From Taenia hydatigena (Eukaryota; Platyhelminthes; Cestoda; Cyclophyllidea; Taeniidae): 64,000 nt of DNA. Positions 1 through 64,000 of this stretch are shown here, one piece after another (the first letter of the stretch is position 1; the number at the start of each line of letters is the position of its first letter). The position numbers and the translations under genes were made by a program. The notes below the pieces were generated by a model. The model was not told the DNA's origin and searched no databases. It saw only the letters and a list, made by a program, of their open reading frames with translations. The stretch is from contig JADWOT020001311.1 of assembly GCA_036345935.2 (NCBI GenBank), positions 124,001 to 188,000 on the forward strand. The letters run 5' to 3'.

Positions 1-195
1 TGAGCCACCAACATTCACAACTGAGCTGTCTCCTCTGGATAGCTGTCAACCAGTAAGGGTCTCACTGAGACTCCTCTAGTAAAATGGACACCTGGTTGGG
101 CGGTCGGTAGGATCCCGACCATGCAAACACATGTCCAATTCGAAGCATGCCATGGTTCCGGTTTCCAATCATTAATCATTAATAGCTTGAACGAT

Positions 196-790
196 CAAGC
201 GGACATCAAATGGGGTTGAGATAAGTCATCACTCCACCACTCCGAATTCGGATGTTTTAGAAGGACCTACATCGGAAACGCATTAGTGGATTAATTTGTC
301 TGATGAATGTTTGTGGTTATCCTGGACTCAATAAACAGCAGATGGCTTTAAGATGGATTAAACATTTAGCAATCAGAAAAAATTGAGTCTCAAAAGAATC
401 TTTTTTATCTACCAACCAAAACGCGTAAATGAGCGAGTGATTAGTTCATAAAGTTCTAAATGATATGAAGAATAAATTGTAGAGTAAATGACTGGATCCT
501 CACTGCAAAATGGATTAAAGTGTGGTAAATCAGAAGGGAAGGAGATATGCAGGAATTCATGCACACAGACAAAAAAGAAAATCAACGTCAAAACAGACAG
601 AGACATGGGCTTGCGAATGAATGGTATGGGAAAAGAACTTACCATCAGCAGCGCAAGGACTGAATTTGCCTACAGTGGTCCCAACTGCAGAGAGGGTATT
701 TCAACCATATGCGCCTTAGCAGCCGAAAGGTGGTTCTATACAGGTAGCATGCAGTGCAGCACGGAGGGGCTAAGTGCCTATTAGTCTCGT
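196..790 (-). repeat. KIN family, 5' segment, copy 0
   Basis: This stretch resembles 35.35-35.85 kb and 47.65-48.1 kb in the same orientation. Shared landmarks are the ACTGGATCCTCA-like block near 490, the AGGCATGCAGGAAT-like block near 545 and a block near 645-690. In those other places the segment lies upstream (minus-strand sense) of decayed kinase exons, so it probably comes from the 5' part of the same gene. On the minus strand a GCTGCTGATG|GTAAGT junction near 642-655 is matched by GCTGTTGATG|GTGAGT near 47.97 kb, which looks like a preserved splice donor. Limits are approximate. Confidence 0.5.
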
Positions 791-1760
791 CTGCTAGCCA
801 TGTCATCAAGTCGGAATTACAATCTGCAGTGGAACAAGTGATTTCGCCTTCGTAAAAGAGGGTGTGCATCGCAGCAACCATTCCACAGTTGCTGCATCGC
901 AAGCTGGATTCAGGTGACTGCTATCAGTAAATAATGTAACAATCGCATTTCATTTGCTTGTGCCAATTCTGATTAATGCGTCTGAGGCACGATAGAACAC
1001 AACCGACCATCCTTGCCTAATAAACAACCCGTGTCACACATATGTGACGCGATGAAGTAATTGCCCATTTTAAGCAACGGCAGCCATAAATTTTGGGAAA
1101 TAATAAGAATCCTATCAACAAAAAGCACGTTGCTACAAATTTGTTAAAATATTTGATACTTGGAGGCTAATGTATTTGCGAATACGGATCGGCCGCCACT
1201 GCGAAATGAAACGCAAGTAATAAAAGGGTTTAACAATGCTAGGGTACCTACAAAGTTCCTAATGATGCTCAAAATGGCTTTATAACCTAAAAATCATAAA
1301 ATTTTTTTTAGTGCCATAGTATGTTACCTCGCGCTGCTCATACGTCTTAGCTACTTGGGCCCACATTTGGACTGTCCTCTCTAAACACCTGTCAACCACT
1401 TTGGAACTCATTAAACTCAGTTCGCACAGTTCTCTGCGTAGTGGAATAGGCATCTGGCTATGTGATCTGTAGACTCTCGACCACAAAAATATGTGCTCGA
1501 ATCGAAGCCATTAAAAGTGCTGAGTTCGATCATGGAAACTTCAAAGATTGAGCTACCACGAGGGAATCTCTTGTGGTAGGTGGAGATGGTAGCTTGGATG
1601 AAGGCCGCAGTCGCCTTCCTTATCAGCCTAACCAGCTATAAATGGCATTGTAAAGGTCAAATAATGACCCGCTTTACAATTTTGCCCTTTCAGTCAACGC
1701 GTATTTTACCACCACGCTTCAAACATCGCATTACTTTACCCATATTTCTTCACTGACACA
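790..1760 (+). repeat. PAL family copy 1
   Basis: This is a degenerate copy of a family present about eight times in the window. Shared landmarks in order are a block near 830-930 (compare 51.6-51.7 kb), a TTAATGCGTCT block near 975, the hairpin at 1031-1050, a block near 1370-1450 containing a GTGGAATAGGCATCTGG-like stretch, a tRNA-like TCGACCAC...CTCGAATCG stretch near 1480-1505 and a final GGTGGAGATGGTAGC...CAGTCGCC block ending near 1615. The same order is seen at 50.7-51.3 kb. Confidence 0.55.
1031..1050. other. Hairpin of PAL copy 1
   Basis: GTCACA and TGTGAC form a 6-bp stem around a CATA loop, with an outer G-C and G-T pair. Related hairpins occupy the same place in the other PAL copies. 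Confidence 0.6.
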
Positions 1761-1799
1761 TCGAAGTCGGTGTGGAAGGCGGAGCGGCACTCACGATCA

Positions 1800-2823
1800 G
1801 TGCATGTGCTACCTAAGTACACTCGTTTGTTTCGTGCATTAGTCTTGGCTATATTATGGATATCGACACATGCAAAGTTCTTCTAAATCGGAAACATTAA
1901 GCAAGGAGACCAAAATGAAGGACGTCAAATCTAAAGAAAAATTAAAAGTAACATTCTGCTGTGTGCAATCGGAACCGTCCTGTCCAAGTGCCAATATTTC
2001 CTCCTAAACATATTTAAACATCGACTCAAAATGTGATTGGTGAATTAGTCCTTTACAGGCAAAACTATCGCAGAATGGTGTGCTTTATTAAATTGATACT
2101 GTACAAGCAGGCCCTATTCAAATGCATCCACCTTCCCACTCGAACTTGTTGGTTTTGTGACCCTACTGAGAAGTAACATGTGGGCGATAAAGATGGTAGA
2201 ATGAATGTGAATCTTCAAACCACTTCTAATGGCGACGGAGGATCTGTTTCTCTGATAGGCGTATGGAGAGCCACTTAAGCTCAAATTTAACAAAATTCCG
2301 ACTAAAAATCAGGACCTTTGGTACTTTCGAGGTCAGCGAAACTCACACCACTCCCTCAATCCCTGGATCATCATAACCATAACAACCTCAAAAAGCGCAA
2401 AAGTCTATTAATCCTTACCGACTAGCCGTCATTTATAATGTAAAGTGTCTTCCCGGTGGTAAACCGCATGCGATTTCGGTGCTGTCAAGAATGTTAAAGT
2501 AGAAGATCAACATAAAATGCATTTACCGATTCTGGTTGGTCAGTGATCACAAGTCGAGATAAGTCAGAGTCGCCTTAAGTAAATAGATTTCGTCGATTAA
2601 TCTGAAAAGTTTGGTTTGCCAGCAAACATTTGCCATCTTAATTTCATTTGCTGTGTAATATGAAGAAATAAACTACAGACGAGGCCGATAAATGAGCTCC
2701 ACGCAATTAGATGTCATATACTTCAAGTCTATGGCCCACTTAATCACATGCTCTGCTATGAAGGACGGTCTGTTTTACACAGGAAAGAAGTCGTATGAAA
2801 AGATGAAGGGAAGGGATAGTGAG
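1800..2823 (-). repeat. KIN copy 1, degenerate 3' region
   Basis: The stretch 2.47-2.85 kb matches 34.25-34.6 kb and 46.9-47.4 kb through shared blocks such as GTCAGAGT...CGTCGATTA near 2560-2600 and the CTATGGC block near 2730. On the minus strand a weak equivalent of the kinase DFG region may lie near 2330-2400 (peptide SFADLES), but catalytic-loop residues cannot be read. Between 1.8 and 2.3 kb I see no identifiable exon. Confidence 0.4.
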
Positions 2824-3109
2824 CGTCAACCCGACTGTTAGCGCAAATGAGCTTAACTTTGTCTAGTTAGCCTTCCTCAGCAAACTTCCGACAGTCTGGA
2901 AGAGCACCGCTGGCTGAGAAATCGGTTGCACCGAGGACTCTAGCATCAGGTGCATCAAAACAATGAAAACGCACAACGTGTTAATACGAATGCCTTTGCA
3001 TTTTAATTTCTCCATTGAGGAAGTCTTTGTTGTTCACGCTTGCATAAATCTTTTCCACTGTCATCTTCATTTGGCGTATAAAACCCGGATGTACCACACC
3101 AAAGTTGTC
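2824..3109 (-). pseudogene. Decayed protein tyrosine kinase N-lobe, KIN copy 1
   Basis: One minus-strand frame reads through the kinase N-lobe. FGVVHPGFIRQMKMTVEK corresponds to the glycine-rich loop and strand beta-3. NNKDFLNGEIKMQRHSY corresponds to helix C. HVVRFHCFDAPDARVLGATD leads into the hinge, and FSASGALPDCRKFAEEG matches the usual 'E-F-M-x-x-G-x-L-x-x-Y-L' region after it. Two in-frame TAA codons interrupt this, one after HSY and one after EEG. The same peptide in altered form occurs in KIN copies 2 and 3. Family assignment rests on the order and spacing of motifs. The exact kinase class (Eph, FAK or other) is not resolved. Confidence 0.7.
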
Positions 3110-3480
3110 TCTACACACTTACTTCTCCAGGCTTACGTCTTCGTAATGGGTGAAAGGATTTTTCTTTATGCATGCAAGCCTTAACACGCCGAGTTCGCAT
3201 ATGATAAGTCTAATTAAGAAAGAGAGAAAAAAGAATTAGAAGAATAAGAAAATGCAGGAAGGACTGACCTGGTCTATGTCAATGTAAGGCAAAAACTAGC
3301 TGTCGAGTGTTGCTACAAGCAAATTACTGCAGTAAGTTGTCACAATCATGCCAAATATTGCAAGCTCAGCTTCAAACAAATGCAGCGACCCCTTCTACAA
3401 TTATATCAATAGTGAAGCATCACCCCGCACCGGTCATCGTAATGATGGGTGAATCCATCAGATGTGTGTTGCTTCCGATT
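3110..3480. repeat. KIN copy 1, upstream segment
   Basis: This stretch resembles 34.92-35.3 kb. Both have a pyrimidine-rich ACTTCTCC/TTTCTCC block, a GGGTGAAAGGAT / CGGATGAAAGGAT block, a purine-rich GAAAGAG run and then TGCTACA followed by CAAAATCATGCCAA or a close variant. No exon was recognised. Confidence 0.45.
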
Positions 3481-4460
3481 AGTCGCCACTGAGTATCTGC
3501 CCGACTACTGCGATCATCATTCGCTCCGACCTGCCGACCATTGACTTAAGACAGGGCTACAAATACTAAGCTGTCGGTATGAAAGAACCAACTGGGTGTT
3601 AGCGGTTCCATTGTGAGTGATGGGCAAAGCACAGCTCACCCCATTGGATCACGCACCCATATGCATGATGCAAAGGTCTGCCACGCATTCGTTGAATAAG
3701 CAATAAGTGAACTACCTCCTCATTTGACTCGACTATTTTCTGTTTATGGGCAGCCAAGTGGAAAAACAAAAGAGGCTTTGTCGAAAGTAAAACGATTTCA
3801 TGCAGCAGAAACATATCCTTATAACCCCTCAGTCGAAAATTAGCATGAAGATTTGGAATGATCCACGTTTTGCAGCCTAAATTGGCACATCTGCAAATGC
3901 TGGATACAAATTACTTTAGTCTTTGGTGTGATTCATTAATCTGAGACATATCTGATATCAGCACTTCAAAATGCAGATGAACAGAGCCACATAATGCGAC
4001 AAATTAAGATTTTCGTAAAAGCTAAATAATTAATAGAGAAAAAGAATCGCCCCCTTTCTTCGACCACTTTACATGCTCAGGAAGTCACATGCACTTTGCA
4101 CCGTGACTTCTTGGCCATATCCTTCGTCCACATTGTCAAATTGCACCTTACGTCTTTTCGCCGCCCTCAGAACACTGAGGTGCCCTGAACAAACATTTGC
4201 TATTGCGATTGTTCTTAAGCTCATCCGCGCAATGAACAGTGTAAAATGCCGCTACAAATAGGATTCAATGGATATCGAATGCTGTGACCAGTTGAAGCGG
4301 GAAAGCTTAGCTGTAAGGTAAAAGAACCCGCCAGCATTTTACCAGTTGTCGGCGCTTGATTATAACCGCGATCCCAGAACTCTCCGCGACTGTTATTTGC
4401 CGGGAGGGTTATGCTTGTCTAATTGAACCAGTAACCAGCTTAGTATCCACGACGCCACCA
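3480..4460 (-). repeat. Family A copy 1
   Basis: This is a near-collinear relative of 42.30-43.20 kb and, in part, of 19.34-19.75 kb. An inverted relative lies at 31.0-31.75 kb. It begins with GACTACTGCGATCA and ends near ACCGCGATCCCAGAA. Two minus-strand frames are kept across copies: HHAYGCVIQWGELCFAHHSQ near 3600-3670 and the exon at 4069-4191. It appears to be part of a decayed gene rather than a transposon, since no transposase or reverse transcriptase is visible. Confidence 0.6.
4069..4191 (-). pseudogene. Family A pseudo-exon (VDEGYGQ motif), copy 1
   Basis: The minus strand reads 40 residues without interruption, starting CSGHLSVLRAAKRRK, continuing VQFDNVDEGYGQEVTVQSAC and ending DFLSM before a TAA. 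The copy near 42.89-43.02 kb reads CDNMDSGYGQVVTAQSACDF in the same frame with one upstream stop. The inverted copy at 31.1-31.25 kb reads NMD, a stop, then GCGQVLTASSACDYLNM. Keeping one frame in three diverged copies supports a coding origin. I do not recognise the protein. Confidence 0.4.
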
Positions 4461-5040
4461 GACGTCCGACGACCTTCGATGAAAAATATTAAAAAGAGAA
4501 GAGTGGAACAATAAGCATAGGAATGCATCAGAAAAATATAACAAAACGACAACATTTAACTTGAAAGCATGTCAAGTATATAATGTCGCAATAGCACAGC
4601 CCGCGGACTAAGGTAGTGATCAATTCAGTGGCCAAGCAACGTAATCGCAAACAATGGGCAGAGAAAGCAAGTCTTTCCGAGAGCAAATGACATTATACTA
4701 GACTCCTGGACAGGGTTCCAGTATTCCTCACACGAGCAGGCAACATCTAACAGAGGATATAAATGAAAGTGAATTAAATCTTCAAAAATAACTCACTTAA
4801 TTAAGTTGATTGTTGTGCGTATCGTTCATGCAATTACAAGACCGATTTGGTGAATTAATTCGGCTAGGTATCTCGACACGTAATTTGGTTGGATTTTGAG
4901 CGTCATTGTCATCGCAAAGTCAGTACTTGTGTGGCATAAATTTAAAGGATTTAAGGTTTGGAGGAGATCTAGGAACCTATCCTCGTCTGCCTTAAATTGT
5001 GTGTGCGTGTGCATAATTTAGGCTGTGGTACCTTTGTACA
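4460..5040. other. No gene seen
   Basis: The stretch is AT-rich, with no repeat partner recognised apart from the family A edge. Short open frames here look like chance. Confidence 0.4.
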
Positions 5041-5041
5041 T

Positions 5042-5349
5042 TTAGGGCGCCGAGATTAGACCGCGTCTCTTGCGAAGCTCGGCGTTTTTAAATATAGCTA
5101 CATCAGGTGAGAGATGATGAAAATTGCTGACAAGCTGAGGTAACCGCGAAGTACGCCAGTAGGGGCGGAGCAGGAGGTGAGCCTTCAGCAGGAATAGTGC
5201 CAGATCTTCGTACGTGTAAGTGAAGGCTTTGAGTTTATTTGGATGAAGGCCTGAGGGGAATGGGGTGGAGGTAGTAGTATGCACGTCTTTAGTAGGCCCG
5301 AGAGTCCAAGTGGGATTAGTTGCAATCGACCGTGCAGAGCTTCCCAACT
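5042..5349 (-). CDS. Candidate terminal exon, unknown protein
   Basis: An open minus-strand frame of about 100 codons follows a possible acceptor (TACGCACGATACCTCCCAG ends at about 5350) and runs to a TAA at 5042-5044. It opens with TTG, not ATG, so an internal or terminal exon fits better than a whole gene. The later part has ordinary amino-acid composition, for example YTYEDLALFLLKAHLLLRPY and NFHHLSPDVAIFKNAELRKR. I found no convincing upstream exon. It overlaps the plus-strand candidate at 5265-5776, and at most one of the two is likely to be real. Function unknown. Confidence 0.25.
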
Positions 5350-5776
5350 GGGAGGTATCGTGCGTAAAAGAATTTGAAAAATTGCCTTTGAGAGCATTAT
5401 TATGGTTGTGGCATGGTGTGTTTTGTCTTACTCCCTTTCTCCCCTATCCTACTAAATGCGGTAGTGCGTACCTTCTCGACACAACGAGTCAGCAAGTGAG
5501 CCCACCTCGTTGAAGAAGCACTGATTCCTATTGTGAGTTATTTTGTCTTTCCTTGCCTTCAAGATAAATAGCATGCAAATGTGCAGATGTATGCGTGCTA
5601 ACTCAAACCCTCATCATCACCATCGCCATTGGCACCATCACCACAAGAATACTAGGCTCCATCCACGAACAGCATACGTTCCAAACAATGTAGTCCCAAC
5701 AGTGGTCGATAAAGGTGTACAGACTTCATTAGTGTGTCACCCAAATTGGATTCAGAAGGAGGGCGATCACTGTTGA
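5265..5776 (+). CDS. Candidate two-exon reading frame with His-rich stretch
   Basis: A frame open from a GTG at 5265 (no ATG) can end at 5495 in CAGCAA|GTGAGC. A 68-base intron with a pyrimidine-rich end, TTTGTCTTTCCTTGCCTTCAAG in the + strand (last 20 bases before 5564), would then join in phase to 5564-5776, which ends in TGA. The second exon carries a histidine-rich stretch (HHHHRHWHHHH) from imperfect CAT/CAC triplets, then TAYVPNNVVPTVVDKGVQTS. Upstream exons are not identified. It conflicts with the minus-strand candidate at 5042-5349. Confidence 0.25.
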
Positions 5777-5856
5777 ACCTCCATTATCGCATGCGATGCC
5801 CACCTGCTGACAGTCTTTACTACTGACGTGTTTTTGTGATTACTACTGATTCGACA

Positions 5857-5961
5857 CTAAGAAGAGTTTGCGCGTCGAGGTGGACATTCGATAGGATATT
5901 GGCAAGGGTTGGGGGCTTGCAGACAGGCGGAGAGGAGAAGGAGAGGCGCACTCATCAACAT
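5857..5961 (-). CDS. Candidate 34-residue secreted peptide or first exon
   Basis: The minus strand has ATG at 5961 followed by a signal-peptide-like start (MLMSAPLLLLSACLQA), then PNPCQYPIECPPRRANSS and TAG. The hydrophobic core and small residues before a likely cut fit a Sec signal. Two cysteines follow. A TATA-like element lies at 6011-6020, at a distance that fits transcription starting shortly before the ATG. With only 34 codons this may be chance, or a first exon whose donor I cannot place. Confidence 0.22.
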   Translation of the reverse strand: MLMSAPLLLLSACLQAPNPCQYPIECPPRRANSS

Positions 5962-6010
5962 CCAATTTGTAAATGAAGTGCTCTGTCCCCTAATCAAATG
6001 GATAGTGGTG

Positions 6011-6020
6011 TTATTTATAA
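6011..6020 (-). promoter_or_regulatory. TATA-like element
   Basis: The minus strand reads TTATAAATAA here, about 50 bases upstream of the ATG at 5961. It matches a TATA box, but no transcript evidence exists. Confidence 0.25.
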
Positions 6021-6086
6021 CCAAATGTTGCAAAATGCGCGATCATTGACGAGTCGTGAGTGCGTATGGTGAAGTAATTTGTAATA

Positions 6087-6107
6087 GGGAGAGGGAGAAC
6101 CTCTCCC
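6087..6107. other. GC-rich hairpin
   Basis: GGGAGAGG (6087-6094) and CCTCTCCC (6100-6107) are perfect complements around a five-base loop, GAGAA. Role unknown. Confidence 0.5.
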
Positions 6108-6239
6108 CCTCCCCTTGTTATTCATTTCTGAACCAACTTTCAAAGATCCTCAGTTAGCCTTAAGTGTATCAACAAATCATGAGCGATGTAGAGAAGGTGA
6201 CAAAGAGGACGCAGCCGCCTGTTTGGCAATTAAATTTCT

Positions 6240-6503
6240 ATGCGCCTACCCAATGTTAGTCATCTGGCAGTGCACGGAGTACTAGACCATCACCATGCAG
6301 TGCAATTGAAGTGCTCAAAAGAGATGGCAGAGCGTGACGCCTTAGCGTTCAAACGTTCATTCCATGTAGCACGAGTGAAGACCAGAAGTCATCCCCATAT
6401 TTCACTTTTCAACCGATGCGATGGAGGTAAACTCAAAAGAAACCGAGCAAACATTCCAATTCCATGTTCAATTTTCATTCATGCAACAACATCAGCTGTG
6501 TAA
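6240..6503 (+). CDS. Weak open reading frame, unknown
   Basis: A frame from ATG at 6240 stays open for 87 codons to a TAA. It reads MRLPNVSHLAVHGVLDHHHA, then a basic stretch (KRSFHVARVKTRSHPH). A GATGGAG|GTAAAC junction near 6425-6435 could be a splice donor. No homologous domain is recognised and I found no second copy in the window. It may be chance. Confidence 0.15.
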   Translation: MRLPNVSHLAVHGVLDHHHAVQLKCSKEMAERDALAFKRSFHVARVKTRSHPHISLFNRCDGGKLKRNRANIPIPCSIFIHATTSAV

Positions 6504-7330
6504 CCCACATATACCGTAGTCTAGACTCGATGCTGGCGCACCCATTCCCCTCCATAAAAACTAAGCAGTATTGCTGCACATAGAGATTGCGGTAATTAAA
6601 TTTCCCAAGTTAAGGTTCAAAAATTTGCCCACTTTGGTGCCTTTTGGGGCAAAAAACGTGTGTGCTTCTGGAATGCATTCCTCTAAGAACCTAAAGCCTT
6701 TGGCCTAAAGAGAAAGACTTACTTAGTGCATGAATGTTTGGCATGTGTCAAGGGTGTTTAAACTTCGCTTTCACACACACACCCTTTAGCATCAACCAAG
6801 GAAGGAGAGTGTCGCGCAACAGCACGATTGCTTTGGTGTTAGGCATTATACGCTGGCTGATGTTTAGGAGGATAATGGAACAGAGCTGTCAATGTTCATA
6901 GGTGAGATGAACTTACATTTGGCAGAATATCTTTGTTGTTCAGCTGGCTTGCAAGCATAGACTGAAATGCATATGAGCCCCTATCATAAGCGTCACCATC
7001 TATCCTCTGTGTTGTTCTCGAGGCAGCTAAAGGGGATTTTATTGTTTCCACTGTCGTTGCTTCTTGATATAGCTTCGGCACTCCAAAAAACATAGGCAGC
7101 CGAATAGGTAAATACATAGCGTACACCAAAGAAGGAGGAAATGACATGAGTGCTGTAGTTACGCCGGATGCTCATAGCGTGGCGTAACATTCATAAGGGT
7201 GAGGACATGACCATTGCCATAGTCCTTCCCACTACACATCACGAGGTAGGCAAAGAGACCATAGCTCTGCAGAATGCCCATAAACATTGCAGCATTACTG
7301 CCAGCTACCACAAACTGACAAGTCCCGCAT

Positions 7331-7346
7331 GCCACACATGTGTGAC
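7331..7346. other. Left hairpin of PAL copy 2
   Basis: GCCACA and TGTGAC pair around a CATG loop with one C-A mismatch. Equivalent sites are 31920-31935 and 44276-44291. Confidence 0.5.
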
Positions 7347-8120
7347 GTGTGAATTCGAGTTGGGCAATCAGGACATGATATATAATGCTGGTAGGGTTGA
7401 TGCGAATCACAAATTGCAATAAGGGCGATTTTAAAAAATTTGACACAATATGCAAAACTCTAGCCTTTTTCTCTGCAAATTACACCACGACTCAATGGGT
7501 TTGCTGTTCCCTTGATTTCTATCATAAGCTAATAGAGTACTCTACTCCTCCACTCACCAGCTCTCTATTGACTTAACCCTTTGATTTCACTGACTTCAGT
7601 GGGAGACCAAAGGGTCTGCCACCTCACTCACACGGCTATTTAATCACCACTTCTGTCAATCGTTGCACCTATGGAGGCGCATCATAGGTATTTAAAAGCA
7701 TTTCGTGCGTGGATTGAATTGACACTTATTACGCAAATGTGTGTTGCTGCGGGAAATAGGTGGCAGTGCAAGACCTCCCACCCAGCTTCGTTTATTTCAG
7801 CCGCGCTCTCTGCAGAGCCGCTGTATAGCTCATCAACTATTCCTTTGAGGCACAGATAAGGTAGATACTACTGGCCTCGCCTCCTAGTTGTGCCATTAAG
7901 ACAAAAATACAACCCGTAGTGAAGTAGGTGATCTTGCATTGGGATACCGAGGTGTGCCTCTCAGTAACCACCTTGCGGCTACCAGCCCACAAGTTAAGCT
8001 TAGCTTACTACTGCTTGTCCAATTACCTGGCCCTATCCTTATTTTGCCCATGTTGCTTGCACCTAATGCGTCTAAAATTCAAGCCGGCACAACCGATCAT
8101 TCATGCCTATTAAATGATCC

Positions 8121-8140
8121 GTGTCGCACATGTGTGACGC
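8121..8140. other. Right hairpin of PAL copy 2
   Basis: GTCGCA and TGTGAC pair around a CATG loop, with one G-T pair and an outer G-C pair. Confidence 0.55.
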
Positions 8141-8499
8141 AGTAAAGTAAATGCACATTTTAGGTGACACCGACAGCCAATTCTAAAATCCTTCAACGCT
8201 GCAATGAAGGAGAAAAGGCGTTGCTTGAAGTTTGTTCGGAACGGTTGCTGCTTAGAAGCTAATGTGTTTGCAAACATTGATTTGCATTGCATATATACAA
8301 AATGTGCTTGTTGCGACTCGCAAGGCAGTCCTCTCGATTCAAACACATTTGCGGCTTAGTTCAGGTTTACGATTATTGCAATTAGTTGTACACGTATTAG
8401 ATGTTTGCTCTTGTGACTGTTTGATCGGTTACCTGCATAATTTCTGGTCTCCATAGCAGTTCATTTGCCTTCCAACAAATGCAAACGTACTTAATTTAA

Positions 8500-8720
8500 C
8501 AACAGCTCAGAGTGGCACGTGGCAGATGTATGGCGCATCACCATCGAGGCCTCAGCAGTGCAGATATTCGTAGCCTAAAATTGGAACGGTCTCAAGCATA
8601 AACCACGTAAACAGATGGTGCGAATGAAAGGCGCGTGTACTGACCATTGGTTTGACGACTCACTGCTGGAGTGGCATCGATGCTGTACACCATCGTTCAT
8701 CAAATCCCAACGCTTAATGA
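8500..8720 (+). repeat. Repeat Q2 copy 1
   Basis: This resembles 49.50-49.70 kb in the same orientation. Shared blocks are CATCACCATCGAGGCCTC / CATCACCATCGAAGCCTC, GTGCGAATGAAAGGCGC / ATGCGAATGAAGGGCAC and CTGCTGGAGTG. No coding assignment. Confidence 0.5.
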
Positions 8721-9013
8721 TCAAGACGTTGCTGATGCCGTTGTGTTGATATAGAGTAGGTCTGTAATGTATCTGATAGCGCGTAGCGATATTTGAGCCG
8801 TTAGAGCGACGAACTACAAAGCAAACGAGAGTCTAGAGCGCAGGCCTGCAAACCAATTCTAAAACTTGTGAGCGCGATGGCGCGCGCACTGGCTTTCTAG
8901 ACGCCTTTTGCTTCAGGAACGTCAGGAGTAGTTACACACCCAATCGCCGGGATTATGCTGATAAACGAATGTGTGCTAGGAGGTGCGCAATGTCGAAAAT
9001 GCAAAGAAGGACA

Positions 9014-9097
9014 CTGTTGCGAGCAGAATTCGAACCTGCGCAGGGAATCCCTAGTGGACTTGTAGTCCATTGCTTTCAAATGCTATACGCGACTAGA
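9014..9097 (-). pseudogene. tRNA-Ser-like pseudogene
   Basis: The minus strand holds a degenerate class II tRNA. The anticodon arm is TGGACTACAAGTCCA, the long variable arm is TAGGGATTCCCTG, and the T arm is GCGCAGGTTCGAATTCTGC, including a GTTCGAATT B-box-like stretch. The length before the anticodon arm equals that of a serine tRNA, and the 5' end still reads TAGTCG. The D arm and acceptor-stem pairing are badly eroded. The loop would present anticodon ACA, which is not a serine anticodon. Together these point to a pseudogene, or to the head of a tRNA-derived element. Confidence 0.55.
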
Positions 9098-9272
9098 CAC
9101 AGTCTGAGCCAAGTTACCGCTGTCACGTAAGCCTCAGCGCGATATAGGAGAGATGCGTCAGCTTAAACATTCTGACATCAAGGCCGTATCCTTCAAGTCA
9201 CTAATCGTAAACCCTGTACATATGGTCGATGGGCTTGGAAGCGCTACTTACAAAAGTAATTTTACTCAAATA

Positions 9273-9295
9273 AGATGTGATGGAAAATCACATCT
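9273..9295. other. Perfect 9-bp inverted repeat
   Basis: AGATGTGAT (9273-9281) and ATCACATCT (9287-9295) are exact complements around a GGAAA loop. Role unknown. It is isolated from any gene call. Confidence 0.5.
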
Positions 9296-10339
9296 CTAAT
9301 GCATCGCCAGCCCTAAGATTGCTAATGCAACGTTACGGGGAGAAAAGCAAGAAGAAGCAATTCCCATCATTTAACAAGCTATACGGCATTGTGATTTTGC
9401 ACACTTCCTAGGGGTCGTTACCATCCTGTCAGTGCTAAATGGCACTTTTTCCCTTGGAACATATTTGACTAATAAATGAAGGCTGAAGATGAAATTTCAA
9501 TGCATCGTATTATTGGAGCAAACACAGCTGGTCTCACAAAAGCGTCAACTCGGTTCTCACTTGACTAGTACAGAAAGAGACCACGAGTAATGATAGCCCA
9601 GTGGTTGGTGCTGGTGGTTACGCATTCGCCGCAGTTTGGCAAATTGCGAGGCTGGTTGAATTTGCGTTCATGTCCTAGTAGAACAAGCGTGACACACTTG
9701 TAAAAGCCATTCCAATCCCTTTCCCAGCCTTAGTTTGCAATAAGAAAATAAAAAATTTTTCATAGGATCATCATTAAAGCACTGCAAGTGCTGTGTGCGA
9801 ACATTTCTTCCGCTCTTATTGTTCCACGGTAACTGGCTGTTAAGTTATAGCGCCACTTTACTAGATCTTGCAATAGTTACTACTCCTCAAGAGATTTGTG
9901 GATTTGAATCATGACGCATATGTTAGAGAGAGCTGATTATAAGTACAAAAGAGAAAATATCGTTTGAAACAAAATTCTTAGGCTGATGTAACTTAACCAA
10001 GGGAACGGTAAGGCGTACTTTCTAGTCGATCGTGGTGGGAGACAACAATGCCTCGATGCCATCGTTGTGATGCCAAGACACGTGCTTCTAGAAAGACACA
10101 AGGCAACTTTAGCCTTCCTTCACCTCCAGCCGCCCTGACCGGACGCTGGGTTCGATACATTGGAGGAATAATTGCTAGTCCAAATTACGTGCAGCTGCAA
10201 AATATCATCCCATTAATAGCAATTCTTCGATGATGGTTTTCCCATGAATACACCTTTTCATTGCCGTGCGACGTAGGTAGGGAGGTGGCGCCTAAATGAG
10301 TGTGCTCGATGCCTTCCTTTAGCGAAGGAATGTGGACTT

Positions 10340-10760
10340 GTACTGGCCATTCTTGTCTGGATTCCAACAAAACAAAGTAGTAAGTCGGGAAGGACCTTAA
10401 GAATTGTTGTAGTTTATCAAGCACAACGATTCGGCCACCCTCGTTGTTTGTCAGCCTGCAATCCAATCACATCCTCATCATTTAACCACTAAGTTAAAAT
10501 TACTCGTGACCGCTTTGTGTGTGGGTTCCTCAAAACCGCAGACTACGAATTGCGGGAGACTACGTGCCCGAACAAATAACTTAATAGCTCGTTATTTTCA
10601 CCTCGATTGCCAGTTGCGCTTCAATCACTTGTTGACTTGGCCACTGGCAAACCGATCGCAGCATGTTTTACTCACGTGCGAAGATATTTTTAGCTTGTCG
10701 GGATTTGTGCATCGCATTCACTTTATAACGGCGCTCATTTTCAGTTCATATTCTGTTGTC
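10340..10760 (+). repeat. Repeat Q1 copy 1
   Basis: This is collinear with 48.90-49.26 kb. Shared landmarks are GAAGGACCTTAAGAATTGTT / GAAGGACCCTAAGAATTGCT, CCAATCACATCCTCATCATT, TTTGTGTGTGGGTTCCTCAA and GTCGGGATTTGTGCATCGCA. The 10.5 kb frame is interrupted in the other copy, so a present gene is unlikely. Confidence 0.6.
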
Positions 10761-10859
10761 TGCACTTTTGCCAGAGGCAAGAAGTTAAGTGGGGAAAAGA
10801 CAACACGAATTACTGGAATGCTAGGCATGCTATGCTAATGAGACATTGGAAGTTAAACG

Positions 10860-11790
10860 TGTTCATTGAAGTTGATGGCATTAATCAATGGAACTCACTT
10901 GGCGCAGTGCCAAGGAAGACCAAAAGAGGGTAAACTCACTTCCATTAAGAAGCAAAAAGAGCAGATGAGGCAAAGCAAAAAAGTGTAAGTTTATTTAATA
11001 GTCGAAGCACACTGCGCCTTCACTTACACCTCCGCCATTCACCGGTGCATGTCGATTTCTGCAACGTCACATCAATTAGAGTATCCCATTTAAAATCCAT
11101 CCACCAGCCATCCAAACTAAGCGCAGTTGAAAGTGGATTTCCTAGACATATTCACTGATGATGTCAGAAGATAATAGTTTAAGACGAAGGGTCCCACATT
11201 TTCTCAAGTTACCAGTATCCAACAGAATCAAGCCAATTTCGTGTAAATTTAGAGAAGACTACTTGCCAACAATCGCACATCCGTCACTTATATGTAAAAT
11301 GCACAAAAGGTTAAAATTTATTGTGATCGTGGTCAAAAGGAGACAATAATTTGTTATCTGTCAGTAGACATCAATTGAGGCAAGTTGATCACACCTTTGA
11401 GAGTTCGAGCATTGCAGAATATCAATGACTACTTATAATTCAGATTGGTCCTACAAAATCTGTTCTTATGGTCTGCAGTTACCGACCCGCTGCTGGATAG
11501 TGGCTCACTATCTGGCATAATTTACTGCTCAGGTATAAAGTTCTTGCACACCGTTGTGCCAAATCTACTTTAAATTTCTCTTTTCTACATCATTTAATTA
11601 GGCTCCCTTGGCTTGATGGTCACAAGGCGTTAGATGGAGCGGATGCCCACAGATCAAGGTCTCAACACAAAGCTGGTTCAAGCTAATCTACTCAAATCAC
11701 GAAGTTCATCCTACTTTTATTCATAGTAGCTTGCAGCCTTCATCCAACGGCAGACGCCACTGTTAGGAACGATGCGACACCTGCCACAGA
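10860..11790. other. No gene seen
   Basis: I see no repeat partner and no domain. A 63-codon frame at 11158-11349 has no supporting signals. Confidence 0.35.
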
Positions 11791-11803
11791 TCGGTTCACG
11801 CAC

Positions 11804-14776
11804 ATGTCAAATGCGAAGACGTCAGTCGCACACTCGACTGCCAGATGTGCTTACTTAGCGTTGCGGAGCCTTTTACCACTCATTTTGCTTCTCCACCTTG
11901 TCCCCGTTTCCACCACGCGGTTAATCGCCAGCGTCTTTACCTCCTTTTGGATCGTTCTCATCGCCTCCAGTTTCTTTCTCATCCTCTGCTTTTGCCTCCG
12001 ACGCCACTCCGCTCGCCTTACTCTCGACATTTTCAAATTTTACAAAGATGTCAAGAGGCCAAAGCGGATGAAAATCGCGGAAATCGCGGGTAAGTTGCAC
12101 TACCATCCCTTCATCCTCCTCTTCCTCCTTCCTCCAATCCATCTTGCCTCTTTTCTACCCTACTAGGTTTGTATGAGGTAATTTAACAATGTACTCAATG
12201 GTTTGTCAGCGCCTTTCACTTTTCAAAACATAGCGAGGGCTAAAGACTTGAAGCATGCCTTTAGGCTAAAATACGTAGTTACACCACCAAGTTAATTTTA
12301 TTTCGCTTCATTCAGCTGCACGGTTATGGAAGTGGATGGATGAAGGTATTAAGGGATAGTGTGGAAGCGAGAGCGAAGGGAAGGAAGAAGAGAGGTCTAC
12401 GGCACTACACATAGACATCCAGTAATAACATTTCGCCAGCCCTCTTCCCCAATATCCTTTCCTCTCTGCTCTCAGATCCTCGTATCCTCTCTTCTCCTCA
12501 CTTACCCATTCCTTCGTCCACTTCAGTTGAAAAAGAGAGTTACTTCGCCACCATCGAAGAGGTACAATCGCCACCCTTGTCTTCTCTGTTGCGAGGGAAG
12601 AACTCGCGCCAATACATAATTAGGAAGAGCTACCAGAAAGTCACCTTCGTCAGTTCTGTAGTAGTGTTTAGGGGTAGGTCGCTATTTCCTTTCATGCAGT
12701 ATGCCTTGTACCGCTTTGCTCATCTCATTTCTTATGTCTCTCTTGCACGCGATTGCGAATTGCCTAATCGACAGCAGGAGCAGGGGCAGAATCAGGAGTA
12801 GATGCAGTGAAACAGAAGCAGCGTAGCACGTTAGGCAACAATAGGCTTAACTAGGCTGGACTGTGCTGGACTAAATCAAATGCGAGTAGAGTAGAGCAGC
12901 CACGTATGCCTGATTATGACAGTCTGGTGTGGAAGAGAGTGAGAAAGGTTGGAAAGGAAGAAAATAGGCAGGTAGCCGTGTTCATGGCCTATCATTTAAA
13001 TCACCTTTAACCCCTCCTCATTTGTCACGTTGAATAGGCTTAACGCAACTGCAGGCTGCCTGCAATGAGGTCTTTCTCTTCTGCCAGGCAAGGAGGTCCG
13101 GCAACGTCTTCGAGATGGTAAAACGGGAACCCTCTTGCCTACTTTTCCTATTCTCACATGCTCTTCAGCACTGCGTCTAGCATTATGTCTTAGCGCTTAC
13201 GCTTCACTCATTCAAATCACGGAAAAGGGAGGAATGAGCGCTGCCTATATAGCATCCTTTCATCATCCTTCCTGTTTCCATTTTAGTGACGTCAAAGCGC
13301 TTCACTCATCTGGCTACCCCACGTTTCTGTCACTTTCTCCCTTCTCCGACCCACAGGCACTTCTCTTCCTCCTCCTTCTCTAACCTCGTCACGTGTTAAC
13401 TCCCTTTAAATACGTGCCGTTCCTCTCTCTACTTTCCTTTTTCCTTATCATGCTTTTTTAAATAGCGATGCTAATGAAAGCAGTTATGTTCTGGACTAGA
13501 CAATGCTTAGACTGCACCAGAGTAGACTACACTAGGCTTAAGCAATGTCTGAATTTCGCTTTAGCGTAGCTAACATCACCGTATCCTCTTCATTCCCATC
13601 TCCCTTTTTTATTATCTGCAGTTTGTTTTATTCCACGCCGCCTCTGTTCTGTCGCCTCGTCCTCCTCTTCATCCCACTCCTTCCCCTTCACCAGTTATGC
13701 CCTTGAGAGCGAAAGCGAGTGCCCTTCACCTACTTCTTACCTCGTATTGCAGAGTTCGGCTTATGGTTCACCTTTCCTTTTCATTATCCACATCCATCTC
13801 CCACCTTGTAGCGAGTCCCTCTACCTGGTATTTTACAATCACGAATAAGAAGGTGCACTTCTCTCCCTGCCCCTCCATCTCCACTCTCTTCGCTCCGTCT
13901 GTCTCACTGTGTGTGTATGCCGTTGTCCACCTCCTTCCTTTGTCCTTCCAGATCGTTGTTTCGATCAGTGTGGCGCGAAAACAAGTAAGAACATGTGTTT
14001 GTTTGTATGTGTACGCGCGTGTGTCTGTGTGTAGGGCTGCTGGCACAGTTGTTGAATTTTCCTCTCTGTACGCGACTTTGCAGACGATCAGGTGGATAGT
14101 TGTATCCTAGGCCCAGTAAGCTCTCCTTTGACCATTCATTTGTTGTCTAGTTTGCTGGCAGGTTGGTTGGCTATAACTTCGTACTTATTTACCCACCTAT
14201 TTCGCATAATTTGTCTTTTGCTTCTCCCGCCTGTGCCACCTGTCCTGCGCATCATCCTGATTTCCTTTCTCTTCTCCTTTTTTTAGATTAAAGAAGACAT
14301 TTCGCGATGGTGAGAAAGCAGCGACGAAAAAAATACGAACAATATTGTCCATAAAGGTGGTCCATACCATCACAGATGGTTACGAAAGTTAGCTGACCAT
14401 GCGCTGAGGATATCGAGCTGCCTGCGCCTACACAGAGGAAACAGATTAACTAGAAGAAAAGGTGCTATGAGGTGGTTTTTGAATCCGGTGATCTGCGGTT
14501 GTGAGAGTTGCAATTGAGCAGTTCCTGACATTAGACAATGAACATTTTAAGGACTTCTGCCCCACCCACCCCTAATTTTCTTATGTACTTACACCAAGCC
14601 TTCTCCTCTTCTATCCTCCCTCTTGCTTAATAGAAGTGTTTTTCATCCAACTACGTCTTCATGGGCACTGCATTGTGCGCGTTCCATTGGTAAATGCCGC
14701 CTACTCCAATGGACACACTCAACCTCTCGTGTCACAGTCCTTCACTGTGGTTAGAGCAGTAACCTCGCATGTCTAG
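11804..14776 (+). CDS. Candidate multi-micro-exon gene, possible membrane or secreted protein
   Basis: Several pyrimidine-rich acceptors on the plus strand are each followed within 8-56 bases by a donor-like GT. A phase-consistent chain is: 11804-12089, 12316-12345 (30 nt), 12527-12561 (35), 13088-13117 (30), 13952-13984 (33), 14084-14091 (8, weak donor), 14287-14309 (23), 14634-14689 (56) and 14738-14776, ending in TAG. The first block encodes a hydrophobic start (LRSLLPLILLLHLVPVS) and a second hydrophobic stretch (FWIVLIASSFFLILCFC), then basic residues. Its 5' limit is uncertain. The joined middle reads MKIAEIAARLWKWMDE then VEKESYFATIEE. The end reads EVFFIQLRLHGHCIVRVPL then SFTVVRAVTSHV. 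Runs of tiny exons recall flatworm micro-exon genes, but I recognise no family. Other small exons, such as 13812-13827, are possible. Individual exons could be chance. Confidence 0.3.
12316..12345 (+). other. Candidate micro-exon, 30 nt
   Basis: A TTTATTTCGCTTCATTCAG acceptor is followed by 30 bases and then GTATTA. In phase 1 it reads ARLWKWMDE, joining without a stop to the exons on both sides. Confidence 0.25.
12527..12561 (+). other. Candidate micro-exon, 35 nt
   Basis: This follows a long pyrimidine tract ending TTCGTCCACTTCAG, and a GTACAA donor comes after it. In phase 1 it reads (V)EKESYFATIEE, one of the most protein-like pieces of the chain. Confidence 0.3.
13088..13117 (+). other. 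Candidate micro-exon, 30 nt
   Basis: The acceptor TCTTTCTCTTCTGCCAG is followed by 30 bases and GTAAAA. The exon reads ARRSGNVFEM in phase 0. Another frame (KEVRQRLRD) is also open. Confidence 0.3.
13952..13984 (+). other. Candidate micro-exon, 33 nt
   Basis: The acceptor CTTCCTTTGTCCTTCCAG and the donor GTAAGA are both close to consensus. The 33-base exon is symmetrical and reads IVVSISVARKQ in phase 0. All three frames are open, so the phase rests on the chain. Confidence 0.35.
14634..14689 (+). other. Candidate exon, 56 nt
   Basis: A strong pyrimidine tract ends CCCTCTTGCTTAATAG, and the donor is CATTG|GTAAAT. In phase 1 it reads VFFIQLRLHGHCIVRVPL. A 48-base intron then leads to the proposed last exon. 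Confidence 0.3.
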
Positions 14777-14779
14777 TCC

Positions 14780-16740
14780 GTAAGATCTCACGCAGCGAAC
14801 CCGAAACAGAGGAGTGATACTCAAAATGTCCACTCATCATCACTTCACCAACTCTGCCTTGCTGTTGTGCCAAACATCGACGACCATCAAGTCTGCCTTA
14901 GAGCTACTAATCATGCCGACCCTCTTGGCCTCATTACGTCGATGATATCCAACTCTGAATCCCTTCACATGCTGACTAAACTACTAAGAAGATGGATGAG
15001 TGGACTGGCGGCCACTACCACGCCGGTCTAATGCAGCATGAGAGACGCGTACGAGAGACAGCCGAAGAGGCAAAAAGGGAAGCGCAGTTGTCAAATCAAA
15101 GTTACTAACAAAAAAACACCTATTACAATTGCTACTACCCATTTATTATTTTAATGTCTTCACAGTTCACACGCTTTCCCAAATTAGATGCTAGAGACAA
15201 AGTAAGGTGTTCGATGGACCCATGTCTCCTGAAAGTAGTGAACGGCCTTCTAAGTAGTTGCATTAAAGCTTTGCCAGATTTAAAACGCCGGTAGTGTGGT
15301 TAATAGGGCACCATTTGTGGAAAATGGGATAGGCCTATTCAACACTGGGTCCTAAGTGATGCTAGTTACATTTCGCAATTTGACTTGGACCCAAATTTTA
15401 TTTTCCTCAATGCAGCATCATCTAATGAACATGGGCTTTATCACATTTCCGGAATGCGAATCTGACCCTTGAGACCCGGATCAGAGCAATGCCTTTCGTC
15501 CTTTACCCTCAGGTTGCTACAAAATTCATGCATGGCAGTTGCGGCTCCAAATAATGTCGAGCCGTTCCTTTGGTCTTCAAGCTACTTTAGTTTTCTCCAG
15601 AGTTCTGATTATAATAAAGGTTATCAATTAATATCCCATCCTTGAAACTAAGGCCTGGCTAACAAATGCAAAATTCATCAACTAGACTGCTTTTCAGGCT
15701 GTCCTCCTTGTACTCAACTGGGAGCCACTTTCCCCTCCACTGGCCCTCCGTCCTTACCTTTTACACTAAATCTTTCATGATCTCAAGCGTCTAAGTAGCA
15801 ACTCTCATCCTGCAAGAGCTCAACGTTAGAGGCAGTCTAACGTTGTATTTCTTACTGATAACGACATGCGCGATATAAACGGACAAAAATATTTTGCTAG
15901 GCAGCTAAACACCACAATATTAACAGCGATACGAAAAGGTGACACTGATAAGTTTGCATTTTGAAAAGCGAAGTTTTAATTCTAAGCCTGAACAAGCAGC
16001 TGCACTTGAAGGCGAGTGCGCTCCACGAGTGGCGACTCGCATGCAAGCGCGTACTCGCTGTGACGAGACGCATCGGTGTCGACCGGTTAACTGCTTCCTC
16101 ATTGGAACGAGGAGTAAGTACGCCGTCTCGCTAAGACATAATCCATCAAGCTCAACAATATTAGTTTGTACATTTAAAAGTGGCAGAGAACAACTTGTCC
16201 CAAGACTGTGTAGGAAGATACTGATGACATAGACACAATAGTCACACACTTGCGGTCGGCATGGATTGATCACGACCTCGTCTCGTTTTCACTAGCAGTC
16301 ATTTTTCAAGCCTAGGTTACGAATTGTTTTTAGAAGGTCTATAGTAGTCCAGTAATCCACCACCACTGAGGCCTTGCTGATCTGATGATTGACAGCAGGT
16401 GCTCTCTTCTGTACAACATGGTTGTGGTATCACGCCAACAAGGTTGCGGTCGTTGTATACCAATGTTACCAACACAGCAATGAGGTCATTTGCGCTGATG
16501 TAATAGCAAATTCTAGCATATAGACTTATTCATGGCTCAGGCAAATGGAGGAATTCTGTAGCAATGCAACATGCTTGCTAAGAGCAAAAGAGAAACCGGT
16601 ATGCTCACTCTCGCAGGCCATTCTGATTAGCATTTGAAAGGTTAATCTCATGGTAGTTAAACCTGTCTGACCCATGTCCTCAGTAATTTTCGAGAGAAGT
16701 GCGAAGCACAGGCAGCTAACGTGATTCGGCTGTATTTTGC
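14780..16740. other. No gene seen
   Basis: Two overlapping opposite frames at 15920-16273 are open for about 100 codons, but neither has supporting signals or a domain. An AATAAA hexamer lies near 15614, too far from 14776 to assign with confidence. Confidence 0.35.
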
Positions 16741-16749
16741 TAATCAACA

Positions 16750-17245
16750 CAGATTATTTAAAAGGGTACAGAAACCAGTGGCTTAATATCGAAGGTTCCT
16801 GGACCGTGCGCCACCTTTTGCATCTCAATAAACTCACGCGATTTGCGGTCAGCTTTGGTCTTGATTTGAAATCTGCTTATGATTACGAGTGTGGATCGTA
16901 GCTCGTAACGCTCACCAATCTTTAGTTGATGCTCTATCACTTGAGCAATATTTGGGGAGCGTAAAGTTTGTCACTTAAATGTAAAATCAAAGCTGTCTAA
17001 TCTTAAAATCCACATTCCGTAGTCTTCAACGCAAACCCAACGTGTATTCGAATCAGTGTGAAGTGGCGAATGCATTTACGATTCAAATTCGATGTTGGGA
17101 GGTCAGCAACAAAGGCAAAGGCAGGAAAACTGCGTCTAGGTGTCTGCGAGTACACGCCACCAGATGCCACGCGTGTGATGGGGCGGTCCGCAGGAAAGCC
17201 GACGAAGTAAGAAGCATCTAGTCGTAATACCAAACACCAATTGTG
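16750..17245. repeat. Family T, segment a, copy 1
   Basis: This segment recurs inverted at about 22.54-22.88 kb. Two frames are recognisable in both copies. On the plus strand FKFDVGRSATKAKAGKLRLG then VCEYTPPDATRV (17090-17200) matches FDFDVGRLATRVKAGKMCLG then VCEYVPLDATHV. On the minus strand EHQLKIGERYELRSTLVIIS matches EHQLEIGECYEL, a stop, then SAVAII. One frame is probably the antisense shadow of the other. I do not recognise the protein. Confidence 0.5.
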
Positions 17246-17689
17246 ATCGACTAGTTAAATCAAGTAATGCAAGCAAACTGCCTTCGATGTATCAGATTTG
17301 CATCTGAAAATTATTGATACTTAGAAAATTCTCATCCCAAGCGTAGAGGTTAAACGCTGAGAAATAAAAGTACCATTCTAATCTACGAAAATGCCTTCAC
17401 GAAAAAATGGCACCAACCTAATAAATTACCTACGGCTCGACAGTTCCAAATCCCTTTTACTTTGTTTCAAACCCACCCACTGCATTCATAAAAGTGTAGG
17501 TCATTTCAGGCATAGTTGTATGACATTTATTTCGGAAGCTTTTAAGCACTTCATCGAATGCCGTCATAGACCAACGAACTATATGCATGCTGGAGTGCAT
17601 AAAGCTATAGCTCTTTTCCACATGACATAAAGACAGGCCCAATGTACCATCTCCACTAAATTGACAGCTGAATTGTTTTGCCGGCGGTT

Positions 17690-18330
17690 GCACCAAATGC
17701 GACAACCATCAGGTAAGTTGGAAAACGGAGCAAAGCGGATACCACCTAGTGCCTCATACATCTTTTGCATGCAGTCCAAGTTTGGATGGAGATCTAAAGT
17801 TTGCCGCATTGAGCCTGTCACAACAAGCGTTTGCTTTGGCGTGAAGACATCGGCTATGGCATTCAGGTGTCCACAGTCCCGATGCTCAAAATCTGGATAA
17901 TCAAGATATAAAATGATACAGTTTTAATCGCTCAGCCGCATCTTCCCTCTTCCTTCTCCACCTTCTTCAGACCATTCTCGCATGTCCAATACCGTGCCAT
18001 TTGCTTTTTCTCAAGAATGGATTCCAAATTGCTTGAAAAGGTGGGAACATCCTTAGACACGTCCAGGAGGAGACGAGTGGAGGAAGCAGAATGCAGTACT
18101 GGCAAGTTGTATTTGTAGCGTCTCATCCGGCATGACGACAGTTCTGTGCAGTGACATGGCGTAGTGATCAGACAGCTAATCGGAACTTGTGCATTAGCAG
18201 GAAGCACTCCCCACTTGAGATCACGGAAGAGCTTCTCCACGTTATCGTAATACTCTCTTGCATGATCAAAACAATGAGAGTGCCCCTTTGCGTTTGTGAA
18301 GAATAGCGTCCAGCAGAGGTGTACGTCCAC
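17690..18330 (-). pseudogene. Family T pseudogene, NLDCM motif, copy 1
   Basis: Minus-strand frames read EYYDNVEKLFRDLKWGVLPA and LHSASSTRLLLDVSKDVPTF upstream (17932-18330). After a shift of frame or an intron near 17980 they read DFEHRDCGHLNAIADVFTPK, QTLDLHPNLDCMQKMYEALG and GIRFAPFSNLPDG (17710-17990). A TAA interrupts after RLSD. The copy at 54.74-55.02 kb lacks that stop and keeps the same frame with many substitutions, so a real protein lies behind it. The family is unknown to me. The acidic, glycine-rich EEGGEGRG stretch is shared by both. Confidence 0.5.
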
Positions 18331-18849
18331 CCACTTTATGTCCTTTACACTGTGGTGGATACTGAGGGTTTGAGTAGGAAGGTCTTGATTTGGTCGCTCA
18401 TCTGTTGACTTCTCCTAAAACAGAACACTTAATGGTAAATTTTGGCAACTTTCGGGACGACGTTGATGCGAAAGGGGCTTGGTAAAGTTATCCAACGGAC
18501 GCAGAGTTAATCGAACCCACCTGATACATCGCCATGCAAATCTGATATGAACTATCCAAATGAAGCCTCTTTTATGCATCAGGTGATCACCAACGTCTCA
18601 CAACCAGCCAATCAGCAAGGCCCAACTACCAACTAAGGTTCTCAGGTACTACGCAGATCTGTTTGGAAGGATGCGTGCAAGTCCTGGCTACCAGTCTTGC
18701 AATCTGTAATGATGTTGTGATGATTTATTCATCACTAGTAAAAAGCATGCCAGATTTTAAAATGTCTTTGAGCATAATGCAAATAAATATCAAAATACTT
18801 TTTAGCGTGAATTGATGTGGACAGGTATATATACACATCTAGGCGTTAG

Positions 18850-19930
18850 CTAAACTAATACAAGTTGCAAAGCATGTGCTCTTGCTCCGCTTTTACAAAT
18901 AGGCGAACATTAACGCACCTTGATGCTACTAGCCCGATCCGATCCTAATTAGCCGTCTCTTTCAACTAAAACAAATTAACGCAGCTAATCTTGATGTGAG
19001 TTATTTTACATTAATATCTGATGCTGTGGACATTTCAAGCAGCTGCACGCGTACGTAATAGCAGCATACTATGGCAGGAACACTGTCACCACCCTTGGTG
19101 AAACCGCAATCCTTTGCAATAATACTCCCATTTGTCAATGGATAGTGCTTAAGGTAGCACTGGGAAGGATTGCGGGATCTATTTTAACTCCGAAAATTGA
19201 AAGGCTTCTTAGGAGATGGCGAAGCGAATGTTAGTGCTGAAGTATCACGCAATACCTGACTCTAGCTTAGTCACAAAGCAGTAATGGTGATAAGAAATGA
19301 GGTGGAGACGTGTGTCGCTTCTAATTATTTGTTACCAACAATTTGCCTGACTACTGCGATCAGTATTCACTCCGACCTGCCGACCGGTGAATTAAGGCTG
19401 GACGACAGATACTCTGCTGGTGGTATGAAAGAACCGACTAATTGATAGCGGTTCCATTGTGATGATAGACAAGGCACAGCTCATCGCCTTATTCCGCGCA
19501 CCCGTAGGCATGATGCAAAGATTCGTTACGCAATAGTTGACCAGGCAGTAAGAGAGCTAGCATTGCATTTGACTCGACTACTTTCTGTTTATTGGTAGCC
19601 TAGTGGAAAACAAAGGATAGTTTATATAAAGTAAAACGGAATCACATGTCAAAATCATGCTCTCAAAGTCTTAGTCAAAAAACCAGCATGATTAATTTGG
19701 AATGCCGTGTGTTCTACAGCATAAATTGACACGTCTAGGGATGCAAGACGTTAAGGAATCCGCATGTTGTAATGCTATTAAAGCTGTAAGCTATTATTCA
19801 TTTAGATCGCTATGAATGAATGGGACGGAATTGCATGGAAAGCTGATCAATGGGATTCAAAAGGAAAGGGTAAAATGAATACGAATAGGAGAGCAAGTTA
19901 AGCGACTGATAGAGAGAACCCGCTATTGGT
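18850..19930 (-). repeat. Family A copy 2
   Basis: This is collinear with 41.86-43.2 kb in its first part (GGCGAACATTAACG..., ACTGTCACCACCC..., GACTCTAGCTTAGT) and with 3.5-3.9 kb in its second (GACTACTGCGATCAG onward). The minus frame reads HHAYGCAE, a stop, then GDELCLVYHHNGT near 19440-19510. The upstream frame has several stops. This copy is more decayed than the one near 42 kb. Confidence 0.6.
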
Positions 19931-19949
19931 GTGAGATGCCACCACAGGT

Positions 19950-22530
19950 GTTTTGCGTGACAACGAGGTTGAAGCTTGTGCAATTTGAGCCAAGTGTGAG
20001 TGACTAGACTGACAACGTCTCACTGTCAGCACACTGCTTCCTTTTGTTTCGCCTGGATGAAGATAGTGCAATCACAACATCTAATTGTTCGCTTTTGTCA
20101 AAAGCTAAGGAATGCAATGACCGAAACCCAAAATTGTGTATTCTTTGCACGCAATCAAACCTACGTGAAGGGTTAGCAAACCATTCCATATACAGTCCGT
20201 CGCCTTAGCCATCAGTTCTATTATTCGCCATGTTACTAACTCTTGCGTAAATGCATTGCTCTGCCATTTTCAATTTTAGATTTCCAAAGGGGTTTGCATT
20301 CAGAATTACGTCCGATGTGAGTGTCCTCCTTACACCACCACCCCATACCCTTCTGCTGGGCATAATCTTTACGGCGCAGAAGTAGCCAAATCTCGAAATG
20401 AATTGTAGAGAAGCTCTGGTCGGCATTTTCTAGCTGGATGTAGTCAAAATAATCCTACTAGAACAACCTTTAGGTTTGCGTAGGGTTGTGGATATGTAAG
20501 GAAAAGTTTTTGAAGCAACGAAGGTAAGAAAAGAAGGATCGCTTAGTCATAGATTGCTTGGTTAAGTGACAGAATACGAGGTGAAGTTGGCTTTGCACTT
20601 CGTTGAGCGGACCCTTCAAAGCTCGTGTATCTCCTTGCTCTCAATCGTGACCAACTGGTTGAGGGAGTCAGCTATAACATAACGAGGCTTCTAGACCACG
20701 ATGTTTAGCGTAAGTCTTTGTTTCCTGCATGTGTATGCGCATTTAATGTAGTTACCTCCCAGCCTCAAATCTGAATTTTTGCGAACAATTTTGATTATAA
20801 ATGCACAGCATCTATTTTTACCTCGCCAAACTTAAAGTAAAGCACGAGCTTAGTAGTTTCGCTCTGCTAGCTACAATTCCACTAAACGAGTTCATTTGGT
20901 TGCCCAACTAAGTGTAGTCTACAATTCGAGGCTGTTTTCCTCAGGCGACTCTTCGTCATCAACACTAACATTTGTCGGTAGCGTCCAAAGCGTTTAACGT
21001 AGTGTCTGATCTTCATTTTGTTTGCTGCATCGTGTTGTTTTTTTATGGCTACGGATTTCACACTTCATCGGTGTTGTCCATTCCGCTTGCACCATTCTCT
21101 GTGTTTCGTGCACTTGCATGCGCATTTAATGTCATTCCCTTCTACACTCCAGACTAAAGTCATGCGCACGCTTTTAGTTTTAACTAAGTTACGTCATTGA
21201 TTTTAACCTCACTAAGCTTAAAGGCAACTATGTTGCCCATTTCAGTTCATTTTACTGGCCATACTTTTGACTAAACGAGCCCATTTGGTCCGCATCATGG
21301 CATCGACACTGGTTGCCAAAAATAGACTGCGCACGCTGCGTAAGCCGAAAATTCTCGATTGCAACGCCCTTCAGTGTCTGTGGTTTGTTCAGTACTTTCG
21401 CGGCAATGCCTTGTGACGCGTCTGTAGTCTCTCTGACTGCTTGCAATCAGCTTAGCATTGCCTACTAGTTTTGCTCTTCTAGCAGTCTGCCGCTGCTTCC
21501 GTAGATAATTTCTTAAGTTTGTAAAAGTTAAGCTTACTGAAATTGGTGCGTTGAACTTGTAATTCTTTTCTTATTTGGCGGAGAATGGCCTGATTTCCCA
21601 CACTGGAATTTATTGTTTAGGAATAATGAAAACGATAGTTATGTGCATAATTGCCAAAGACTCAGCAGGAAATTGCACTGAATGACGGCAAGTTAAAGTG
21701 CGTTGGATTTAAACGTGGAAGGGATTTGAGAACTCGATGATCATATTTTTGACATTCAAAGATGGTTGGTGGGAGAGGCCAGCCGTGCGAGGTCGACTGA
21801 ACAATAATGTCCTACGACTTCTCTTCTATTACTTCCAGTTCTCACTCCTGCTGCTGTTCTCGAAGTCCCCGCACTTTACTTCATTGTCGTACATTACCGG
21901 AAACAAATTTGTTGACACAGTTAGAGTGTGGTTCTTGCAGTACCATAAGTAATTGCACGTTGTCACAAAATAATCACACTGGTGTACAGGGGGTGATCAA
22001 GTGATGGGGAATAATTGGTACGAGCTAACAAGTGAAATGGCCTTTAAATGTGCTTTGGGCCTAAAGTACCACAATTCGGTTCGCGTGCGAGGAAGAACCC
22101 ATTGCTCACTCTATCGGTCCCTCTGAGGGCCTCCGAAGAGCATGCTTTGTGTAAGCAGTAGATAAATTAGAATGCTGCCTAGTCATGTAACGGGTCTGGT
22201 CGCGTCTCGTCTGGCATTTGAAATGTTCGACAAGAAGTAAGAGAGTAATCAAATAAACTCGTTGATGAGCTAATAATATGCATTCTTGGTGCAGGTAGCA
22301 ACGTTTTTTGTCCATAAGTTATTTATCGAAGCAACTTTTAACATTTTGTGCAGCTTTCGGATGGTTGCAAAATCCGCGCATTCCTCATCGTTCTACAAGA
22401 TTGAATGGTACTCCAACATCCAGCATGCTTTATTTTGTCTCTGTGGTTTTTTCAAGATGGTTTATTTGTGATGCATTCAACTCCTTTTGAAATGCAAATT
22501 TGATACACCAAAGGCTGTTTGCTTACTTTA
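19950..22530. other. No gene seen
   Basis: I find no domain, no clear splice pairs and no repeat partner by eye. The frames of 60-73 codons here look like chance. Confidence 0.35.
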
Positions 22531-22539
22531 TGGGACTTA

Positions 22540-22880
22540 ACCACATGAGTGGCATCTAGTGGCACGTACTCGCAGACACCGAGACACATTTTTCCTGCCT
22601 TAACCCTTGTTGCTAGCCTTCCAACATCGAAATCAAATTGTGAACTCACCGCCTTATATTGGTCGGCATGCACGTTGAAGTCACATCGAAGGCTGAGATT
22701 GTAGATTCTAAAATTAGAGAACGCTGATATTTTGCACTCCGATGACTAACTTTACACTCCTTAAATGTTGTTCAATTGGGGGAGCATCAACTTGAGATCG
22801 GTGAGTGTTACGAGTTGTGATCTGCAGTCGCAATCATAACCCGATTTCAAATCGAGGCCAAAGCCAACCTCGAATCGTGT
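22540..22880. repeat. Family T, segment a, inverted copy
   Basis: This is the inverse of 16.83-17.18 kb, described there. An acceptor-like ACAATCTCAG precedes the minus-strand frame near 22703, which reads CDFNVHADQYKAVSSQFDFD. Confidence 0.5.
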
Positions 22881-23029
22881 GTGTAAGTGAGATGTAAGAA
22901 TTGGCGCATAGCTTACTGAATCTTTGATATTATTACCCTTACTTTTACACTGTTTTGGTTACGCTGTGTCAAACACCAACTGATTAACAAAATATGGCCA
23001 AATCGTGCTAGTCACTTGTACTTTGCACA

Positions 23030-23460
23030 TTCCCATGCAATCACTGCTAAAGGGGATAGCGCGCACTTGGCAGAAACCTGATAAACCTGTGAAAGTGGGT
23101 TCGCAAGTTTTTTTGCTTGAGGCGTCCAATATTTTACATACACGTGGCTCAACTGCCCATGCAAGTGTTGTATGTTCCATTTAAAATTAATTTTTGAGTC
23201 CATACACCATCTTGCCACCATGCTACCGCATCATCAAGAGAGCGTGCGCAGTAGTGGTTTATTTGAGCGTAGTGAGTGCGATTGTCGACCATTTCAGCGC
23301 GCTTTCAGATCCGCACGTATAATTATTAGTAAAATCGACGCATTTTAGCAGTGCCCAAATTATCTGCAGCCACAATCAAATTCGATGGCCAGCTAGTCGG
23401 GTTTTATTGAGCCGCCGGACAAACTGTTAATTGACTGACCAGTCGAACCATTCACCTGCA
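23030..23460. repeat. Family D copy 1
   Basis: This is collinear with 55.09-55.46 kb. Shared landmarks are AACCTGATAAACCTGTGAAAG, GCCCATGCAAGTGTTGTATG, CATCATCAAGAGAGCGTG and AATTGACTGACCAGTCGAAC. In the second copy this segment is followed directly by family R. Here about 0.6 kb of other sequence intervenes. Confidence 0.6.
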
Positions 23461-24069
23461 CAGCTAACCTCCCAACTGACCAGCAACTTTCGCAGATTTA
23501 TTCATCGGCACAATAGGATGTCAGAGGCCGTCCTATCTTATCTATATCCTCTGAGAATACACACGCACCACCAACGCCACCAAGTATTTAGATCCTGGAA
23601 CCTAATTGGTCGGTTGAACCCAACCATGGGCAAGCCTGAAAACCAAACAAGCATTGTCGGCTCCTCAAGCAGTGCCAGTGTACGTTCGTTTTTTTATAAA
23701 AACAGCAAGCTGCAATGCTGAGAGTTGTTGGTGTGGACGCTTTTTGGTAAAGTGCCTCACACTCTTCGAGCGTGACATGTCAATGAGCACAGAATTATCC
23801 GGATGACAGGGAATATCTTGTAAGTGAGTGACTTGCACTGTGCATCGTAAAGTGAGTGCACCTACCAATCGCTTGTAGCTAATAACGGCGTAGGACTGTA
23901 TGAACACGATGAAGCCCACGTGGGTTAGTATGGTTGCACAACCATTTCGTTTACCAAGGCAACAACGATGGCCTTCTGTTGCGAATAACGCAGTACTGTA
24001 ACACGCCACTACTGCGTGACACAATATAGTAATGTAATGCACGCGAACATTTAAAACTATTTGAGGTCA

Positions 24070-25120
24070 GAATAGCAGAGTCAGAACCCGTGCAGTTAAG
24101 CAGGGTAGCTAGGCCTGAACTCACAAGTTCCACTTTTTTGGCCAGGGAGAATTTGCGGATGACCACTCAAACAATCGCAAGAGCGGGATGCGACCTGGCT
24201 TCTCACTAACGTTAGTAGAGGCTATTTCTTCATCGTTCCCTCTTTCCTGCCTCTATTCATCACACCACCTTCCTTTATCTTAATCCACCACTTCCTTTCC
24301 ATAACTTCAGCTACTTATAGTCCACTAGCAGATGCCTCTCTCTGTAATGAATTGAATGCAATTTTGTGCATCAGAGCAGAGGCCAAAAGAAGCGCACATT
24401 GCGTTAATGTAATCGTCTTGATTGAATGTCTTTGCCTTAAAAGGGGTTTTGATGTTCAAGCCTTTAAAAATCTCAGATGTACCCTCAACCTGCGTATGAG
24501 ACCCAAATAGAATAGACTGAGATGGAATGCACAAAAGTTGCCTCTTCCTACCTCCCCCTTCGGACATGCCTTAACCAGATTCACCTTACTGGTGATGGGC
24601 CCTTCCGAAAAAGAGAAGAAAAGTCAAAAACAGAAGAGTGCAAAAAGACTGGTCTGATCCGCTGTCAATATAAGGCATGTATCAGGCTGCCGTGTGTTGC
24701 GATTAGCTAGTTGCCGCAGTAAAATGCTGTTATTATTCCAAGCTTTAGAATCTTAGTGATTCTTTTATGGTTATGGCAGTGAAGAGCATTCATCCTCCAC
24801 TGGTCGTCCTAATGAGGATTAAATTGCACTCCTCTGCCGTCTTTATCGCCTTCCGAGGGCTACATCTTTTCGTTAGCCGGCATGGGAGGCAAGGATTGAC
24901 GGCCACCAGCTGAGTGTCCAAGTTGATGCAGGGTCCTTTATGTCCTTATAAATGAGGTTCTAGCGTAAAGAGGCGCGTGGTACAGGGGCTGGTTTATTTA
25001 TCAATTCTTGGGGTGTATGGAAACAGCAGAAGTTTCGACTCTCATGCAATAAATTCTTTCTTCTGTTGTATTCATTACAATTTGTTAATCCTGATTCGCT
25101 TCAGATCGTAGGCCTAATGA
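24070..25120. repeat. Family R copy 1 (direct pair)
   Basis: This repeats in direct orientation at 25.69-26.87 kb. Matching blocks include GCAGTTAAGCAGGGTAGCTA / GTAGTTAAGCAGGGTAGCAA, CACAAGTTCCACTTTT / CACAGGTTCCACTTTT, AAAAGAAGCGCACATTGCGT and GAGGTTCTAGCGTA. The 3' part also recurs at 55.49-55.85 kb. No coding frame is shared. Confidence 0.6.
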
Positions 25121-25309
25121 ATCTATTTTAAAAAATCCAAAGTTTAGGGACTTCTGACTCGCAAGGTTGCAGCACTTTTGAGAAACCCATGGGGACAGTA
25201 GACTGGTGGATGATGTATACATTCCGAGGACACACCTTGCACACCCGCAAGGTAAAATGGAGTGAGAGGATGGGTAATTGGGGGGATGGAGAGGGAGGTA
25301 GAACTGACT

Positions 25310-25385
25310 TGGATAGATGTATTAAGAGACTGACAAGTAGGCAGGTTGGTAGGTGTGTAGGTGGCCAGCTAGATAGGTAGATTGA
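25310..25385 (+). repeat. Degenerate GTAG/GATA-type simple repeat
   Basis: Imperfect repeats of GTAG, GATA and GGTAG units lie between the two family R copies. No perfect array of useful length remains. Confidence 0.45.
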
Positions 25386-25689
25386 CACGCAATACATAGA
25401 GGGAGCGAGAGAGAAAAAAAGGGGTCTTCGCCAACATCATGGCAAATGGTGGGCAAATGTGAGTCAAAGTTTTTTTAAACGCAGCAACAACATCAACGAT
25501 TGGTACCGTTCATTGCAAAATGGAACAAATGGGATGCCGCAGTCAACAAGGGGGGTTGGTGGAGTCACTTAAACAGTCCGCGGCGACATTCGACGGAGCA
25601 CAGTAACACGAATAACTTCGTTCAAAAGCTACACCTGTTATAGTACCACTCCTCTATCTACTACTAAAAACACCTCACGCACGCGCACG

Positions 25690-26870
25690 AATAGTTAGTT
25701 AGAAGCCGTGTAGTTAAGCAGGGTAGCAAGGCTTGGACTCACAGGTTCCACTTTTCGGCCAGAGACTTTGCGGGTGACCGATCAAACAATCACAAGACCG
25801 AGATGAGACCTGACTTTCCAATGACATTAGCAAGGGCTTTTATGTCTTCTCCCTGTTCAACTCGTCTCCTTTCTTACCTCTATTCGCCGTGCTACTTTCT
25901 TTTTTTCTTACTGCCTTCCCTCATCTTAGTCGACCCCTTTTCTTCCCTTAACTTCAGCTACTTACGGCTTGCTAGTAGTTGTCTCTCTGGGTGGTAAGTT
26001 AAACGCAAATTCAGTGCATCAAATCAGAAGCAAAAGAAGCGCGCAATGCGTTGGTGCAAAAGTCGTTGCATGATCTTTCCTCCTCAAAAAGGCTTCAACG
26101 TCCAATCAGTTGTAAATCCCTTTCACAGCTACCCTCAGACCTACGTATGAGACCCGGATGGAATATACTGGGATGGAATGCACTAAAATTGCATCTTTCT
26201 ACTTTCTTCTCTGGACATGCCCTACCAGCCTCACCTTAAAGGTAATATGTTCTGCTAAGGAAGAGAAAGGGAATTAAAAAAAACAAAAAGAATGCAAAGT
26301 CTGCTCTGATCTACTGTCAAGGTAAGGCAGAATTCAGACTACAGTATGCTGCGAATAGAAAATTACCACATTAAGATGCTATTATCATTGCCAAACTTCA
26401 TATTAGATACAGACAATTTTGGCAATCCTGTTCTGGTTATGGCATAGGCAAGCATTCACTTTGCACTAATCGTCCTAATGGGGATTGAATTGCACTTCCC
26501 TGCCATCCTCATCGCCTTCCAGGCGCTATTTCTTTTCGTTATTCGACATTAAAAGCAAGGACGGATGGATGTCAGCTGAATGTTGAAGTTGATTTACGAT
26601 CCTTTGGATCCTCATAATTGAGGTTCTAGCGTAGTGGCACGCTTCGTACAAGGCTTGGTTTACTTATCGGATTTTGAGGTGTTTGAAAACAGCAAAATTT
26701 TGACTCGCTTTCATGCAATAAAGTGTTTTTCTCTCGTAGTCATTCCAAGTTACCAAATCGTAGTATCTTCAGATCATACGCTTAAGGAATTGCATAAATT
26801 CTTATGCAAGGGTGGATGCCTCCCCTCGCCGCACTGCCGTGGCTATGCCTACGGGGCAGAAGTATACTAA
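25690..26870. repeat. Family R copy 2
   Basis: This is the direct partner of 24.07-25.12 kb, about 1.6 kb away. Its 3' part (AGGCAAGG/AGCAAGGACGGATGG onward) is also close to 55.55-55.85 kb and continues into the shared segment at 26.9-27.45 kb. Confidence 0.6.
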
Positions 26871-26899
26871 ACTATGAAGTCTTGCTGGTTAGTACAACT

Positions 26900-27460
26900 G
26901 AATCTTTGACCATCATTTGAGGAACTCTAACAAAAATTAAACAGGCCGTTCTTGACGCAAGAGTTCCACCCTGTATCAAAATAGAATAAATTGTGCTTCT
27001 TTTTTACGAATCTTGTATGGTTGATGTGGATCGTTAAATGACAAGGAAGAGGCAATGTTGCGCTGTCTTCAGAATCCGTCTTGCAGTCAATTTTAACCCT
27101 TGTTAACTGCTTTTGCTTATTGCTTTCAGGAAGGCCACAAAAACAACTGGTTTAAGTTGACAAGGTGATGTGCTTGAAATTTGCCTGATTGTACAAAATG
27201 CATCAAAAAAGGCATATTTTTGTTCTGTCAACGACAGTTTTGCCTGCAAAGGACTACATTCACTAGTCTCACGTAGACTTGTTGTCTAAACGTTATTCGA
27301 CAAAAATACCTGGCTCTTTGGATAAGTGGTTTCAATTCTACATTGCAGAATGTTCTACCCGTTGCCATCCCTGTAATTTTGCTTATTTTACATCTAGCGT
27401 TATCAACTTGTTTTCCCTATTAGGTGATGTAGATATTGAGGAATAGTGCAGCCACGAGAA
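26900..27460. repeat. Segment shared with 55.9-56.45 kb
   Basis: Shared landmarks are AAATTAAACAGGCCGTT / AAATTAAACAGGCCATT, GTTCCACCCTATGT / GTTCCACCCTGTAT and a block near 27.30. It joins family R to the inverted PAL copy in both places. Confidence 0.5.
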
Positions 27461-28360
27461 ACGCTTAAAGCAAGCTGATTATGGATTTAAATCCGCCTTG
27501 TAGACCGGTCTCGAAGTTTTGTTGAACAAACGTTGGTATTGTGGTGTGTTGAAAGCGCCGTGGGGGAAGGAGTTCTGCCTGAGAAGGCAAATGTTGAGTG
27601 GAACTTTCCTGTGCTCTTTGCGTCACCGACTGTAGATGGTGAGGCCAATAGAAGTGATTGAGATCTGCATAAAATCTGCTACACTTGTCTATTGAGTGCC
27701 TTGAATTGGGCTCGTGTTTCGTAGTTGGGATCCCACTGGCTGCCTAACCTGATGTCCATTCTGCAACTCAGAGAAGTGAACAAGAAGAGTCTCAGTGAGT
27801 TTCTAAGTCGTTTGCAGCTGGTCAGCAGAGACAGCCTGATTGTGACTCTAGGAAACTGAAGAGTTTTGGAGGCGTCAGTCTGGGGCAACTGATTGTCCCT
27901 TGTGTATCTTTTCGCTGTGAAGGCAGATCAGCGTTTGCAAACATGTTAGCTTCTAAGCAGTTAATGTCATCAGTAAAATTAAGGCACTGACTTTCCTTCT
28001 AGCAATAATACTTCCTGAGTAAAGAAAGTAGTGGTCGTTGTCACTTGAAACGGGCAAATACTTAATTGCGTCACATGCATGTGGCGCGTGCCATTAAATG
28101 GACACAAACAATCGGTTGTCCTGGCTCGTGCCACAGACACATCAATTGGGATAAGTGTGAGCGAACAGAGATAAGTTTATTAGTCTGACGGCAGTTACCT
28201 GATTCAAACCTGCAGTGTGGCGGTCGCAGAGTAGTCGATGAGAGGCACATCTTCATAGTCGAGTGCGAGATCGCATGTTTCTCTGCAGGTTGGCAAGACC
28301 AAAGGACGAGACCAGTAATTGCTTAGCACATCTGCGCCCCAAATGAACCGATCATTAACC
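27460..28360 (-). repeat. PAL family copy 3, inverted
   Basis: Read on the minus strand it gives the PAL landmarks in order: the block matching 51.6 kb near 28.2 kb, the hairpin at 28071-28086, GTTTGCAAACATGTTAGC's complement near 27.94 kb, and the CTCAGAGA...GAGTCTCAGTGA block near 27.77 kb that pairs with 45.3 kb. It is collinear with the inverted copy at 56.46-57.34 kb. Confidence 0.55.
28071..28086. other. Hairpin of PAL copy 3
   Basis: GTCACAT and ATGTGGC form a 7-bp stem (one T-G pair) around a two-base GC centre. Confidence 0.55.
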
Positions 28361-28379
28361 TCACATCGTTTATTTTAGT

Positions 28380-30980
28380 AAGTTCTCAGTGATTCCATCG
28401 ATATTGTTAATAAAGCTAAGAAGTGGCTACGATTCCAACTTCTGTGTTACCAGTCTAATGTGTCCTTAGGTTTTTAATGCTTTCCGCATTTGCAAATTAT
28501 AATTGGCGAATGAAGCTAGTGAAAAAATTGATGAGGCCATCACCTAAACAAACTCACATTTTTAATGATTCCAACTAGCAGCAATATCACACGTGTAGTC
28601 AAAATCGCGCCGCATTTAAGTGCAGCTAACAAAATATCCAAAGCGTGATTGATTAAATGGAAAAAACTTTCTCTACCTAATGAATGCCAGGACCTCTAAA
28701 TATTAAATCAAGCAAGCATGTAAGGTAGAGTCTAAGATGTTTACTTTGTGGCAGTATGTCATCAGAACCGAATTATATATCTCGGAATGCATAGACAGTA
28801 AAGCTAGATTACAGAATTTTTTGTAGTTTAAATGAGCTTTTATTCTCAATAAAGGAGATGAATTGATTGATGTTAAATGCACAAATGGCTCCCACTAAAC
28901 ACAGCGATGAAGCTGAACCAACATCCTTCAAGCGCAAAATTGGAAAGGTAGTTTCAATAAGATTAGCAGATAGAAGACAGAGGGATTGTCAAAGAAGAGA
29001 TTTTTCTCTCCTCACGCAGGCATAAGACTACCTCCCACCACCCATGGCCTTCACAGACGCTGAGGTATCAAGTCATCATAGTGATGTGCCAATGTGCCAA
29101 GACTTGCTGCTTCACTGATTTTGTCACCTGCACATGCTTGATGGAAGGAAATGGCCCTCTCACTTATTGAGTGTGCTTATCCCTCACACGGACGATGAGA
29201 CGCGTTTATGTATGTAGGTGTAGTCAAAATAATGGTGTGAATTAAGAATGGGTACAATTGGCTTGCCGTAAGACAACGTTGGGAAAGCATGCACTCAGAA
29301 GCTTTAATCGCGTGTTTGAGTAGTCGCTTATGCGACCATTAGTAGTAAGACACTTACCACCTCTCCAAACCTAAACACTGAGAGTTGGGAGTCACCCTGT
29401 TTTTAGGTTTTGTGAAGCTGCCCATGACATTCTGTCAAAAAGAAAATAACCTTATTATGAGGGAGTGAATGAAAAAAGGGGGAAAATTTATGGAATAAAA
29501 TTGCCCTTTCTGTGTTCAAAGCATTAACACCCAACTGATTTTCTGGAAGCATTAGCATGGAGATATTAGGAATACAAATGCTCCCAGCACTTGAAAGACT
29601 CCAAGTTGTAGGGTTCCAAATAGTGATTAAAAGTTGTGTTTGTGGTTCATGTGTTGATTATTTGTTTCTATAAAGGGCTGAGAGTGGTGCAGTGGGAACA
29701 ACCATGCTGATATGTGGCCATCTCTAGGGGCTTCTCCGATTCAGTTTTTTTGCTGGCTGAGAGTCTCATGATGAGAAAACTAACTAGCGCATCCACTGCC
29801 TTGAATAAAAGCAGTTGAATTAGACACACAGCTTAAACGGTTCCAATTTGCTACATTTGCGGTCCTCAAGTGGTTGCATTTTGCACGATGCCTGTGAAAT
29901 TAAGAGCGTCGCTTCGGGCTTCTTGACCACTACCACTTGTTCTGCACATCTGTCAAGTCGAGCGTTGACATCAGCTGTATTAGCCAGCGATAAAAAGGTA
30001 TGAGAAGGAGACGTTGGCGTGCTAACAAACAATTGCAGGCATTGCAAAGATTCAAAAAAGCTTCCACTGAAGCACAGTTATGGGCGTGCATCAGACACGA
30101 AGTACGCGGCTGACCATAAGAATGCAGATACAAGTGCGTGTTTTGCATCTCAAACAAGCTAATAAAATCAGTAGACTGAAATTGCACTTGCGCAGCAGTT
30201 TATTTACCTTTCCTACCTTCCGACGAGATTGAGTTCGGTTTAAGTGGTGGGTGTGGTAGGGAATTACGACAATGTCAGGAGAGGTGGAAACGCTAGGCGC
30301 TGCGATATGCATCTGATCAAGACCGAATTACTAGGGTGTCCAGCAAATAGTCTAGTAGCTCAGACGCAGAAGAGAGGCATTACTGTTTCGAAATTCCCGA
30401 CTGACTGCAAATTATGCAGCTCTCCTCAGTTTACGCTGGGTACGATGTCAGCACTGCCGACTCAGCCACTTCTCCTTCCTAGTTTGCGCATCAACCGACT
30501 ACAAGATCTCGGGTCATGCTTATTAAATTAACCACTTTAAACACACTATCTTACAGCAATTCTCAAGAAACGAATGCATGTTTGATTTGCGTGGTCTATC
30601 CTTTCCCTTTCATGAGCAGATAGTGGCTAACGCTCATTTGGGAATGCTCGAGGCGTGCGATTGGACAAGAGGTTGGCACCATTAAGGGTTCCATTTTTTT
30701 AGGGTCGGGTCGCCTAGAAATTGCTTCGATTCGGAGGAGATGATACGGTTTTTTATATCATGACTGCTACTTTAAGTACATCGCCAAGTGTAGCTGCCGA
30801 GAACGCTCCAATCTTCACCCTGATTGTGGATGCTAACACATTAGGTAGCAAACTCAATTCCGATTTCCCCTTTATTTTACTTGTATCATGACACTTTGCT
30901 CGGAAAAACACAAACGTGATTTTATGCTGCAAAATATGGCTTAGGATTGCTTTTATACATTAAAAATGATGAAACACATC
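28380..30980. other. No gene seen
   Basis: Overlapping minus-strand frames of 73-85 codons lie at 29.8-30.3 kb without domains or convincing junctions. No repeat partner was found. Confidence 0.3.
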
Positions 30981-30999
30981 GGCTTTGTGCGTGCTTGAC

Positions 31000-31750
31000 C
31001 AAACAGTTAGGAAAAAAACAGCTGTTTTAAGGTCAACTCAATTTCAACTAGACGGGATTCGGTTGTCGCTTATTGGGTTGAATTTCTTAATCAGGTTTAG
31101 AGGAGAATGTACGACCACTCTCAGCAGCAAACGTTTTACTAGAGCATCGCAATATTATGTGAGCGGCGCAAAGGCATAACGTACAATTAAGCAATATGGA
31201 CTAGGGATGTGGCCAAGTACTCACAGCGAGTAGTGCATGTGACTATCTGAACATGGGAAGTGGCAAAGATCAAAGCGATTCTTTTCCTCCATGGGTTCGT
31301 TAGCTTCCATTTAAATTTCTATAAGTCGCATTATGTGGCTATGCTCTTCTGTATTTTGAAGCGCCGATATCAGCGGTGCCTCACATTAACACATTCTATT
31401 GAAGGCTAAAGCAGGGTTTGCCGAGCATTCGCAGATGAGTCAATTTTTGTGTTGTAGAATGCGTGACATCTTAGCTATTCACGCTGATGTGTTAGAAGGC
31501 TTTTAAGAGCACATTCTTGCTGTGAGAAGTCGTCTTACTTTAGGCATACTCTCTATTGTTTTTCCACTTGGCTACCCATATACAGAAAATTGTCGAGTCA
31601 AAAGCGAAGCTAGTTCTCTTATTGCTTTTTAACGGATGCGTGATTAATCTTTGCATCACGCATATGGGTGCGTGGAACAAAAAGATGAGCTGTGCCTTGA
31701 CAACCACTCGCATGGTTCGTTCTGCCGACAGACGCTTTTGCTTTTCCAAA
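31000..31750 (+). repeat. Family A copy 3, inverted
   Basis: This is the reverse complement of the 3.6-4.2 kb and 42.4-43.05 kb copies. It carries the GYGQ exon near 31.13-31.25 kb, then the KIVESKAKLVLLLL frame near 31.58-31.62 kb, then after a shift LHHAYGCVEQKDELCLDNHS near 31.65-31.71 kb. The frameshift and stops show decay. Confidence 0.55.
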
Positions 31751-31849
31751 CATATTTCTTTCCTTCTTCTCTACACATTCCAATCCAATTCGCAACAGCA
31801 ACACGGAGTCGCTGACAATCTCCAAACTGCATCTGCTATGCTTAATCGA

Positions 31850-33000
31850 CTATGCCCTGTACAGCCCTTACGAGCATTGAGCATCATTGCCTGCTATCAC
31901 AAACTGATATATCTCACATGTCACACATGCGAGACGTGCGGGCTGAAACGGAGCAATCAGGGCAGGACATGTGATGATGGTAGCCTGATTCCAAAAATGG
32001 ATCACAGTTAAGGCAAGCTTGTAAGAACCTGATAATCAACGCTGAAATTTTATTTTTATTCTCGACGAAGAACACCACCCGATTGTGGGATCCTCTTGGC
32101 TCTTTGATGCCATACATACCTTAATAGAGTGGTCTGCTTCCTCAGCTTACAAACTCGTTAATAACAGAGTACCCTGATCTAGCTGGCTTAAGATTAAGAC
32201 TATAGGTATATTGGGATCGTCGAATCGGCAGATTGATGGACAGTGAGAAGGTCTGACGCAATAGTGGCGTATAGAGTATATACTCACGATGTGTTGTCCT
32301 TCTCACTTTGATTGAAGCAGTTTTGCAACTAATGACTAGCTTAAGCCTTAAAAATATGGATGAACCTTACAAATTGGACCATTTCTTTGACTTTCAAGGC
32401 CAAACAGTTATCAGTTTGCCAAATTGCGCTCCCAGATTTGTATGCTCCCTCACTCACGTGGGGATTTAATCACTCCTTGTTCCACATGTGAAACCCGTGG
32501 AGGCGCAGCAGGAGTATCTAAAAGCTCTTTTTCACGTGGCATAAATTAGTACTGGTTTTACTTAATCAAAGGGGTGCTAATGTGGGAAGTAGATGGCAGT
32601 GCGTCTTCACATCAAGCCGCGCTTATTTCATCCACCCTATTTGTAGAGCTGCTGTAAAATTCATGATCGCCTGTTTCAAAATACAAAGGGAGCGGACATT
32701 CACTAGTGCCGTCTTTAGGCGGTGCCACCTGAACGGAGCTGCACTCTGCAGAGAACCAAGTAATCTCACACTGGAATGCGAAGGTGTGCTTCTGAGTGAA
32801 CAATCCACAGCCTCCACACTTCAGCCTGGTTCCTTTTAATGTTATCAGTTATCAGTTAATGCGTCTATAGCAGGAGCCAGCACGATCGGTCGTTCTTGAA
32901 GCTGGTCTACAAGGTGGATCTTGATTCATGGTAAGTACATGAGCTGCTCAAGCACTCTTGTCTGCTTCGTACGTCGGTCTTGCCTCTACTCTGGACTTGA
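31850..33000 (+). repeat. PAL family copy 4
   Basis: This is collinear with 44.2-45.4 kb. It has an ATTGCCTGCTATCACAAACT block, an eroded left hairpin at 31920-31935, GCAATCAGGGCAGGACATG, GTTAAGGCAAGCTTGTAAGA, GAAGAACACCACC, then GTGCTAATGTGGGAAGTAGA at 32574. The right hairpin is not recognisable. Confidence 0.6.
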
Positions 33001-33544
33001 ACTCTTGTAAAGTACCCCCGCATCAAACTGCTAAGCAAGATAAACAAATGAAAAGGAAGCTAATCAAATTTATTAGAAAACTTCTAGAATAAAGACATAC
33101 AAAGCACTTTGTAGTATGAATTGATTTGGCCACACAAAAGGGACACACTTTGCCGTCAAATACCCTTTGGGCAACAATTAGAGATGCTGCCTTCGGTAAC
33201 AGTTTTATGCTGGTGTAAATAGCGCTTAAGGCATAGTGATATGCTTTGTTTAATTCATATTGCGCAAGCAGGCACATTTCGAACGCACTTGCATGTCCTC
33301 TCGAAACTGTTTGTTATGTGGCCCTTCTGAAAAGCACTAAGCGGCAACGGCCGGTCAGAATTCTACAATAGATTCAACTGCAAAACAGATCATAAAGGTG
33401 GCGCACCATTGCATTTGTCTCGTATTCTACGACTTGCTTCAGTCCTACAGAATTTATCACGGGAAGCACGAGGTTCGGACGCAAACAGGGCAATTTAGGT
33501 GTTGGTGATTTATTTCCACGTAAACTAGGGTTGCACTGCTTAAT

Positions 33545-34913
33545 TTCTTATCCGGAGTTTCTCCAATGATGGTCACCGTTCTGGTTGTGCGTCCCAGCAG
33601 GATTTCTTGATGCAGTAAACTTCTTTCTCGTACGCTTCACCTTGTATTACGGCGATAAAATGCGTCCGCCCTCACAAAGGACCTAATGATAATTATTGCG
33701 TGGACGATCGGACGTGGTTCGAAACAAAAGGCTTAAAAAAGCATAGTGGAGATACACACTCATTGCATGGAAATAATAGCGAACAAATCTCTCTCATATT
33801 GAAACGCGTCAAAACCTGGCAAATGAACTAATCCATGTGCTTTGTGTCTCCGTGAGTTAGAACATCGAGTATAAGGGCCCCGAAGGACCAAACTTCGACT
33901 CAAATATTCCGTTGATAGCCACTTATCATTGCCTTCAGTGTCAAAGAAGCTAAAATGCGATAAAGACGGCAAGAAGAATGCAATCCTTCATGCAATCCCT
34001 AAAGCTGACTGATAATTTCTAATGGTGAGCATTTAAGGACCGCATTATATAAATGAATGGAATTTTAAATAAAATCAGGAATTTCGGTCCGTTTTAAATC
34101 AGTGAGCCTCAAATAGCCACTTCTGTTAACCATAAATCTCAAGATACATCGCGGCCATCACGACTTAGACGCCCAGCTAAACAAAAAGAGGTTGAGTCCA
34201 TTATTGCTGATGAACTCGTTCGTACCGTTGAGACATGTTTTCCCATTGGCAAAGCGCACGTTATCAATGGTGCTGTTAAAGGCTTTATAGTTTATAAATC
34301 ATTGTGAAATTCGTTTGCCGGTTCTGGTCGTAGAGATGATAAGCGCGTCCGAAGTAGCCGGCCAATGATCGCAAGCCTGGACGTGTCAGAGTCACTTAGG
34401 GCGAAATGGATTGTGTGAGAAGCGTGCTCGTCGATTAGTCTGAAATGGTTGGTTTATCTTTTTAAGTGATTTTCTTCCTGCCTCTCTTCTATGGGTAATA
34501 AAAAGCAACTAAGTGGCAGACAAAGCCTAAAACTGAATCTTATTCAGCCAGATGTTCTATTCGCGAAGTCTGTGGTGTACGATGCCACATGTTTTGCTAT
34601 AAGGGACAAGTAGTTTTGTTAGGTAAAGCGAAAGTGCACAAGGATGGGAGAACGACAGTGGGCAACAACATGCAAATAAATTTCATGTAGTCCAGTTGGC
34701 ATCCCTCAGCAATCTTGAGGTAGTCCCGAAGGGCACCGTCAGCCACGAAGTCATTGACAATGAAGACTTTATTGCCATGCGCCACCAGAGGCAAAATGGA
34801 TTGATGCAAAAGTCTTGGCGTTGTTCATCTCACCTCTGGATAGGCTTTAACATTTCTCTATTGTCATCTTAATCCTGCGGATAAAAATTGGATAGACTGC
34901 ACCAAAGTCGACC
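33545..34913 (-). pseudogene. Decayed protein tyrosine kinase gene, KIN copy 2
   Basis: Kinase subdomains appear in order on the minus strand. 34860-34913: DFGAVYPIFIRRIKMTIEK (glycine loop, beta-3). 34597-34809: LHQSILPLVAHGNKVFIVND, FVADGALRDYLKIAEG and QLDYMKFICML (hinge to helix E). 34090-34165: a broken catalytic loop (RD, then RFMVNRSGYLRLTDL). 33850-33930: KWLSTE, a frame shift, then VWSFGALILDVLTHGDTKHM (subdomains VIII-IX). 33545-33625: EVYCIKKSCWDAQPER, a TGA, then PSLEKLR (subdomain XI). Gaps between blocks suit introns. At least two in-frame stops and two or more shifts make it non-functional. The tyrosine kinase class is inferred from the hinge and the C-W-x-x-x-P-E block. Confidence 0.8.
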
Positions 34914-34919
34914 CTTACT

Positions 34920-36400
34920 ATCATTTTCTCCAATCTTACCTCCCCCCAACGGATGAAAGGATCCACCCTACGTATACATGCCTAAACCAAACTGACCCCA
35001 CAGGTGAGAAAGAGAAAGAAATTGAATAAGGAAAAATCCAGGTCATCGACTGTTGCTACAGGTAGATGACTGAAGCGCGATGCCAAAATCATGCCAAGCT
35101 TTGTGATTTTGACAGCAGCGAACCCTTATCCTGCACAACTCGATTTGATGAGGGTTGAAGCAGTCATTTTAAAAGTTAAAGGGAGAGACATAAAGTTGGT
35201 AAGGCAATTGAGGAGACCACTATCTTACAAATGGTATCGACACTCCGCCAACCAGGATTCACATAGTCATGGCAAGACCTACAACAGGAAAGCATTGCTG
35301 AAATAACAAGTTAGATGAATGCCTGTGCCCATCCTGGACCCATTAAAAAGTAATCCTCTTTCAGGTGAATTAAACTTGGAGCGATTTGTCTAAAAATTGA
35401 ATCAAAATGAAGGGTTCCCCTAAAGCCGACTGAAATGTACGAATGAGCAGACTTATAATCATTTGATGTCATCAAGGGCGGGTGATAGTGCATATGAGTG
35501 GATCCTCAGTACACGAACCACCATGGAAATGTTACAAATCAGAGGGCGGCAAGGCATGCAGGAATGGGTGGACATGGAATTTAACTGCACAGAGTAGTGG
35601 ATGGGAAGATGAGTACTGGGGAAGTAAATCATTATCAGCAGTGCAAAGACTGCATTGGTCCCACATGCACCCGTCAACACTCCAACAGCCGAATGCTGGC
35701 TGCAAACATGAGGCATGATGTCCTAGTCAGGCGATTGGTGCTGCTGGAGATGGGTATCCTAGCACTCACCCCATTTGCCATCCCCAGATCAGCCACTTCA
35801 TCTCCACTTAGGCAGGAGGAGTAGTGCTGCTGACAAGCTATTGAGCAAAAGCGCAAAATATTTATATCATTCTGATTATCCATGCAATGTTTCATGCCAC
35901 CAACTCAAGCGCATTTGTCGTTAACTGTGGTGACTGCTGGCGCAAGGACTCTTCGCGATTGACTCAGTTCAACCAATCGCCACGCAACCCATTTGGTGCA
36001 CACCCACCTTTTATCGGCTCTTGGGTGGTACGATCCGCATCAGGTGTGATGGAGGCGCCTTTGGAGACAAGAATGCATCCCATTACCACAAGCCTCTAAT
36101 TCACAGTTTCCTTGACGTCAAAGCCTGTTTCGAAGGCTTTCCCCCAATTACGATTGCATACAGCTTCACCCTTCCTCTCATTCGTCGGCGGCTGCACACT
36201 CGAGGGAATGAAGCACTGGGTAGACTCCTGCGTGAACAGGTTTGTAGGTGATGACTGGTGTGCGCAGATGTGGCAGCCCTATATAGATTTGTGGAAGACG
36301 CAAAGCAGCGCTGTAGACTCGTCAGTGTACTGACTCCTGACTGGTAATGCTCTGATGCCTGTGTGAACTAAGTAGTGAGTTGCAAATGTCTTGTTGCCTT
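34920..36400 (-). repeat. KIN copy 2, upstream segments
   Basis: This is collinear with 47.65-48.8 kb. On the minus strand AHSYISVGFRGTLHFDSI (35396-35449) matches AHSPISIGFEGNFLFDSI at 47685-47738, which suggests another decayed exon 5' of the kinase domain. The last part (36.1-36.4 kb) also recurs at 41.0-41.3 kb. Confidence 0.55.
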
Positions 36401-36419
36401 GGTATCGCCCTTTGTATTT

Positions 36420-39030
36420 TCTCCGCTGTCCACACATGGATGGTTGAGTATGGAGTCAATACCGAAGAGTCGTTTCACTGCCAAATTCTTGATCAAACAC
36501 CATGCTATGTAGCCGCGTTGCCCTTTGAAACCTAAGGTAGCATTTTCATTCCGTGTGTTTTTTTTTAATAGGCAACAATAAGCAGTCTGGTTCTTTCTTG
36601 CTCTAGTAGATAAATTTGATTCAAAGTAGACATTCAACTGGAATATATTCAAAGTAAGAATGCTAAGAAATTAGTAGGTAGGTGATCAGCGATAGAGACA
36701 ACTTTTAAAGATTACGGTTTCTTCCCAGCTATTGTACAATACCTCTTGATCATTTCGATCTTGCCCTTAATTAGTGACTGCTTATGTGTGTGCACTTGTT
36801 ACATTTTAATCGAGTTTTCATCCTCGCATGCATCTGCAACATGCCATTTCGCGTTTATTGATAGCACATGAAAGAGATTCCAAAGTTGGTGGGTCATTGA
36901 TGGAAGCATACGCATAACCGGGAGACGACTTGGTGTTTTGTGTTCCTGCAAGGTGAAAGCGAGAAGAGATGAATACTGGTGGTCGGCGGTCCCGAAATCA
37001 AGATCAAACGTCGCAATCAAATATCGAACCATGCGCGAAGTCGTCGAGCAACGGCGCTCAATGTACTCGACCACTGGTTGTGCCACCCTCAGCAAATTCG
37101 TGGGGTAAAACGAATATGCACTACTAACCCAACCTCCTGCTTTCCACTACTTCGATCTATGCATTGCAGAAATTGAGCTCACTCTAGCAAGTCCTATTCA
37201 TTTTACCGGGATTTCCCTACCAAAATTAGCTGTTGATGAGAAGCCTCAACCGTGAGCTCATGTGGGTTACTGGATGCTTTAGTGAGCAGGTCGAGGCTTG
37301 AAGAAGAGCTACAACATTGGAAAGGTTAAGGGATTTGTAGACGGTAATTAGGAGATTCCAGCAAGGACCACAACTAAGTCATCAGTCCTCATTGCTGGAA
37401 CCACTGCATTGCAGTCAACAGTAGGCCTTCTAATCCTGTCGACGTTTCCTCACCTTCCACCTCTTCTTTAACTGAACTTGTAAACACTTCTTCCATTCAT
37501 GATACTGTAATAAGATGACAAAAAACTGTAGAAAAATTGGCTTTGAAGGGTTGCACAAGATTTTGCAAGTGTTTTCTTTTAACGTGACGTCAATCAGTGT
37601 GACGCGTGGTGGTAAAATGTGGTGACGGTCGTGTCTGCGGCTCCTTTGTTCACAGATGGCCTGACGTTAGGAGCGAATCTCACTGACGCGGATTGCACAC
37701 TGACGATCAGTGCGCAACTCCTGTGTTAGATCCACGCAACTGAATCCAATGGAATTGAATGCTGATGTTGGTGATGTTTTAACCACCTGCTAGCGCCTCC
37801 TGTTAAAGAACGCTATCGCTTAACCCCACGTGTCCAATACACGTTTCCTACTAGGCGACGATTAAGACGGCTGTTTATTTACACCCGGCTTGCCTCTGTC
37901 TACAGTTCAAGCAGCATCGCAGGTCATTTTTGCATGCCTGAAGCACTGAAAATGCTCCAATTTTCGGCTTGTACGTAGCAACCCAGAGAGTCTAGACGTG
38001 ATGGGCCCTTGCTCTGCCAATCGCTTGAGTATCGCTTTATTTTCCTACTGATTAGGCCTTGCTGAAGGTGTCAGTGGTGGCGATTTTATGCCACCCCGAA
38101 TTCTGCCCAGTTTTAAGGCCATGTGTCTTACAGAAACCTCGAGTAGCTGTTGCTCCCCTAATGCATTCTACCTGCTATTCCTCTGTGAATTTGCCTTTGA
38201 TTTTTCGCCTTAGGTGCACCATCGCCAAGTGATAGCTCTACTCTCTACAGCTACCAACACGAGTAACACCGACGCTAGCCACATTTTCTACGTCAAAGTG
38301 ACGTTTTCAAGTAACCTCCAAGGTTGTTCCCTCAATAAGGGTAAAAGGGCCTTAAAAAATTGTGGACGGCTGTTATGAACACTCAACACTTCCCAACTAT
38401 ATTTTCGTGCAACCCCTCTTTTGTTCTGAATGGACATTGGGCAAAAAGGAACAATTCGTTTACTCCTCAGGCATGCTCGCTTTGCAATGGAAAGCAGTAG
38501 TGGACAAATTCGTCGCTACCATGTGGCCACCTACTGAAGCAATTGAGGTGCATCCACACTCCCGAATCGCCTGTTAAAATGGGTGGCAGCCAGAAATTGG
38601 GTTAAAAATCGCATTTATAACTCCACAGATCTTAACAGCCCTCAAGAACACACCAACGAGGCAAGTCCGTAGCATTTCACGTTAGCTTGGCTAGGTGTTG
38701 GCCAACAAATTGTCCATCCAGAGGTAAGGAATACAAACTTAATCGTAGCTTCCTCCTAAAAATTCCTCCAGTTGGTTAGAACTGTCCCATTCACCTGAAT
38801 CACCTAAGCTCTCACTCATTCAGTCACATGCTTCTTTCAAAAATTTTGCCAGCAAAATCTAGCAAAGTGGAAGCGGTGGACCAAAGTGAATGCAGACTCT
38901 GCAACATACACGTAAGACAAACAAAAAGGTTGAATTAGGTGCAATGTGCATATCTATTTAGAACGCACACAAATGCGTTGACAACAGGCAAAAGAAGACG
39001 CAAAGGTGGTGAAGTATATAAAATCATCGT
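36420..39030. other. No gene seen
   Basis: Short frames at 36368-36652, 36799-37095 and 38362-38577 have no recognised domains. No repeat partner was found with confidence. This stretch lies directly 3' (minus-strand sense) of the Hsp70 pseudogene. Confidence 0.3.
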
Positions 39031-39040
39031 TGGCTGACGT

Positions 39041-40913
39041 TCAAATCGCCCTAAGTCTTGGCGTTCCTTTAGGTTTTGCGTTTCTCTGATTCATCAAAAG
39101 GCTGCACACGCTCTCAAACTTCTTGCGCATTCGCTCATAATCCTCCTTTGTGGCCTGATTTTCGGTGCCCGTCCACTTAAGAGCCTTCTCACACTGCGCT
39201 ATTATTGGTTTTTTATTATCCTCCAATATCTTCTGCTTCAACTCCTCTTTCTCCAACCTTCGTTTTATGCTGCAGATGCAGTCCACCAACTCACGCTTCG
39301 CTCCCATTCTACTCCTCTCCTTCTCATCCTCCTGCTTGCTTGTCTCCGCATCCTTCAGCATTCGCTCTGGCTCCTCCTTAGACAGACGACCTACGTAGTT
39401 GCTGATCTAAATGCTGCTCCGTTTCTTTGTCGAACTTTTCACCGCTGATACTTGGAGAATGCCATTTTCGTCGATCTCAAAGGTCGTGTCAAATACAGTC
39501 TCACCACGCGGCTTCGGTGGGAAACCGGTCACAGTGAACTCACCCAACAAGTGGCTGGGTGTTGCTCTTGCGCGTTCGCCTTCAAAAACCTTGAATGTAA
39601 CTGACGTTTGATTGTCGCCAGTTGTTGTGCGGTGGCATGTTTGCTTTGTTGGAATCGGCGTGTTACGCTTTACTACCGTCAACATCGAACCAAGAGAGTC
39701 TTCCAAACCCAATGAGAGTGTTGTCGCCTTGGGAAACACTAAATCATGCACTGCCGCCGAACTCTGACCAGTCAGATTGGCCGCAAACATGGCTGCACCG
39801 TAGGCTACTGCCTCGTCTGCGTTGATGGATCTCTTCACCTCTTTACCACCGAAGAAGTTCTGCAACATCTTTGCCACCTTCAGAATACGCGTCGAACCAC
39901 CCACCAGCACAATTGTGCGGATATCTGCCTTCTCCATCTCCGCATCGCTTATGGCAGTCTCTACGGCATCCATCGTCCTTCCAAAGAGGTTCGAGCACAA
40001 ATACTCAAACCGGATCCGTGTGAGACTAGCACTGAAATCGATGCCCTTGAACAGCGACTCGATGCAAACGTCAGTGCTCTCAGCCAAGCTCAGCATCCGC
40101 CTTGCTTGTTCACACCCCCTTCTTAAACGACTGATGGCTGTTTTGCTTGCTGTCAAGTCTTCCTTTGTTCCCCCTCTTAAATATCTCCACACAATGATCC
40201 ACTAGTATGGAAGTGATGTCCTCATCACCCAAATGCGTGTCCCCGCCAGCCGCCTTCACCTCGAATTCCCCAGTCCGTATGGACATGATGGAGATGCCAA
40301 AGGTGTCGCGACCCCAATCAAAGATGAGCAAATTACGCTGCTTGTCAGACTTCTTGTCCATTCCGTAGGCAATGGCAGCTGCGGTCGGCTCACTGATGAG
40401 GCGCAGGACGTTTAAGCCCGCCAGTTTTCCAGCGTTGATGGTGGCCAGACGCTGGTTGACATTAAAGTAGGCTGGCACCATGATGACAGCATTTGTCGCC
40501 TTCTGGTCTAGGTACTTCCCTGCTGTCTCCTTCACCTTCGACAGCACCATTGACGATATCTGCTCAGCAATGAATTGCTTTGTCTTGCCGCAATGCCGCA
40601 CCTCAATCTTCGGTATTTCTCCGGAATCTATCACTTTGAAGGGCCACCGCTTCATGTCTCTCTGTACTTCTTCATCTTCGAAACGGCGCCCGATCAACCG
40701 CTTTACATCAAACACTGTGTTGGGAGGGTTCATGGTTGCCTGGTTTACTGCAGCCTCACCGATAAGGCGTTCCTTATCAGTAAAAGCCACACAACTGGGC
40801 GTTGTGCGGTTGCCCTGGCCATTAGCGATTATTTCAACCATGTCATTCTGGAAAACACCGACGCAGGAGAATGCTGTACCCGGGTCAGTTTTGATGGCTA
40901 GACCAACCGACAT
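39041..40913 (-). pseudogene. Hsp70 pseudogene, cytosolic type
   Basis: This is an intronless copy of about 624 codons covering nearly the whole cytosolic Hsp70 chaperone. Retained motifs include [49 protein letters not shown]-like NADEAVAYGAA and NGILQVSAV. Damage: an extra base in a C5 run at 40170-40174 shifts the frame after IFKR, and a TAG at 39407-39409 stops the frame in the beta-domain linker. The C-terminal lid continues in the same frame (GRLSKEEPERMLKDAE) to 39041. The tail ends GTPRLRAI, with no GGMP repeats or EEVD. Nucleotide-binding motifs are altered too: the first phosphate motif reads KTDPGTAFS and the second reads [10 protein letters not shown], losing conserved glycines and an aspartate. 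No HSE or TATA box is seen upstream, and no poly-A tract at the 3' side. Confidence 0.93.
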
Positions 40914-41039
40914 ACTTCTTTGAGGTTCGCAAATGCTATGACCTATGGACTGATAATGATGGCCTTCACGATCACTGCAGTTCCTAATATCATTTGGGAC
41001 TGATGATGCAAGACCTATCCACGATGTGCGCTAACTACT

Positions 41040-41310
41040 CAAACACCCCTTGCCAACCAGCGTCTAGCACTGCTGCAGTGCTTTGTCCCGTTGGTTGACG
41101 ACAACACAGTCGAAGGGCGTGACACACAACGCAGGATCCGTTGTAAATACTTCGGTGTGTGTGTAGCGACGTGAGCAGTGGTGACAGCACAAATGCAGCA
41201 CTGAATGGGGACCAATGCAATGAGTCATGACTGACAGTGTGGTGATGTCGGTGACACCTAAGTAGTGCCATGAAGCAAATTTACAAAGGCACTTAGCGTT
41301 CACTGTGGAA
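41040..41310 (+). repeat. Copy of the far 5' KIN-unit segment
   Basis: GTGAGCAGTGGTGACAGC, CACAAATGCAGCACTG and GACTGACAGTGTGGTGATG match 48.64-48.76 kb, with a weaker match at 36.25-36.36 kb. It lies immediately upstream (minus-strand sense) of the Hsp70 pseudogene. Confidence 0.5.
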
Positions 41311-41319
41311 CAGGTGATG

Positions 41320-41850
41320 AAAAGTAGAAAAGCGCAGTATCTACAAGGAGCGCAAACTAAGCCCAAAACGAAGAATGTCTTTGTAATACTTGGAGCACAA
41401 CAAACTCAGGCACACAAGAACTACTTAAGATCGTCAACGCACAAAGGAACGCCTTTATTTCAGCTACCAATGCTAAACTGTTTAGTAGTCAACACTGCTA
41501 TATAATCACTCATTTTACTTGAAGTTTCCATGAGAGAATAGTTGCTGGCATATTCGGCGTCTAGTTTTACACTATTGTGTTGTCATGAGGCAAATCAGGC
41601 GTTGCAAGAACTGAGAGACAATTCGAAAACAAAAGAACGTTCATGAAATGGGTGCCGAGCAAAAGGCTACAAGCTTTTGTGAAGTGTGCGCTTAGGATAC
41701 TTCAGAAGGACGAAATCTATCCACATGAGTAAAACGGGTGTGGAACAATAAGCAGGCATTGATCACTTTATTGAGAGGTACTTCCTTTGTGTGTGAGGGT
41801 CGTGAGAGATGAGGTAGGCCGCCGATTTGATGAGGGAGGGCACTGTTATG
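41320..41850. other. No gene seen
   Basis: Short frames only, with no motif or repeat match. Confidence 0.3.
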
Positions 41851-41859
41851 ATTGTAAGG

Positions 41860-43250
41860 TGCATGACTTTGCATCACTTTAGAAAATAGGTGAACATTAA
41901 CGAACCTTGCTGTTACTAGCCCGATTTGATCCACACTGTTAAAAGTCTTTTTCAAATGTAACAACTCGATGCAGATAATGTGGATGTGTTAATTTGCATT
42001 AATGTCCGATACTGTGGACATTTCAAGCAGCCGCTAACGCACTTAATAGAAACAGGGACACAGTCACCACTCTCAGTAAAAGCGCAGTTCTTCGCAAAAG
42101 TGCTGCAACCTGTCAATGGAGAGTGTTTAACGTGGTGGTAAGGCGGATTGATGGTTCTCTTACAACTCGGGCAATCTGAAGGCAACTTAAAAGACGGCAA
42201 AGCGAATGTCAGTGTCGATTTATCACGCAATATCTGACTCTAGCTTAGTTACTACACAATAATGGTTATGAGGAGTGAAGTGAGGATGTGTCTCTTCCAG
42301 TTAGTCGTCGTTAACTATCTGCCTGACTACTGCGATCAGCATTCACTTTAACCTGCCGTACCGTTAAATTTGACCTAGACGACTGATACTCAGCTGGTGG
42401 TACGAAAGAATCAGCTGTGTGGTAGCGGCCCCAATGTGCGTGATGGGCAAGGCACAGCTCATCCCATTGTACCACGCATCCATATGCGTGACGCAAAGGT
42501 TCATCCTAAACTTGATGTCTAAGCAATAAGAGAACTAGCTTCTCTTTTGACTTGACTACTTCCTGCTTATGGGTAGCCAAATGGAAATAGAAAAGGAACT
42601 TTGCTTAAAGTAAAACGATTTCAGAGAGCAAGAATATACTTTAAAAGTCTTCATTAAAAGCCAATATGAAAAGCTGGGATGCCATGTATTCTACAGTATG
42701 AATTGGCGCATCTGAAAATGCTCGATAGGCCTTACTTTAGCCTTCAATGTGATCCGCTAATCGAAAACACCGCTGCTATCGACACTTTAAAATACAGAAT
42801 AGCAGAACCACTTAATGCGGCTTTTTGAAATTTTAATGGAAACTAACGAATCCATAAATGGAAAGAATTGCTTCTTTCCCTTTAACACTTTGCATGCTTA
42901 GGAAGTCACATGCACTTTGCGCTGTGACTACTTGGCCATATCCTGAGTCCATATTGTCGCATTACACGCTATGCCTTTGCGCTGCTACCAGAATACTGCG
43001 GTGGCTCAAACAAACGTTTGCAGATCAATCTGGTAAAGACTATTGTAAAATACCACCACAATTGTGAGTCAATGGATGTTGAATGCTTCGACCAGTTAAA
43101 AAAGGAAGGTATAGCAGTAAGGTGAGCAGAACCCACCAACAGTCGCCAATTGTCTGCGCTTGGTTATAACAGCAATTCCAGAATTACCCACTATTGTTAC
43201 TTGCAAGGTGAGTGATGTTTATCCAACAAGACCCGTGGGTACTATTTAAG
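41860..43250 (-). repeat. Family A copy 4 (longest)
   Basis: This copy spans both halves seen separately elsewhere. Minus-strand frames are: the GYGQ exon at about 42.89-43.02 kb, RHAYGCVVQWDELCLAHHAH at about 42.42-42.49 kb, and a cysteine-rich frame at 41952-42230 (ALPSFKLPSDCPSCKRTINP, then TFAKNCAFTESGDCVPVSIK). The cysteine-rich frame is still open here, but the relative at 18.97-19.24 kb has stops. I do not recognise the protein. Confidence 0.6.
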
Positions 43251-43616
43251 CATGTATATTTTGCTATATTTTAATCCCTTATTTAAATGTTTACGTTGTG
43301 CCTAGCGTCAACTCGGTTGAATACAAAGCTTCTTTATTTTCGGGTTGGTAAGTCAAGGCACGCCTAGTCTAGTGCTTCAGTGACGCGACGTAGTTGTAGA
43401 GGCCCCTGGTGAAGTGGTGCAGGGCTGGACGCAGACGAGTGGAACTAGACGTAGAAGGCCAACGCCTCCTGTTACTGAAATTTGTTTATTTGTTACTGCA
43501 GCGTATCCCAACACTTACACCGGCGTGTGGTAAAACTTTTGTGAGTAAATGTCAACATTCCAACTTGACGCTGGCATTGAAGCTGAGTCATTGGATCTAC
43601 TATTTGTGCCACAAAA

Positions 43617-43919
43617 ATGTTGAAAATGTTGAAACAATCCATTTTTAGTGCTATTTTGAGTCAGGAAAGAAAAGATAATCGTTTTTTAATTATCGCTGGC
43701 CTTCAACCGCTGGCAAAAGTAGCTACAGGCGCAGTCAAGCGCGCCAACCACATTTTCGACCTCGACTTTGGGTGCATTGGAGACGTGACTGATAAAAATA
43801 AGAAGTTGATAAAGAAAAGCTATAAAAAGTATCAAAAAAACAGTAGCTACACTACATCCTTAGCAAAAGTACGTCTTAGCAGGCTTTGTAAAACAACACT
43901 TTCACAATCAAAATCTTGA
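43617..43919 (+). CDS. Unsupported 100-codon open frame
   Basis: A lysine-rich frame with ATG (MLKMLKQSIFSAILSQER) runs to TGA. It has no domain, no second copy and no splice context, and AT-rich composition could produce it by chance. A real short gene is not excluded. Confidence 0.12.
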   Translation: MLKMLKQSIFSAILSQERKDNRFLIIAGLQPLAKVATGAVKRANHIFDLDFGCIGDVTDKNKKLIKKSYKKYQKNSSYTTSLAKVRLSRLCKTTLSQSKS

Positions 43920-44199
43920 AATAATTGAGACAAACTACGATATAATTTCTACAAACGCTTTTATTTTATGATTCTTTTAATGTTATTTTGACTTTTGCCT
44001 ATAAAACGACCCACTTTGTTTGCTTTTTTAATCCCTATATTAACTCTAAAAGGCAAAAGAAAACAGATCTGTTTGAGCGTATGGGTATAGAGGCATTCGA
44101 ATTGCCTTTAGAAACTATGTAAGCGCTCTGGCATTGCAGAACCATTTGGTTACTTGTGTTCCCTCTCGTTGTGGAAAAAGATCCATGTTTGCAACCGCA

Positions 44200-45700
44200 T
44201 TAGCCTCAAAAAATTACGCACATATAATTTAACAACAATGACATTCTTTTTTTTGTTATGGCTTGTATCCCACATGTCACGCATGTGTGACGTGCGACAT
44301 CTTGCAGGCAATCAGGGCATGACATGTAATGCTGGAAGCGTAATTTCAATAATTAATCGCAGTCAAGGCAAGCTTGTAAGAACCTGATACAAAAGGTCTA
44401 AACTTCAGTCTAGTTCTTCAAGAAGAACACCACCACTCAGTGGGATCCTCCTGGTCCTGAGATGCCTCGCACACCTCAATGGAGTGGTCTACTCTCTCCA
44501 TCCACAACCTCGTCTTTAGTATAGCACTTTGATCCGAATGACTTGAATAGGAGACTAGAGGTCGACTGAGATCGTTGGATCAGCATATTGAAGGGCGGTG
44601 AGAAGGTTGGCTGGGATGTTGGCGTTTAGAGGATATACTGGGAATGTCGCGTCCATCTCACTTCGTTTGAGGCAGTTGTGTGACTATTGAATGGTTTAGG
44701 CCCCAGAAATATGGAAGAACTTTACAGTGTGAATCATCTTTTACTTATAATGGTAAAAATATTTATGAGCTTGCCCAATCGCGTCCCCTGACTTGCATGC
44801 CTCCTCACTCGTGTGGGCATTCAATCACTCCTTCTCCCACTTGCGATACCCGTGGAGGCGTAACAGGGCTACCTAAAGGCTCATTTGGCATACTTTTAAC
44901 TTATGGTGTTTTATTTAAAAATGTGCTAATGTGGAAAGTTGATGGCAGTGCGAGTTTCATCCAGCAACGTTTGTTCCATTCACCTCCTCTGTAGATCATG
45001 GCCGGTTCCTTTCAGCCAGAGATGAGGTGATTGTTCACCAACCTTGTCCTCTGGCAGCGCCACCGGGTTGGAACTCAGCTTTTGCTGATCTCAATTAATG
45101 CAAATTATTTGGCAATTCCACCACGAAACGATACGTGAATAAGTAAACGGTTTGGCGATGCCAGGTTGCTTTCCAGTTATTGAACGTTGCTTAGAATGCA
45201 TGAGTAACCCAAAACCTAAATATAATTATTCAGTGCTGGCACTTTCAAATATGTCAGAGGTCAGTGCCATTGCATGTCATTTCGCGCCACTGAAGCGTCT
45301 CAGACACTGTAGCTCAAAATTGGCCGTCTCCTCTGACCAGCTGTCAGCCACTCTGGATTCACTGAGACTCCTTTTGCGCATTTCTCTGTGTTGTGGAACG
45401 AGTATCTGGTTAGGCGGTCGGTGAGGTCTTGACCACGCAAGTATATGCGCAAATCAAAGCAGTAGGTGATGATAATTTCTAGTCGAGGGCACCATAAAAC
45501 TGGAACTACCACGTGGTCATCACGTGAGGTGAATGGAGAGGGTAGTCTTGATGTAGATCGCAGTCGCCTTCGCTCTAGCCAACCATCTGCAGACGGAATT
45601 GCAATGAGCGTAAGAAATTTGCACTCAATATTTTGCTTTCTCCGACAACATTTCTTTCTCCACCGCGCTTCCAATAAAGAAGGCTCTGTTCTGAATATGA
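44200..45700 (+). repeat. PAL family copy 5
   Basis: This copy has the left hairpin at 44276-44291, GCAATCAGGGCATGACATG, GTCAAGGCAAGCTTGTAAGA, GTGCTAATGTGGAAAGTTGA near 44922, then the CTCCTCTGACCAGCTGTCAG block near 45330, the tRNA-like TCTGGTTAGGCGGTCGG stretch near 45405 and a CACGTGGTCATCACGTGAGG block near 45510. The right hairpin is missing. Confidence 0.6.
44276..44291. other. Left hairpin of PAL copy 5
   Basis: GTCACG and TGTGAC pair around a CATG loop with one G-T pair. Confidence 0.55.
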
Positions 45701-46168
45701 ACACTTGTGGAGTACGTCTGCACCAAAATTGCTAAGCAAGGGAAAGCAATCACAAACGAAAAATTCAAAATTTATTGGGGAATCACTTAAATAGGAACAT
45801 AGGGGATACTTGGCAATGTGAATCGAATAGGTCTTATGAAAGTGTCACGTTTCCTGTAAAATACCTTTGAAGACATAATAATATGCTTTCCTTGATTCAT
45901 ATTGTTAGGCAGGCACATTACAACCACATTTACTAGCCAACTCAAACCTGCTTTTTATGGCTCTACGAAAAAGCGATGAGGAGCGACGACCGAAGGGGAG
46001 GTCGGAATTCCGCAATGGAGTCAAGCCCAAAACAGATTACAGAGGCAGTGCACCATTGCATTTTCCTGTTATTTTACGACCTGCCTCAGCTCCACAGAAT
46101 TTATTAAGAGAAGCACGAGATGAATTTGGCATCAGTCTTTCATTTTCACGTAAATTAGAGTTCCTTAA

Positions 46169-47648
46169 ATGATGGTCGCTTTTAGGCTGTGCGTTCCAGC
46201 AGGATTTCATGGTGCAGTAAAATTCTACCTCACGCGCATTAGCTAAGGTATTGCGCCGATGGGAGGCATCCGCCCTCACAATAGAACTCATGCACTTCAT
46301 TACGCGCATGATTAAGAGTGGTTTTGCCTGAGAAGCTTAAAGAAGGAATGTAACAAAAAAAATAAACTTATTGTATGGGAACACACAGAAACCTCTGCTG
46401 CTGGCAAACATTTCAATATCTGGCAAATGAACCAATCCTTGTGCGTTGTGTCTCCGTTAGTTTGAACCTTTGATCATAAGGATCCCGAAGGTTCAGAATT
46501 TGGCTTTTATCTTCGGCTGATAGCCATCCATCATTGTCTCTAAAGAAGCTTAAAAGCGATAGAGATGTCATAAAAATGTATTTCATTTTCCATCGCATAA
46601 CGGTGACATGTGGGCCCTTTTATGATGAGCATCTTAGGACCGCATCGAACTCAAATTTAGTAAAATGGGAAATAAAATGAAGAAGTTTGTTCCATATGAA
46701 GTCAGTGAGCCTTACACGGCCTCTTCTGTCTACCATGACTCTCTAGACACACCGCAGACATCACGACCTAGACGCCCAGCTAAACGAAAATTTCATCAGT
46801 TTATTGTTGCTGACCGATTGAAAAACTTCTTTCTACCATTTGCTTAACTTCATTTTTAATGCTAAAATCCTTTCCAGTCGCCATTGTAGTGCCGCTAAAG
46901 GCTTCTTAACACAAAACCGGTATAAAAGGCATTTGCCGCTTCCTGCATCAAAGAGAATTCAATAAATATGAGCATTTTATTTCACTGGTAGTAAATAGTA
47001 AGTGACTGTGCCGTAGATGACAAAATCTTTCATCTCGGGTAGTCGTGACAGCTTGGGCCAGCAGAGGTGAGATGGTAAAGTAGCTCTAGTCGATGGGTTT
47101 GTGGACGTGTCTGAAACAACACGGCGATGAACGCACGCCGGGATGGGTCAGAGTGGCTTTGAGTAAAATGGGTTGCGTGAAAAGAATGCTCGTCGATTAG
47201 TCAAAAAGGTTGGTTCATCTAACCCTATGGTTTTCTTCCCGCTTTTCTTCTGAGAGCATTAATAAGTAAATGAATTGCGGTCAAGGCCTTAAAGTGGATC
47301 TTATGCAGCCAGATGTCCTAGTCATCAAGTCTATGGCGTATCTTACTGCCTGCTCTGCCGTGAGAGACGACTTATTTTTCAGGGAGGAGAGATAGTGCAA
47401 AAGGATGAGGGAGAAGGACAGTGGGCAACAACATGTAAATAAGCTTCATGCAGTCCAGATGGCATCACTAAGCAGTCCTCAGGCAGTCTCGATGTGGACC
47501 GTTGGCCATGAACTCGTTGGCAATGAGGACTCTATCGTTATGCAAAAGTTTTGCAGCATCCATTCCACCTCAACGCTTGGTCTATTAAAAATTGTTTCAC
47601 CATCACATTTATCCAGCGTATGAAGCCCAGGTAGATTACACCGGGATC
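46169..47648 (-). pseudogene. Decayed protein tyrosine kinase gene, KIN copy 3
   Basis: The blocks follow the order of KIN copy 2. Near 47590-47648: DPGVIYLGFIRWINVMVKQF (glycine loop region). Near 47405-47560: RVLIANEFMANGPHRDCLRT, two stops, then CHLDCMKLIYML. Near 46690-46766: RVMVDRRGRVRLTDF (catalytic loop to DFG, with I in place of the G). Near 46450-46550: GWLSAE, a shift, then FGILM. Near 46169-46235: TMKSCWNAQPKSD (subdomain XI). Several stops and shifts are present. Spacing between blocks parallels copy 2 within about 200 bases, which argues for one duplicated multi-exon gene. Confidence 0.75.
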
Positions 47649-47649
47649 G

Positions 47650-48800
47650 AATCACGTCCTCCACTGGATGGCAACTCGTCGAGAATTGAGTCAAAGAGGA
47701 AATTCCCTTCAAAGCCAATCGAAATGGGTGAATGAGCTGACCTATAGCGATTAAAGAGTCAACAAGAGCGGGCGATAGCATAAATGACTGAATCCTCAAT
47801 ATACGAACAGCTACGGAAATGTGTCGAATTGGAGGGCAGAAAGGCATGCAGAAATGTATAAGCGTGGAATGTAACAAAGGAAGCCAACGTTAGGAGGGAG
47901 AGGGATATAAGCTTACAAATAACTAGGCTGGTTTGTGGATAGGAAGGTGAGGAATGGAGAAAGAACTCACCATCAACAGCGAGATTACTGCATTTGCCGA
48001 CAGCAGTCTCAAATTCAGGGAGGCACTTGCACTCCCCAACACTCCAACAACTGAATGCTGAACGCAAACATGAGGCATGTATTCGTGCTGGTGACACGAA
48101 CGCAAGCACTAATCCCACTTGCCTTCACCAGATCTGGCAGTTCTTATCCAGTTAGGCAGGAGGAATGGTGCTACTGGCAAGATACTGCTAAAACATATCA
48201 TGTTCATGTGATCCGCTTGAACACTTTTGCAGTTTTTATGTGGTGACTGCTGATGCAAGGACTCCATGCGGTTGGCTCCGTTTAGCCAACCAACACGCGA
48301 CTCGTCTGGTGCTAACTTACACCTTTCACCTGCTCTTCGGCGGCTCCACCCCATCGGGGTGTGACAGAGGTGCATTCGGAGATGAAGGGCGGCAATTGTA
48401 GTGGAAAAATGCAATACATTACCACAAGATCCAAATCACAGTTTCTTTGACGTCTACGTATTCTTAGTTATGCCGATTGTGATTAAGCCCTGAGCTGCGC
48501 CAATCACATAACACGTGCTTATTGGAAGGCATTCATCCAACCACAATTTGTCACAGCTTCAAGCCTCCTCGCATTTGTTCGCGACTGCACACTCGAGGGA
48601 ATGACGCACCACGCAGACTCCAGTGTGAACAGGTAGGTAGGCGATTACTGGTGTGAGCAGAGGTGACAGCTCCATACTGACGTGTGGGTGGCACAAATGC
48701 AGCGCTGTAGTAGTACCAATGTATTGATGATTGACTGACAGTATTTTGATGCCTGTAGTGTATTAGGAGTGTTCATTTCGGCGACCCTATGTCGCCTTGA
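47650..48800 (-). repeat. KIN copy 3, upstream segments
   Basis: Partner of 35.35-36.4 kb. It includes the FDSI pseudo-exon (47685-47738) and a GCTGTTGATG|GTGAGT junction near 47.97 kb on the minus strand, which matches the one near 0.65 kb. Confidence 0.5.
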
Positions 48801-48899
48801 CTATAGAAAGAATAATTTTGTAAAATTGCATAAGCCACTCCGTGTGTTTTCTTTCGATGCTAAGTGGTAATTCTCATTTAGATGGGAATTAAAATCGAG

Positions 48900-49270
48900 T
48901 AACAAGCTGTGAAGGACCCTAAGAATTGCTGTAATTTATCAAACGTACAACACCTCCAATCACAACCTCATCATTCACACCCTGAATCAAAACTACTCAT
49001 CACTGCCTTGTGTGTGAGTCCCTCAAAAACTTAGACTGCGAGTTGTGGGAGATTAGGTACTTGTCTTAATAACTCAGTAGCTTGTCAATTTCATCTCGAT
49101 TGTCAGTTGAGTTTTAATCATTTCTTGACTTGGATGCTGTCGAACCGATTGCATCATGGTTTTCTCACTTGTAATGATGTTCATTTCGTCGGGATTTGTG
49201 CACCGCATTCGCTTTACATCGGTGCTCATTTTTAGTCCATATTCTGACATTAATCTACGAAGCATTTATT
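48900..49270 (+). repeat. Repeat Q1 copy 2
   Basis: Direct partner of 10.34-10.76 kb. The two copies are about 38 kb apart. Confidence 0.6.
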
Positions 49271-49499
49271 AATTGAACTTATTGTTCCATGCTACTTGCT
49301 CCTTGTCGATAGGAAACATTTGGACCCTTTGAGGTTCGTGGGTAAGGATGGCATGGAAAGGAATGACAATACGATTGCAAGCCCATTTGCAATCCCACCC
49401 TCGGTATACGCACCAACATGATGTTTGCTACAATTGGATGCAATTCCAAAGGATTCGAATCAGCTCTCAAAGGATGCGAAGGCAATTGCGTTGACCACA

Positions 49500-49710
49500 G
49501 CGTAGGGCGGAAAGTTGCAGACACATGGCTCATCACCATCGAAGCCTCGTAACTACTGCGACTAGCAGCCTAAAAGCAAAACGAATCCAAAAATATATGT
49601 TGAACCAGGTAATGCGAATGAAGGGCACAATTACTGGCAATGGGTTGAAGAATTGACTGCTGGAGTGATGCAATTCTTGTGCTTCACCAATTGGCTAAAC
49701 TTGGAAGGAG
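49500..49710 (+). repeat. Repeat Q2 copy 2
   Basis: Direct partner of 8.50-8.72 kb. Q1 and Q2 lie in the opposite order at 8.5-10.8 kb, so a rearrangement has separated them. Confidence 0.5.
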
Positions 49711-50079
49711 GCTTGCATAAAAAGGCGACTCGCTCGACGGAAGAAACTAAGAAATTTCCATTGCGATTCAGCTTACACCTTGAATGATGTGCGTGTGCAA
49801 CCCCACAGGCTTACTTCTAGTTGTACCGGTATCATCAATCCAACGTCGTCTTAACTGCTATTGAATTGTTGAGTAAAAATAAAGTCGAAACGCGAGTTGA
49901 TGTGCACTTGAGAAATCGCAACCAAGTCCCTGCTTAGTAGTTGGTTATTACTACAGATGTTAAATTTAGCTGTTCGCCAGTGCATACATCACGTTCCATA
50001 ACCTATTTCCTTCCTTCTTTTCCCCACTTCGAAAACTAAATCACCACAACATAAATTGCCACAGCCATTTGGAGGCGCT

Positions 50080-51370
50080 GACAATCTCTAGCAAGTATCC
50101 AACATGCTATCCTAACAATAATTTGCATGGGCCTAATGAGCGTAGTAGTATGATTGCCAGCTATCAAAAATTGTTGCTTTTCGCATTGATTCAAAAGAAC
50201 TTTACTATATAGACTAAGTCCTTTACTTCTAAGGCATGCCATTCCATACACATGGTTATTTGATTACTCTTTCTTCCATTTGTAGAACTAATGAGCCACA
50301 GAAGGCATACTTAGATGACCCATCATGCATGTTTTACATTAACCTTGTTGTTAATCAAAGATGTGCTAATGTGGAAAATGGATGGCAGTGCGACCTTCCG
50401 TTCAGCCGCATATATTCTACGCACCCGCTCTGCAGAGGCTCTGTATTGTCCGTAACCAAAGCCTTTGGGGCATAGGGGAGCAGTGTCCACTGATCTCGTC
50501 TCGCAGCCGTTCCAATAGGGCGCAACCACTAGCTGCATTGAAAAATGTAACCTCGCATTTGCACAGGAAAGTGTGCTTCCCAGCGACCACACTACAGTCG
50601 CTACACCGCAAACTAGGTGTTCGTTCGCTTATCTGGAGCTGTTGCCATGCGCTTGTGGCACGAGCAAGCATAGCCGATCGTTCATGCCTGATAAATTTCC
50701 CATGCCACATAAATGTGGCGCAACTGAGTAATTATCTATTGCAAGTGGCAACAACCGCTAACTATAAAGATTTATTAAAATTATGGCAAGAAGGAAAAGT
50801 CACTACCATTTAGTAAAACAAAATGCTTGCTGATGTGCTTGCAAATATGAATCTGTTCTCACCGCCAAAAGAAGCGCAAGTGCCAAATGGTTCAACAATT
50901 CTAGGGAGCTTACAAAGTTTCCAAAGACGACTTAAATGCCTCTATAATATAAAACCCATAAAGATTTTATTTAGGGATGACAACTTTTTAGAAGGTCAGA
51001 GATCTTTACCAATGCACGTCATCAAGTAGACTTTCTTCCCTTGTCAGCTCTCAACCACCAGGGCACCCAATGCGACTCATTTCGCCTGCTCCTCTGTGTA
51101 GTGGTATGGGTATCTGTTTAGACGAACAGAGAAGGCTTAACCACTCAAACATATGCTAATTCGAATCAGCTGGTGATGTCGAATTCTATTAATCGACTCC
51201 GTAGGGCTTAAACTACCACTCGAGTATCACTTGAGGTGAGTGGAGATGGTAACCTTGATGTGGATCACAGTCGCCTCCTCAGGCAACTCGCCTACTTCTA
51301 CTGCTATTCCAACAACACGCTACTTTGCCAACAGCTCTTCGCCGCGACTTCAAGCATTTAAATGTTTCTC
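50080..51370 (+). repeat. PAL family copy 6
   Basis: In order: a GATTGCCAGCTATCAAAAAT block, GATGTGCTAATGTGGAAAAT at 50360, CCCAGCGACCACACTACAGT near 50579, the right hairpin at 50704-50719, the CCTCTGTGTAGTGGTATGGG block near 51093, and the CACTTGAGGTGAGTGGAGAT to CAGTCGCC block near 51228-51275. The left hairpin is lost. It is followed closely by copy 7. Confidence 0.6.
50704..50719. other. Right hairpin of PAL copy 6, with paired change
   Basis: GCCACAT and ATGTGGC form a perfect 7-bp stem around AA. Relative to the GTCACA/TGTGAC copies, the second pair is changed on both sides (T-A to C-G). Confidence 0.6.
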
Positions 51371-51399
51371 GTTCCTTGTTCTAAATTAACCTGCTTTTA

Positions 51400-52100
51400 A
51401 TTAACCAAAGGTGTGTTGATGCGGAAAATAGACGTCAGTGCGACCTCGCATCAAGCCCTGTTCGCTTCACTCACCCTCTCTGTAGAGCCGCTGCAAAGAT
51501 ATTAACCGAATCCTTTAGGGCACAAAAGAGCTAGGTGCTCACTGGTCTTGACCTCTAGTTATGTCACTGACACCAAAATACAGACAGCAGTGAATTTGGT
51601 GATCTCGCATTCAGCTGCCAAGTTGTGCCTCCCAGTGACCAGTCCACGGCCACCACACATCAAGTTGGATTCAGGCCACCGTCACCTTTCTAATAGGCTT
51701 ATCACTTCCTTGCTTGCTTTTTTTGATCTCATTCAATGCATTCGAGGTTCAAGTCGGCATAACAGGTCGTCCTTGCCTAATGAATGATCCGTGTCACACA
51801 TACGTGACGCAACGGAATGATTGAACATTTTAAATGACAAAAGCCTCTAGTTTTAAAAATCTTTCAACACTACAGCAACAAAACAGCGTTGTTTTTACTT
51901 TGTTAAAATTGTTGCCTGCTTAGAAGCCAACGTGCTTGCGAATGTTGATTTGTATTGTCGACGTAGAAATGTTTAATGTCAAACATTTTGCTCAATCGAA
52001 AATAAACCATTGCAAATATTTTGCGTTTAGCTTTGCACAAAAAGCTTTGTTGTATTTGAATGCACTTGATGTGACCTGCAATATATTCTCCTCTACTCAA
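51400..52100 (+). repeat. PAL family copy 7 (partial, in tandem with copy 6)
   Basis: It starts at the GGTGTGTTGATGCGGAAAAT block (51408), carries the ACCAGTCCACGGCCACCACA block (51638), the hairpin at 51791-51810 and TTAGAAGCCAACGTGCTTGC near 51920. It lacks the left hairpin region. Confidence 0.6.
51791..51810. other. Hairpin of PAL copy 7
   Basis: GTCAC and GTGAC pair around a six-base ACATAC loop. Confidence 0.5.
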
Positions 52101-52149
52101 ACGCGTTTGCGGTCTAGTCCGGATATGCCCTCGGCGGATATTTACACGA

Positions 52150-54080
52150 TGAAGAACAAATAAATAAATTCATGTCTTATTAACTCCTTCGTAAATAGAA
52201 TTCCAGCTTACAATTTGACCACTAAATATTAGATAAGCTACCAAGCTGGGGCTATAAATGGATCATGCAATCAATTAACGAAGTTATAGCACCCAAAGCT
52301 TTCTCTGAGACGGAAGAAGATATAACACATGAAGGGAATGCATTTGTTCGGTAAACAGAAAAAGAATTCCGGGTGCTAGCATCCAAAGGCCAGTTTGCCC
52401 AGCGATGGCAAAAGAACAAACAAGTACCCGCAACAGGAGATGGAATTCAGGCAAATAGCGAAGTGTTACAAAGTAATTTATTCGAATAACTGTCAAGTGC
52501 CTCAAATTCGCTTGACATTACCACGCAATCTTGATCCATGTGTATGCAGTGGAGCTTCTGAGTGTTACGCGACCCAAAGTCGAGTGGAGTCTGCAGAATT
52601 CAGCCAGTGCAAGTTCTTAGGCGGAGGAAGTGTAACTCCTCTTCTGTGTTGTCTGTTCATTGCAAAAAGCTCATCACAGACTCCATTTAGGATAATTAGT
52701 TGTGGTAGCGAGACTCCTTCACCTCAGTTATTGCGCCTTTCACAGAAAAGACACAGCAAAATGATCAAATCATCAAACAATGATTGTGCTAAGCGAATTT
52801 GGCACCCGGAGTAAAGAGGCGATAGGAACTAAAAGCATCTTCTGTGATAACAACACTAAGTCAGTCGACAATGTCCAATGACGAATCGCCCTTGCAGTCA
52901 CGTAGTTGTGTAGTGGGAGAATGAATCGAATGTTCACTCAAACCCATTGCCTTCATGTGCAAACGGTGGTGAGTGAGTCAAAAATCCTTGTAAGTAGCTT
53001 CTTTATTAGTCGCAGTTATTATCCAAATGAGAGTTTGTAGAGCAAATATTTTAATAAGTGGGTGTCGGACCTTGAATCGTGTTTCGAAACAAACTATATT
53101 GAATTGAGTTAACGCGTAGATCCCGAGCGACGCCGCACGTATCGAATCTAGGAAGCAAAGCTGCTTCCTCTCCTCCTCTATCAAGAGTCCGATCATTTAG
53201 TGTTAAAAATACAAGCACTATTCGTTCCTCCATTGTTCCATTGCTCCACTTACCCCCGTTGTAGGTACTTGACCTCGAAAATCTGACTTCACTGAACATT
53301 GAATGAGGAACACATGGGCCGTATGCGGTCTATCTATAGTGCTAGAATGGCACTGGTAGTCAAAGCAGGCTCCATCTCAATGGTGCTGAGCGTATGCGAT
53401 TTCACTGCGACTATCAAAGCGCATCCAATCCATCTCTGAAGTCAATGAAAGCCGCGAGTCTGTCAGCGCATTCCCCATTGACATACACAGAAGATAGACA
53501 CTCGTAGCCTAGGTATGGGTCTAGTCTTGGGGTAGAGAGGAGGCTTAAGTTAAATACCTGCCCGATCGACACTCCACCTGCCCAGCCTTCTATCACCGGC
53601 GATCTGCTCCTCCCACTATTTTGACTACTGAACATATCGGACAAGCCCATCCGTCCAGGTGCTCAATTTATACTGAGCGAAAAGTCGTCCCATCAATCAC
53701 GCCAGCATTCGCCACTCACAGCCACATAACCACTGAGAAACAATGGTTCAGCGCCCACCACCTTCTTGCAGAAAGCCAGGGCTTGCTCGTTCTGCGAAGC
53801 TACTGCTCTAACCACAGCGGAGGACTGAGACACGAGAGGTTGTGTCTATTGAAGTGGATGGCATTTACTAATGGAACGCGCATAATGCAGTGCCCATTAA
53901 GACGCATTAAATGAGTAGCACTTTAAGTAGGATAGAAGAAGGGAAGGCTTCGTGTAAGCACATGAAAAAATTGGAGGTGGGTGGTGCAGAATTACTTAAA
54001 ATGCTCAATGTCTAATGTCAAGAAATGCGCAAGTGCGATTATATAAGCAGGTTGGCGAAAAGTACTTAGAGGGGGAGAGA
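52150..54080. other. No gene seen
   Basis: A 139-codon plus-strand frame at 52395-52814 and shorter frames have no recognised domain. A short TTGA tandem lies near 54084-54095. Confidence 0.3.
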
Positions 54081-54090
54081 GATTGATTGA

Positions 54091-54537
54091 TTGATGGTGT
54101 GTAGGGGTTACATAAATCCAAACTTCAGTCATTGCAAACATTGTTTTGGCAAAGACACACAAGTGGACGTCGTGATTACACCATCTTCATTTAGGCGGGA
54201 CATAAGGAATGCCACACAGAGCACCTTTGTTGGCATCTCACGCCAATTGAGCTTTCGCTCTATCAGTCGCTTGATTTACTCTCCTTTTCTTATTCGTTTA
54301 GTCCTTTTTTTTAATTTCGTTAATCTGATTTTCATTCAATCCATACCCATCCATCCAAATTGCTATAAGCGGATAATAGCTCAATATCAAATCGTTCAAG
54401 TTTTAGTTGACTTAACATTAAAAGTATGCGATTTACCTGGTGTCTTGGGTTTGGTTAGACTCTACATGGATATTAAAATTATGAATTGGAATCTAACAAA
54501 ATATACATGCTTAAGTAGCACGCACAATGTGCGTTAG
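54091..54537 (+). CDS. Unsupported 148-codon open frame
   Basis: One of the longest unbroken frames outside the Hsp70 pseudogene. It has an ATG pair (MMVCRGYINPNFSHCKHC), a hydrophobic stretch (FLIRLVLFFNFVNLIFIQSI) and a TAG. Composition is I/L/N-rich, as expected for AT-rich noncoding DNA. No domain is recognised. Confidence 0.12.
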   Translation: MMVCRGYINPNFSHCKHCFGKDTQVDVVITPSSFRRDIRNATQSTFVGISRQLSFRSISRLIYSPFLIRLVLFFNFVNLIFIQSIPIHPNCYKRIIAQYQIVQVLVDLTLKVCDLPGVLGLVRLYMDIKIMNWNLTKYTCLSSTHNVR

Positions 54538-54544
54538 GCAACGA

Positions 54545-54675
54545 GCTCTGATGGACAAGCACCACCCATTCGGAAAATAATGGTGGTGGATAATTCTGGG
54601 ATTACAGTTATAATCAAGCGCCGACGACTGGGGAATGTTGGCGGGATCTGTTCACCTTGCAGCTAATCCTTTCGA
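54545..54675 (-). repeat. Family A fragment, inverted
   Basis: The reverse complement matches 4.30-4.42 kb and 43.10-43.20 kb (GTCGGCGCTTGATTATAAC, ATCCCAGAATTA). It directly abuts the family T copy. Confidence 0.55.
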
Positions 54676-54739
54676 TTTCAACTGGCCACAGTATTCGGTA
54701 TCCATTGACTTATGTTTGTAACAGCACTTTGCAACATTC

Positions 54740-55023
54740 TTTACACTACCCGATAACTTTGAAAAAGGATCAAAGCGGATACCGCCCACGTCCTCGAACA
54801 TCTGTTGCATGCAGTCCAAGTTCGGACAGAGATCCAACGTTTGCCACGTCAAGCTTGTCACAACAAGTTTTTGCTTTGACGTGAGGACATCGGCTACAGC
54901 ATTCAGGTGTCCACAATCGCAATGTTCAAAATCCGAGCAATCAAGATAGAATATGACACAGTCATAATCACTCAGCTGCATCCTTCCTCTTCCTTCTCCA
55001 CCCTCTTCAGACCACTCACACAT
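54740..55023 (-). pseudogene. Family T, NLDCM motif, copy 2 (frame open)
   Basis: The minus strand is open through CEWSEEGGEGRGRMQLSDYD, FYLDCSDFEHCDCGHLNAVA, DVLTSKQKLVVTSLTWQTLD, LCPNLDCMQQMFEDVGGIRF and DPFSKLSGS, then loses similarity to the other copy. It is better preserved than 17.7-18.0 kb. The ATG at 55023 is probably not a true start, because similarity in the other copy continues upstream as another frame. It lacks the upstream part present there, so it is called a fragment. Function unknown. Confidence 0.45.
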
Positions 55024-55084
55024 GTCATTGAGATGCGGAAGGTATCATAACTATGAGGCCAAGCTTTTAATGCAAAACAGAATG

Positions 55085-55460
55085 ACATGTATTTGGCAGG
55101 AACCTGATAAGCCTACAGAAGTGAGTTCACCAGTTCCTTTTGCTTGAGTCGCCCGATCTTTTTGCACAAAAATAGCCCGACTGCCCATGTAAGTGTTGTA
55201 TGCTCCTTCCGCAGTATCACATCATCAAGAGAGCGTGAGCATTGGTGATTTAAGTGAGAGTTGAAAGCGCGATAGTCAACCACTTCAATGTGCCATATTA
55301 TTCTCCACGTATAAGTATTAGTGAGATTTGACGCATGTTGGTAGTGCCTAATTTATCTGCACTAACAGCTACTTATAACTGCCAGCTGGTCAGGTTTTGA
55401 TTGGCTGCCAGCCAAATTGTTAAATGACTGACCAGCCGAACCATCCACCTAGACGCAGGC
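55085..55460. repeat. Family D copy 2
   Basis: Direct partner of 23.03-23.46 kb. Confidence 0.6.
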
Positions 55461-55469
55461 GAAAATTAA

Positions 55470-56450
55470 TTTTTCACCGGTAGTCTTAATGGGAATTGAA
55501 TTGCGTTCCTCCGCCATCTTCATCACCTCCCAGGTGCTACTTCTTTTTGATGCTCGGCATCAGAGGCAAGGATGGATGGCTATTAGCTGATTGTTAAAGA
55601 TGATGTACTGTCCTTCGAATCCTTGTGCTTGAGCTCCTGGAATATGGAGACATGTCGAACAGAAGGTGGCTCGTTTGGCAAATTTTGAGGTGTTTGGTAA
55701 TGGAAGAATTTTTGACTTGCATTCACCCAATATATTTATTTTCCCGTTGCATTCATTCGAAGTTATTAATTTCAAATCGCTTTAGGTAGTAGGCCTAATG
55801 AGCTGCATAAATTCCTTTGCGAAGATGGATGCCTCCTCTCGGTGCGAAATCACGGCTACGCCTGTAAGGAAGAATTTTACTGCACTATTAAAGCGCACCG
55901 GCTAGTACAACTGAAACGTTGACCGTCATGTGAGGAACTGTGGCGAGAAATTAAACAGGCCATTTTTGACACAACCGTTCCACCCTATGTTAAAGGGAAA
56001 TAAATTGCTGTTACCTAATCCGCCTTTTTATGCGTCCAAAACATGTGATTTACTTTTATAAATCTTGTAAGGCTGGTGTGGATCGTAAGATGACAAGCGA
56101 ACGCACCGTCTTTAAAATCCGTTTTGGAGTCAAATCAATTTAGCGATTTCCACCTCCTCTTCGACCTCTTCAACTTATTTCTATCAGTAGGACCACAAAG
56201 CCAAAAGGTTTGGGTTGGCAAGGTGATTTTTTTAATATGCCTGACTGTACAAAAGGTTGCACTCACTGACCTTTTATCGACTTGTCGTCTGAGCGATCTT
56301 TGACAGAAACACCTAGTCCCTTGATAAGGTGTTCCGCACATTGCTACCCTTGTAATTTTATTAATGCAGAGTGCAGCATTATCAAGCTGATTTTTTTGCC
56401 TTGTGACGTAAATATGAAGGCACTTTGCATGCGTTCATACCCACAGTATA
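55470..56450. repeat. Family R copy 3 and following shared segment
   Basis: Partner of 26.47-27.45 kb. It begins with AATGGGAATTGAATTGCG (compare AATGGGGATTGAATTGCA near 26.48 kb). Confidence 0.6.
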
Positions 56451-56459
56451 GCCAGGAGA

Positions 56460-57340
56460 GGTGCTCGAAGCAGACCGATCATGGATTTAAATCCGACTTG
56501 CAGAGCGGTCTCGATGCTTTGCCAAAGAGGTGCTCGTAAACTAGCATGCTGTTAAAGGCGCGGTGGAGGAAGGAAGCCTGTCTAAGGAAGCAAGTGTAGA
56601 TTGGAACTTTTCCACTTATTTTTGCATTGCCGACTGCAGATGGAGGGCTAAGGGAAAGCACCTGCAACCTACATAAAATCTGTCGTACTTACCTACCAAC
56701 TGCTTCGAGTTAGGTTTCCGTTTACGTGGTCGGGATCCCATTAGTTGCCTAACCTGATGTCCATTCTACAACGCAGAGAAGTGCACAAGAGGGATCTCAG
56801 CGAGTCGATTACAGCTTGACAGAAGAGGCAGCCTGGTTGTAAAATTGACTTACTGAGGGGATTCAAAGGCACCAAACTACAGCAGCTGATTGTCTGCTGT
56901 GTTTCTCTCGCATTGAAAGCAGATCGGCATTTGCAAGCATATAGCTTCCAAGCAGTTAACTTCATCAGTAAAGTTGAAATAATTTATTTTCTTCTAGCAA
57001 TGGTTCTGGTCGGTTTTAGAGAGAAGTAGTTTTTGCCACTTGAAACGGGCAATCACTCCGTTGCATCACATGCATTTGGCACGTGCTTTTCAATAGGCAA
57101 GGATGACCCGTCATGCTGGTTCGTGCAACAAACACATTAATTAGGAAATATGTGAGTGAACAAAGATGAGGTGGGCTTATTGGCCTGACGGCAGTTACCT
57201 GAATCCAGCCTGTGGTGTAGCGGTCGCAGAGCGGTTGCTGGGTGGCACACCTTCATAGTCGAGTGCGAGATTACTTTTTTCTCTACAGGCTGTATTTTAG
57301 CGTTATTGGCACAACCAGACGACGAGTTTAGTAAACACTC
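56460..57340 (-). repeat. PAL family copy 8, inverted
   Basis: Collinear with 27.46-28.36 kb. The hairpin at about 57065-57080 is eroded. Shared blocks include GATGTCCATTCTACAACGCA, GTGAGTGAACAAAGATGAGG and CTTCATAGTCGAGTGCGAGA. Confidence 0.55.
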
Positions 57341-57399
57341 AGGGTGTAATGCAGTGGGTTCTCAGTGTTTCGCTTGCTAAGGAGCGTGTACGATTCCAG

Positions 57400-60200
57400 C
57401 CTCAACATTATCATTCAAATGTATTTTCAAATTGTGTATTAATTTTCTCACTTTTGAATTGTAGCAAACTTCTATTCCCAATCAGGTCTTGTTCGTAGCT
57501 ACTTAACTGATGTGGTCAACAATTCTATTGTGCCAGGCTGAGTCTTCTTCTTCACCTTTGCTTTGGTAGTGCGTTTAAATCGGCCTCGGCTTTGCAGCCC
57601 TAATTGCTTCAATGCTGACACACTATATGTCGAATACGCCTTAATCATATCCAGTTGTGTGTGCCCTTTTTTGACTAAAAACGATATCGTCAAGATGCTG
57701 AAGGTTTGGTGTAACAAACTCCAGTGACTCGCACATTTGCTGACTGGCAAGTAAAGCTAGCAAATAGAGCCGATGAGAGGATTGCCATAATGAGTCCACA
57801 TTTCTCATGGTTTCGACTGACAGCAACACTGCACGTTCAGTCAAAATTCCTTTGCTTGGGTCAAAGGCTTAGCACAATGAGGTACCTAAACGAATTCAGA
57901 GTTAAATCAGAGATTACTTAAGCAATTAGATCTATTTATCGTCTTAAGTCCAAATTCGAACAGAAGGCAAGCAAATGGGATAGTCGAGTTCATTTTCTTT
58001 TCTTCAAGGAGATTCCAATGCAAAGATGCCACGGAGAAAGTTGTTCGTTTGGCAATAGGCTGGTTGCTGTGACACTGCGGGTTACCATGATCGAGTGCTG
58101 AAGCACTGAACACCGAGGAGCACGGCTGTTGCGCGTCACATTACAGGCCAATCAGAAGTAGCAGTTTTGTCCAGAGTGGTGCGCCAACTAACGTGGTTGG
58201 CTGAGGAATGATGCTAACACCATTCATGCAATTCAGTGGTGGGCCTGTCTACATTTGCGAGATGAACTAAAGTTGATGAGTTAATGGGTGTTGATGTGCT
58301 TGCTGCTGATTATCAAAATGGACACGAAAGGCAATACTATTTTTGGCAAGTAAATTAATGAGGTGTTGTACGTGCTGAAGCAGATCTTTGCATATCTCAG
58401 CGTCTTTAGACATGATGACCCTAACAGTTTTGAAATTTTCTGCTTGTCATTGAAACGGCAACATAAATTTAATTAGGTGAGGTCATTTGAAGCTTGTTGT
58501 TAATAAATTTATTTGCACTAATACTTCTTTCCGCCTGCACATTACCATACTTGTGGTCAGGTGTCATATATGCCTAGGGTAATTTCCATAGTACTACACA
58601 TTCAAGCAAAATTCAACTTTCGGAATTAGCGACAAGACCACTACACCTTTTCGTGCCTTTGTTTTGTATTTACCAGCAAAATTAACACCCCTGAGAAGAT
58701 ATACTGCCCAATGTAGCTACACGGAAGGAATGAATGAATTCTAAGAGTGGCCCGTAAAAGGACATAACGACTTGTAACATAAGTGACATAGTCAGGCCTG
58801 GTCCATGCAAGCTAAACTAATTGCCTCTTTCCGTCAACTTTTAGCCATGCTCACGCTTTGGACCGTGAAGCCTAAAATTTGCCGCAATTTGCAATTGATA
58901 GCAAGCAATCCAAAAATAAACTTGTCGAAATGATTCGCCTCCTGGAAGCTGTATGCAATTAATTGACACGGTAATATTTCGCCCAATCCTCGACAATTTG
59001 ATCGATGCATGCTAGACAAGTCTCTCTCTGACAACGGCAATTTAAGGAACCATGAGATTGCCCATTAGCTGCATGCAGACAATGGTATAAATGCCATTGT
59101 TGCAGCAAGATTTTACCGTACATAAAAACTTCTGCGGTCCTTTTTTATTTTATTGCATTTGCGATTGGCAGGCAATGTGTTGACGTCTCCCTAATGCTAA
59201 TTATTTAGGCCCCGCATCTTCGATACACATCAAATCTATGCTGGCTTGCGGATCGGTATGCCAACGGCTAACTTGCAAGTACATGCACACTTGCCATATG
59301 ATCTGTGGGCAGACCATCTCCTTGGGTGTGCTTGACTGTCTCCGTGTAAATCTTTAATGAGAAGGCTTGTGACACTAGAAAATTGTTCTTGTTTGAATTA
59401 TTTATTAATAAAGTTGCGTATCATGAATTCGGGATAGCATTAACTCAAATGGCTTCAAATTTTGCTGGTTTGAAAAGCTTTGGAGCAGTCGAATTTAAAA
59501 TATCCGCATAAAAATTCCGTCCAGACTTTTTTTGCTTAGATTCTAGCAATCGTTATAGTTTGCGTAAAGCCTAGTAAACTTGCATCGAACTATTATATTA
59601 CCCGTGCCGGTTGAAAAACGCAGCCATAATGAGAAGTGAACAAAACTTTCTCATCGAGATAGGTGCGAAAAGACCCCACCGTTTTATCATGCTTTCCTTC
59701 TTAGGCAGCAAGCGAATCAACCCATCTCAGTCGTTAATTCCTTAAGAATCACCATTTGTGCACGGGCTCATCCGATGCCATAAAAAGGGTGACTGTCATT
59801 TTTTTGGGGCAATAGCATCGGGAGAGCGCTTGGGCGGTTGGTACTTTTCACTATCACACTTCATCCAGACGCTGTATAACAGGCATTAAGTAAAGCCTCA
59901 GAGTCAGAGTTATAGAGCAGGCTTTGGCTTATAGATTGGCTTAGCTCATCTTGCATTTTCCAAACCAATCCAACCCTCTGTGTTTGTTTGCTCAAGTTAG
60001 TCATCAGCGCCACCAGTATACCAACCCAATCCAAGTACTGTAGTGGCGCGCGCTTTAGTGTAAGCCAATCATTTAAGGGCATGCTTCCTACTGGCTCCTT
60101 GTATGCGACGCTAACCCAAGCCACACACGTGAGCGAAGTCGTTGGTCTGCATTTATGCCGTATTCAGACCAATCGCAATACGTTGGCATTAAACGAAGGA
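57400..60200. other. No gene called
   Basis: Unique sequence. Overlapping minus-strand frames at 57499-57844 (for example AYSTYSVSALKQLGLQSRGR) and at 59861-60124 read somewhat like protein, but have no domain or clear junctions. Confidence 0.3.
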
Positions 60201-60226
60201 AGACTATTTGTTCCTTTGCTTAACAG

Positions 60227-60358
60227 GGAGGAAATGTGCTGATATTATTGAGGATGGCAGAGTCATTACCAGCTCCAGAAAAGAAGGCTACCTATGTGGT
60301 AGAATTGATCTATGCAAATCCTCTATCGATGCCACCATTTTCATTTCCAGTAGACTAA
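60227..60358 (+). CDS. Weak candidate terminal exon
   Basis: The acceptor CTATTTGTTCCTTTGCTTAACAG's last 20 bases are pyrimidine-rich and end at 60226. A 43-codon frame follows: GGNVLILLRMAESLPAPEKK, then ATYVVELIYANPLSMPPFSF, PVD and TAA. A second frame is also open to 60414. No upstream exon was found. Function unknown. Confidence 0.15.
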   Translation, partial: GGNVLILLRMAESLPAPEKKATYVVELIYANPLSMPPFSFPVD

Positions 60359-60419
60359 GACATCAGTCAAAAGCAGTTAAGCCCGCATGTGCCTTATGGT
60401 CTCTTTCTCACTAAGCTAA

Positions 60420-63400
60420 CGTTGGGAATAGGATAATGGGTCGTCGGCTCAACACTCTACCAAAGCGTCAACATTTGGGCCAAGTCTACAGCTGCATATA
60501 CATCCTCTGAGAAGAAGATGGACGTCTCCACGACGAATTGAATACCCACTAATGTACCTCTTTAATTCTGCGGAAATTATGTTTGCGCTAAGCTGACTTT
60601 GTGTCTGCATGCATGGTCCTACTATGTTACTCGATTTGAACTCATCGTTAGGCTCACAATGAGAGATATTCTGATGTAAGTATACAGACGGAGGTTTGGT
60701 TGCCAGGGCAATGTTGTACTGCCACCTGACGCGTTGGCGAGCAATGTTTATGCACGCCATAACTGACTGCATTTTTAACGTCACAGAATGCAATTTACAA
60801 AACCCATTTAGACTGCGTAACCATTTAATTTTACGTGACAGCTAGGCAATAACACATATCACCACCAATCTCAAGAACAGCACAATCGACTGCGTTGCAG
60901 GCACAACTGAAGCTCAGATCTAACAAGTTTGAGTATATTAGTAAGGTCAGAAATGCTTTGAAATTGGAATATGGGCATTTAAACCAAGGCCATGATAATG
61001 CACAAGAGCAGATCAAAATGAAGGGAAATTTAGGCACTTGGCAATGCTCAAATATTCTTAGTTCGGCCTCGCTAACCAGTCCCTCTTTGGTGGAATTGTG
61101 CGAAGTCGTATGAGTCGTGCAGAGAGTTATTGAAAAGCGTCGATATCTGTGAGTTGCAGACGTAATGTCTCACTGCCATTGTGATGAGCTCTTAATGCTA
61201 GCGCACAACATCACACAAGGTTCTGTTTCCTGTGCCCATTTCTTTACCAAATTTGATATTTGCGCTCACTTGCAGTCTTAGCAATGGAGTTTAGTGCGTA
61301 TGGACTCATAACTTGGGGTTTAATAGGTAAAAAATCAAAAAAACAAATGCAAAGAGGTGAACACCAAACCAACTACAGTAGCCCATCCGTAAGTTCGGAA
61401 TCTCTCAAACTACATCAAACATAAGCTGCGATATTCAATGCCCAAAATAAGGGAATGGGATCAAGGCGTAAAAGGAAGACCCTGGCATGCACTTATGATG
61501 CCTTAAATATGCAGCCATGTAAAAAAATGCAAAAAAAACTATATCAGTCATTTATCAGCTTAATAAAAGCTGCGTCACTTAACTGCTACATTGACTGCAG
61601 CACCTACTGAGGGCGAGACAGTACATATGCTGGCTGTCAAAATGTGGGGCAGAAGAAGTAGTGGGTGGGTAGACGCAGGATGGCATGGTAGGTTAGAGGT
61701 CCCTTAGACAACTTGAGGTCAGCACGTTGCAATGACAATAACCTAGGCCTAACAGAAGTGGAAAGATATCAAAGAATGTCAGTGGCGTAATGGGTGTCGA
61801 TCGCAAGTTAATGACAATGGTAGTCCTCAGCGGCCGTTCATTGTTGCGCATAGTCATTGGGGCGTCTGCATTACCGCACGTTAAATTGTGAGTGCATGAG
61901 TTGCAGCTGCTGCGATCTTAGACCAAAAATTGATTTAGCGTGTCACTATCGTAAAAGGTTACGAGTTCATTTTTGAACCGCTAATCACATTGCGCATCAA
62001 TGCAAATGAGAAATGCTACTACACTTTTCTCTACGGTAATGCGAATTACACGGAGCGTAAGGGTCACAAAAAGCATCCTTTAGAGAAAGGCCCTCCATTA
62101 TTATAGCAGAAAATGACCTACCGCTATGGCTGGGAGTTACCGAGGGCTAATCCACCAAATGTGATTAGTTGTAATCTAAGTTAGCCCCATCGTCTGATAA
62201 ATTAAGTATCAAAAACTGCAACCCCTATCTTAGTTCGCCCCTTGCACGTTGTAAAACCACACAATATGCATTTAGTTGATTAACCTGTGCAACGAACCTA
62301 ACTTGTGCACCTTCCTGCAGCCTTATTTGAGTGCACTTGAGGCTTTTTTCTGGAATGCAAATAACATGCCAACTTCATAAAGCATCATTCCTGGTCTCAC
62401 GAAATAAGTATTAGTAAAGAAGCAAGATACTTGCCATAATAAACACGTTGCATGTGATACAAATGAGCTATAGCAAACCACAACGGAAAAAAAACAATTA
62501 AAAATCGGCGAATGACCAAAACATGGCGATGCGATCAACCAGGTAGAACGTTGCATTAACCAAATGATGCACAAAGGCATGAATAAAATCTGTATGCAGA
62601 ATAACTTTATATGCTGAGAGCTGTGTTGCATGCATCAAGGCAAGAGCAATAGTTAAAGCAAAACCACCCAAACATTACTCGGACCGGCAGTCATGCAACG
62701 CATTAGCGATAGCGAAAGCCACACACCCAAATGATAACCACACAGGCACTCAGAGGTGACATCTAAAATGAGGTGTCAAAGCAAATGAATCTCATAAAAC
62801 TATTATTAAAGTTGGAACTTTGTGCATAGTAGATTGATGACAGTACGGTAGCGCTTAAATTAGGTCAAGAAATCGGCAAAGACTAGAGGAAAGGGCTGTA
62901 AGGTAAATCGGTCGTCCACTGGACAAAGTCAGAGGCAAGATACATCATTTTTGGTCGGCTACTAAAGCAAAACGATGTTTTTTAAAGCAGTGCACTAGGA
63001 GTATCAACAGTCTGTAAGCTCTGTAGTGCAAAAAAGTTCTGCTCCTAAAGCGCCTTAGCTGAACCCTTAATCTCTTCTCTCCCGAATCCTATTCACCCAT
63101 CGCACGTATCGTACCCTGTGTATTTACAGCTTTGTGAACGGACATAATACGTTCCACGTAGAACGTGGAAACTTTTAAAGCATCTAATCTTATACGCACT
63201 TCTGCTTCGCTTGGTTGCTCTGCCCAGAAACACTTTCACACTTATCACCCGTCAAAATGACTGTGTGAGTAAAAGGGGCAAAATTTCTTGGGAAATTATT
63301 TTAATAAGGAACCGCGTAAATTGATTAAAACCTCCTACGACCTCAACAACGTGACATATCTAACGCGCCACACAATTTAGCTTTTAGGGTTGGGCGAAAA

Positions 63401-64000
63401 TACACCTTAATGATGGCGGTCCGATACGCAGAAGAATAGAGAATTGCGGTGAGTATGGTTTTGTGGGAGCTACAATTCAGTCCTCCATAACGAATCCAAA
63501 AATTCACGATTTTACTAGTTGGCATGAATTCAGAGAAAATCTATCGGAATCCGGTAAGATAAGTAAATGCAATGTAAAAAGTATTAGACAGTGATAAGTG
63601 GCTACTGCAAATAGCAAACAGCGTAGTTGTGTACCGTGTTTGCATGCATTTTAAATAAGCCTATTCGTAAAGATGTAACCACTCTGTGCGATTCCCTGTA
63701 CTCGGTACGCTTAAAATTCCATGCACAAATTGTATAATTTCTGCGCATGTGATTTCCTATTTCTCTTCAAAAAGTGCCTAAAGAGCATGCAAGTAGGTAT
63801 CGAGAACAAATGGGGAAGTTGAGAAGGTAAGAAAATCAAATTACAGCAATATTTCTGCACAGCACCCTGCTGCATTTATAACGTCAACCTACCGTTCAGC
63901 TAGGGTGGGAAATACGTTTACCATAAAGACACCTAACAGTGCGGTATCTCTATGTCCTGCTTGAGACGCCCAGCATAACTTCGCAATGAACGCAAGAGTG
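60420..64000. other. No gene seen
   Basis: AT-rich unique sequence with short chance-like frames only. A small inverted repeat lies at 63152-63170. Confidence 0.3.
63152..63170. other. 8-bp inverted repeat
   Basis: TTCCACGT and ACGTGGAA pair around AGA. It contains TTC and GAA units, but their spacing does not match a heat-shock element. Confidence 0.4.

Follow-up and report, generated by a model that had tools for sequence, protein, structure and literature searches.

The feature under study, copy A, is very probably (we would put the probability at about 0.87) one of many pseudogene copies that derive from a cytoplasmic tyrosine kinase of the Src-like kind, have kept its introns and lie in blocks of DNA that were copied when the gene inside them was already dead. 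Relics of three kinase exons stand in order on one strand of A, related relics are found on many contigs, and within each of several types of copy the same stops recur. It would be a frame-broken gene, in each of these types, that was multiplied, as their shared lesions indicate.

Sequence material and searches

The window, that is, the whole stretch of 64,000 nucleotides that was analysed, corresponds to C529:124001-188000 in its own assembly (306,030,797 bases in 1354 contigs) and has a GC-content of 41-47% per 2 kb. The genome of Taenia hydatigena is described as 309 Mb long with 43.0% GC and as 63% repetitive, unclassified repeats making up 46.68% (PMC8384839).

Our reference for kinase relics was a set of four exons from L029, a Src-like kinase gene found elsewhere in this genome (C4:20612100-20614300; 2.2 kb of the live gene was covered), which were compared with the window by tblastn with the low-complexity filter and the composition correction both off. 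A frameshift- and intron-tolerant aligner was run on both strands of the window; its query was a tyrosine kinase (TK) consensus. Pieces of the repeated unit were located by nhmmer with a profile of copies A and B, which at E<=0.01 picked out 26 pieces, with A and B among them.

Relics of a tyrosine kinase in copy A

A sequence-only reading of positions 33545-34913 had named six strings as the ordered blocks of a tyrosine kinase. All six lie on the minus strand there in the order given, and four of them (subdomain I, the hinge, subdomain IX and subdomain XI) are relics of one tyrosine kinase, spread over 33555-34957 and recovered by tblastn with the live exons (Table 1). The exon-1 match comes in two pieces, 34957-34853, which holds DFGAVYPIFIRR, and 34812-34666, which holds the hinge, and VWSFGALILDVLTHGD falls inside the exon-3 match. 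The remaining two strings fared less well. KWLSTE, a misreading of subdomain VIII, is off frame and reads as a chance string, the true exon frame KAMISGYQRNI*VEVWSFG aligning with EAMQRTDYRPNTKADVWSFG of the live gene. The catalytic-loop string RFMVNRSGYLRLTDL produced no row at E<=10 against L029 exon 2, and the corresponding stretch of copy B gave a weak match (E 0.061). A shared frame break between subdomains VIII and IX, once taken as proof of a dead founder, was withdrawn because it rested on the off-frame KWLSTE.

The exon-1 and exon-3 relics of A are separated by 748 nt and the exon-3 and exon-4 relics by 195 nt, and the AG of the candidate intron that follows exon 1 is retained in A and C and altered in B. 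A processed pseudogene would have lost its introns; A has intron-like stretches between its exon relics together with disabling changes (stops and frame changes), as non-processed pseudogenes do. The earlier proposal of a multi-exon gene copied with its introns, and since decayed, is borne out in these respects.

Table 1. Kinase-derived units, exon relics and an accompanying repeat, in positions of the window.
Feature	Position	Strand	Basis
Copy A, decayed kinase unit with exons, introns and flanks	31702..36597	- (coding sense)	nhmmer, A+B profile
Copy A exon-1 relic, subdomain I to hinge	34666..34957	-	tblastn, L029 exon 1, joint E 1.4e-8
Candidate 73-nt GT-AG intron after copy A exon-1 relic	34597..34669	-	read from sequence, inferred
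Copy A exon-3 relic, subdomain IX VEVWSFGALILDVLTHG, internal stop	33837..33917	-	tblastn, E 3.7e-6
Copy A exon-4 relic, subdomain XI, SCWDAQPER	33555..33641	-	tblastn, E 2.7e-5
Copy B	44057..48998	-	nhmmer
Copy C	1112..3396	-	nhmmer
Copy D	26478..27880	+	nhmmer
Copy F	55472..56882	+	nhmmer
Copy G, DNA-level fragment, subfamily of D and F	24798..25122	+	nhmmer
Additional exon-1 fragment	26015..26077	-	tblastn, E 0.04
Additional unit fragment, upstream side	24466..24823	-	nhmmer, E 1.1e-9
Partial copy at window edge, two pieces	20..757	-	nhmmer
Unit flank fragment, downstream side of kinase	7291..7895	-	nhmmer
Unit flank fragments, two overlapping sets	50234..51661	-	nhmmer
Module X, second repeat near kinase copies	42287..43226	.	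309 genome candidate places; 40/40 scored match

The frameshift-tolerant scan placed its best score in the whole 64 kb, 100.8, at 33555-34815 on the minus strand, against shuffle maxima of 70.1 (49 shuffled windows) and 83.9 (60 shuffled queries). Under two stricter settings the best place was 33555-33896, again on the minus strand, with scores of 80.2 and 73.3 over shuffle maxima of 56.6 (n=54) and 51.0 (n=51). The runner-up on the minus strand was copy B (46158-47826, score 75.6), which rose above the shuffles in one of three whole-window settings and was at shuffle level under both stricter ones. When regions were scanned singly, the score was reached by none of 100 shuffles for A or B, by 2 for D, 15 for C, 30 for G and 73 for F; in six antisense controls it was reached by 26 to 84 per 100 (83 for A's antisense). 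With cheap jumps the scan did not set A apart: it scored 177, against a shuffle mean of 158 and a maximum of 186.5 in 100 shuffles. Scans of 26 of 27 loci sampled elsewhere in the genome (L026 being omitted for its Ns) seemed to offer a second kinase locus in L011 (scores 82 and 80), which was rejected as an artefact of a run of Ns; the next sampled locus scored 70.7.

A kinase HMM had been named as the check on the hinge and the later blocks, and tblastn with live exons did match the hinge, IX and XI, while Pfam found no kinase in six single pieces of A; the curated PF07714 score was reached by exons of the live gene and by none of these six pieces. Searches of the PDB with single pieces of A returned weak matches: 37 of 37 were protein kinases for one piece (best E 0.13), the best 60 of 107 were all protein kinases for another (best E 0.011), and a third matched KIT and one guanylyl cyclase with a kinase-like domain (20 matches, best E 0.32). 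Three pieces of B and C had no PDB match, or matched only non-kinases. A profile of the exon-4 block from A, B and D had 127 PDB matches at E<=10, of which the best 60 were all tyrosine kinases (top KIT, E 0.0012), and a hinge profile from A, B and C had 83, with Lyn best at E 0.096 and 57 tyrosine kinases and three others among the best 60. Protein database searches with the window's kinase stretches found nothing.

Further copies in the window

Copies A and B share 65.7% identity across 4192 ungapped columns. In B, tblastn matched exon 1 in two pieces, 47642-47580 and 47533-47474, with a joint E of 1.7e-4; exon 2 was matched at 46739-46680 (E 0.061) and exon 3 at 46522-46469 (E 0.074). Copy C has an exon-1 relic at 3163-2894 with two TAA stops, which matches the live gene (tblastn E 1.5e-17, 43% across 92 residues). 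The exon-4 relic of D (26787-26927, tblastn E 1e-8) was found in the genome search as C529:150784-150936; that of F (55800-55964, tblastn E 0.011) is where all the kinase signal of F lies. Copy G is 72% identical to D and 65% to F, and is without a kinase signal of its own. The tblastn strands, minus for A, B and C and plus for D and F, agree with those demanded by the DNA alignments.

Module X appears in the window at 3465-4422, 18897-19736, 31110-31713, 41884-43226 and 54472-54733, adjoining several of the kinase copies. The best-kept repeat pair in the window is another one, 17582-17923 and 54655-55044 on the minus strand (82% identical as DNA, and 69% as protein over 71 residues); it has no Pfam match over cut-off and is perhaps an exon of another decayed gene. 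A nearly full-length, frame-broken HSP70 gene occupies 39044-40913 on the minus strand. Among 120 matches listed of 7988, Taenia asiatica reaches up to 77% identity to it, followed by Echinococcus at up to 75%, and joined plant and animal entries stand above the taeniids by E-value. ARAGORN, with the bacterial code, placed a tRNA-Cys (anticodon aca) at 9015-9093 on the minus strand; Rfam at gathering threshold had no match in the window, this tRNA included, and Tandem Repeats Finder at score 50 found no repeat there.

Live relatives and the family across the genome

A PF07714 search of the assembly gave 161 matches to kinases of all kinds, including multi-exon genes on C3 and C4. The intact-looking relatives of the copies, one at C4:20.61 Mb and several on C3, have open exons with HRD, DFG and APE, and are presumably functional. 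The one at C4, L029, reads as an intact-looking Src-like kinase gene: its open exons carry HRDLRAAN, DFG, FPFRWTAPEA and ADVWSFG and score 72.9 bits with PF07714, and its exon 1 matches 864 PDB sequences at E<=0.001 (best LCK, 1.1e-15), the best 60 of these comprising kinases of Src, Tec and Csk type (LCK, FGR, LYN, ITK, BTK, CSK), a reconstructed Src-Abl ancestor and unspecified tyrosine kinases. With a Src-like live relative, the idea of an insulin-receptor-like origin was dropped, and the earlier naming of A as a tyrosine kinase is upheld by the exon matches in Table 1. Some of the live Src-like exons lie near contig ends (both ends of C3, and C4:20.3-20.65 Mb) and others elsewhere. Some live exons form opposite-strand pairs whose scores are the same (C3:1816 with 85784; C4:20613601 with 20648008) or almost so (C3:23497174 with 23510955).

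In exon-1 DNA the live genes are 54-66% identical to the dead copies, against 70-78% among four live paralogs, so none of these live genes is the direct parent of the dead copies. The earlier suggestion to look for an intact parent and further copies was therefore fruitful for intact-looking relatives and for copies, and fell short of the parent itself. A tree of 29 exon-1 sequences places all 24 dead ones in a single clade with a UFBoot of 100, which sits within the live paralogs; its placement next to live C3:22.79 has a support of just 68, and the stretch 25990-26180 of the window falls inside the dead clade.

The copies do form a repeat family of this genome, as had been supposed. Searched as protein against the whole genome, L029 exon 1 had 181 candidates, of which 150 were scored, and gave at least 150 matches with E<=1; exon 4 had 212 candidates, of which 150 were scored, and gave at least 150 matches, live genes included in both cases; in the exon-1 list rows 1-10 are stop-free and rows 11-33 have 1-4 stops each. 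At the DNA level a 994-base piece of A had at least 43 matches (40 of 120 candidates scored) and a 1381-base piece of C at least 41 (40 of 82 candidates scored). Eighteen of the latter, the window included, are essentially full length at 91-100%, and the 17 apart from the window are spread across 13 contigs at 91-98%. Copies sit on many contigs, C1, C2, C7, C8, C9 and C10 among them, and are concentrated on unplaced contigs and in certain stretches of chromosomes. None of 27 sampled 10-kb loci had a copy, which indicates a patchy family; a purely local cluster, as first read from that sample, was withdrawn after the whole-genome search. Some contigs are nearly identical (C308 is 99-100% alike to the window, the C833 pair is identical and C435 equals copy C in exon 1); such rows may stand for haplotypes that were left uncollapsed, or for contigs that are palindromic, and independent copies are fewer than rows.

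Decay before copying

The order of events can be approached through lesions that copies have in common. In the exon 1 of C type, both TAA stops and a 6-nt deletion are common to 11 of 11 aligned copies of 92-100% identity, the set being the window copy and 10 of the 17 other rows marked as having two TAA; two additional C-type rows, on C1039, have one TAA each instead of two. A second type has a TGA and a TAG in seven of seven copies. The A type (A, C308, C749, two on C833, and C729) has a TAG in six of six, a stop preceding VEVWSFG in six of six (TAA in C729, TGA in the other five) and, in five of six, a TGA preceding PSL. These stops are absent from B and the C2 type, and hence arose after A and B had split.

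Variation between copies gives a similar indication. Counted by codon position, the variable columns of the C type are 14/14/14 (of 88 each) and those of the second type 18/17/18 (of 63); they number 11/12/14 of 78 in four A-type copies and 14/12/9 of about 73 in four C2-type copies, against 42/32/75 of 113 (p 3.7e-5) in four live paralogs. Between A and B the figures are 21/20/16 of about 75, and 31% of positions differ outside these exon stretches. The shared stops and deletion, with no codon signal inside a type, argue that decay preceded copying for these types. Some deeper pairs do have more variable columns at the third position, namely live C4 against C (33/27/47 of 92), C against A (25/37/39 of about 80) and live C3 against A (32/33/49 of about 97); C against C731 is without such an excess (27/22/27 of 63). 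Some excess between the deeper branches means that the earliest history may have been partly functional. The sequence-only reading had the gene copied and then decayed: both did happen, and the order appears largely reversed for the C, second and A types, which share their stops.

Carriers of the relics

A second kind of repeat also holds kinase sequence. A 2-kb repeat, represented by L061 and separate from the unit in the window, has 408 candidate places in the genome, of which 40 were scored; these copies, the query included, are 92-100% identical over 1.7-2.0 kb (92-97% among those other than the query), occur in both orientations and lie, in 35 of the 40 cases, on C3:1.0-12.8 Mb, and two extra short rows were found at 85-87%. 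A kinase exon-4 match overlaps 39 of the 40. Two members on C3, L061 and L062, are 94% alike across 2 kb and each holds GGRLPSPLNEGFEC..SIMSSC, and the exon 4 of L063, on C2, is more complete (54.7%, E 8e-17; Pfam 16.5 bits, under the cut-off of 23.1). On C1 divergent kinase relics stand in six pairs, with 12-13.4 kb between the two members, and both ends of one pair were read; L059 and L060, at C1:16105300-16118500, form such a divergent decayed pair about 12 kb apart. Module X shares contigs with kinase copies (C308, C23, C909, C435, C804, C10 and others).

We propose that a paralog of the live C4/C3 kinase family would have lost its frame, after which larger blocks of DNA holding the dead gene were copied repeatedly, in both orientations, and went on decaying as noncoding sequence. 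Three dead types at the least (that of window copy C, that of window copy A and the TGA/TAG type) would each have been a source of further copies, and the different 2-kb repeat carries a relic of exon 4 from this kinase family. The dead kinase would most likely be a passive rider in these blocks, whose vehicle may have been segmental duplication or a non-autonomous mobile element.

Alternative explanations

A more active role for the vehicle is possible, though we consider it rather doubtful: the kinase relics may have been captured by a transposable element that spread them, the exons being passengers. The repeats are interspersed and multi-copy, as transposable elements are, and both the 2-kb stretch, with its 408 candidate places, two orientations and nearly constant overlap with exon 4, and the six divergent pairs on C1, which suggest a recurring unit, would suit such a capture. 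Set against it, Pfam found no transposase, reverse transcriptase or integrase in 22 ORFs of the window (a part of all, three of them HSP70) and no transposition protein in seven ORFs covering part of the L061 and L063 units, where a non-autonomous element would have none in any case; nor was any DNA similarity at E<=1e-3 found between the window and L061-L063. Local tandem duplication, with each copy then decaying on its own where it lay, might be recommended by the presence of several copies within 64 kb in both orientations and the absence of A's stops from B. It is very improbable in view of the spread over many contigs and over C1, C2, C7, C8, C9 and C10 and the equal codon positions within types, and it is contradicted by the stops shared within types.

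The least credible account, to which we give next to no weight, is that the motifs are chance matches in unrelated decayed repeats. It can point to the silence of Pfam on six pieces of A, to KWLSTE and to one control. A segment of the opposite strand is kept in A (33349-33471, plus) and B (45996-46118, plus) with 63% protein identity, and a control profile built from it reached E 1.5e-9 to designed ankyrin proteins by summing weak repeats, probably a chance match by way of a short string, so that short profiles are able to mislead. Chance is contradicted by the match of C to a live-looking gene at E 1.5e-17 and by three exons in order in A, and none of 100 shuffles reached the score of A or that of B.

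We return to copies of an already dead gene as the preferred reading. It would supply an origin for some of the repeats of a large, repeat-rich taeniid genome, and would show that dead genes, when they lie in blocks that duplicate, can come to outnumber their live relatives; the live kinases, several of them on C3 and C4, are themselves a candidate for studies of gene-family expansion in tapeworms. Going further, and as a speculation that we think unlikely to hold in full, dead Src-like kinase genes may have been taken up by two or more replicating units that are unrelated (the window type, found on unplaced contigs and C1; the 2-kb repeat, found on C3), so that one family would make up a sizeable share of the 'unknown' repeats and might still give rise to antisense or small RNA directed at the live kinases.

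Comparison with known systems

In taeniids, a subtelomeric expansion of hsp70-like genes, including a transcribed hsp70 pseudogene, has been described (PMC4413821). The kinase repeats resemble it in host family and as a gene family that has grown and partly decayed, with a broken HSP70 gene present in the window as well, and differ in the gene family involved; as to a subtelomeric placing, six loci 30-40 kb from contig ends had no kinase copy. Like the unclassified repeats of T. hydatigena described in PMC8384839, the kinase repeats have no transposable-element domain in the ORFs scanned, and the passages of that paper on unclassified repeats do not state what they derive from. Literature searches restricted to openly licensed papers listed no report of kinase-derived repeats in tapeworms.

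Gene-capturing transposons such as Pack-MULEs and Helitrons are likewise dispersed repeats that carry pieces of host exons; in the repeats described here no transposase was found among the scanned ORFs. Non-processed (duplicated) pseudogenes in segmental duplications are a known kind, and the copies resemble them in keeping their introns, in their stops and frameshifts, in having live relatives and in belonging to larger blocks. They differ from the usual duplicated pseudogenes in their number, well over a hundred matches, and in that dead types appear to have served as sources of more copies. The kind is thus a familiar one, that of amplified duplicated pseudogenes, and what sets this case apart is its scale, that dead types were apparently used as sources more than once, and that an exon of the kinase family occurs in two unrelated repeats.
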